A stretch of 64,000 nucleotides of DNA from Tetrahymena thermophila SB210 (taxonomy: Eukaryota > Ciliophora > Oligohymenophorea > Hymenostomatida > Tetrahymenidae). Of the stretch, positions 1 through 64,000 are shown one piece after another; the stretch's first letter is position 1, and each line of letters opens with the position of its first letter. Both the position numbers and the translations under genes were made by a program. The notes beneath the pieces are model-generated. The model saw nothing but the letters and a program-made list of their open reading frames with translations, was not told the origin of the DNA and did not search any database. Where the stretch lies: positions 172,827 through 236,826 of the forward strand of contig NW_002476542.1 in assembly GCF_000189635.1 (NCBI RefSeq), read 5' to 3'.

Positions 1-122
1 CTGAAGATTCATTTAGCTTTTAGAATTAGATTTACTATGGGTATGCTAAAACTAATGAATAGAAAAAGTATGTTAAATTTGATGAAAAATTCTTCAACAA
101 CAATCAAATGGAAGAAATGTGA
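1..122 (+). CDS. 3' end of an unrecognised gene
   Basis: From base 3 a frame stays open to a TGA at 120-122 and encodes about 39 residues ending in NNNQMEEM. TAG codons in it are read as Gln. The composition (acidic, Asn/Gln-rich, several Tyr and Phe) resembles other coding sequence in the window, whereas the other two + frames give poorer peptides. The start and most of the gene lie outside the window, so no function can be proposed. It could also be a chance open frame. Confidence 0.4.
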
Positions 123-482
123 TTTACAAATTGATATTTTTTTCAAGAAGATCTCTAATAAATTTAAACAAAATAGAAGGCTCAGGCAGAGCAATTAATT
201 AGATGTATATTAAATAACTATAAACCCTTTATATCAATCACTCACTATAAAAAATTTTGGTAACTTGTAATATATTTTTTATATATTTAAGATAGTATTT
301 TATTATTTTATATTAATCAAATCAAATAATAATATTTATTTTACAAACACATTATTTTAGAATAAAATTTAGAAGACTTTTTTCTATTTATTAATTTTGA
401 TTTAAATTATTTATTGGGTTCATTATTTATTCTAGATATGAAGGACAATATTTTCAATTTTATTTCTTTATAAAATTATTTT
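123..482. other. Intergenic, between convergent genes
   Basis: AT-rich spacer between the end of the + strand gene and the end of the - strand FAM192A-like gene. It should hold the 3' untranslated regions of both. I see no further gene. Confidence 0.5.
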
Positions 483-1441
483 TCATTCAGAATCAGATGA
501 TGAAGAGTATCCCAAAACTGCTGCTAGATTTTTTACTTCTTTTTTAGGTGCTTCTTTGCTATCATTTTTGCTAATATTTGGCTCTACAGCTGATGGCTTA
601 GATTCATCTTACTAGGAATCATTAGGTTTTATCTTTTTTTAGGAAGATGAAGAATCTTATTTTGTTATTGCATTTTATGAATCACTCCTTTCCCTTTTTA
701 TATTTAAGTTATTATCTTCCTTGCTATTGTTTGACTCAGAAATCTTTTTAGCTCTGACTTACACCTTTTATTAAAAAGAATAATTTATATTTTAAGTATT
801 TGGAATACTAAAAAAATACTTTATTATTTAGCTTTAAGGATACTGCTTAATCTGACTATTTCACAAGACTTACTTCAACTTTTTCTTTGTCTTCAATGGT
901 CACGATGGTTTTGGCACGGGAATTGTGTTTTCCAAAAAGTATATAATTTTTATAAAGATAAATAAGACCTCAAATAAATAAAATTAAAATAAATAAAAGA
1001 TGAATGAATGAATAAATATTTATCTTAAACGCTTCGAGATCATTTAAATCTTGTCTTTCTATTGCTTGTTATTTCTCTCTTAAAGAATTAAAATAGTTGA
1101 AATGATCGAAATCTTCTTCGTTATAAAGCTCACCTTTGAAGCTATCCTCTAATAAAAAATTATAAATAAATTTAAATAATAGTTAATTATTTATTATAAG
1201 TTACTTAGCATGTACAAATTATTCTACATCTTCTAGTCTTCTTTCTTCTAATTGCTGTTATTATTATTTGGCCCTCTTTATTCATATCTTTCTCTGATCT
1301 TTTCATATTTTTCATTTTTCTCTTTTGCTTGCTCTCTAAGAGGCTTAAACTCTTAATTCTATCATAAAAAAATAAAATTAATTAATTAATTTGCTACCAT
1401 TATCAATCTATTTTATGAATAAAGATGTTTACATTTGACAT
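483..1441 (-). CDS. PSME3IP1/FAM192A (NIP30)-like nuclear protein
   Basis: Small - strand gene of about 237 residues. Proposed exons, 5' to 3': 1441-1433, 1358-1205, 1148-1031, 968-820, 764-483; the stop is TGA (483-485 on the + strand). The start exon encodes only M-S-N. The charged N-terminal half contains EFKPLREQAKEKNEKYEK and NEEDFDHFNYFNSLREKQ, which has the layout of the NIP30 N-terminal domain (a PLxERL-like segment, then an acidic 'DEDEvxFLdev'-like segment and a charged helix). The C-terminus ends GYSSSSDSE, like the GAYS..SDSE segment of FAM192A. In animals this protein binds the proteasome activator PSME3 in the nucleus; the role here is inferred from similarity only. The phases of exons 3 and 4 disagree by one base at the 968/1031 junction, so that splice or the sequence there is unresolved. 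Confidence 0.5.
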
Positions 1442-2382
1442 TTTTTGTTATTGATTAAGTCTATCTATTTTTAATTTATTTATTAGTATTTTTAATTATC
1501 AAATCAAATTTGTATAAATTTTTATGTAGGAATGAATGTATTAAAGATATTAAATCATACATTCTACTAATCTAAAAAATAGATGCATTTAATTATAAAA
1601 AAATCAATTAAAAACAATGAATCATTTATATATTTTTTTAGTTATAAAATTATTATTGCAAACAGAAATAATTACTTATCAGCTTAAAAATAAATATTTA
1701 TTTTATCATAATGATATTGTTTTGCTTCTAAACATATTTTTAATTACCAAAAAAAATTTTAGTTGACAAAATAGTTAAATAAAACTTTTGAATTTTAAAA
1801 GAAACAAAATATGAAAAAGTTGGAGAAAAGTAAATATATTTTACTCAAAAATTTTTGAATAATCAAATTTTTTAAAAAATAATTAATAAAAGAAAGACCT
1901 TTAATCAAATCTTAGTCAAAAAATTAATTAACAAAAATGATTAAACATTTGTTTCAATTATTTTTTAGAATATTGACTGATTATTAATAATTAATAGAAA
2001 CTAATTAATAATATAATTATTTACTTATTTGTTTCTTTTTACCAATTAAATGCTTATTAAATTAGCTACTATTGTTTAATTTAATAGCTTAAAATTAAAA
2101 TTGATTGATTAATTGATTAACTGATTGATAATAGACATATTATTAGGTTATTATATTTGTTATAAAGGGATAAATACTTATTTTGGTAATTAATTGGACT
2201 ATAAAAAGAAGAGTGTTGTTTACAAGATATAAACAAAGATTGTAAAACTAATATGCTTTGATAGATTTATATAAATAATCTAAATTAATTATTCCAAGTT
2301 GCTTTATTTTCATTATTAAATTATTAGCTAGTTAATTTTGCATTCAAAAAATTATTAGATAAAATATTTTATTAATAATTGA
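1442..2382. other. Intergenic AT-rich spacer
   Basis: Nearly pure A/T sequence upstream of the FAM192A-like gene and downstream of Rpt6. All frames are short or low complexity. No gene or structured RNA was recognised. Confidence 0.5.
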
Positions 2383-4666
<2,284 letters not shown>

Positions 4667-6854
4667 CTGATTTAATTACTAAAAAACTTTTATTTTTTTG
4701 ATATTCTTTATGAATAGGTTTGCTTTAGTTTTTCTCTAAATTTCTTATTTGAAATGATTTGTTTTATATAAAAAGCAATATTTTTTATTTTTTTTATTGT
4801 TCTGAGATATATTGCTTGCTAATCTATATAAACTAGATACATAAATTACTATATAATTAATTAAAAATTAAAAATCTATTCATATATTAATGAATGACAA
4901 ACTGAATGACTGACTTATAACATACAAAAAAAACAAACAAATTATTTATTTTTAAATATCAAAATATCTGTTTTTCAAATAAGTGCATTTATACTATTTT
5001 GCTATTCTTAAATCTTCCTATTCATTTATGAAAGAAGATTACATTAATTATCTTTTTATTGATTTCTACTCGTGAGATAAGATCTTTATGATAATACATA
5101 CAATAATTACTACTAGATTGCCTTTATTCTCCGAAGATCAGAAAGTCCTCATTTAAAGATTCTCTATTAAGATATTAATAATATCATATTTTTTATCGTT
5201 TCTTTTTGTTTTTAGCTACCATTTATATAATAATTAGATTGTAAAACATCTACTAGCATTATAAATTTAACTTAAATATCAAAATTTATTTTTTAAATAT
5301 GACTAAAAATTATTTTTTTATTTTTTTAAAATAAATTGGTTAATCTAAATATTTCTATTTATTTAACAAATTACAATTAATTTTAGATAATATTTTAAGG
5401 ATAAAGTTTTAGTTAAAACAAAAAAATAATGAAAAAAATATCTAAGTAAACTTTAATTAATTCTATTTTAATTTAAATTTTATTATCAATAAATATTTTT
5501 CATAAAGAATAAGGAAATTCAAATTTTTTGTTGTCATTGAATAATTAAAATACTAAAATATTTTAACACGAATGAATTTGAATTTGTAAATTTTGCAATA
5601 ACCTAATAAATAGTTTTAAATATAAAACAGTAAATATAATTTAATAGTATTTTTAAAAGAAGTTCTTTAATCTCATTTTAATATGCTTGATACATTATTT
5701 ATATTATTTATGTTTGCTTTCTGAAAAAACTCTTCTATGATTAAAATCCATAAATCATATTTATGTTGTATTAATAATATATTTATCTTTAAATAAATTA
5801 ATATAAAAAAAATTCATTTAAAAAATGTTTTTCATCTACTTTAATAAAATAAAGTAAATTTAAAAAAATAACACTTTTAAAGTAAAATAAGTAATATTGA
5901 TTCTACCAATTAAATTTAATTAGTAGTATATCATGTATCATAAATTTATTAAATTTTATAAAAGATAATTATCCATCCACATCAACTTGTTAGTAATAGT
6001 GAACTTAAAAATATAGCAAACAATAGACTATTTTAACTGTTAGTAAATAAGTTGAAATCTGTTTTTAAATAGATACCTTAATTAAATAAATACACACAAC
6101 AAATCAAATTTATTTTAATAAACAATTTTTTTAAATTAAAATTTGATTTTTTTATTTTTTCTATTATTATGATAAAATATATTACTATTTTGTATTTTTC
6201 ATATTTTTGAAAAAAAGAACTACATTTTTTTCTTATGTTACTTAATAATATACACCTTAACATTTTTAAAAATTGATATACCCATATTTATTTGATAGAG
6301 AGTTTTATGCTCTCTGTATCTCAAAATATTTTAGCTATTTTAAAAAAATTATTTAATTATATCACTGATGAAATTTTACAATATCCTATTTATATATTTC
6401 TCTTTTAATATTTAATTGAAATAACACAATATTTTAATTAATATAAATTGTAAGCAAATACAAAAAATATAAAGCATTTACATAATTTAGATATGAGTAT
6501 TTATTTTTTTTATAAGGTAAAGATAAGTTAGATTAATATTTTACATAATTTTTTTTGTTACATAAATATGGAAGTATAATGTTATCAATCATATTTTTTA
6601 GCTTAAATATATATATAGATTCATTTAGTACCAATGCATATATGTAATCAAAGTCTTCGAGAAAATGTGTAAGTAGAGATAAACAAACAACTACAAAAAG
6701 TACTATCAATAGCTAGTACTGACTCATAAACGAACATTTTATAAATTGAAGATAAACAAGAAATTTATTACAAAAAAGCAAGATAATTTGAGGTAAAATC
6801 AATAAACATAAAAACTGTATTTTTAATATCTATTTAATAATAATTGGCATTTTA
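4667..6854. other. Divergent intergenic region, AT-rich
   Basis: Over 2 kb between the divergently transcribed Rpt6 and the gene at 6855, so both promoters should lie here. Short frames at about 5030-5260 (both strands) are broken by TGA within 20 codons and show no family signature. The last ~200 bp before 6855 is probably 5' untranslated region. One clear inverted repeat is listed separately. Confidence 0.5.
6291..6325. repeat. Imperfect inverted repeat (hairpin)
   Basis: GATAGAGAG at 6294-6302 faces CTCTCTGTATC at 6310-6320 across a short AT loop, with one bulged base. TTTGA/TCAAA extends the stem at the outside. It is unusual in the otherwise featureless spacer. It could be a small RNA hairpin, a factor-binding palindrome or chance. 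Confidence 0.45.
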
Positions 6855-9800
6855 ATGAAGAAGGTTTTTACTAACTCAATTCTATTTATTTTAATATTTA
6901 TTTTAAAGTCCATAAATGGATAGTTAGACCAATTAGATGAAATTGAACAATACATCTAATCTAAACTAAACAAATAAGGCATTGATAATAACTACGATAA
7001 TGACATTTTTAATACTCCAACCACAAATGATAATAATAATAATAATAATAATAAAAAAGGTGATAATGGGAAACAATTATCACCTGAAAAATGCAATTAT
7101 AGTTAACTTGAATTCTTAAAGGATTTTAGTTATAACATAACAGAGTAAGGAGTCATTAACGCTACTGGGCTTACTGATACAGTGATTGTTAATGATATTG
7201 ATTTAGATATGATTTAGTGCTCATCTTTCAAAATTATCTTCAACAATATGTTTTTTCTTAAAATTAATGGAATTAAGGCTACAAATTAAGTGTTTTAGGG
7301 GAGTATTAACTCACCAAGTAGCAGGAGAGTAAATCAGCAGCTATTTTATTTTAAAAATGTCAACAAAGTTTAATTGGAAAATGTGGATTTTTACAATGTT
7401 ACTCTGAATAATGTTATAATATTTGAAATAGATTAAAATGTCAAATATTTTGGTCTTAGTTCAGTGCAAATGAGATATATCTCCACAGATTAACTATTTT
7501 TATAAGCGAAGAAGTTCGAAATAATCAAAATAGAAAACATCACTTTTTAGAATATTAAGTAAAACGAATATATGAGAATATTTTACTTGTAGTCAGGCAC
7601 AGGGGTAGAGTTAGTAGACGTATTTATGAACGGGAGACAAGACATTTCTTTAGAGGGATTCTTTTGCTTTATAGATATAAAAAATGTAAAAATAGAAAAC
7701 TTGAAATTAGAAAATGTGTTTCTTATTATGAGCATGGAGTATTACACAAGTAAAATAGAGAGTAATTTTTTAATTTATTCATGCTATTTATATATCTTGA
7801 ACAATTTACAGTTTAAGTTAAACTTTTTAATTTTATCTGACTGTTTTTATATTATTTTAGTCAATGATTTCCCATCAGTCTTCAGGTTTTTCGGTATTTC
7901 ATACTTGAGGATAAATAAGTTTAGGATAACGGATTGCTAAATAGCACATAGTTTTTTGATGATGAACATAAATCCATTTGCTTTTTACGATTCTCAAAAT
8001 GCAATGAAAGGATAGTCCTAGAAAAACAATATTGAGTTCGACTAGATTTATTTTGACAATATTAAAATAAACTATGACAAAGAGTATATAGAAGAAATGA
8101 TTTATTTAAGAAAAAGCTAGATAAATCATGGATTTATTAATATTTTGTCTTCGAATTATGAGAACGGTCAGGAATCTTTAATTGATTTAAAGTTGAATAA
8201 TGCAGTTTTTAAAGATATACAGAAAGCAAGAATGAACGACAATGATGCTGGAGGAATTTTTAATTTTATGAATTACAAGAATATTTAGCTTGTAAATATT
8301 ACAGTTGAAAATTGCCACTCTCCTAATGCTATTATTAAGATAATGAAAGGTGATATTATAGTAATTAAAGATTCAAAATTAATAAACAATTCAGTTTCTT
8401 ACCAAGGAGGAGGTATAGTCCATATTAAAGTTTCCAATAACATAATTATACGCTAGACTAAATTTATCAATAATTAATCTACTGAAGGAGGCGCCATACA
8501 TAGCGAATTTATAGGATATTTTAAAGTATAAGATAGCTTATTTCAAGATAACGTGGCAAGACTAGGAAATGGAGGAGCAATAAATGCCATACATGTTAAG
8601 CTTATTTATGTAAAAAGCACTATTTTCGACAGCAACGTTTCAGTGAAAGCAGGAGGATCACTTTACATAAAATCCAGTCATTATTTTGGATGTGTAGGAT
8701 TTTCGAATATAACTGCAATAAATAATAAATATGAAAAAGAGTATAACGCTTAGTATGGCGGATTTGCTTTTATTTAAGAAACTCATACAGTAATAGTAAA
8801 TGACACTCACGTTAGAGATTTTTACTCTGAAATAACAGGCGGAGCTTTTTATTTTAGTGAAATTTACAATATGAGTCTCTCTGGTATCACTATTTACAAC
8901 TGTTCTAGCTCTTAGTATGCAGGTGCTGCATTTTTAAGCAAAATAGGGTTACCTAATTTAGGAGGCTCAACTTTTTTAAAACCTAAAATAACCATGTAAA
9001 TAGAAAATTGCAAGTCTTACTTTGGAGGAGGTTTATTTATATAGAATGATGATATTAATTTAGACCTATCTAATATCACATTTATAAATAATTTTGGTAA
9101 AATAGAAGGTCATGATTCAATTTAAAATTTCTAATCATTAGTTGTGTAAAAAATTCAAGAATCTAACTCTGATTTGCTTAATAGTCATAAGAATGTACCA
9201 TTTTAAAGATCGATGTCAGATTGGAGTGTAGAAATAAAAGATTTTCGGAGTGGAAGCAAAGTTTTATTTGAGTTTCACATATTCGCTCTTCAAATTGATG
9301 ACATAAATACAAAAATATCGATAAATCCAAATCCGGAGCATAAAGGATATGAAGATGTAAAAAATGGATCATATGAGATTATAGATGAAAACAATTGGGA
9401 GTCTTAAAGCAAATCTTAACAGTCTCAAATTAGAAATTAAAGTAGAAAAAACAGAGATATATCCGATTTTCTATAAATATAAAAAGTAGATGAGAATGAT
9501 GCCTCTCATTACATTTCCCTTTTACAAGAGGTGGATTTATAATCTAAATTTTTTGCTTATTCATCATATTTCATCAAGTAAATTGATCAGTTAATTAATA
9601 AATTATTTTAAATTGTTTTTTATTTAATTAAATTATTTTTTATTTTATCTTTTCTGACATTTTTTGCTGGAAATAACCTAAAAAAAATGTTATTTAAAAA
9701 CAGGGGAAATGATAAAAGGAGATTAAAGTTCTCATTAAAAATGAGATATCCTTATTACCAAGATTAAATTTTTGATGATAATTTTAATGTTCAAGTCAAT

Positions 9801-12386
9801 ATTTAGTTTAGAGACTGTAAGGAGGGAGAGTTTCGAATGAACTACTAAGCTGAAATTTGTTATTAATGCCCGTACAGCACATATTCATTTGAAAAGCCTA
9901 CTGATATGACAACTTGTAAAAATAAAGTAAATTACTTTCTTTTATTTAATAATTTTAAATTAGAATCATTTTTTTTATTAAAGCCAAATGGTGTTAATAG
10001 CAGCTATGGAAATTATTGGAATTTAGAAAAGGGATTTTGGAGAAGTGAATCAAAACCTGAAGTGCTTGTGGAGTGTTCAAACTTAAAAGAAAATTGTAAG
10101 GGGGGAGATTAATTTGACAATTTTCTTTGCTCTGAGGGGTAAAAAATTTTTATTAAATTAAAAAAAAATAAATATTTTTTTTTGTTAATTTCAGGCATAT
10201 TGGACCTTTATGTGAAGAATGTGATAGTAGCAGATAATTTTGGAATGAAACTTATGCTAAAACAGGGCTTTTTAGCTGCACAAAATGTAAAGATATAAAA
10301 AATAACAAGCTAATTATTTTAGGAGTGTGTTTGGCTTTGTTATCACTACTTATCATTATACTTTTTAGTACTTATAAAAAGGTTACAAACAATATTTATA
10401 GGTAAATTATTTATATTAAGGGAGAGAGATATTACAACAATTTTCATGAATTTTTTTTATTAGATGAGAAAAGTTATATTACAGTTAATTATTTTAAAAG
10501 TTGAGGTTGAAAAATTCAATCAAATAAAAGTTACTCAATTTTAAATGAAAAAATTCCACCTATTTCTATTTTTAATCATTCGTTATCTAAATATTATTTT
10601 CATGAAAAAGAATTAAAATTGATTAAACTGATATTGAATTACAATTAATTTTCATGCTTTTGATATTTCAAATCTAAAAAATATGGACATTTTTATTTAT
10701 TTTATCAAATCTCTTTTATATTACAGATACTATTTGACGAAGATGAAAATATGCTATATTGGTAGCTCTTACTACAAAATGACTCTTTCAACAGCTTATT
10801 TAAAGATCTTTCTTAATTTTTTATAAACAATCTAGATGTCTCAACTAATCAGATTCAAAGATTTTAGAGATATTTTAGTTGTAAGCAATATTGTTGGGCA
10901 ACCTTTGTAAACCGTATTTTTTTCAGTGGATTGTTGGCTTTCTGAGTATATGAGCAGTAAGAAGGAACTCATTGAAACTAAGATTCTATTTGTCATTTTA
11001 GCTCCATTTATATTTGTAATTGTAATAAGTGGAATATCGTTTTTAATAAATAAATTTAATAAGAAAATCAACATTAACAAAATCAAATATATAACAAATA
11101 CAGTAATCATTTATGGTTTGATTAACATATTTAGTATCAATTGCTTTAGAATTCTTGTCAACACTTTATTCTGCAGAGAAATTGGTTAAAAACTTTATTT
11201 AAAAATAGATCTCACTATCTAGTGTGATGATAACTAAGAATTGGTTTAAAGATAGCTATTTTTATACTTTCCATCTTGTGTTCTTTGGACCTTTTTGGTA
11301 CCTTCTATAATATTCTATGGGTTATTTAAATAAAGATCTCGTTTAAACAATATTGCAGTAAGATATAAATATGGCTTCCTGTATAACGAATATAAAAACG
11401 AATATTTCTACTGGGATTTTATTCGAATGGCAAAGAATATCGTCCTTCTCATAATAGCGAATCAATATCAAAGCAATAGTATGTGGATTTTTTCTATCAT
11501 ATCTATTGTAATTACCTAACTTTACACAGTCTGCTTAATAATCATACGCCCGTTTAACACTTCTCATTTGAATAAATAAGAATTTTAAAGTAGTGTTTTA
11601 GTTTCAATAACTTTTTTTGCTAGCTTAATGATGAGTTTGCAAGAAAATATGAATTCTTATAGGCTTACAGATATTGATTATTAGAATAAAAAGATTGGTA
11701 GCTATAATGATAACCAAGATAACTTAATTTATATGATTGGAGTTTTTGTTGCTTTTTTGATTTGCGCATTTTCAGTTAAAACTATATTTAATATCTTTAC
11801 CAGCTTTTTTGAAAGGCGGTTACTATTTTCAAAAATTATGGCATGCATTTTCAACAGATCAGTGAGTTTTAGGACATTTGTCAACATTAAAAAGCTGAGA
11901 AAGCTCTTTGAAGGAATTGTAGAATTTTCAAAAACAGAAAACAGATCAAAATATGATGAATCTTTGAAGAATTTTATGATAAGATATAAAAATATGAGTG
12001 TAAGCGAATAAGCTAAATTAAAATATTAAATATCTTAAACTCCTTAGTTGCAAAATATATTTACTTAAAATGAACTAAACAACAAAAACAAAGAAAATAT
12101 TGAAATGTCATAGTCTATAAGCTTAAAGATGAACAATCGAACATAGAAAAATATATTTAGTATTTTCTAAAAATATTCAAGCAGTGTATTATCTGAGAAA
12201 GAATCTGGTATAAATTAGGACCATAACTAAGAACAGAAAAATAATAAAAATATTTAATTTGCTTAAGTATCATATAACCAAATTACCTAAATTGTTTCTT
12301 CTCAAATTATCAGTAGCAACAGCAGTGATTCGCTTAAAGCTCACCTAATATCTTATTAAAATGAAAATTAGAAATCAGAAAATTGA
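6855..12386 (+). CDS. Large secreted/membrane protein with GGA-type beta-helix, Cys-rich module and multi-pass domain
   Basis: 1716 aa from exons 6855-10138, 10195-10401 and 10727-12386 (sum 5151 nt, in frame). It starts with a signal peptide (MKKVFTNSILFILIFILKS), then a poly-Asn tract. Residues ~350-800 hold repeated Gly-Gly motifs (EGGAIH, GNGGAINA, KAGGSLYI, TGGAFYF, FGGGLF) with FxxN-type tetrapeptides (FINN, FQDN, FDSN). This pattern is typical of parallel beta-helices and resembles the GGAI/FxxN repeats of chlamydial Pmp proteins. A Cys-rich part follows (CPYSTYSF; EGHIGPLCEECD, split by intron 1). About eight hydrophobic membrane segments come next, the first being LIILGVCLALLSLLIIILF. 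The tail is polar, Asn/Gln/Ser-rich and probably cytoplasmic. The C-terminal half matches the module order of the array at 38.9-64 kb, so this is a divergent relative. A 126-bp in-frame stretch, 9578-9703, has intron-like composition and GT...AG ends; removing it gives 1674 aa. Function unknown; a surface receptor or adhesin is inference. Confidence 0.85.
7029..7053 (+). repeat. AAT microsatellite (poly-Asn)
   Basis: A run of AAT triplets inside the coding sequence encodes seven to eight consecutive Asn shortly after the signal peptide of the 1716-aa protein. Trinucleotide runs of this kind vary in length easily. Confidence 0.85.
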
Positions 12387-14132
12387 AAAATAAATAAGTG
12401 ATGATGAATTGTTATAAGAATTTTCAGTCAAATATTAATCATCTATTTCAAATTTATATATTATCTATTAAAAATTATTAATTAAAATTTGTGTAAATAA
12501 TAAATAATTACTTCAAGTAGTGTAAATTTGTTTAGTATTGCCAATTAATTAAATTACATAATTATAATCTTAACAATTATTGTTTGTGATATTCAATTAA
12601 AAAACAAGAAAAGAATTTTTCTTTTACTTTCTATTTTTTTAATTTCCCAAATATTAAAAAAAGTGGTATTTTATCAGAAAATTAATAGGTAACACAAATT
12701 TACATAATTTTTTTGTAAGTTTTAACTTTGTAAAGAAAGAATGTAATCTGAAATGGGGTAGAATATTAAATAGATTATTAATTGCTTGCTTTAAAATAAT
12801 TTATTTGAATTTTAATCAATATTTATCCAAGATTGATAAGATTTATGAATGGATTTCTAGTATTTATAAAATTCAAATTTTACTGATTTAAGATAAATAT
12901 AAAATCATATTTATTAGTTTCTACAATATAACATTATAAATAATTTTTTAGTTCTAATATTTGCTTGTGTTAATGAACTGATTTGGCAAAGAAACTATTG
13001 AGCATATTTATTTAATCAATAAAATTTTCTATGAATTTCAACTATTTAAAAATAAAATGGTATTTTCTATATCTGAATGGTTGATAAATGTAGAGTTATA
13101 TTTTTAATTAATGAAAAGAAAATGTTTAATTATTTAGAATTTGCTTGAATATAATTAAATGGATTTTGTAAAATCTTTCAAGCGCATTAAATTAAACAAA
13201 GATATTATATATTATTTTAAAAATGTAATTTTCAGTTTGATTGATGAATGTAGAATAATATTTATTACTATTTAGAAAAAAATGATCAATTTACCAGTTT
13301 TATTTTGTATTTTTTTTAAGTATTCACATGAATTTATTAAATTAATTTGGTAAAATCTTTCAAGCACATTTAAAGCCAGAATATATTATTGATTAATTAT
13401 TAAAGATTTAAATGTCACTTATATATCAAAATTTTGTTAACAATTTACGATTCTAATAGATAAAAACTGAATGATAATATTCCTCTCTTCAGAATAGTAA
13501 GAAAAGTAATAAATTTATTTATTTGTTAAAAAATCCTATAATGAGAAAAGCAATTAATAATACATGAATGATTAAGTTTTTGACTTTATTTAATTTTTAA
13601 ACAGTAAATTTATCAACAACTTTAAAAAGTGATTCAGTGGAATTGTGAATTTAAAAAGCTATTAAAAAGATCTAATATTTTTATTTCATAGTATCTAGAG
13701 AATTTTAGTTGAATTAGTTAATTTTTAAATAGACTTTTTATCAATTAAATACATTATTTTGCTCCATCATAAAATGAAATTTTAACAAGAGTAAAACAAA
13801 CAAAAAATCAATAATCTCAAAGTAAACTGTATTAAATTAAACGGAAAACAAAACAAAAATATCCTTTGGATAATCAATCAAAAAATAAGTTAGAAAGCAA
13901 TAATTCATAAAAACATCTCTTTATAATTGTTATTATTTCAATAAGAAATTTTGTATAAACTTTATTTAATTAAAATTTTATAAACCAGAGATAAATAAGA
14001 AAGAGTCAAGCAAAAGTAAAAGTAAAAGAAAACACGAACCACGTTTTACATTTTCTAGAATTGAAATCATTATAACACGAATATAGAATATAAAATATCA
14101 TAATAACGAAAAATAAAATTAGGCGACAGAGT
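12387..14132. other. Intergenic AT-rich spacer
   Basis: 1.7 kb of A/T-rich sequence between two + strand genes. I found no long frame with protein-like composition on either strand and no recognisable RNA gene. The end nearest 14132 is purine-rich and is probably the 5' untranslated region of the next gene. Confidence 0.5.
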
Positions 14133-15425
14133 ATGATAAGCTCATTTAAGGATAATATAAGTAGCACTTGCAGTACTTAGTCGATAATAATTGATTAAAT
14201 ATCTAAAGATGAATCTAAATCTAAGGTACCATCAAAAAAATAAAAGAAGATTAGCAAATAGAATACTAATTAAGCTAATGAAAATTATGATGAGAAAGAA
14301 TAATAGGAAATAGAGAGATTGCGTTCGTTAGTTAGTCATTATAAAAAGCGTGAATGTGGAGTATAAATTTTATAAGATTATGTTGTGAGCGATGAACCAG
14401 TATTTATTTTATGGGGAAGTTGTGTGCTTGATCTAAGATTAAAGAGAGATTTAGCTTACTAAAAAGATGCTTGCTGGAGTAAATTTATGAAAGTTGATTA
14501 ATTTGAGATATTTAATGATAAATTAAGCTTGTCTATGACCCAATATGCAAGTCCACTCAAGAATATGGAGCACATTTCTTCTCTACTCCTTAGATTTAAT
14601 TTAAAAGAATTTAAAGAACTTGCTGATGCGATATTAGCTTACTAATAAGTTGCTAATTTTATGGTGAGTCAAATAAGCAATCTAAAGAAAGAATATTAGG
14701 GAAAATAGATAGAATTTGAATAAATATTAGCTGATCGATAAGAATAATTCGAATAACTTAAAAGTAATATAATTAAATAGGAAGAAGAGGGTGGATTGCC
14801 TTTTATTGCAATTACTTCTGGATTTAATTACACCCAAGACACAACGGCCTTTAAAAATGCATCAATTAGTAAATCATTTTTAGATCTTATGGGAGGTACT
14901 GCTGAATAGTACATCAATATTAGCCTTAGAAAAGGAGGTCTTGAATTTTTTCAGCCTCTAGATTAAGCAAAATATATAAAAGCCGTGTTAGATTTGATAC
15001 TCTCTCAATAAAATAAATCATATTTTGAAGCGAAGATAAAGACATATGATAATATTGACTTATTTGCTTCAATAGAATCAGAGATATTTACAATCGATAA
15101 TGGTTAATATTCTCCTTTTACAGGAGATAACATCTTGACAATTTAAAGAATTATTTTAAACGAAAATTAATTAAAATCTTTAGAAACAATTAGAAAAAAC
15201 TAAATTTTGAATCCACTTATTGAATGGGAAGAAGACTTTGCATACAGCATTTAATCAGAGCAGCTCGTGGAGAAATTTTATTTAGATTAATCAAAAATTC
15301 TAAAGAAAATGAAAAAGCTGAACAAAATATACAAAAAGAAAGAAGAAAAAAAAAACTTTCCAAATAACGAAGATAATAGCAAATAACCATCTATTAATTC
15401 ATTCGATTCAGGGACTATTAATTGA
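14133..15425 (+). CDS. Hypothetical 430-aa protein with basic N-terminus and coiled coil
   Basis: A single uninterrupted frame from ATG 14133-14135 to TGA 15423-15425, with no intron needed. The first ~60 residues are Ser/Lys/Gln-rich with a basic patch (KVPSKKQKKISKQ). A charged helix follows (EKEQQEIERLRSLVSHYKKR), which gives the outline of a basic-region plus zipper-like N-terminus. Residues ~165-215 form a second predicted coiled coil (ISNLKKEYQGKQIEFEQ). The rest is globular-looking (PFIAITSGFNYTQD, GGLEFFQPLD), and the C-terminus is Lys-rich. The tail after the basic zipper-like part recalls PAS-containing transcription factors, but I cannot identify catalytic or ligand residues, so I assign no function. 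Codon composition is like its neighbours. Confidence 0.7.
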
Positions 15426-16743
15426 TTAATTGAAACAAAAAAAGAAAACTTATTTTAATTCAATTTATTCTTCATATATTTTACAAACTCAAATTAAATC
15501 AAATAAAATATTCAAATATTTACTCAAAAATTAACAAAAAACAAATAAATGCACTTCCTCAAAATAAAATATTTTCATTCAGTTTTAATATTAATAAATA
15601 ATCAATTATGCTCTTACTAATTAATTTATATTTATTATGTATGTATATTTATTGTAAAACTTGTAGTCAATGTATTAATTAAATTATTTAATGTTTCATA
15701 AGCTTTTTAAGGGCTTACACAAACACCCAAAGCGCATTCGTCACTTTTTCAATAAATTTAAATTTTCACAGCTCATTAGGTAAATTAAAACACTAATTTA
15801 AGGGTTATAAAAATATCACAAAGTCAAAAGCAAAATAAAATAATAATTGATCAATTTTTTGATTAAATATAAAACTTACACTTTTGTTTAAAGTGATTAT
15901 GAAACATTACAATTTTCATCAAATTTTCTATCAAAATCTGGCAATTGAATTATTTAATTATATTATCCATCCACAAATAAATAAAATATTTTTTTAGATA
16001 TTCTGTAAATACTATAAAAAGTATAATATATTTAAATTTTCTTACCTATTTTAGTTCGAGTATTCTTTCTTAATAAATTTAAAAACTTTTCTCTTATTTT
16101 TAGAATTTTTAAATTTATTGGAAAGACAATAAATTATAGAAGTAACAAAAGAAAATAACATCAAGGCTTTACAAAATTTACAAAAGTTTTCAAATTTTTT
16201 AATCTAGTTTTCCTTTTATATTTTTTAATTACATTAATTTATTATTTCAGACAATCTGCTTTCTTCTATTTATCGCTTGTAAATAATTCACTACTTTTTA
16301 ATAAATATTCATAAAATTGTATTTTTAATACATAAATATTTTATATTATTATGATTTAAAGTTTCGTCTTTACTATGTTATTAGTTATTTTCTTTCTGAG
16401 AGATTATATATAGGCAGCAATACCATTATAAATGTAGCTTAGATTTAGTTTTTGCATTTTAAATAAGATATAATTAGCCTTTATTGATTAATAAACATTA
16501 TTTTTTAAATCTTCTTTACTAAATAAAATTTTAAATATAAAATTCAAATCAAGTCCTTTCATTAAAAATAATATAATTTTTTTTTTTAGAAATATTTTAC
16601 TTAAAATGTTAAATGAACAATGAGAAATATTTGTTAGCAATTTAAAAAATAACTTGAAAAGAATTTGTTTCTTTATCATAAAAAGAAGTCATAAAAAAAT
16701 AATTAAATAACTAGTTTGTTTTCTCTATCTTACAAAAATTAGA
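15426..16743. other. Intergenic AT-rich spacer
   Basis: 1.3 kb separating two + strand genes. Only short or low-complexity frames occur, such as a Lys/Phe-rich frame on the - strand at 16.5-16.7 kb that looks like a composition artefact. No supported feature. Confidence 0.5.
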
Positions 16744-19700
16744 ATGTATAATTAGCAATCATTAATTCCTCAATCACAGCACTATTTATCACCAAATTAG
16801 AGGCCAAAATCCAAAAATAATTTAGATTATTATAACGATCCTTATGAAAGTTAGTAAAACGCCATCCATCAAGCAGCTTCTGCTTAGCAGCTTATTAGCC
16901 CTCCAACTTAAATGATACCATCTTAGCATTTATATTAGCAAGACCTTTTAGGTGAGATGAGAGCAAAAATGAATTTATAATCAGAAAATATCAAAATATA
17001 CATAACGTTAAAAAAAGATGTAGATGACGAAGGGGATTATCGCAAACTCATTTTAATGACAAAAAGTAACAAATATAAAACAATAAAGCACTTTTAAATA
17101 CATTTTTTATTTCGATTCAACAGCTAACATAAAAGTTTCTATGCTAAAGAGACTTGTTGAATAAGAATTTTCAGACTTATTTCCAAATGAACCAACATTT
17201 ATTTGTGCGAAATTGTAGGATTAATATGGATATTCATTATCAAATAGTAGCTATGTATTTGAATTAGTTAAAAATGGAGATAAATTATACGCGCTTCCTG
17301 AAAAAATAGGTTCTGATATGGGTAAAATCTCAAATTTTGAAGCAAAAAAAATAATTGGCATTTTATGAAAAAATAACCAAAAAAAGACTTTATAAATTTA
17401 CTGAATTAGTTTTAATTTATAAATAGGTGCGGTCAATATGCATTTAACAAGTGACATATAAGAACTGCTGTATCTGCTTAGATCTATGCAGCAAAATATC
17501 TGCTCCAAGCTAACGGGTGTGAATATATTTTAAAATCAAATATAATTTATTTTTCTGCTTATTTACAAAAGAGCAATTAAAACAAGCAGCCATTTAATTC
17601 ATTTAATTAATTATTTGGCTTATTAACTAAATTTTAAAAGTTTCATAATATAAAAAAGCTGAAATTTGATTGATTTATTTATTTAACTTCACTAAAATAA
17701 TTTGTAAAAAGTCTTTCTCTTTAAAATTTTATTAATCAATTTTAATTTTAATTAGATGCTTCATTTACCAGAATTGAAAATCTTGAAGAAGTTTTAGGAG
17801 CTATTCTCCCTTTAGGATTTAGTGCCTAAAACAAAATGATTGTGCATAATGTTGCAGCTATTATAAGAAAAATATTCCTTACTGAAAGATTAGAAATGTT
17901 TGAGGTTTAAGAAAATATTATTATTCTCAATTTGTTAATTAATCTTCTTCATTTTTGGATATGCGAACTCATTTTCGGCGATCCCTACCTACTGCAATAA
18001 GTAGTCGACATATTGGAAATCTTATTCAAATCGAGTGAGACAATTTTTTATTTTTAGTTTCCAAAAAATAATGTTTTTATTATTCATTTAATTATTTAGT
18101 TGTAATTTGCCAAAAAATGAAAACTCCATAAGCAATCAACTCATTAATGTTAGCATCTAAGTTAGATTCAGTATCAGTTCAAACAAGGTCTAGAATGATT
18201 AAACTCATTTCACATTTAACAAAAGGTGACTTCAAAAACACTTACAATCCTAAACCTGTTTCAAGAGGATAAATCATACAGCTTAACAGAGATGTAGATG
18301 CAGCCTAACGCTAAACTGGTCTAAGATTATAATAGCAAGAAGAAAATAACAGAATTAAATAATAATAAGAAGATAGTTTAGATTAATTTTATAAAAACTC
18401 ATAGAGTAGATTACCTATTGGCAGAGAAAATTAAATAAATCAAAGCTATTAACCTAACTTTGCACCAAATAATGCTACAAACAATGTAATTAAAAGACCT
18501 TAAAGCAGTAAAATATTTACTTTTATAGCCTAAAATTATATTTTAACATCCTTATTTTTCATTTTAGTAAGAGGAAACACAGCTAATAAGAATCTCTAAA
18601 ATAATCCCTATGGTGAGTATAGACTTCCATCTAATCCTTAAATTAAAATAGATGATTAATTAGAAGATGCTAAAAGGTATTAATTAATTTCTTTAAGTTA
18701 AATTTAAAAAGCCCTACCAAAGGCTCAGAATTAAAAACAATTGAAAATTTTCATTATATGAAACTTAAAAATATTTATTTGAAATTTCAAATCTTAAATA
18801 TATATTATGACTCATCTTCCTCTTAAATTATAAGATATTCAACTAATTAGTTTTTTACTTTAATTTATAAATGAATATTCTATTATATCATAGATATTTC
18901 TTTTTTTACACTAAATTATTTTTAATTTTTAATACTAAAAAAATTAATATTTTTTAATAATACAGATTATAGCAATAATCCAGATTCGAACCCTTTAAAA
19001 ATTCGACTAAAAATATAATGCGTCCAAAATCGCCTAAAGAAAATTAGGATGGATATGTAGGAAATATTTATTCAAAAGATGGAGCAGATACATTCCAAAC
19101 AGTAAATGATAACATGATGAAAGACTATGTTAGTTTATTAGATCCAACTGCATCAAGAGATATGCATATTTTTGCAGTTTAGAACTTAGAACCTATTATT
19201 GAAAGTATAATACACATCATTATGGATAACAAAGAAAGCTATTCAAAGATTCTTAATCTAATTGAAATTACTCTTCCAACAGATCCATCTATGCAGTAAC
19301 TTAAAATCTTAGATACAATTTGCCAACATCTGAATCCTTATAGAGCAGAAGAAGGATTAAAAAATAAAATTATTTAAAGAGTGTTAAAAGCATTTAACTT
19401 TTAACCAACTGCCTTCTAGCCAATATTATTTAATTTGATGAGGAAACACCTTGAAGTTGGAGGTTATGCAGTTGACGTATCTACTGCAATTAGCCTTATA
19501 GAATGCCCTTACGAAAATCTTCAGAATTTAGGTATGAAAATACTTACAGTTCTCTCTGATTCAAATAGATCAAGAGTTTCTAATTTTGATATATCATTTG
19601 AAAGTCACATTAAAATGTTGATTGACCTAACGCTCGCAAGAGATAAAACACATGAATTTGTTAATCACACCCTATAAACTCTTTCTAATTTAGCTCTTAA

Positions 19701-20029
19701 AGACACTCTTAGAGCTTAAATTGTCCACAATAAGGGAGTAGAAATTTTCTTAGCCCATTTAAGAAATGACTCCAATATTGAAGGCAAAAGATTAGCTGCA
19801 AAAATACTTTTAAATCTATCTATAGGATCAAGTAATATAAATAAAATTAACAAAATTATATTTAAACCATTATAATTGTCAAATAGGAGATATAAAAATG
19901 AGGATTGTTGGAGAATTGACTGATGAAATAAGGTAAATGCATAAAAACGAATTAGACTCAATTGTTCATGGTTACTTATAGACTTTATTGGTATCAAAAG
20001 ATAACAATAGAGATCTGCCAATTTTCTGA
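16744..20029 (+). CDS. Armadillo/HEAT-like repeat protein, 804 aa
   Basis: Exons 16744-17065, 17124-17321, 17427-17516, 17756-18034, 18100-18507, 18568-18676, 18966-19831 and 19887-20029 sum to 2415 nt (804 aa) with all phases consistent. The Gln/Pro/Ser-rich start (MYNQQSLIPQSQHYLSP) is followed at residues ~75-160 by a compact region (KIYITLKKDVDDEGDYRKL, then LYALPE). It could be a ubiquitin-like or doublecortin-like fold, but that is a guess from its beta-rich pattern. Residues ~170-290 and ~480-800 are helical repeats (LVNHTLQTLSNLALKDTLRA-like helices, SIECPYENLQNLGMKILTVL) typical of armadillo folds. A Gln-rich linker lies between them. Such proteins usually act as scaffolds, in ciliates often in cilia or the cell cortex; that role is inference. 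I do not recognise a specific orthologue. Confidence 0.82.
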
Positions 20030-20703
20030 AAAATAAATGCAAAATCACCAAAATAAATATAATTTTTAAAAAAATAAAAAAATAACTCTACTTTAATTGA
20101 AAGCATATTAAACAATAAAAATATTCAAATTAAATAAAATTATTGTTAGTTAAATTAATTTTTTATTATATTTTAGTCTATTTCATTAACAATTAAACAA
20201 ATGCTATTATATTTAAAATTAATTTAAATTTAAATAAATTCATTTTGCTTTATAGGAATATTTAATTTATTAAACACTTTATTTATTAACTAAATAAACT
20301 ATTAAAAAACAAATAATTCTTGAAAATCAAAAACTAAATTTGAATAAGCTACAGCTGAAAAAAAATCCCTTGATATTTACTAGATTTTTTATATTTAAAT
20401 TTTAACTTAACTTTATAGTAATAAATATAATTAATTAATAATTTATATATTTTGATTAATTTAGTGTGATATGTTCATATTCTCATACTATATAATTTTA
20501 AATTATTAATTTTGATTTAATATTTTTTGTCTATTATTAAGTAAATTTACAAAATTTAAAACAAATCAATTACTTAAAAAGCGATTTAATGAATAATAAT
20601 TAGCTAAGAAAAAAAGAATTTATAATTTAATGTTTTAACTAATGAAAAATAGATTGTGATAGTAAATAAATATATATTAAATTATATTAGATATTCTTGA
20701 ATT
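20030..20703. other. Convergent intergenic region
   Basis: 0.67 kb of A/T-rich sequence between the 3' ends of a + and a - strand gene. It should contain both 3' untranslated regions. No gene seen. Confidence 0.5.
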
Positions 20704-22804
20704 TCAAAAATTGATTGACTCAATAATTTCACTTAGTTTATGAGAAATGCTTTCTTTTTCAGTTTGTGGGATAGTTGGAACTAAATTTTTAATTTTACTT
20801 ATGTAAAATAATATAGAAGCGCTCCTAGACAAATTTTCTACCATATTACTGAAACTCTTATTGGTTTTTGTATTTTAAAGAGAAGAATCTAAGTATAAAG
20901 TTTTATCAGCTTGAAACTTCTCTTCTCTCTTTACAAAATTTAGAATTTTACATAAAACTTCTTCATCAAAATCTGTTTCTATGTCAGTTAATTATGGATT
21001 ACTCAAATATAATTCAGCACAGTGCAATGCAAAATATTCTAATTTAACATTTTTTATTTACTTAAGAAGTTTTCCAAATTTAACTTTTAAAGCCACTTGT
21101 TTTATTTTTTAAACCTAATAATATTATTTTTAATTTATGAGTTTGATGATTAATTTTTTTTTTAAAAATAAAATCCCCCTATTTTAATATTTAATTTCAA
21201 TAAATACTATGTGTAGATTATGAAATTAAAGAGGGGGTTTGATGTTTTTGTTTATATATAAAAATCAAGATAATTTTGGGAGAATATTTATTTACTTCTG
21301 CATTAGTTTCATCTGCGTCTGAGTAAGAAAGAAGAAAATATATTTTTGCTTTGATAATTGTATTTTAAAATGATTGATTTTTTAAGTATGCAAAGAAAGG
21401 AGCTATTTCTTAGAATTAAAATAGTGCTTAGTTATATTGAATCATAATTGTTATAAGGTTATTTATGATATATGGAGAAACAGAGTTATTTGGAAGGGTA
21501 TTTTGGAGAGCATCAATATATTACTTTAAATCGCTATACAACTAGAAAGTGTTTAAGTTAAATAATTCGGCGTTTCTTAGAAGACTTTATATGATTTTTT
21601 GTGATTCTATTTGATAATTTTAATCCTTTGCAATTAATTTGTTCTATGATTACTAAATTTCATCTACATATTATTTAAGATTATCTTAATAAAATTTGTA
21701 TAGATTTTTTAGAACTAATTGAGAGTATTCTTGAGTAAAGCAATCAAATTTTTACTATTTAAAGTCAAATGAATAATAAACTTCTTAGAATAGTCCATTA
21801 TGCAAAAAGTTACTCAAAAAGTGTATTTGATTTGGCAATGAAAGAGATCCAATTTTGGTAAAGATATTTTTTACCAACTGCTCTTCTGGAGAAAGAAGTA
21901 CGAAGATACGATAAATCTATATTAATAAATTTTAAGGTATGCTCATTTCTTGAATGATAGAATACATTCCTGTATGATAGCATGTTTCTGTCACTTTCAG
22001 GATATTTGAGAGTAAGATTAATCCACCTTATTAACTGAAATAATTGGATGATTTCAGGCATTTAAGCATCAAAATTTCATACTTTTCTAAAAAGACTTCA
22101 CTAGTTTGGTTAAAATTGCTTAAGAAAATACTCAATAAATGTTTAGAAATTTATTTTATTTTTTATAAAATGTGAAAGGAATGATTGCTTTCAAAAATCT
22201 AGGGCTCTTCTTAATTCTCTTCATCGTTTTATAATTTTTCATACATTTTAAAACATGCATATCCATAACATTGCAAAGCAATTTCATCTTAAATTAGCAT
22301 ATCATACATAAGATCAACCACAGTCTCAAAAAATTTCAAAAGTTGCTCAGATAGCGTTAAAGAATTTATTCTTTTCATTACAATTTTAGTTATCAAATAG
22401 ATAATAGCAAATTTTATATTTCTATTAATTAGGTAAACAATAGCGCTGTTGTCCATATTCAAAACATTAGGCGAACTCTATTCTTAAGCTTTCAAAAGAA
22501 GATATGTTTTATCTATAATGCTTTCTATTTACCATTGCTAAATGCTATAAATAAAGCTCTCACTTAACTAAATGCTTATAATATTGTATAGCTCATCATC
22601 TAGGATACTTATATTCTTTAATCCTAAAATTTATTGTTTAAGTTTCAACATTTTGCTATCGAATTCATTTAATTTTTCTATTAAAAAAATAACATCATAA
22701 GCATAAAAAAGAATAAAGTTGGAAAATGTGAAATTGTACTTTGATAAATATTTTTTAATTTTTAAATCTTTTCTTTAAAATAATTTTTTAAGATTAATTC
22801 TCAT
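20704..22804 (-). CDS. Hypothetical helical protein, 639 aa
   Basis: Two exons, 22804-21296 and 21114-20704, sum to 1920 nt with a phase-0 splice. The single intron (21115-21295) contains a C-rich and a G-rich run that could pair (near 21174-21183 and 21231-21238). The protein is almost entirely helical, rich in Leu, Ile, Lys and Gln, with segments such as LLRNAELFNLNTFQLYSDLKQYIDAL and KIYFLLSYSDADETNAE. It resembles HEAT-like or TPR-like solenoids, but no diagnostic motif is visible and I do not recognise it. The chosen start is the first ATG in this frame (MRINLKKLF). An overlapping upstream frame beginning with two ATGs near 22907 also reads like protein and is offset by one base, so the true N-terminus may be longer. 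Confidence 0.75.
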
Positions 22805-24303
22805 GCAATAAAAGAATTGAATGAATACAAGTGTAAAGAGGCTCTGAGAGAAATTTTCCATCAGTAAATAGCAAATACTCACTCAAAATATCTTTTGGCT
22901 TAGATTACATCATTATTTAGGCAGAGAGACAGACACAACTAAAAATCAAATAAATGCTCTTCCTTTATCGTTTTATATTAAGTAAAAAGAAAAAAATAAT
23001 ATTTTCCCCCTAAATTTATTAAAATAATTTATTTTTAATAAGCAAATAGTCAATCTTAAACTTAGAACAACGTACTTCTTTATATTTAGTTTGCTCTATT
23101 ATTTAATTATTAAAAAGCTAAAAAAGATTTTGTTTGAAATTTTATCAATTAATTTACTGCTATAAAACAGTATAAAAATTAATCAAAATAAATCAGCTTA
23201 AAATATTAAACAGACAAAAAGAATATTATTTAATTCATGCAAAATTGCGGGAAATATAGTCATTTAATCAGAAATCGTTAGCTAAAATTAAATTTATAAA
23301 CAAAATTCTCCATAGTAAAATTCTTAAATATTTATAAGAATGAAAGTATTTCTTTAAGCTTAATTAAAATTATTTTTATTTTTTTAATTGTAAATATTTC
23401 ATTTAAAAAAGCATAGAAAAATAGCAGAATATAAAAAAAGTAAACTTTTTAAACAAAAAATTGAAAATTTAATAAAAATTAAAAAAATTTTAGAAAAAAC
23501 AAAAATTATTAAAATTTTATTATTTTAACATTCAATAAAATAAATTTATTTCTAAAAAATATTTTTATAAATTAAATTAATTAATTTAAAATGAAAATAG
23601 TTTTCAACACATCAAATTTGCTTTTAATTTCATAAATGTAAATTAAAATTTTCTAATCAGATTAATTAGTAAAAATCGACTTACAAGTAATAGCAAATTT
23701 AAATTTTACCTTCAATAAAATTAGAAAAAGTCATTACAAATTTAGCTTGTACCTTTAATAGAGATTATTAAATTCATCTTAAAAAACTTTTCATCTTAGA
23801 ATTATTTGAATATTTTTTAACACCAAAAGATAGATAGATACCTTTATTGAGTAAGATACTATAAATTTTCTTATTAGATATTTTAGATAAATATTTACTA
23901 ATAGAATACTAGTTTAAATGAGAGAAGTGAGAATGTTTAAGCTGTTTATAATAATGAAATTTAGTATTAAAGTAAGTATTAAAGAGCTTTTCTAATAAAA
24001 TTGTTTAATATAATTTATTTCATTCTCTTTCTTTCTCATAGATTTTTTATAATTTAAGAAATAAAAATATTCATTTTGAAGAATCAGTAAGAATGCATGA
24101 GTTAATAATTGGTTGATTGATATATAGTCTATATGTTAGCAAGTATTTTTTAAAATATACTAAACTAGTTTTTGATAATTAATTAATTAAGTATTAATTT
24201 TTTTTAATATTTTTCTTTTAATTTTTTAACTGTTCGGCAAAATAGCTTGATGATTCAGCTTAAATAAGAAAGTAACAAATAATCATTGTATGGCAAAAGA
24301 AAT
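22805..24303. other. Divergent intergenic region, very AT-rich
   Basis: 1.5 kb between the - strand helical protein and the + strand carboxypeptidase gene. The part near 22805-22910 may be coding (see the alternative N-terminus). The remainder has long A and T runs and no supported gene; it should contain both promoters. Confidence 0.5.
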
Positions 24304-27300
24304 ATGAATTAAAGTACTTTATTTTACAAGTAATAAACTCATTGAAATCTCTAAATTTTTTTTAAAAATTGAAAAAGATGAAACAATCATTCAAAAGAAG
24401 TTCATTTTAAGCAAGTAATTCAGCGAGGATCAAGAGGAAGAAGGATTTATTGAAGAAAAGGATTTATACACATATATTGAGATACCTAGTTCAAATCTTA
24501 AATTAAAAGAAAATATGAAGCTAAGTGATGGAGATGAATCTGATGATGAGGAAGATTATAAAAATTTAAAACATAGATTTAGTCTTCATCTTCCAGAGGC
24601 TAATCCTCTACTAGACAATAGCAAATAAATCAATTATGAACCTAAATTGTTACTCGATAACATTACAATTAAGTAAATTATTGAGAGAGACATTTAATAA
24701 TGGATGCAAATTGCACAACTATTAAATTAAATAATAATATTTATCCTTACATCATACTCTATTTATTAATTGAATAGAAAACAAACATTGGATTAGTAGA
24801 CAAACTCAAGTAAAATAACAAACAACCAAATTCCATAAAATCAGCAATAAAAGCGAGTATAAACTAAATTTCTAAATTAACTTTCGTTTGGTTTGGGATT
24901 TCTACTTTATTTGTTTGAAAAGAATAAAGCCAAAATTTTAGAAATACTAATTTTTATTTGTTCTATTAAAATTATTTTAATTTTTAAAAAGGCCCAATAA
25001 ATGGATAGAAGCAACTAAGCTTATTTATATGATAAATACATGAAAGACAATTTAAATTATAAATTGATATACTCTAAATACTCTGAGAAGAGAGAAGAAA
25101 GCGAAATGGATCATAATTTTGCAGGATATTACATAAATTTAGCAAATGTATTTACACTTGGTAAACACATATCAAAGGAATTAATAGGTGAAACAGATAT
25201 TTTTCAACAACTAAGAGAGAAGCACAAATATAAATCAATAACTTCATCCCCTAGAGGCTCTAGTAATAATTTGGATTAAAATGCCTCTAATCATTAAATC
25301 AACTATCTAAGCGACTAAGATTAAATAATAGTGAGCGAAGACATACAAGATGAGCTCGTTAATTAATAAGAATAATTAGTTTTTGATAGCAGGTTTGAGT
25401 CTGGAAATCTGATGTACGCGTTCTAGAGAAGAGATCCAAAATATTCTGATGAGTATGATTTAATAATATGTAATGATATAAATTCCAAAGGTTATGCTCA
25501 ATGGTTCTACTTTTCTATTTCAAAAACTAAAAAGGATAAAACCATCAAGTTGAATTTAGTAAATCATGTAATTAAATCTAAAAATAAATTCACTTTCTTG
25601 TCAAAATTTTATTAATTTTCTTTTTCTTTTATCTTTCTATTTCTAAAAGATTTATTTCAAACATAATTAACTAACTAACTTACAAATATACATTCAAAAA
25701 TAATATTTATTTGATCACCTAATTAATATATTTATTTCCTTTACCTTTACCATTATATAAATTACACTTTTCTCTCAAATCTCTTTTGTTTACTTAAACC
25801 GTTTGAAATAATTAGAGTAAAAAGTAATCTTTGTTCAAAAATGGTATGAAACCTGCTATTTTCTCTGTCAAGAAAAATAAAAATGAGAAAGAAAAAAGCT
25901 GGGAAAGAGGAGGAAACAATGTGAAATATTACTAAAATTAAATTTTAAAAGTAAATTGAATTAAAATATTTCACTTATTTTGTTTTAATGCTCAATTTCG
26001 AATAATATAAAGGAAGAAACTTATGATAACTATTATTATACACTTTCTTTTTCATATACTTTTGAGTATGACGACGATGTTGTATATTTTGCTATGTCCT
26101 ATCCATATTCTTACACCTAGATGATTAACCACTTGAATACCACCATAGAAAAATGCCAATTAACTTAACCTTTGATGTATATTTAAACTTAAAAGCTAAT
26201 ACCTAAAAATCACTCGAAATTAAAATATGAAACTTTCAAACATTTCTAAATACAAATTGAAATTTATCTATTTCATCTAAATTGCAATATTAAAGAATAG
26301 ATTATAAAGATAAAGCCTACTATTAATTTATGTATCAATGCTAATCAATCTTAACTAAAATAGAAAGTTATTTTATTTTGCTAAGATTAATTTAAAATCA
26401 AATTCAAATTTCATGCTAAATTAAAAAATATGCAATTTCTTACATTTAATTTAAGGTTTTTAGGAGGAAAATATTAAGAAAATAACTTAGATTAAATATA
26501 TCAATTAAAAAATAATTAGATTTAAATATATCTTTAATTTAAAAAAATTAAATTTGTAAGAAATTTAATCACTTTATTTGAAATTTCAATTTGCTAATAT
26601 GAGAATGATTTTAATTTAAATATTTATGATTTTGAGTGTAAATTACACATTATTATAAACTAATAAAATTTTTTTTATTAGACAGATAAAAAAGGAAATT
26701 CTTTGTCATACAATATCAAACAATGCTGTCCCTTTGCTGACTATAACTAACAAGGAAAAAGATTAAATCGAAAAAGGAAAAACTTAAAATCCACCTAATG
26801 AGAGTAAATAAAAAAAGATAGCTATGCTTATGGCTAGATAACATCCAGGTGAAACTGTTTCTTCATTCTTGATGTAAGGTGTTATTGATTTTTTGGTTTC
26901 TGACTGTGTAGAAGCTAACTTTTTAAGAAACAAATATATTTTTAAAATAATTCCAATGGTAAATCCTGATGGAGTTCTTTATGGAAATTTTAGGTAAATA
27001 TAAAATATTAATATGACTTTAAAAGAATATAAAATTTTTTAATTCTTAAAGGTGTAATTTATCAGGAGTTGATTTAAATAGATAATGGAGTAATCCAAAT
27101 AAGCTCTTACATCCAACTGTTTATAGTATAAAAAACTTGATTTCTAAATACCGTTAATAAGATTACCAAATTGATTATTTTATTGATCTTCATGGTCATA
27201 GCAAGAAATTAAATTCCTTTGTTTATGCTTGCAAAATGGAATCTGATTAATATGCTTGTTGTCTATTTCCTATGATGCTTTCTAAACTTAATCCTGTTCT

Positions 27301-30300
27301 ACACTACCCCTCTTGCACTTTTGGCTTAGAATCTTACAAAGTATTTAGCTATTTATTTATTCATTTATTCTAGCATAAAATTTTCTAACTCAATTAAACT
27401 TTTTATTTTTAAATTAAATTTATCATAAATGAATTTTTTTTAATTTGAGAAAAATTAAATTTATTCAAAAATAACTTTTACTTTAATATCAAAAATAAAA
27501 ATAAATTTACAAAAATAACAGGAAAATACTGCAAGAGGAATAGCTTGGAATAGTGGGGTGAATAAACCAAATATTTTTACGATTGAAACTTCGTTTTTTG
27601 GCTATAATGACAAGAAAAATGGAGGCAGAGCAACACATTTTAAAATTTAGGATTTAACAAAGCTTGGAGGAGACTTAATAAGATGTATGTTTGCTTATTA
27701 CATAGAAAACAATGCAGATGAATCTCTTAAACAGTAGCTGTAATTGACTTTGAAAGCTTATAAACAAGTGAGGAAAAGTGTTATTATTTAAGATATAATA
27801 AAAAGTAATATTTAGTAGAATAGCAGCAGTTATCTTTTAGAAGAAGACTCTGGGAGTGATTCAGATCCTCTTATTGATGAACTTAATGTAAAAGAAAAAA
27901 TAAACAATGTAATTGGTGTCAAAATAGCTAAATCAATTGGGTTGATTAACCAATCAAACATGAATTCTGAAAATGTTAGTGGATCTGAAAAAAGTAAATA
28001 GCAACCTTACTAATAGCGCTAATAAAAAAGAAACTCTTCTATTTCTACTAATTCGACTGGACCTTCTTAGAGGATCAAATAAAAAAATGTGTCTAAGGAT
28101 TCTAAATTAATTTAAATACAAAATTAAAATTATGTCAGCAATTAAAATATTAAAAAAAGTCCAAGCTAAATTATAAATTATAATGAAAGTCTAAATCTCA
28201 AAGAAGAAGACGATGACGAAGCTGATAATATCTAAGAATCAGATATTAATAATAAGGATTTCTAAGAAAAGAAGGAGGATTAGGAAAAATTAGATAGAAG
28301 CTTATCAAGTAGATAGCAGAAATCTCTTTTAATTGAGTCTTGTTAGTCAAATAATTAAAACTAAATAGATTTTATTGAAGAAATAGAGCAAGATAATAAA
28401 TTCAAAGAGAAAAAGTATCATGCAAAAGTTAGAAACTAAGAAAGAGAATAATAGAGAGAATAATGTATTAAATTTTTAAAAGAAGAAGTATATAAAAAGA
28501 GGTTTAGAATATCTAAAAACACCCCTTTAACTACACCAAAGTCATACAACATCTTAATTGATCCTAAAACTATAATGAAATATAAATCAAGTAATATTGC
28601 TGCATTTCTGCAAAATTCTTATGCCAATAACTACTATGGATATGACAATACCAACATAAATAGCAATATTAACAATACTAATGAAGATAATCAGGGTTAA
28701 GATGCTTCACATGACAACTCAATTGACTAAATTCGTATTTTATATTCATTTTTTAATACATAATTTAATAAAATTATTTTCAATTATAAAAATTTTTAAT
28801 TTGAAATACGTTTAAAATTTTTCTTATAAAGAAAATAAAAAATTATCTTAAAAAAAAATTTTCTTTTACAAAAACATTTTTGCTTTTATTAAAATTTATT
28901 TTCTTAAAAATTAATCAATATTTTAATATTTAATATAATTTTTTTATAAATATTTTTTTTTAATATAGATAAGGAATAAAAGAAATAAGATCAGCATTAG
29001 AGTTAGGATGTTAATATTAACTTTCCAAAAAATAGATTTCATCCTTAGAATGGTTTAAAAGGAGTAAACACATTTAAGTAGGCAATCTAATAATTATAAA
29101 CTGAGGCAGAGTAAAATTTATCCTAAGCTAATTGGTTTAATCCTTTAAATCCTAATGGTTGGTAACAAGACTAAAGTGCAGAAAAACCTATTAAAAGTGC
29201 AAGAAGTGGAAGACTATAAAGCGCTATTAATAGATTCTCACACTAAAAGCATGTTGATTCAAACTCTTAAATGGTTATTTAAGGTTAGTAAAATAAATAA
29301 GTAATCTAAGAGAGCAAAATTTATGCTCAAAACCCTTAGGAATTAACATAGTAAAATTAGCAAGGAGCTAATACCACTAATAATCATGACAGTTAATAAG
29401 TTATTTAGAGATCTAATAGCACAATCAAGAAAAATTAACAAAATGAGCCAAATACATCTAATAAGAAGAATGGAAATTTAATCAAAAACTTTAGTAAAAT
29501 TTTAAAAGAAAACTCTAAAAAATACAATTGTGATACTAAAATATTACATTTATCAAGAAATACTACATCTTGTCAAACATAAAGAAGGATTTCTTTTTAG
29601 GAAAAAGGAACAAAACTATAACAAATACATCTCAGCCAAATTGAGTAAAATGATTATTACTCTAATTATAAAGAATAGAATAGTAATATGAAATCAACAA
29701 ATAACTAAAACTAAAACTAAACTACTACTGCTGAAAAATGTGAAAATTAATCAAACTAATAAGAGAAATTACCCAAAAAAGTCTTTGGACTTCTGGCAAA
29801 AGATCAAAATCAAATTCAATAGCCATATTCAAATAACATAAAACTCATCCCTTAAAGCACTTAGAATAGCTTTAATGAAACTTAAACTCCTACTTAAAAG
29901 CATATAAGAAGTGGTACAGGCTCAGGTAAAAACTAAAGAAATTCTTATTTTAGACAATTTAAGATGAATAACCATAATAATCAAAACACATTAAATTAAT
30001 CTTAATACTAAGAGTAATTTAAAAATTATTCATTGAAAAATAAAATATCTGCAATGAAATTTAGTTAATTATAATCAAAAAGTGAAATAAAACATATTAT
30101 CAACAACTCTTAGTAAATATTCAATTAATACCAAGATTTAAATAACTCAGATGTACTTCTCAACTCTTGGAACCCAGAAGTCAATCATATAAAACTAAAG
30201 GGAATATTTTCCTAAAAATACAACGAAGAAGCTTCAAAAACCGCTTATCAAACACCTAAAAACTCCTAAGATAAAAAGTGGTTAACAAACTTGAGTTACT

Positions 30301-30377
30301 TAAATTCAAAGGAGAGTTCCTCAAAACAAATTAAACAAAATGATACCTAATATAAAATGGATGGAATAAGGTCATGA
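24304..30377 (+). CDS. Cytosolic carboxypeptidase-like M14 metallopeptidase (CCP/AGBL family)
   Basis: Exons 24304-24313, 24378-25567, 25816-25950, 26013-26176, 26682-26993, 27052-27340, 27522-28734 and 28969-30377 sum to 4722 nt (1573 aa). The CCP N-terminal domain begins near residue 340 (RFESGNL, then WFYFSIS, GMKPAIFS, SYPYSYT). The catalytic M14D domain follows: ARQHPGETVSS with the zinc His and Glu near residue 552, NPDGV, DLNRQW, DLHGHS with the third zinc ligand near 650, and TIETSFFGY with the catalytic Glu near 722. These enzymes remove C-terminal or branch-point glutamates from tubulin and other proteins in the cytosol or cilia; the exact specificity cannot be read here. Residues ~780-1573 are Ser/Asn/Gln-rich and disordered, far longer than usual. 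The ten-base start exon and the hydrophobic stretch at 24720-24990 are the least certain parts. The intron 28735-28968 has a length divisible by three and lacks TGA. Confidence 0.9.
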
Positions 30378-31190
30378 AAGAATCCAAAAAAATAATTTTT
30401 TTAATACTTTCAAAAGAAAAAATTTACAAAAATAGTTTTTTTATTTCCAAAATAAAAATAAATAATCTAATATTTAGTAACAAAATAACTTATCAACTAA
30501 CCAAATAATTCTTTCTTTATCTACTCTCATAAAATATTTAGAAAATTAAAATATCTTTATAATAAAATAATTTAAAAATTAATTATCAAAAAAATACAAA
30601 CTAAAATATAAAACAAATTTAATTAATTAATAATTATGTTCATAAATATTTAATTATTATTTTTAATTTAATCTTTTCATATCTCTTTATCACTAAAAAA
30701 AAGATTTTAACTATATTTTAAATATTCATTTGTGTTTATTTTTTAATAGTCTAAAAGATAAAAATTTAAAAAAACTAATATCTTTTGATGGAATTAATTC
30801 AGAATAGAATATATGAAATTTATTTATTTATTATTTGATTAAATTTATTTAACTTTATGGAAAGCAATTTTTTTAATGCATATTCAAAAATGAATGAAAT
30901 AAATATGAATACATTATTTTTCAATTTGTAAGAAATAAAATATTCTTAAGAGAACACAAACAATAATTTATAATGAATTCATTATCCTTCTCAATTTCTC
31001 AGCAAATCTTTGAAAAGAATAAGGGGAAAAAACCAAAACATTTTAGAATATTAAAACTAAAATCAATGAATATATAAAAGAAAAAAAGAGATTCTATCAC
31101 AAAATTAAAAATTATTAGATTAAATAAATAACAAATTTAAATATCAAAAAAAGGTAAGAAAAAGTAAATTGTTTTTTGCGAAAATCTTAA
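30378..31190. other. Intergenic AT-rich spacer
   Basis: 0.8 kb between two + strand genes with long A/T runs and no supported frame. The purine-rich end just before 31190 is probably the 5' untranslated region of the Gln-rich protein gene. Confidence 0.5.
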
Positions 31191-33272
31191 ATGTCTACCT
31201 AAAGTATTCAGTTTAAAAACTAATTCGATGAATAGAAGTCTCTTATTAACAGTTTTTAAAAAGCTATTAAAGATGGAGATGAAAAAATTGCTATTAATAC
31301 CTTTTTAAATATCTTAAAATACGATTAGAGATATTGCATTCAAATAGATAAATTCGACAAAGATTTATATGAGATTAATTCTAAAAAGCTAGGCTAGTAA
31401 AATACCTTGGAAATGTAACCACATTTGAAGTAGCTACTTGAGTAGGAAAGGAAAAAAGATTACGAACAAATTTACAGAGAAAAATTAAAATATGAAAAGG
31501 AGGAGGAAGAGAGATAAAAAGAACTAAAGAGATAATAGGAAGAGTAAGAAAAATAATAAAAAAAAGACTAGCTAATAGATAATAAAATGAACATAATATA
31601 TACTTTGTAAAATGAACATTAAAAGGAAACAACTTTATTAGATAAGAAAGTATAATAAAACTAATAGTTAATTTATGAGATAAACAAGCTTAATTAGCAA
31701 CCAATTGCTAATTAAATCAATGAAAATAATTTTCAAAATGATCATAACAGTAGCGAAAATGATTCTGATGAAGATAATGACTAAGTAACAGATTATGTAC
31801 ACCCATAAACCCTTAAAAAGAATGTTGATGGTGATGATGATGATGAAGATGATGATGATGATGACGATATTGATATAGAAAAAACAATTGCAGGTAAATT
31901 TTATAAATTATTTAATCATGATATATTATATATTTTCAAATTGATTAATTTATTGATCAATCAATTGATAGTAAGAATATTTATTTATATTTTGATAAAA
32001 ATAACAGGTCCTAAATAGCCTCAAAATAGGTTTAAGGCAAAACTTAATAATAAAAATTAAAATTCTGATGTTTAATAAATATCATAATAACTTTAAAAAG
32101 TGTAAATAGATGGCAACTAAATTAAAGTGCCAAATAATATTGCATAGCCAAATCCTGGATAATAAAATATGTAATAAATCCAATAACAATAGCAATTATT
32201 GAACTAATAGTAATTGCTTACTAATAAACAACTATAACCTAACTTACAATAAAATTTGCTTAATCAATAACAGTAAATACCTTAAAATCCATAGCAAATG
32301 ATTTAATAGCAACAGAGATAATAGCCTATTTAGTAATAATTCATGCCTAATTAAATTTAACAATAATAATAATTCATGAATATTTAGTAATAATAATATT
32401 AATAATAGTAGATGCAAAATCAATAATTATTGCCTTAATAGTAAAGATAACCGAATCCAGTTAATACTTAATAAGTTGCTTCGTAGCCAGAGAATCTAAC
32501 ATAGAATAATTTAATTAGAAATTAAGCTGTATAAGGCAATTAGATTTCTTAATAGGACTTAAATAATCTTAATTAAAGAAATTAAGCTATTGATCCTACT
32601 TAATACCAAAACAGAGACTAAAATAAGTTGAATTATTAACCAACTTAAAACGTGTAGACTAATAACTAGACATCTATCTCTCCAAACTACTCTTAAAAAT
32701 AAATGTTTGCAAACTAAACTAATGACTAATAAATGCCTTAGAGATAGGTAAATAATATCAATCCTATTTAAAACTAGATTCAAGGTTAACAGATTTATGT
32801 TCAAAATGCAAATAATGGATAGTAAAGATAAATTAATGATAATAATTAGCCAGTTTAATAAATTTAGTAAAACCCTCCTTCATCTCAATAAAATGTAAGA
32901 TTTGGTTCAAATAATCAATAAAATACTTCAGATATCTAACCTAAATCATAGAAGTTTAACTTTTAACCTTAGCCTAATTATAATTAGATGCCGTACTAAA
33001 ATAATTTTTAGCAAAACCAAAATTAATTTGTATAAAAACCAAATTTAATTTAATAATAATTATAATAATAATAATAACCACAACAAAGACCTGATGATAG
33101 ATTTAGCAATTAAGCATAAAATAATTTTTAATTCTTAAATGTTTCACATATGAGCATGAGTAATGTAAGTTAAAATGAATAAAGCGCCCTCATGTAATAA
33201 TCACTATTATAATCATAATTATAATAGTAACAATACTTCTAATAATAAAGCTAGTTCTAATAGTAATAGTGA
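31191..33272 (+). CDS. Gln-rich coiled-coil protein with acidic tract, 655 aa
   Basis: Two exons, 31191-31893 and 32008-33272, sum to 1968 nt. The N-terminal ~75 residues look globular (NQFDEQKSLINSFQKAIKDG, FLNILKYDQRYCIQIDKF). Residues ~80-150 form a strongly charged coiled coil (LLEQERKKDYEQIYREKLKY). A Ser/Asp stretch and an almost pure Asp/Glu tract (residues ~212-232) end just before the intron. The second exon encodes a low-complexity tail dominated by Gln, with Asn and Pro. Most of these Gln codons are TAA or TAG, so under the standard code the gene is invisible. Such tails are common in condensate-forming or transcription-related proteins, but no functional domain is recognisable here. 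Confidence 0.78.
31824..31875 (+). repeat. GAT-rich microsatellite (poly-Asp)
   Basis: A run of GAT/GAA/GAC codons encodes the acidic tract at the end of exon 1 of the Gln-rich protein gene. Confidence 0.8.
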
Positions 33273-34037
33273 AGGTTAAAAAAAATAGTAATAAGAAAAT
33301 TCAAATTGAAATCCTTCACTTAATATTATTGAAATATTAAATTTTGCTTATTGGTAAATATATCTATGTATGTTGTAAAAATGCGTAATATTTATTTTTT
33401 TGATTTAATTTTGATGCGTATTATGTAAAATATGTTATTATCAAAGTTTTTTTTATTTTTGCAAAAATAAATCATTTCGTAATTGCCATTTGAGTTAGAA
33501 TGACGTGCTATTATTTTGCTTAATATTTTTGTTGAAAACATTTACTAACACGTAAATTTATGTCGCATTCTCTAACATTCTAATTTTTATCTTTAAAAGA
33601 TACAATTCCCACTTTCAATATTCTATTTATATTCTTTTCATCACTTGAAAAATAGCAGCCTCATTTAAGTACTATTCCATCAATTATCTAAATAATATAC
33701 TCTCTTCAGTAAGAGTACTGATTCTATTTTTTAAAAATGATTTCTTCAGAGCTTTCATGAATAAATAGCTAATTGCTACAAGATCATAATTTATTTATCA
33801 ATTTATTTTGATTTAGATAAACATTAATTTAATTTATAATGTTGTTAAAAGATGAACCAAGCTAAAACTTAAAAAATAACTTAACTTTATATTAGCCATA
33901 AATTATAGACAAACGATTATAAATTATTTAATTTTTTATAATTAATAGGAATATATTCTTTTAATTAGGTTGAAAAAAAAAATATATAATATATGCTACT
34001 TTAAATATATATTCTTGATCAATAAATAAATAGGTTG
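33273..34037. other. Intergenic AT-rich spacer
   Basis: Sequence downstream of the Gln-rich protein gene. It is AT-rich with slightly more mixed composition near 33540-33740 but no frame I can support. Confidence 0.45.
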
Positions 34038-35075
34038 ATTTGTAACAAGTATTATCAAATTTAAGTACCGTTTTAAGAATTAAGTGACGATATAAAAAAT
34101 TAATCAAAGTGATTATACTTAAAATAAAATGATTTTCTCAGTCCTGATTTCTATAAGATATTTAAAATGGCAGATATGTTGCTTTACAACTCTTTTTATT
34201 TTTAGGAACTTAGATATATTGATACATTAAAAAACTTCCTGCTAATTAATATATTTTTTTCAGTTAAAAATAGAAGTTATCAGACAAAACATCAAAACAT
34301 AATTGATTTCCAAAGCATAAACTCCCTTATATTTAATGTTTACAATTTAAAATGGGCAAATATTTTCTCAAATTTAGTATTACTAACCATGAGTATAAAA
34401 GCGTTACAGATTAGAATAGAAGCATCTATAAAATAAGTGCAATAAAATATTTATAAATTAGGGAAAAGTGTGTCTATTTAGGAAAACAATTTAGAATTTC
34501 ATTTGCTTTTCTAAATATAGAACTTTGATTTAAAAGACATCATTCGCAATAAAATGAAAAATGAAAAAGGGAAAAGACTTAATAAAGATTCAAGTTACTG
34601 CTAAAATACATAGATTATATATAAGATAGCGATCTTAAGAATTATATTAAATATGAACCAATTTTTACACTGTCAATTAATCATCGGATTTCTTCATTTT
34701 ACATTTTCTTTCCATCATTAAAAATTGTTATTTATATGCATTTAAATAAAATTTATATTGTTCAAATCAAAGATACTCACGTTATTGAAACTCATTTAAT
34801 TCTTATTATTTATATGTTAAATCACATACATGAACGTTTAGATGTTGAGTCAAAGAGTAAACTTTCCATATTTTAATCTGAATTGATAAATTTTTCTATT
34901 TAGGAAAAATGGATCAGCAGGATTTTATGCCCACTAAATAAAATGAAAAACAGTACTATTGTATTTTATATACAAAGTAGATGTTATTGTCGCCAGTAAA
35001 GAAATATCTTTGTAAAATAATAATAAAGACTAAAAGGGGGATTTGAGATATTAATAGTGGTATACTTTTGAATAC
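34038..35075 (+). other. Overlapping open frames, possible decayed or mis-assembled gene
   Basis: Two + strand frames are open for longer than expected with TGA as the only stop. Frame 1 is open from about 34038 to the TGA at 34884-34886; its second ATG (34167) gives 239 codons (MADMLLYNSFYFQELRYI, later SIKALQIRIEASIKQVQ). Frame 2 runs from about 34567 to a TGA near 35073 (LKNYIKYEPIFTLSINHR, later VIETHLILIIYMLNHIHERL). In frame 1 the protein-like composition fades after about 34590, and frame 2 becomes protein-like just there. That would fit one gene with a frameshift. I recognise no family, no intron joins them cleanly, and chance in AT-rich DNA is possible. Confidence 0.3.
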
Positions 35076-35282
35076 TCTGTCAATAAATGAAGGAAGAATG
35101 ATTTAAAGTTCGTTTGGCAATAGATCGTAATAGTAAGAGCACTTTCTAATACTTAATTACGTAATTAATATCTTTAAATTAGGCTTTTTGAGAGCGGAGA
35201 GTCGTATCAAATAATAAATTAAAAATTTTTAAAACAAACAAAATAATAAAAAAATTATTTATTTCAAATAAAAATCCTCTAA

Positions 35283-37077
<1,795 letters not shown>

Positions 37078-38464
37078 TCAATTACAAATCTTTAAACAAA
37101 TAAATATTCGTCTTTAAAAATTTGAACATTACTATTGTATTTTTAAGTGTCTTTTATATACCTATGTGTAAAGTATATCATATACACTTTTAAAAGCACA
37201 AAAATACCACCATTTTTTTTTACAAAAACTTTGGTTTATAATTTTACTATGTCTAATTCATTATTTAATAATACAATACAACTTATTATTTGAATAGATA
37301 CTTGAATAAAAAAGTTATCTATTTATTAGATCAGTCATTACTTTAATTACTTAGACTATTAATATTTGATATGATGCAATATAAACGATAATATGATATT
37401 TATATTTAATTTTATGGAATTTATTTGTCCTAGGTATAACTATTAATATTAAATTTATAAATAAATTAGTATCTTTTCAAATTTATCGTATCTAAAAATA
37501 AAGCTTAGAAATTTTTTTTCTAGATTTTAATTTGAATTTTTCAGTAAGCCAATTAAATTTAACTTTCGTTGCTTTACTTCCTCTAAAACAAATCAAAATA
37601 TTTAATAGTTTTTTTATTTCTTCATTTAGATTTTTAGGTAACATATTTTAAAATTATTCTTTCATTTTTAAATTAATTCAAGCAGATTATATTTACTAAG
37701 TGGTTGCATACCAAATTTTATCTTTAATTTTTATAAAAAAACTGTAAAAATTATATTCCTTCTGCAAAAAATATCTTGTGCTTCTTTGAAAATATCTTTT
37801 ACAATATAATTTAATAAAATGTATATTTAAATGACAATAGATCAAGTAGATATTTTTTTTTATTATTAAAAATAAATTTACTTACAAATTTATAAATAGT
37901 TCATTTGTTTTGGACCATATTTTTTATAATAAAAAAATGAATTTAAAACAATAAACTCTTTACATTAAGGTTTATTTTTATTTATTGATTTATAATATAA
38001 TATTTTGTTTAAAAATTTTATTCAATTAAATTTTTTTTAGTAATTTATATAAAAATGAAAACGAAAGCAAGTTTTGTAATCAAAAAATTAGTTATACTTA
38101 AAATATATTTCTGATTATGATAAACAATTGGTGAAAAAGGATGAATAAATATAAACATATTTGAATAATATAAAAGAATTTTATTTTTTTTGTTTTATAA
38201 TAATTAGTAATAGGATCATTTAACCTAAAATATAGATAGATTTATTTTTATATTTATAATATATCATATTTTTTAAGTTAATTTATTAAATAAAAACAAT
38301 TTTTAAATTAAATTTATTTTAATAAAATAATTACTGTAAAGTCAACACTAAATTATCACCAAAAATGGTCAAAGTTTTTAATTACTATTCTTATTATAAT
38401 TAGAAAATCTTTCCCATTAATTTAATATCCTAATTTTTATTTTATTCATTAATATAACTATATA
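37078..38464. other. Intergenic AT-rich spacer
   Basis: Downstream of GAPDH and upstream of the tandem array. It has long A and T runs, no supported frame and no recognised RNA. The GAPDH 3' untranslated region is at the left end. Confidence 0.5.
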
Positions 38465-38908
38465 ATAAATAAAATTATTTAAAAATTTTAAAACTTAATA
38501 AATAAGATTTTAAATTTAGTTATGAATAAGTTAGTTTAAAGTTATTTTATCTAAAAAATCCTACATAGAATTAACATCTCTTTTTCAAAATTTAATGATT
38601 ATTGGTTTAGAATTGATTAAAGATGAATTTGTTTTTATTATCAGTTAAGTAGTTTAAATTATTTAGATAAACACAAGCCATAAATTCATTTGATAACTTT
38701 TATTTTTTATTTAAAATAACACAAAATTGAAAATATAAAATTTTTAGTATTTTTATGTTGATTAATTATTATAGCCTTAGGATTTTCTAAAAATTAAATC
38801 TTATAAACAAATATATTTGTAATTAAGAAGAATCACAGCTTAATAAAATTAGATTAAACAAACAGAGTTTTTTAAGGGATAGAAGAAGAGAGAAAAGAAA
38901 AATAAAAA
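38465..38908 (+). promoter_or_regulatory. Duplicated 5' flank, array copy 1
   Basis: This flank is clearly similar to 49735-50188 and to parts of 48330-48790 and 59780-59947, which precede the other copies. The most conserved piece is a box at about 38860-38880 reading CAGAGTTTTTTAAG-like sequence, some 30-50 bases before the ATG. It lies where a ciliate core promoter or 5' untranslated region would be. The role is inference from conservation. Confidence 0.55.
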
Positions 38909-41900
38909 ATGAATTTTAAAGCATCATTTTATTAACTAATTTATCTTCTATTACAATATGTATTATTAGGATAGACATCACAGTGTCCATAATTTTCTAT
39001 TGAGCACAGTAAATAAATAAATATTAAATTTATATATATATATATAACATTATTTCTTTCTATAATATAAGTGACTCGTTTCTTCGATAATCAAAGTATA
39101 AAAGGCTATCTAAAAATACCACAAACAAATCTTATCTTAATAAATACTATTTCAAATGATGCTAATAAACTCAATGATATATCTAACGTAGTGTATTACA
39201 ATGACATATCGAACAATTAAGACAACATCATTAATGCAATCAAGAGTAAATTATCCATAAGTTGTATTGACTTTAAAATTTTTATTAAACAAATTAGCTG
39301 ATTATACAATTTTATAGATGGATTATATTTAGAAAAATAATTAAATTCTAATTGTTAGTCCAAATCAGCTAATCGCAGCTAATGTTTATACATTATAGAT
39401 TATAAACTTTCTCATATTTAGATCCTCAACAGGTTTAAGCCTTATTTAGGACACAAACTTAGCTATTTTAACCACTCGAAGTTGCAAATTCTACATAATA
39501 GATGTTGTTTAATTTAAAGAGATATATTCTGAAGATAGTTGCTATTATATGTATGATGTCGGTAATATACTCTTTTACCCAAAAACATTTGTACTAAAAA
39601 ATGGGGAAGTTTTTATAGCAATAAAAGATTATTATGGATATCAAGCTTGGTTTTTAAATTTAAAAACATACTAACTTGAATATCATAATTATGTCCCATA
39701 ACCATGTATACTATATTTTAATCTTATTTAAATTTTTTAAATTCTAAATTTTTTAATAGAATACTTAGGGTATAATGATATAGATTTCTATTATGATTGG
39801 AATTTGCTATTTATAGTTGGCAATTATTACATGCTTAACATAGTGTAAATTCAAGAATTAAGTTCGAATAAATTTACTGTATTATAAAATTGGAGTAGAA
39901 ATAAATTATATTAATTATATATTTATATGATTATTTTTTATAAATAGATTTGATGGATTGGGGCAATAGTTTTTTGAATGTTAAAATTATTTAATAAATT
40001 CAATAATCTTAATCCAGTTTTAGCTTATTTACGAGTGACCCTTACTCCTTATTCAGACTTGATTTTACTATTACTGGAAATTAGTTAACATAGTCAATTG
40101 ATTCTATTAATTTTGTATGGGCTACTTAAGGTTTTCCTGTATAATATTAAGGATATTAGTACACTTAATGGTATTATGTGTAAGAAAACAAATAGTTATT
40201 TATACCTATGAGTAATTATTTTTTAGGCTAGACATATAGTTTTGTTTTTTCTTATCAAGATAATAAAATCATCAGGCGTTAATGTAAAATATATTAAATA
40301 AAATAATATTTTTAAACTGGTGTTTAAAATTAAAATATCTTTTATTTTGGGGAGAAGAAAATACTAACAATCTTCCTTAAAGGAGTTGTTAAATTAAAAA
40401 AAAGTTTTTTGCTATATTTCTTTGAATATATTTTAAAGTAATTACCTCCCCCTACCCATCTCTTTGTTTTTTAAATAATTATTGTTTTTAAAACTTAATA
40501 TTTATGATCCTATTTAATAAATATTTTTTTAAAATATTTAACTCTTTTTAATTTTAATGATAAATTAATTTTTTTTATAAAAAGTGTATTATTCTAATGG
40601 ATGGACAAAAATATTTATAGTTAATCAAAATGAGATAAATTATTTTGTTTCAGCAAGTTATAATTAAATTATAGTTATATAAGATACAATTCATGGTGAA
40701 GTTATATGGCAAACAAAATTATCAGATGATTTAATGTACGGAAAAGAAAACTTTTTTATTTAAGTTCAAAATTACCCTAAAGGTTTTTTTGTAATGATGA
40801 ACTCTGGATCAATAAGCTATATAGATATATTTGCAAATTAAAATATTTAGGTAAATTTATTCATCCTCAAAGATAAATTGAAATAATTATATTTTAAGAG
40901 TTTTAAATTAAGTTAAATTAACCTTTCCTTGAACAGAATGAGTTATGTACTGACTTCATATATCGACTAAGAAAACATTCTTTGGTTTATTATTGGTTTA
41001 CCATACAAAGACAATTAGGAAAATTTTTTATTCTGGATGATTGATTTTAAAAGTTAAAAGGCATAAGCTTTATTTTCAGATAATGTAGATGATAATTAAA
41101 ATAAAACATGTTACGCTTTATATTCAGAAAAAAATAACTCACTTGTAGGCTTAGATGTATTAGGAAATGTATATGTATGGGATTCACTAAATCAATATAA
41201 ATTTAAATATAAAAAGACAATAAGTAAATAATTTAATATTTATTTATATTAACTAAAAGATATTACTTTAATTAAAAATAAGCTAAATACTAATGTTATT
41301 AATCGGTAATGGGATAATTATACAATGATGGTAACAATGTATATTTAATTGTAGTATGTGATGATCATAAGGTAATTAGTTTTAATATAGATACAGAAGA
41401 TACTTAACTACTAACTCAGATGTCTTCTGACTCAATTAATATTAATTCTTTTGAAGATATTTAATTGATAGGTATTGGAGAAACTGATACAGGAAATGTA
41501 TTTTTATTCAGGTATAATTAAAGTAGCAAGAATTTTAAGTCCTTTTTTAAAATATAAACTATTAAATACAACGATAAGCCATTGAATTTAAGTTATTTAC
41601 CTGATTCTCAATAGCTCTTTATCTAATACTACTACAGTAACAACTTTTTACCAATAGGAATGTGCTTAGAAAATGTTTAAAATTGTTTGAATTGTTAGAT
41701 GGATTTTTATTTTAACACATCTGAAACTTAACAGTTGGATAATTTATTTGGGCTAGGAACGAGTCAATCTCCATTTTTAAGTTCATCAAATCTAATAACA
41801 ACATTTTTACTGGTAAATTAATTCATTAAAATAAATAATAATTAAAATCTTCAGTTTAAAATTTAAAACCTTTTCTTATTAATATTTGATTAAAATACTT

Positions 41901-44900
41901 TATACGGTTTTTATCATAGGGGGAGGGGATGTGAGGTTGTATAAGAAACTCATTTTTTTTATTAAATTTTGAAAAAATTTAAATATAATAAATTATTCAT
42001 ATTAAGCCATTAAAATTAATCCTTGGCATAAATATACTAAAAACAAAATTTTTTTCCTTAATTGACAATAAATAAATTCAATTTAAAATAGCTTGACTTT
42101 AATAAAATGTTTACATTAATTAAAGAGGAATAATGAGAATTTTTAGCAATTTTTTTATATTTTCTTATTAATATTAATAAAATATAAAATTTAATTTCTT
42201 TAAAAATTTTCTATTATTTAAAAAATAATCAGGCACAGCAATATAATTAATTAATAGATGGAATTTAGAAGATTAAAATTAATATTTATATTCATGCAGA
42301 AAACTCTTTTAATTTATTTCAAGAGTTACTAGATATTTAATTTAGTAATGTAATATAATTAATGATAAAGAGTACAGACACTTTAAAATAATCTTAAATA
42401 AATATTACAAATAGCCTTTAATTTAATTAATTTAGCTCTTTAAATTTATCAAATATAATATTCTATTTTAAATATGTGGATAACTAAATTTATTAGTGTG
42501 GATTATAAATAAATAATATTATTGAAATAGTGAATATTGATAATATCGACTAATAATCTTCAAATGCTACAATTTCTTAAAATTGCAATTCTTTTCAAAT
42601 AAGTAATTCCTCTGTAACTTTGTAAAATCTAAATATATCAAATAAAGATTTTTCTTAATTTTAAGATTTAATTTAAGTTAGCGATTCAAAGTAGGTAAAT
42701 CTTAATATAAATATTTAAATAATTAGACTTAATATTTTCTATAATAATTAAAAAGCTTGTGTTAGAAAATCTCATTCTTTAAAATTCAATTTTAAACAGT
42801 TAGTTTAGCATTGTAAAGCAGCTAAGTGAAACTAGTATAACAATCAAATAGATGATTATTCAAAACAACACTTGCGATATAAAATAAAACTCAAATTCAC
42901 AGTATGTAGGATAACTTTTTTAAGCAGGTTAATTTAATGTAAGTAACATGCAAATCATAGGAAATCAATTTTGTAACTCAAAGATCTTTTCAACTATTAG
43001 CAGTATAAACCAGAAAAACTATAATATTTTGTTTGATAACATTATCATACAAAACAACAAATTTTATACAATAGCTTCACATCTATTTTATAACGCAATA
43101 TATACCTTTAATCCATTAGCAGGTTGTCTATAATTTATTGAAGTTAATTAAATTAACCTGAATTTATTTAATTCTAGCTATATTAATGCTGTTGATAATT
43201 CTATCATAATTATCTAAAATATCAATTACAAAAACAATTTGATTGAATTAAATAATATTGAAATATTTAGTTCTTCATTCATATAAACCTTATCAAATTC
43301 TTATTCTAACCCCTTGTTCATTTCTTGTGATTAAGTTTCTGATATTTAAATATTAAATTCTAATTTTTATGACAATATTCTAAATGGTTTCGTCAATTCT
43401 TTAACTTAGTCAACAACAGCTATTTAGATAATAAATTCACAAGGATATATGCTTATTTAGGACACATAATTTAGCAATTCTAAGTCAGATTCTCACTATA
43501 ATTTTGCATTTATATAGTGCAACAACACTTATATAAATAGATGCTCATTTGCAAATTCTTCATATGATTTATTAGATAACACAGCATTATTCATACAATA
43601 AGGAGGATGTCTAAGAATAAAATCAAATACATTTCAATTGAATAATTCTAAATTCTTTTAATCAACTGCTAGTATTGCTTCTTTTGTTTACCTAGAACCA
43701 CTAAGCAATTAAATGGATAATATATTCTTCAATACTTCATTTTCTTAAGGTTATTCTCATTTTGATGGAGGAGCTGCTTACATAAATTCTTAAAATTCTT
43801 ATATAAGCTTGAGTATAAATAAGTGTAATTTTACTGATATTTACTCACTTTATCCATTATCAAGTGTTATTTCAATTAAGTAATTTATTATTTTAAAAAA
43901 AAAATTAAATAAAATTTTTAATTTAAAGGAATCAAGCAACATAAGGCCAGTTAGGAAGACTCTATAATTTCAATATAAACAATGCTTTATTAACAAATAT
44001 TTTCGGAAACACAGATTCTATTTTTTTTAATGCAAATGATGCTGATATCAGTATTTAAAATTTAACATAATTCAATAATTTGTTGAATTATGATTACCCT
44101 ATTCAATTTTCAAAAATACTTGCTCCAGATAATTTATAAGCATGCACATTTATTAATTCTGAAAATTCAAAAATTACAATAAATAATACAAATTTTTATG
44201 ATTTGATTTCTTCGAAGGAATCGACTCTACCTCTTTTAATTAAATCTATAAATTCAACTATTTTAGTAAAAAAATTAAATGCAACTAAATGTTAATTTTT
44301 GCCAAGTCTAATAGATATAACATAGAGCAAATTAGAGATTAGTCAAAGCAGGTTCAATAATATGTTTTAAATAGAACCTCAAAGAATTCTTCAAAATAAT
44401 GCTATAACTTAATAAATTAAAAATAACTCATTGATTTAATTAAACAGATCTAGTATTTTGATTAACGATAACTCATTTTTTAGTGAAATTATTTGCTCTT
44501 AAAATTGTTATGGCTCATGTTTATCTTTAGTTTACTCAAATTTTAATATATAGAACACCTAATTCATATAAAATAAAGTAATTTATTTTCAATAAAGTCT
44601 AATATTTACATTTTTATATCATAGGCAGTTAATGGAGGAGCAATAGCGATCTTAGGAAATGATCAAATGATTAACTTAATTTAAAGTTCAAACTTTTTTT
44701 AAAACACTGCAATAAAAAATGGTGGAGCAATTTATTTGTAAACTGATATAAATGATGTAATAATCTTTTCAAATATAATTTTTTTAAAAAAAGGCTAAAT
44801 TAAATATAATACTAAATCAATATTATTTTACTAATATTTTTATTACTTAAAATTAATTTTAATCCATTCAATTTATTTTTAATTTTAGATTTTCAAAATG

Positions 44901-47856
44901 TAAATTGTTGAATCTTAATTTCGTGAAAACTCAGCTGATTAAGGTAATGGAGGTGCTTTTTATTTATTGGCATAAACTGTTAACTCAAGTTAATAATAGA
45001 TAATGATTTAAAATACTGAAATTAGTAATAACAAGGCTTAAATAGGTGGTGGAATTTATAATTAAGGAATAAACCCTAAAATAGAATTAAGTTTACTCTC
45101 ATTTAATTATGCCTTGTACTATGGAAATGATTAGTTTTCTTATCCATCATAACTTTTTAATGTCAACTATCAAAGTTTTTAACATTAAAATTAGAATCAA
45201 ATTATATTTAATAATTTTAAAAGTGGTGATAAATTTCCTAAATTTATTTTTGAGCTAAGAGATAATAGCAGTAAACCTGTAATATATACTGAAGGATAGC
45301 AAATTACAGCTCAAATAAGAATAAGTACAAAGACAGCAAATTCTTCTTAATATTATTTTAGAGGGAATACTATCCAATCAATTGATCCTATCAAAAATAT
45401 TTTTATATTTAATGATCTAGATTTGATAGGTATTCCTAATTCCTACTTGATAATAGAATTTATTTCAGATTCAATAAAGATATTTAACAATTAAACATAA
45501 ACATTTGAAAATAATTATACATTTGAAGTGTATGTTAATTTTAGGAATTGTGTTTATGGAGAGATCATTAATTAGTATAACAATTACAAAGAATGTTAAA
45601 CTTGTGAAGATGGTAAATATTCATTAGACTTTGAAGCATGTTATTCCTGTCCTTCTGGAGGATAATGCTAAAATGGAGTAGTTGATCTCTAAAGTGGATT
45701 TTGGAGAAAAGAAGAGCACAGTTTATAAATATTATAATGCTATAATCGATTATAGAATTGTATAGGAACATCATTTGGAAATAATGTTTGTCATTAAGGA
45801 AATATCGGACCGCTATGCGAAGAATGTGATGTAATTAATTAATTAATTTGATGATATTTTTAAAAATGTTTATTTATACAAAGATTCATGGAGAATTTTG
45901 GTAGAAAAGCTATACAAGAAGTTCAAAGTATTAGTGTGAGTTATGTGAAAGTATAAGATATGATTTTTGGAAACTAGCTCTTACTTTTCTTTGGATAACA
46001 ATTTCTATATTTTTGACTGTTAAGAATGATGAAAGTTTTTTCTTAAAAAGAATATTGATAAACAACATTCGTAAAAAATCTAAAAAAATCCAAAGTGAAA
46101 GTATTAAAATTAGTAATCTAAGTTCATAGGTTAGATTAAATAAGCTTGAAAACCCAAAATAAAAAATTTTATCTAAAAATTATATTAAGATTTTTACAAA
46201 CTATGTTTAAATAGTAAGTACTACTGTCACATTCAACTTAAACGTTGATTCATGTAATTTATTTCTTATTTTTTTTAATTATATAAAAAACTATTATTTA
46301 TATTAATTTTATATATAAAAAATAGATTTTGTAGAAGTTTCTACTTATTTAGGGAATCCAATAAAAACGTCTATAGATTTTTTAGAATGTTTACTTAAAG
46401 ATAGTTAAATACAAATACCTTTAATTTACAAGAAGCTATTTTTTTCTTTAATTTCTCCTTTTATTATTTTAGCATTATTTGCTTTTATCCTGAAATTTAA
46501 CTAAAAATTTATAGATAAATCAATAAAATTTAAAATACACTAACTCTATACAGGATCAATATTCTTGTTTTTGTATCTTTAACCAGATTTAGTTTCTTAA
46601 ATGATAAGTCTGCTTTCATGTAGATAAATTGGGGACACCTCTTACATATTAAGCAATCTCAATTATGAATGCTATACAGACAGCTACAAATATTATAGCT
46701 TAAGCTTAATACTTCCTTTCTTAATTATATGGGTTATAATAATTCCTTTTGCTCTTCTAGTTTATATTACAAAGAATAAAAAGAATTTAGATAGTTTATT
46801 TATAAATATGAAATTTGGCTTCTTGTACAGAGAGTACAAAAGCAATGTTTATTATTGGGAATTCATAAAGATAGCATAAAAAATATCAATAATACTTGTA
46901 CTTAATCTTTATTATCAGAATTAGATTGTAAAAGGCTGTATTATAACATTGATTATAACAGGCTATGGATTATATGCAAATAAATTATAACCTTACATAG
47001 AAGATAACTACAATTAATTAGATAGCTTATCCACAAAGGTATGCGCTTTAACAGTATTTCTTTGCGTTTTGATAAACGGAAATGATTACAATTATTTATT
47101 GATTACTTCTTTAACTATAATCTTAATAATTAACATTTATTTTGTTATAGCCATTTTAATAAGAGTAATTGATAGTAAGAAACATAGTTTATTAAAAATA
47201 TTATCTAATATGAAAAATAAATTATTGAATAAAAAAGAACAAAAAATTGAAAAAAAACAAATAAATAAAGAATTAAAGAAAAAGATAAGAAGAATTCTGT
47301 TAAATTATTAATCATTTAGTAAAAACAATAAATTGAACATCAATCTTCTTATATATAATGATCAACAAAGTAATTTTTATTAAATTAAGTAATTAATTTA
47401 ATTACTAACAAACTTAATTTTTAACGAATAAGTAGACTTAAAAGAAAACTCAAACGTGTAAATGCTTAATCTATTCTCATAACTTGATAAATAAGACAAA
47501 GTAGCATATAATAGCTAGTGTTCTAATTTGCAATCTTGTTCACCTTTATATAACAAAATATGGGAGACCTAAAGTCAAAATTTCATAATTTCTTAAAGCA
47601 AAAGAGGTTTATTTATTTATTTTTAAACTATTTATAACATTTTTAAATAAATATAAAAAAAGTATAATTGGCAGAAACAGAAACTAAATTAATGCAATTC
47701 ACCAATAAAATTGATAAAGCATAAATAAATTCAAATAAAAGAATAAATACTTAAAATCCATTTCATAAAAGATCTAAAATATAGTAGTTAGATATTGAAT
47801 AATAAGTTAATTAAGATTTTTAAGTATCAGAGCTAAGTATAGAAAATAATTATTGA
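38909..47856 (+). CDS. Giant beta-helix membrane protein, array copy 1 (2475 aa)
   Basis: Sixteen exons: 38909-39008, 39072-39245, 39298-39705, 39760-39894, 39948-40283, 40585-40850, 40899-41223, 41283-41812, 42233-42694, 42756-43879, 43929-44577, 44625-44756, 44889-45830, 45884-46253, 46326-47606 and 47663-47856. They sum to 7428 nt with every phase consistent. A signal peptide (LIYLLLQYVLLG) leads to ~740 residues of propeller-like repeats (for example GNVYVWDSLNQYKFKYKKT). Next is an Asn/Ser/Ile-rich beta-helix (residues ~760-1640) with NGGAIAILGN, NGGAIYL, NGGAFYLL and GGGIYN near its end. A Cys-rich module (CQTCEDGKYSL, SCPSGGQCQNG, GNIGPLCEECD) prec­edes about eight membrane segments and a basic then Gln/Asn-rich tail. 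The modular order suggests a cell-surface protein; ligand and function are unknown. Confidence 0.88.
39031..39046. repeat. TA dinucleotide repeat in intron 1 of copy 1
   Basis: Eight TA units in the first intron. Copies 3 and 4 have shorter TA runs at the same place, so it has expanded or contracted since duplication. Confidence 0.8.
40284..40584 (+). other. Intron 5 of copy 1 with complementary G- and C-rich boxes
   Basis: A 301-bp intron, long for this gene. It holds TTTTGGGGAGAAG at 40345-40357 and CCTCCCCCTACCC at about 40445-40457, which can pair through GGGGAG/CTCCCC. The same paired layout recurs in copy 3 (about 51616 and 51711) and copy 4 (about 61383 and 61481). See findings. Confidence 0.7.
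41813..42232 (+). other. Intron 8 of copy 1 with a G-rich box
   Basis: The longest intron of the gene (420 bp). It contains GGGGGAGGGGATGTGAGGT at 41919-41937. The box is kept in copy 3 (about 53184-53203) but absent at the matching position of copy 4 (about 62910). Confidence 0.7.
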
Positions 47857-48791
47857 TGAATAATTACAAAAAAATAAAAATATTATTGATATCTACCAAA
47901 TTTAATTTTATATTTATAATTTACTAATTAAAATTGATTATAATTTCATATTCTAAATTGGTTTACTTACTTGCTTAAGAACATATAATATATTTTGAAT
48001 TATTAGTGGTTATATGTATTTATAATTTTTATAGTATTTTTAATATGGATATTTCTAATTTCATTTTATCTAAAAAGACCTTAGCTTAGCCTTTAGTATT
48101 TATTGTATCTGTAGTTTTTGCGTTTGGAACTGTTTCCTGTCATTTATAAAATTATATTTATTAAATTTTAGTTTTAGTAAACTACTTATTTTTTTTTCCT
48201 ATTATGAACTCTAAAATTTTATAAAACTATTATATTTTTGAAATAAAATTTTAATATTATGTTATATGCTCATATACACCACCCGCAATTGAAAAATATT
48301 CAAGACTTTTGGTCCTATAAGGATACTTTTTGGATTTTTAATAAATTGAAATTTTAATCTATTAAATATGATAGTATTCGGCTTTTTTATATCTAAAATA
48401 CTCAATAAAATTATTCATAAATTTTTAATTGATAGGATTTTAAGTTAATATAAAATTAAATTTGTCTAAAATATTCCTACGAATAATTAACAAGTATTTT
48501 TGATAATTTAAAAGTGATTAATTTAGAATTAATTAGAAGGATTAAATTTTGTTATTACAAGATAAGTAAATTAACTTATTGAGAAAAAAATAAGCCAATT
48601 ATTTGATAACTTCTGTTTTTTATTCAAGGTAGTTCGAACTAGTATTTTATTAGTTTAGTCAATGATTTTCTAAAAATTTAAGCTTACAAACAAACATATT
48701 CATAATTAAAAAAGTTACAAGTAAACAAAATTAGATTAACAAGCAGAATTTATTAAAATCATGAGAGGGAAAGACAAAACAGAAAAGAAGA
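47857..48791. other. Spacer between array copies 1 and 2
   Basis: The left part matches the 3' flank of copy 3 (from 59409), and the right part (from about 48330) matches the 5' flank of copy 3. The spacer is therefore part of the duplicated unit. No other gene seen. Confidence 0.6.
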
Positions 48792-49550
48792 AAGAATTTC
48801 AAAGCGTCATTTTTATAACTAATTGATTATTTATTAAATAATATATTATAATACATAACATAATTTCCATACTTTTCTTTCAGTAAAGTAAATTAAAAAT
48901 ATTAAAAATTTATATTATTATTTCTAATATTTAAGTGTCTTATTTATTCCATATTCAAAAGATAAGGCTATTTACAATTACCACAAACAAATCTTATGTT
49001 AATAAATATTATTTCGAATGATATTTATCAAATTAATGATATATATATAACTTATTGCATTAGGACGATGTATCAAAAAATTCATGCAACATTACTATTT
49101 AATCAAAAGTAAATTCTTCATAAATTGTGTAGACTTTAAAAATTTTTTTGTATTGTAGATGATTATACAATTTAATAATAGAATATATTTTAAATATAAT
49201 TAAATTCTAATTGTTAGTCTAAATAATCAGCTAATAGCAACTAATATTAATACTTTACAGATAATAAAGTTTCTTTTCGTTAGATCTTCAATAGGTGTAA
49301 GCCTAATTTAATGCACAGAATTAACTATTTTAACCACTCGAGCTTGCAACTGCTTGATGCTGTTTATTTTAAAGAGATATATTCTGAAGATACTTTCTAA
49401 TATAATTATAATGTTGGAAATATACTCACTTATCAAGAGTGCGTTAGTTTTTGTAGCAAATAAAAGATTAACTTGGATTTCAAGCTTGGTTTTATTTAGC
49501 AATATACTAACTTGAATTTCATAATTATATTGAAAAACAAGCATAAGTAG
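48792..49550 (+). pseudogene. Decayed 5' fragment of the array gene (copy 2)
   Basis: Aligns with the first three exons of copies 1 and 3, including the stretch encoding QIL(I)VSxxQLIA(A/T)N. The start codon is lost (AAG where the others have ATG). Most of the end of exon 1 is missing. A 2-base deletion at about 48961-48966 (ATAAGG against ATAAAAGG) shifts the frame, which then meets TGA. Similarity ends near the end of exon 3, and everything downstream (propeller, helix, membrane part) is absent. It is the relic of an array member, most simply left by unequal recombination. Confidence 0.85.
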
Positions 49551-50188
49551 TAACTCATTAATAATTATCATAAATTATTTATTATATTTACTGTAACATA
49601 TTAATTATTAAAATTTGTAAAAATTCTCCGTTGGCGCTATATATTTTATGATTATGCGAATTTAAAATTTTTTAGATTTTTAATTCATTGTTGTCTTAAA
49701 TACTAAAAATGACAGTAATAGGTTTTTTATTTCTAATATACTAATTAAAATTATTTTTAAATTTTAAACTTAATAAATAAGATTTTAAATTTAGTTTTGA
49801 GTAAGTTATTTTAAAGTTAATTTTGTTTAGAATAATCCTACAAAGAATTAACATCTATTTTTAAAAATTGACAATTTATTACTTTAGAATTAATTTAAGA
49901 TGGAATTTTTTATATTACCAGGTATGTAATTTAAGTTATTTAGAAAAAATAAGCCAAAAATTCATTTGAAACCTACTGTTTTTTATTTAAGTTCAAACTA
50001 TTGAAAATATGAATTTTTTAGTATTTTTTTATGTCATTTACTAATTATTATGGTCTTATGATTTTCTAAAAATTAAATCTTGCAAACAAACATATTTGTA
50101 ATTAAAAATAATCAAAAGTTAAAAAATTAGATAAAGCAAGCAGAGTTTTTTAAGAGATAGAGAGAGAAAAAAAAAGAAAAATAAATAA
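49551..50188 (+). promoter_or_regulatory. Duplicated 5' flank, array copy 3
   Basis: From about 49670 it matches the flank of copy 2, and from about 49735 the flank of copy 1. It contains the conserved box at 50137-50160 (AAGCAGAGTTTTTTAAGAGA-like), 30-50 bases before ATG 50189. No other gene seen in this interval. Confidence 0.55.
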
Positions 50189-53100
50189 ATGAATTTTAAA
50201 GCATCATTTTTATAAATAATTTATATTCTATTACATTATTTCTTATTAGGATAGACATCACAGTGTCCATAATTTTCTATTCAGCATAGTAAATAAATAA
50301 ATATTAAATATATATAACATTATTTCTATTATTTAAGTACCTCGTTTCTTCGATAATCAAAAGATAAAAGGCTATTTAAAAATTCCACAAACAAATCTTA
50401 TCTTAATAAATACTCTTTCAAGTGATGTTTATCAACTCAATGATATATCTAACGTTGTGTATTACAATGACATATCGAACAATTAAGACAACATCATTAA
50501 TGCAATCAAGAGTAAATTATACATAAGTTGTATTGACTTTAACATTTTTATTAAACTAATTAGCTGATTATACAATTTTATAGATGGAGTATATTTAGAA
50601 AAATAATTAAATTCTAATTGTTAGTCCAAATTAGCTAATCGCAGCTAATGTTTATACATTACAGATTATAGACTTTCTCATATTTAGATCTTCAACAGGT
50701 GTAAGCCTTATTTAAGGCACAGATTTAGCTATTTTAACGACTCGAGCTTGTAAATTCTACATAATTGATGTTGTTTATTTTAAAGAGATATATTCAGAAG
50801 ATACTTGCTATTATAATTATAATGTTGGTAATATACTCCTTTATCCAAAAACGTTTGTACTAAAAAATGGGTAAGTTTTTATAGCAATAAAAGATTCTTA
50901 AGGATATCAAGCTTGGTTTTTAAATTTAACAACATACTAACTTGAATTTCATAATTATATCCCAGACCCAGGTATAATATATTTTAATCATATTTAAATT
51001 TTTTTAATTCTAAATCTATAAATAGATTAAATAGGGTATACAGATATAGAATTCTATTATGATTGGAATTTGCTATTTATAGTTGGTGATTATTACATGC
51101 TTAACATAGTATAAATTCAAGAATTAAGTTCGAATAAATTAACCATATTATAAAATTTGTGTATAAATAATTAATTTTAATTGTATATTTATATGATTAT
51201 TTACTTAAAAAATAGATTTGATGGATTGGAGCAATACTTTTTTGAATGTTAAATTTATTTAATAAATTCAATAATCTTAATCTAATTTTAGCTTATTTAT
51301 GAGTGACTCAAACTCCTTATTCAGACTTGATTTTACCATTATTGGAAATTAGTTAACATAGTCAATTGATTCTCTTACTTTTGAATAGGCTACTTAAGGT
51401 TTCCCTGTATAATATTAAGGAAAATAGTACACTTCATGGTATTATTTATAAGAAAACAAATAATTATATATACCTATGAGTAATAATTTTTTAGGCTAGA
51501 CATATAGTTTTATTTTTTCTTATCAAGATAATATGATCATCAAGCGTTAATGTAATATATATTAAATAATTTCATATTATTAAACTGAGATTTAAAATTA
51601 AAGTATTTTTTATTTTGGGAGGAGAAAATAATAACAATCATTTTTAATGTGGTCATTATATTAGTAGAGTTTTTTATAATATTTAATTTAATATATTTAA
51701 AGTAATTATTACCTCCACCCTACCCATCCCTTTTTATTTTAAATAATTTTTTGTTTTTAAAACTTTATAATTATGATCCTATTTAATATATATATTTTTA
51801 ATATTTAATTAATTTTTACTTTAAAAAGTAATCTAATTTAAAAAAAAATAGTTTATTATTCTAATGGATGGACTAAAATATTTATAGTTAATCAAAATGG
51901 GATAAATTATTTTGTTTCAGCAAGTTATAATTAAATTAAAGTTATGTAAGATACAATACATGATGATGTTATATGGCAAAAGAATTTATCGGATGACGAA
52001 ATGTATGGAAAAGAAAACTTTTTTATTTAAGTTCAAAATTATCCTAAAGGTTTTTTTGTAATGATGAACTCTGGATCAATAAGCTATATAGAGATATTTT
52101 CAAATCAAAATATTAAGGTAAATTTATTAAACTAAAAAGATAAATTGAAATAATCATATTTTAAGAATTTTTAATTAAGTAAACTTAAACTTTCCTTGAA
52201 CAGAATGAGTTATGTACTGACTTCATATATCGATTAAAAAAACATTCTTTGGTTTATTATTGGTTTACCTTACAAAGACAATAATGAACAACATTTATTC
52301 TGGATGATTGATTTTAAAAAACAAAAGGCAAAAGCTTTATTATCAGATAATAATGATGATAATTTGAATAAAACATGTTACGCTTTATATTCAGAAAAAA
52401 ATAATTCTCTTGTAGGATTAGATGTATTAGGAAATGTGTATGTGTGGGATTCACTAAATTCATATAAATTTAAATATAAAAAGACAATAAGTAAATAATT
52501 TATCTAATATTAATTAAAAAAATATTACTTTAATTAAAAATAAGCTAAATACTAATGCTATCAATCAGTAATGGGACAATTATACAATGATGGTAAAAAT
52601 ATATATTTAATTGTAGTATGTGAGGATCATAAGGTAATTAGTTTTAATATAGATACAGAAGATACTTAATTACTAACTCAGATGTCTTCTGACTCAATTA
52701 ATATTAATTCTTTTGAAGATATTTAATTGATAGGTATTGGAGAAACTGATACAGGAAATGTATTTTTATTCAGATATAATTAAAGTAGCAAGAATTTTCA
52801 GTCCTTTTTTAAAATATAAACCATTAAATACAAAGACAAACCATTAAATTTAAGTTATTTACCTGATTCTCAATAGCTCTTTATATAATACTACTACAGT
52901 AACAACTTTTTACCAATAGGAATGTGCTTAGAAAATGTTTAAAATTGTTTGAATTGTTAGATGAATTTTTATTTTAACACATCTGAAACTTAACAATTGG
53001 ATAATTTATTTGGGTTAGGAACTAGTCAATCTCCATTTTTAAGTTCATCAAATCTAATAACAACATTTTTGCTGGTAAATTAATTTATTAAAATAAATAA

Positions 53101-56100
53101 TAATTAAAATCTTTAGTTTAAAATTCAAAATCTTTTCTTTATAATATTTGACTAAAATAATACTTTTACATAGTTTTTATCATGGGGGAGGGGGATGTGA
53201 GGTGGTATATGAAACTCATTTTTTTAATTAAATTTTGAAAAAATTTTAAATCTAATAAAAAATTCATATTAAGTCATTAAATTAATCCCTGGCATAAATA
53301 TACTAATAACAACCAAAATTTTTCCTTAATTCACTTTTGATAAATTCAATTTAAAATTGTTTAATCTTAAAAAAAATATATTTTAATTAAAGAGGGATAA
53401 AGAGAATATTTAGCAAATATGTTTTATTTCCATATTAAAATTAATAAAATATAAAATTTAATATATTTAACAATTTTCTTTTGTTTAAAAATTAATCAGG
53501 CACAGCAATATAATTAATTAATAGATGGAATTTAGAAGATTAAAATCAATATTTATATTCATACAGAAAACTCTTTTAATTTATTTCAAGAATTGATAGA
53601 TATTTAATTTAGTAATGTAATATAATTAATGATAAAGAGTACAGACACTTTAAAATAATCTTAAATAAATATTACAAATAGCCTTTAATTTAATTAATTT
53701 AGCTCTTTAAATTTATCAAATATAATATTCTATTTTAAATATTTGGATAACAAAATTTATTAATGTGGATTATAAATAAATAATATAATTGAAATTGTAA
53801 ATATTGATAATATCGACTAATAATCTTCAAATGCTACAATTTCTTAAAATTGCAATTCTTTTCAAATAAGTAATTCCTCTGTAATTTTGTAAAATCTAAA
53901 TATATCAAATAAAAATTTTTCTTAATTTTAAGATTTAATTTAAGTTAGTGATTCAAAGTAGGTAAATCTTAATATAAATATTTAAATAATTAGACTAAAT
54001 ATTTTTTTTATAATAATTAAAAAGCTTGTTTTAGAAAATTTCATTCTTGAAAATTCAATTTTAAACAGTTAGTTTAGCATTGTAAAGCAGCTAAGTGAGA
54101 CTAGTATAACAATCAAATAGATGATTATTCAAAATAACATCTGCGATATAAAATAAAACGCAAATTCACAGTATGTAGGATAACTCTTTTAAGCAGGTTA
54201 ATTTAATGTAAATAACATGCAAATCATAGGAAATCAATTTTGTAACTCAAAGATATTTTCAACTATTAGCACTATAAATCAGAAAAACTATAATATTTTG
54301 TTTGATAATATTATCATACAATATAACAAATTTTACACAATAGCTTCACATCTATTTTACAACGCAATATATACATTTAATCCATTACCATAGCATTCTC
54401 TATAATTAACTAATATTTACTCTTCAGACAATTAGTATATTCCTAATATATAAAATGAATATACAAATAATTTAAGTATAACTTCATTAATACTACTAGA
54501 TAAGATAGCAATTATAACTGCTAAAAACATAACATCTAAAAATTAAGACTAAATCGCTATTTTAAGAGCGTCATAATCTTAGGTTAGTTAATTATAAAAC
54601 ATATCATGTCTTAATGACTAAAATTTTTATTAAAATTCAAAAAATACTCAATAAACATATTCAGGTTGTCTATAATTTATTGAAGTTAATTAAATTAATC
54701 TGAATCTATTTAATTCTAGTTATATTAATGCAGTTGATAATTCTATCATAATAATCTAAAATATCAATTACAAAAACAATTAGATTGACTTAAATAATAT
54801 TGAAATATTTAGTTCTTCATTCATATAAACCTTAGCAAATTCTTATTCCAACCCCTTGTTCATTTCTTGTGATTAAGTTTCTGATATTTAAATATTAAAT
54901 TCTAATTTTTATGACAATACTCTCAATGGTTTCGTCAATTCATTAACTTAGTCAACAACAGCTATTTAGATAATTAATTCGCAAGGAGATATGCTTATTT
55001 AAAACACATAATTTAGCAATTCTAAGTCAGATTCTCTCTATAATTTTGCATTTATATAGTGCAACAACACTTATATAAATAGATGCTCATTTACAAATTC
55101 TTCATATGATTTATAAGATAACACAGCATTATTCATACAATAAGGAGGATGTCTAAGAATAAAATCAAATACATTTCAATTGAATGATTCTATCTTCTCT
55201 TAATCAACTGCTAGTATTGCTTCTTTTGTTTACCTAGAACCACTAAGTAACTAAATGGATAATATATTCTTCAATACTTCATTCTCTTAAGGTTATTCTC
55301 ATTTTGATGGAGGAGCTGTCTACATAAATTCTTAAAATTCTTATATAAGTTTGAGTATGAATAAGTGTAATTTTACTGATATTTACTCAATTTATCAATT
55401 ATCAAGTGTTGTTTCAATTAAGTAATTTATTATTTAAAAAAATCAATTAAATAAAAATTTTTAATTTAAAGGAATCAAGCAACATAAGGTCAGTTAGGAA
55501 GAATCTATAATTTCACTATAAACAATGCTTTATTAACAAATATTTTCGGAAACACAGATTCTATTTTTTTTAATGCAAATGATGCTTATATCAGTATTTA
55601 AAATTTAACATTCAATAATATGATGAAGCATAATTATCCTATTCAATTTTCAAAAATACTTGCTCCAGATAATTTATAAGCATGCACATTTATTAATTCT
55701 GAAAATTCAAACATTACAATAAATAATACAACTTTTTATGATTTGACATCTTCGAAGGAATCGACTATACCTCTTTTAATTAAATCGATAAATTCAACTA
55801 TTTTAGTAAAAAAATTAAATGTAACTAAATGTAAGTTTTAACCAAGTCTAATAGATATCACATAAAGTAAATTAGAGATTAGCCAAAGCAGGTTCAATAA
55901 TATATTCTAATCAAGCCCTCTAAGGATTCTTCAAAATAATGCTATAACTTAATAAATTAAAAATAATTCATTGATTTAATTAAACAGATCTAGTGTTTTT
56001 ATTAATGATAACTCATTTTTTAGTGAAATTATTTGCTCTTAGAATTGTTATGGCTCTTGTTTATCATTAGTTTACTCAAATTTTAATATATAGAACACCT

Positions 56101-59100
56101 AATTCATTAAAAATAAAGTAATTTATACCCAATAAAATCTAATATTTACATTTTTATTTCATTAGGCAGTTAATGGAGGGGTAATAGCGATCTTAGGAAA
56201 TGATCAAATGACTAACTTAATTCAAAATTCAAGCTTTTTTGAAAATACATCAATAAAAAATGGTGGAGCAATTTATTTGAAAACTGATATAAATGATGTA
56301 ATAATATTATTCAAATACAATTTTTTTTAAAAAAAGCTTAAATTAAATACAATACTGTTTCAACTTTACCGACATTTTTATTAATTTAAAATTAAATTTT
56401 ATCCATTTAATTTATTTTAATTTTAGATTTTCAAAATGTAAATTGTTGAATCTTAATTTCGTGAAAACTCAGCTATATAAGGTAATGGAGGTGCTTTTTA
56501 TTTATTGGCATAAACTGTTAACTCAAATTAATAATAGATAATGATTTAAAATACTGAAATTAATAATAACAAGGCTTAAATAGGTGGTGGAATTTATAAT
56601 TAAGGATTAAACCCTAAAATAAAATAAAGTTTGATTTCATTTAATTAGGCTTCATACTATGGAAATGATTAATTTTCTTATCCAACATAACTTTATAATG
56701 TCAACTATCAAAGTTTTTAACATTAATAAAATTAGAATTAAATTATATTTAATAATTTTAAAAGTGGTGATAAATTTCCTAAATTTATTTTTGAGCTAAG
56801 AGATAATAGCAGTAAACCTGTAATATATACTGAAGGATAGCAAATTACAGCTCAAATAAGAATAAGTCAAAAGACAGTAAATTCTTCTCAATATTATTTT
56901 AGAGGAAATACTATCCAATCAATTGATCCTATCAAAAATATTTTTATATTTGATGATCTAGACTTGATAGGTATTCCTAATTCCTACTTGATAATAGAAT
57001 TTATTTCAGACTCAATAAAGATATTTAACAATTAAACATAAATATTTGAAAATAATTATACATTTGAAGTGCATGTTAATTTTAGGAATTGTGTTTATGG
57101 AGAGATCATTAATTAGTATAACAATTATAAAGAATGTTAAACTTGTGAAGATGGCAAATATTCATTAGACTTTGAAGCATGTTATTCCTGTCCTTCTGGA
57201 GGATAATGCTAAAATGGAGTAGTTGATCTCTAAAGTGGATTTTGGAGAAAAGAAGAGCATAGTTTATAAATATTATAATGCTATAATAGATTATAGAATT
57301 GTATAGGAACATCATTTGGAAATAATGTTTGTAATTAAGGAAATATAGGACCACTATGCGAAGAATGTGATGTAATTAATTAATTAATTTGATGATATTT
57401 TTAAAAATGTTTATTTATACAAAGATTCATGGAGAGTTTTGGTAGAAAAGCTATACAAGAAGTTCAAAGTATTAGTGTTAGTTATGTGAAAGTATTAGAT
57501 ATGATTTTTGGAAACTGGCTCTTACTTTTCTTTGGATAACAATTTCTATATTTTTTACTGTTAAGAATGATGAAAGTTTTTTCTTAAAAAGAATATTGAT
57601 AAACAACATTCGCAAAAAATCTAAAAAAATCCAAAGTGAAAGTATTAAAATTAGTAATCTAAGTTCATAGGATAAATCAAATAAGCTTGAAAACTAAAAA
57701 TAAAAAATTTTATCTAAAAATTATATTAAGATTTTTACAAACTATGTTTAAATAGTAAGTACTACTGTCACATTCAACTTAAACATTGATTCATGTAATT
57801 TATTTCTTATTTTTTTTAAATTATATAAAAACTATTATTTATATTAATTTTAACCAAATAAAAAATAGATTTTGTAGAAGTTTCCACATATTTAGGAACT
57901 CCAATAAAAACGTCTATAGATTTTTTAGAATGTTTTCTTAAAGATAGTTAAATATAAATACCTTAAATTTACAAGAAACTAATTTTTTCTTTACTTTCTC
58001 CTTTTATTATTTTAGCATTATTTGCTTTTATCCTGAAATTTAACTAAAAATTTGTAGATAAATCAATCAAATTTAAAATACACTAACTCTATACAGGATC
58101 AATTTTCTTGTTTTTGTATCTTTAACCAGATTTAGTTTCTTAAATGATCAGTCTGCTTTCATGTAGATAAATTGGGGACACCTCTTACATATTAAGCAAT
58201 ATCAATTATGAATGCTATACAGACAGCTACAAATATTATAGCTTGAGCTTAATACTTCCTTTCTTAATTATATGGGTTATAATAATTCCTTTTGCTCTTC
58301 TAGTTTATATTACAAAGAATAAAAAGAATTTAGATAGTTTATTTATAAATATGAAATTTGGCTTCTTGTACAGAGAGTACAAAAGCAATGTTTATTATTG
58401 GGAATTCATAAAGATAGCATAAAAAATATCAATAATACTTGTACTTAATCTTTATTACCAGAATTAGATTGTAAAAGGCTGTATTATAACATTGATTATA
58501 ACAGGTTATGGATTATATGCAAATAAATTATAACCTTACTTAGAAGATAACTACAATTAGTTAGATAGCTTATCCACAAAGGTATGCGCTTTAACAGTAT
58601 TTCTTTGCGTTTTGATAAACGGAAACGGTTACAATTATTTATTGATTATTTCATTAACTATAATTTTTATAATCAACATTTATTTTGTTATAGCCATTTT
58701 AATAAGAGTAATTGATAGTAAGAAACATAAATTATTAAAAATATTTTCAAATCTGAAAAATAAATTATTACATAAAAACGAACAAAAAATTGAAAAAAAA
58801 CAAATAAATAAAGAATTAAGGAAAAAGATAAGAAGAATTCTGTTAAATTATTAATCTTTTAGCAAAAATAATAAATTGAACATCAATCTTCTTATATATA
58901 ATGATCAACAAAGTAATTTTTATAAATTTAGTATTTAATTTAATTACTAACAAACTTAATTTTTAACGAATAAGTAGACTTAAAAGAAAACTCAAATGTG
59001 TAAATGCTTAATCTATTCTCATAACTTGAAAAATAAGACAAAGTACCATATAATAGCTAGTGTTCTAATTTGTAATCTTGTTCACCTTTATATAACAAAA

Positions 59101-59408
59101 TATGGGAGACCTAAAGTTAAAATTTAATAATTTCTTAAAGTAAAAGAGGTATATGTTTATTTATTTATTTTTAACTATTTATAACATTTTTTAAATAAAT
59201 ATAAAAAAAAGTATAATTGACAGAAACAGAAACTAAATTGATGCAATTCACCAATAAAATTGATATACCCTAAATTAATTTAAATAAAAGAATAAATACT
59301 TAAAATCCATTTCATAAAAGATCTAAAATATAGTAGTTAGATATTGAATAGTAAGTTAATTAAGATTTTTAAGTAACAGAGCTAAGTATAGAAAATAATT
59401 AATTATGA
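50189..59408 (+). CDS. Giant beta-helix membrane protein, array copy 3
   Basis: Follows copy 1 exon by exon, with the same splice signals. It starts at ATG 50189-50191 and ends at TGA 59406-59408. No frame break was seen in the exons I translated, so it looks intact. It should encode roughly 2560-2570 aa; this is estimated from the alignment, not counted. The main difference from copy 1 is 273 extra bases (91 codons) in the beta-helix at about 54388-54660. Intron sequences have drifted more than exons. Domain order is the same: signal peptide (ending YFLLG), propeller-like part (GNVYVWDSLN), beta-helix, Cys-rich module with SCPSGGQCQNG, membrane segments and cytoplasmic tail. One helix motif differs (NGGVIAILGN for NGGAIAILGN). 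Function unknown. Confidence 0.86.
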
Positions 59409-59947
59409 ATATACACAAAAAAATAAAATATTATTAATATTTACCAAATTTAATTTTATATTTATAATTTACTAATTAAAATGGATTATAATTCTATTTT
59501 CTTAATCGGTTTACTGCTAAAGAGTATATAATATATTTTGAATTACAAATGGTTATATTTATGTATAATATTTATAGTATTTTTTATAAAATATTAAATT
59601 CATTTTATCTAAATTACCCTAGTTTAGCCTTATTAGTTATTGTATCTGTGATTTTTGTATTTGCACTCTGTTTCCTGTCATTTATAAAATAATATTTATT
59701 AAATTTTAATTTTAGTAAAACTATACTATTCTATATTATAAACATTAAAATTTTATAAAACTTTTATATTTTTGTAAAAAAACTTTAGTTTATCTTCCTT
59801 ATACTATAGTCTTATGGTTTTTTAAATATTAAAGCTAACAAACAGACATATATATATATAATTAAAAAAATTATTAGTTAAGAAAATTAGATAAAACAAG
59901 TAGAGTTTTTTAAGAGATAGAGAAGGAGAGACAAAAAAAATAAAAGA
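59409..59947. promoter_or_regulatory. Spacer and 5' flank, array copy 4
   Basis: The left part is homologous to the 3' flank of copy 1 (from 47857), and the right part to the 5' flanks of the other copies. The conserved box is at 59897-59920, about 30-50 bases before ATG 59948. This spacer is shorter than that between copies 1 and 2. Confidence 0.55.
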
Positions 59948-62900
59948 ATGAATTTTAAAGCATCATTTTTATAACTAATTTATCTTCTGTTACATTATGT
60001 CTTATCAGGGTAGACATCCTAGTGTCCAAAATTTTCTATTCAACACTGTAACTTAATAAAAATTAAATATATATAATATCATTTCTATTATTTAAGTGCC
60101 TCGCTTCTTCGATAGTCAATAGATATTAGGTTATCTAAAAATTCCAAAAACAAATATTATCTTAATCAATACTCTTTCGAATAATTAAAATGGAGTTACT
60201 GAAATTTCTAATGTAGTGTATTACGATGACATTACGAAAAATGAAGACAACATCATTAATGCAATCAAGCGTAAATTATCCATAAATTTTATTGACTTTA
60301 AAAATTTTTTTTACAAAATAGCTGATTATACAATTGTATAAATGGAGTATATTTAGAAAAATAATTATATTCTAATTGTTAGTTCAAATCAGCTAATCGC
60401 AGCAAATGTTTATACATTACAGATAGTAAAGTTCCTCATATTTAGATTAACAACAGGTGTAAGCCTTATTTAAGGCACTGACTTAGCTATTTTAACCACT
60501 AGAGCTTGTATATTCTACATAATTGATGTTGTTTAGTTTAAACAGATATACTCTGAAGATATTTGCAACTATTACTATGATGTTAATAATTTTATTAAAT
60601 ATCCAAGAACATTTATCCTAAATAATGGGCAAGTTTTTATAACAATAAAAGATGATTTTGGATTTCAAGCTTGGTCTTTAAATTTAACAACATACTAACT
60701 TCAATAACATAATTATCTCCCAGAAAAATGTATACTATATTTTAATAATATTTAAATTTTTTAAATTCTAAATTTATAAATAGAAACAGTGTAGCATTAA
60801 AAAACATGGTATACAGATATAGACTTCTATTATGATTGGAATTTGATATTTTTAGTTGGCAATTATTACACACTTACCATTTTATAAATTGGAGATTTAA
60901 GTTAGAATTAATTTACTATATTACAAAATATGAGTAGAAATGATTTATTTTAATTGTATATTGATATAATTATTTTCTTTAAAAATAGATTTGATGGATT
61001 GGGGCTAAAATTTTTTGAACGTTTAATTTATTTAATTTACTGAATAATCTAAATAGAATTTTAGCTTATTTATGAGTGACCCTTACACCTTATACAGACT
61101 TGATTTTACCATTATAGGGAATTAGTTAACATAATCAATAGATTCTCTTACTTTTGAGTTTGCTTAGGATTTTCCTGTATATTATTAAGGAACTTAGTAC
61201 ACTAAATGGTATTACGTTTAAGAAAACAAATAGTTATTTATACCTATGAATTATAATTATTTTTTCTAGACATAAAGTTTCGTTTTTTCTTATCAAGAAA
61301 ATAAAACTATATGGCGTTAAGGTAATATTTATTAAATAATTTCATACTTTTAACTAGGTTTTTAATTAAATTATCTTCTATTTTGGGGAGGGGAAAATAC
61401 CAATAATTGTTATTAATGAAGGAGTCGTCTTTCAATTTAATTAGTTAAGATTAATAGTAATTTAAAATTAATATTTTACTTCCCCTCTCTTCATATTTTT
61501 AATTTTTAAAACTTAATAATTGACGTCTTAGATATTAAATATTATTTAACTCATTTTTACTTTAAGAAATAAATTATTTTTTTAAAAAAAGCTTACTATT
61601 CTAGTGGATGGACAAAAATATTTGCAATTAATCAAAATAATATAAATTATTTTGTCTCATATAGTTACTATTAAATTTTAGTTATATAAGATACAATTGA
61701 TGGTCATATTATATGGAAATCAAATTTAATACCTAATGACAGCATATTTGCAAAAGAAAACTATTTTATGTAAGTTCAAAATTACCCTAAAGGTTTTTTT
61801 GCATTGATGAAGTCTCAATAAATAATCTATATAGAGATATTTTCAAATCAAAATATTTATGTAAGTTAATTTATTCAGTCTCAAAGATAAATTAAAATAA
61901 TCATATTTTAAGAGTTTTTAATTAAGTTAAATTAATCTTTCTTTGACGAGAATGGGTTATGTATTGACTTCGTTTATGGACTAAGAAAACATTCTTTGGT
62001 TTATTACAGGTTTACCTTATAAAGACAATAAAGAAAATTTTTTATTCTGGATGATTGATTTTAAAATTTAAAAGGCAAAAGCTTTGTATTCAGATAATTT
62101 AGATGACAATTTGAATAAAACATGTTACGCTTTATATTCAGAAAAAAATCATTCTCTTGTAGGATTAGATGTATTAGGAAATGTTTATGTATGGGATTCA
62201 CTCAATTAATATAAATTTAAATATAAAAAGACAATAAGTAAATAATTATTTTTTATTAACTTATTAACTTAATTAAAAATAAGCCAAATACTAATGTTAT
62301 AAATCGGTAATGGGTCAATTATATAATGATGGCAACAATATTTACTTAATTGTACTGTGTGATGATCATAAGGTAATTAGTTTTAATATAGATACAGAAG
62401 ATACTTAACTACTAATTTAAATGTCTTCTGATTCAGATCATATTAATTCTTTTGAAGATATTTAATTGATTGGTATTGGAGAAAGCAATACAGGAAGTGT
62501 ATTTTTATTTAGATATAATTAAAATAGTAAGAATTTTGAGTCTTTTTTTAAAATATAAACCATTAAATACAATGATAAAACATTAAATTTAATTTATTTA
62601 GCTGACTCTCAATAGCTCTTTATCTAATACTACTACAGTAACAACTTTTTACCAATAGGAGTGTGCTTAGAAAATGTTTAAAATTGTTTGAATTGTTAGA
62701 TGGATTTTTATTTTAACACAACTGAAACTTAACAATAAGATTATTTATTTGGGCTAGGAACGAGTGAATCTCCATTTTTAAGTTCATAAAATTTGATAAC
62801 AACTTTTTTACTGGTAAATTAATTTATTAAAATAAATAATAATTAGAATTTTAAGTTTGAAATTTAAAACCTTTTTCTTGACAAAAAGATACTTTAAAGA

Positions 62901-64000
62901 ATTTTTATCAAGGGTATATAAAACACATTTTATTTATTAAATTTTCTATAATTTAAAGATTTTTTAATAATTTATAATTTTTATTTTGAAATATTTCATA
63001 ATTTAAATTAAATTATTGGTCTATCTATTTATTTCCAAAACTAAGATTCATTTTTATTAATAAAAAAATTAATTAAAATTAAAAAAATAAAAATATTAAG
63101 GATTCAGGATAAAAAAGCTTAAAATATAAAAATTAATTAAAAAAAGTTTTAATCAAAGATTTAATTTTTAATTTATATATCTAAATTTATTTAATTTTTA
63201 GAGACTTTTGATAAAATGAGTTTTACAAAGTTTGACCTTAAAAATAATTAACCATTAAAAAGGTATTATGAGAATAATGAAAAAATTTTTTTATTTCCAT
63301 ATTAAAATTCATAAAATATGAATTTCTTTAAAATTTTCTATTATTTAAAAAATAATCAGGCACAGCAATATAATTAATTAATAGATGGAATTTAGAAGAT
63401 TAACATCAATATTTATATTCACACAGAAAATTCTTTGAGCTTATTTCAAGAATTGATAGATATTTAATTTAGTAATGTAATATAATTAATGATAAGAAGT
63501 GCAGATCCTTTAAAATAATCTTAAATAAATATTACAAATAGCCTTTAATTTAATTAATTTAATTCTTTATATTTATCAAATATAATATTCTATTTTAAAT
63601 ATTTGGATAACTAAATTTATTAGTGTGGATTATAAATAAATAATATAATTGGTATTGTTAATATTGATAATATCGACTATTAGTCTTCGAATGCTACATA
63701 TTCCTAAAATTGCTATTCTCTTCAAATAAGTAATTCCTCTGTAACTTTGTAAAATCTAAATATATCAAATAAAGATTTTTCTTAATTTTAAGATATAATT
63801 TAAGTTAGTGATTCAAAGCAGGTAAATCATAATATTAGTAATTAAAAAATAAACTAAATATTTTTTTAAAATAATTAAAAAGCTTGTGTTAGATAATTTC
63901 ATTCTTGAAAATTCAATTTTAAACAGTTAGTTTAGCATTGTAAAGTAGTTAAGTGAAACTAGTATAACAATCAAATAGATGATTATTCAAAACAATATCT
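59948..64000 (+). CDS. Giant beta-helix membrane protein, array copy 4 (partial)
   Basis: Starts at ATG 59948-59950 with the same signal-peptide exon (LIYLLLHYVLSG) and follows copy 1 through exons 1-9 into exon 10, where the window ends. The exons I translated are open. Propeller-like segments such as GNVYVWDSLNQYKFKYKKT are conserved, but overall it is more divergent from copies 1 and 3 than those are from each other. Examples are extra residues at the exon 4 start (about 60783-60808) and a different intron 8 (about 62817-63359) without the G-rich box. The C-terminal membrane part is outside the window. Confidence 0.84.

Follow-up and report, generated by a model that had tools for sequence, protein, structure and literature searches.

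Which function can be expected of the giant membrane proteins that are encoded head to tail at 38.9-64.0 kb of the window, as we call the whole 64,000-nucleotide stretch of Tetrahymena thermophila DNA analysed here (C33:172827-236826, within a genome of 101.0 Mb and 445 contigs)? The answer that we favour, tentatively and with slightly less than even confidence, is that the array encodes giant surface receptors which probably act as cation channels of the TRP-like type, with a head for recognition whose tip was diversified after tandem duplication. The gene models, the composition of the products and the divergence between the copies bear on this answer to different degrees, and they are considered in this order.

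Gene models, array and gene family

Comparison of the window with itself revealed three copies on the + strand (approximately 38.9-47.9, 50.2-59.4 and 59.9-64.0 kb; copies A, B and C in Table 1) and, between A and B, matches to an N-terminal relic at 48.8-49.8 kb, which bears out the three long head-to-tail copies and one relic described in the initial annotation. The gene structure given there had to be revised: instead of 16 exons and a product of 2475 aa, the curated models have 18 exons and products of 2341 aa (A) and 2433 aa (B). The model of copy A was curated from the output of a simple home-made gene finder, and the exon borders of A were then mapped onto B. Read with the ciliate code, whose sole stop TGA leaves the genes open in this genome, A and B have the same 18-exon plan, every intron is GT..AG and there are zero internal stops. 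Because the donor of the last intron is unusual (GTC in A, GTT in B), the tails of A and B are unsure by a few residues. The exons of A and B are 94.7% identical (6651/7023) and the introns 88.9% (1679/1888), a difference which fits constrained genes; in the same comparison the GC content was 23.7% in exons and 13.8% in introns. A and B are real, constrained genes.

Table 1. Positions of the array genes, their parts and the distant relative, numbered from the first letter of the window unless a contig position is given
Feature	Position	Strand	Model or evidence
Copy A	38909..47856	+	18 exons, 2341 aa, 271 kDa, terminal TGA; curated splice model, in frame
Copy A, signal peptide and propeller-like region	38909..41722	+	exon 1 to roughly the middle of exon 8; approximate end
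Copy A, Asn/Ser-rich beta-helix region	41723..45536	+	exon 8 to part of exon 13; start approximate
Copy A, Cys-rich module	45537..45830	+	the module of B matches it; 11 Cys invariant across alignment A2
Copy A, eight-TM domain	45884..47164	+	exons 14 and 15, intron 46254-46325; family profile E 2.5e-122; hydropathy
Copy A, tail	47285..47856	+	exons 16 to 18; gene model
Relic, N-terminal piece, probably broken	48795..49780	+	tblastn with B, 33.8% identity, residues 2-185
Copy B	50189..59408	+	18 exons, 2433 aa, 282 kDa; exon borders mapped from A, in frame
Copy B, Cys-rich module	57078..57371	+	family alignment A2
Copy B, eight-TM domain	57425..58707	+	intron 57795-57868; A1 profile E 1.2e-122; hydropathy
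Copy C	59948..64000	+	exons 1 to part of 10; hint-guided model; cut by the window end
Intron of copy C in the C-D comparison	62814-63359
Copy D	71585-81077		hint-guided, uncurated model
Copy E	about 84.4-93.4 kb		hint-guided, uncurated model
Copy F	from 95.0 kb; TM exon ends C33:275819, about 103.0 kb		hint-guided, uncurated model
Remnants	48.8-49.8, 67.6-69.2, 70.4-71.4 kb		matched stretches with stops, some perhaps from introns
Distant single-copy relative	6855..12386	+	signal peptide, beta-helix, Cys module, TM domain; start approximate

In the relic, the overlapping tblastn matches contain 2 and 6 stops, for which introns are a possible cause. The assembly has 2508 bases of N directly after copy C at 64000 (C33:236827-239334), and the array continues downstream to at least 103 kb with three further copies (D, E and F) and another two remnants. 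It must be noted that in the hint-guided run D and E, and A too, were each split into two pieces, and that D-F may not be intact.

The array belongs to a large gene family. A 330-residue TM query gave 123 matches in the genome; 4 of these were additional pieces of genes already matched, and at least 119 loci on 56 contigs remain, a number which is a lower bound because 121 of 578 candidates were scored. These loci form 61 clusters, when loci on either strand separated by up to 30 kb are joined, and 83 of the 119 share their cluster with at least one other locus, with a median spacing of 12.0 kb (58 spacings). When 30 TM exons were placed in a tree, copy B fell together with D, E and F from the same array (support 100/97). 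With a propeller query 93 matches were found (64 of 162 candidates scored), and a propeller was detected upstream of 26 of the 119 TM loci, all of them within the 35 best TM matches. We considered whether the 26 loci mark a split in architecture and rejected this, since a gene outside the 26, the C389 gene, has the same plan when modelled; the 26/119 looks like a detection limit. The numbers also left a subtelomeric placement unproven: 20 of the 59 clusters on contigs of known length lie within 30 kb of a contig end as against 13.7 expected (KS p 0.054). A pattern for viral relatives matched 15 stretches, none of which was confirmed. The large size of the family is new here, while its kind is partly known.

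Composition of the extracellular part

Each product has the order signal peptide, about 700 propeller-like residues, about 1000 residues of a probable Pmp-type beta-helix, Cys-rich module, eight membrane segments and tail. Of the domain order proposed initially, the Cys-rich module and the eight membrane segments were recovered and the beta-helix is supported by GGA motifs; for the propeller the matches are weak.

The N-terminus of B is hydrophobic at residues 3-21. When six members of the family were scanned with Pfam at E<=10, four propeller models were among the nine families listed: WDR55 in 3 of the 6 members (best 7.5e-4) and three further models in one member each, none of these weak WD40/beta-propeller matches being near a cut-off shown. 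The C389 member matched the WD40-associated Hira (E 0.019). Internal blade repeats were sought in the propeller region by hhalign and none was found. By eye, twelve hairpin-and-turn segments can be picked in the region at spacings of 40 to 63 residues, and in a leave-one-out test, which is biased because the anchors were chosen by hand, these gave a rank of 0.18 compared with a random mean of 0.49 and a minimum of 0.238 over 60 random sets. A sequence search of the PDB with the propeller profile returned one LST8 chain (E 1.7). These weak sequence matches hint at a propeller fold of the tip.

The case for the stalk was made from two kinds of evidence. GG[AGV][IVFL] motifs occur 4 times in A and 5 times in B, compared with at most one in each of 2000 shuffled sequences, F..N..GGA motifs are present in the beta-helix region of copy A, and Chlam_PMP (PF02415) matched with E values of 0.0018 to 0.045, its best score of 18.8 bits lying under the curated cut-off of 20.6. 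The excess of GGA motifs and the sub-cut-off Chlam_PMP matches suggest a right-handed beta-helix of the Pmp type. Compared with B, exon 10 of copy A is shorter by an in-frame loss of 91 residues; an AlphaFold model of this exon, made for B with A, had a pLDDT of 31.4 and was too poor to read. The likeness to the chlamydial Pmp proteins is confined to the F..N..GGA[IV]-like repeats: Pmp proteins end in an outer-membrane barrel, whereas the array products continue into the Cys module and eight hydrophobic segments.

For the Cys-rich module we aligned 27 of the 31 rows found (alignment A2; the near-identical A, L015, L016 and L017 were left out), and 11 Cys are invariant across the 27 rows. TNFR_ELAPOR1_6th was matched by 26 of the 27 rows (best 8.9e-5), DUF7631 by 17 and Ephrin_rec_like by 4, and the profile had no sequence match in the PDB at E<=1.

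The window also contains a distant relative of these genes, at 6.9-12.4 kb (Table 1). It is matched by the profile of the TM alignment (A1; see below) at E 3.7e-37, by that of A2 at E 1.2e-9 and by Chlam_PMP at E 0.0018, and no propeller was seen in it. PF06011 scores 26.3 bits against this gene, below the cut-off, and hmmscan of its ORF gave no TRP match.

It is instructive to compare these proteins with the mating-type recognition complex of T. thermophila. The closest published plan is that of MRC2, a component of the complex with eight TM helices and a pectin-lyase fold (PMC10901506, eLife 2024), matched here, by description, by eight segments and Pmp motifs; the parts of that paper covered mention no propeller in MRC2, whereas the products of the window have a propeller-like head. 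MTA, MTB and MRC1, with a GFR domain and five TM helices (PMC10901506), resemble the array products, again by description, in having an ectodomain, a Cys-rich GFR-type module and a multi-pass membrane end, but the array products have eight membrane segments instead of five. The combination had been thought to be undescribed. For the pair of eight TM helices and a pectin-lyase fold the publication of MRC2 takes this away, and the full four-part combination of propeller, beta-helix, Cys module and TRP-like domain was not found among the literature titles and the beginnings of abstracts listed, a search outside which most subscription journals lie, so that such a description may exist; the parts covered of PMC12029339 and PMC3341644 contained nothing of this architecture.

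By analogy with MRC2 the array genes could be its paralogues, acting in mating-type recognition or in a related check between cells. The core plan here, beta-helix and eight TM segments, would suit such a role, as would the single-copy relative without a visible propeller. The likeness to MRC2 is, however, one of described plan, A and B with 271 and 282 kDa are heavier than the 92 to 212 kDa of the parts of the mating-type complex (PMC10901506), and more than 100 loci would seem well beyond what mating needs. We regard this role in mating as decidedly improbable.

The membrane domain and its link to PF06011

At a threshold of 1.2 the hydropathy profile of B has eight segments (residues 1961-2333), and fewer at 1.5; two of these segments, with 1.26 and 1.37, do not stand out from four ectodomain peaks (1.28 to 1.36) that we take as strands. 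The mean hydropathy of 29 TM exons has seven peaks, which together with one in the preceding exon make eight.

The TM alignment (A1) comprises 30 of the 33 TM exons found, near-copies of A and B being left out. The most frequent Pfam match of its members was PF06011 (TRP), with 25 of 30 at E<=1 and a best value of 2.3e-6; DUF4401, the next, was matched by 3 of 30. The TM exon of copy B itself scored 12.2 bits against PF06011, under the cut-off of 28.5, and at E<=1 no TRP match was obtained with the whole B protein or the longer ORFs of the window, those of A and B included. A search of this genome with the PF06011 profile found 12 places at E<=0.01, 4 of them above the curated cut-off, and none in 14 control genomes. 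Among the 12 are the window's own gene at 10.6-12.4 kb and the family loci C338, C262 and C40. Three of the 4 places above the cut-off were compared with an A1 profile of 29 rows that lacked the distant row from the window: they matched at 2e-29, 6e-28 and 1e-26, over model positions 6-274, 6-272 and 15-270 of 278, the best reversed frame reaching 0.009. The same three places match the Cys module weakly (8e-5 to 1e-3). Through these intermediates the TM domain of the window is joined to PF06011, although it lies itself below the Pfam threshold. What had been called a receptor-like membrane domain thus becomes, by a two-step profile chain, a probable member of the TRP-like superfamily, and this link is new here.

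At E<=1 the TM profile had no sequence match in the PDB, and AlphaFold, given copy A's TM domain together with three further sequences from the window, produced an unreadable model (pLDDT 33.0). The polycystin-1 type receptor-channels, in which a very large adhesive ectodomain sits on a membrane part related to TRP, provide an analogy only, and Pfam found no polycystin domain in B or in the longer ORFs of the window.

The fungal members of PF06011 include Flc, Pkd2 and Spray, the Pkd2 of fission yeast among them. They share with the array, by the profile chain, the membrane domain; in place of their small luminal ML-like domain the array products carry an ectodomain of about 1900 residues. Some proteins of the family (Flc) were first called flavin carriers, and this, together with the score of copy B well under the Pfam cut-off, would agree with a protein that is no channel at all, but a scavenger or feeding receptor in which the TRP-like domain is transporter-like or a scaffold. 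Against such a receptor speaks the Pkd2 of fission yeast, a TRP-like calcium channel for which activation by membrane tension and promotion of calcium influx are described (PMC11277609, as far as that source was covered), and we consider such a non-channel receptor quite improbable.

Divergence of the copies and the possible function of the tip

The rate of protein change varies along the genes. Between A and B, w (dN/dS) was 0.59 in exons 2-5, 0.30 in exons 6-8a, 0.12 in exons 8b-9, 0.21 in exon 10, 0.35 in exons 11-12, 0.44 in exon 13a, 0.06 in the Cys module and 0.19 in the TM domain. The corresponding values between B and D were 0.58, 0.42, 0.30, 0.15, 0.61, 0.67, 0.35 and 0.15, with 0.84 in the tail, so that in this pair exons 11-13a and the tail have a higher w than the head. 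Exons 2-5 of the head evolve faster than the pooled exons 8b-10, Cys module and TM domain, a slow set that was picked after the w values were known (p 5.8e-5 for A-B, 2.6e-7 for B-D).

The head is most clearly variable between C and D, the youngest pair, which was chosen after a survey of 15 pairs and for which the p values are uncorrected. The two copies were aligned directly and five gap-adjacent codons were left out. In exons 2-5 dN was 0.086 and dS 0.039 (64.3 nonsynonymous changes at 793 sites, 7.7 synonymous at 200), giving a w of 2.19 (CI 1.13-6.14, p 0.032). The value was 1.74 for exons 1-5 (p 0.088), 1.14 for exons 6-8 (p 0.44) and 0.14 for the neighbouring exons 8b-9. Across introns 1-7, C and D differ at 18 of the 576 sites aligned (3.1%; 5/306 in the six short introns and 13/270 in intron 5), and nonsynonymous change in exons 2-5 exceeds that at synonymous and intron sites taken together (p 3.7e-5). 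Exons 6-8 show no clear excess over the same sites (p 0.056). Intron 8, which lies beyond the head, is more diverged (33/389, in a gappy alignment), and when it is added the excess in exons 2-5 weakens to p 0.005. No excess of replacements was found between A and B, where 60/833 replacements are below the intron divergence of 36/319 (p 0.031).

Diversifying selection on the propeller-like tip is, on these figures, probable in the C-D pair, though not proven, and this signal is new here. The view that the array encodes a variable family of surface receptors is supported to this extent: the variability is clearest in the propeller of C and D, and w exceeds 1 in that pair alone.

Tandem arrangement, relics and the diversification of the head in C-D are also what one would expect of variable surface antigens, that is, of coats or decoys that are expressed one at a time and in which the membrane domain is a mere anchor. 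Tetrahymena is known to change its surface antigens by means of the Ser genes, but the Ser antigens, as described in the parts of PMC4136848 covered, are Cys-rich, GPI-linked proteins without eight TM helices, whereas the array products end in an eight-segment membrane domain and a tail. Moreover, the TM domain belongs to the more constrained regions (w 0.15-0.24 in A-B and B-D), more than an anchor seems to need. We think a role as antigens unlikely. A receptor whose partner varies would be expected to combine a conserved, channel-like membrane part with a tip that changes fast and is carried on a long stalk.

If the array products are such channel-coupled receptors, the propeller-like tip would be held out from the cell surface on the long beta-helix stalk and would bind a partner, which may be another cell, a food organism or the matrix. 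The Cys-rich module would connect the stalk to the eight-TM domain of the PF06011 TRP-like superfamily, where binding, or a pull at the tip, might open or regulate a cation conductance, probably for Ca2+, and the tail would couple to the cell interior. The gating by force or ligand is proposed by analogy with the tension-activated Pkd2 (PMC11277609, seen in part). Once the genes had been duplicated in tandem, diversifying selection acting on the tip would produce a repertoire of specificities.

A wider proposal can be made for the whole family, which we consider rather unlikely in its full breadth: more than 100 receptors, each with a TRP-like channel gated by a rapidly diversifying propeller that is mounted on a beta-helix mast, would form a unicellular system of channel-coupled recognition of own kind, mates, prey or bacteria, its specificities generated by tandem duplication and positive selection, and MRC2 would be the one member with known partners. 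In the parts of PMC6564038 (PLoS Biology 2019) covered, the species-specific genes of Tetrahymena are described as tandem and fast-evolving, and WD40 and GFR Cys-rich domains are listed among their seven top domains. If the proposal were true, it would join three subjects that the papers covered treat separately: the fast-evolving tandem Tetrahymena genes of the GFR type, the mating-complex protein with eight TM helices and a pectin-lyase fold, and the fungal TRP-like channels. MRC2 would gain a candidate mechanism, that of a channel, in place of the part in carbohydrate modification suggested for it (PMC10901506, in the parts covered), and the recognition repertoires of single cells would become directly testable with standard Tetrahymena genetics.

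Relatives outside the array

Besides the tandem array of giant surface-protein genes, the window holds a single-copy relative (Table), in which no propeller is visible. The next best matches of its TM ORF in the genome have 29-33% identity. Within the window, it is also the gene whose plan comes nearest to MRC2 of the mating-type recognition complex as that protein is described in print (PMC10901506).

The distant relatives lie on two other contigs, and all but one of them score above the curated PF06011 cut-off. Two further family matches, C372:8862 and C420:3874, have equal scores and equal query ranges on separate contigs, it is perhaps a single sequence that was assembled twice.

Location of the features (window numbering, except for C176 and C138)
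Feature	Location	Strand	Remarks
Single-copy relative	6855-12386	+	beta-helix, Cys module, TM domain
GAPDH-like gene (by eye)	36.1-37.1 kb		ahead of copy A
Copy remnant	67.6-69.2 kb (C33)		
Second GAPDH-like gene (by eye)	82.9-83.8 kb (C33, downstream of window)		between copies D and E
Distant relatives	C176:438-467 kb		three, all above cut-off
Distant relatives	C138:75-107 kb		two, one above cut-off, one below

Duplication and loss within the array

The positions of the two GAPDH-like genes suggest that the block once duplicated held such a gene. The remnant lacks the Cys and TM parts, and its tail sequence (corresponding to residues 2358-2433 of copy B) lies close behind beta-helix sequence (residues 1328-1633). 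Copy A lacks, in frame, 91 residues of the beta-helix region (43080-43140 vs. 54349-54682 in the window), thus the length of the stalk differs among the copies.
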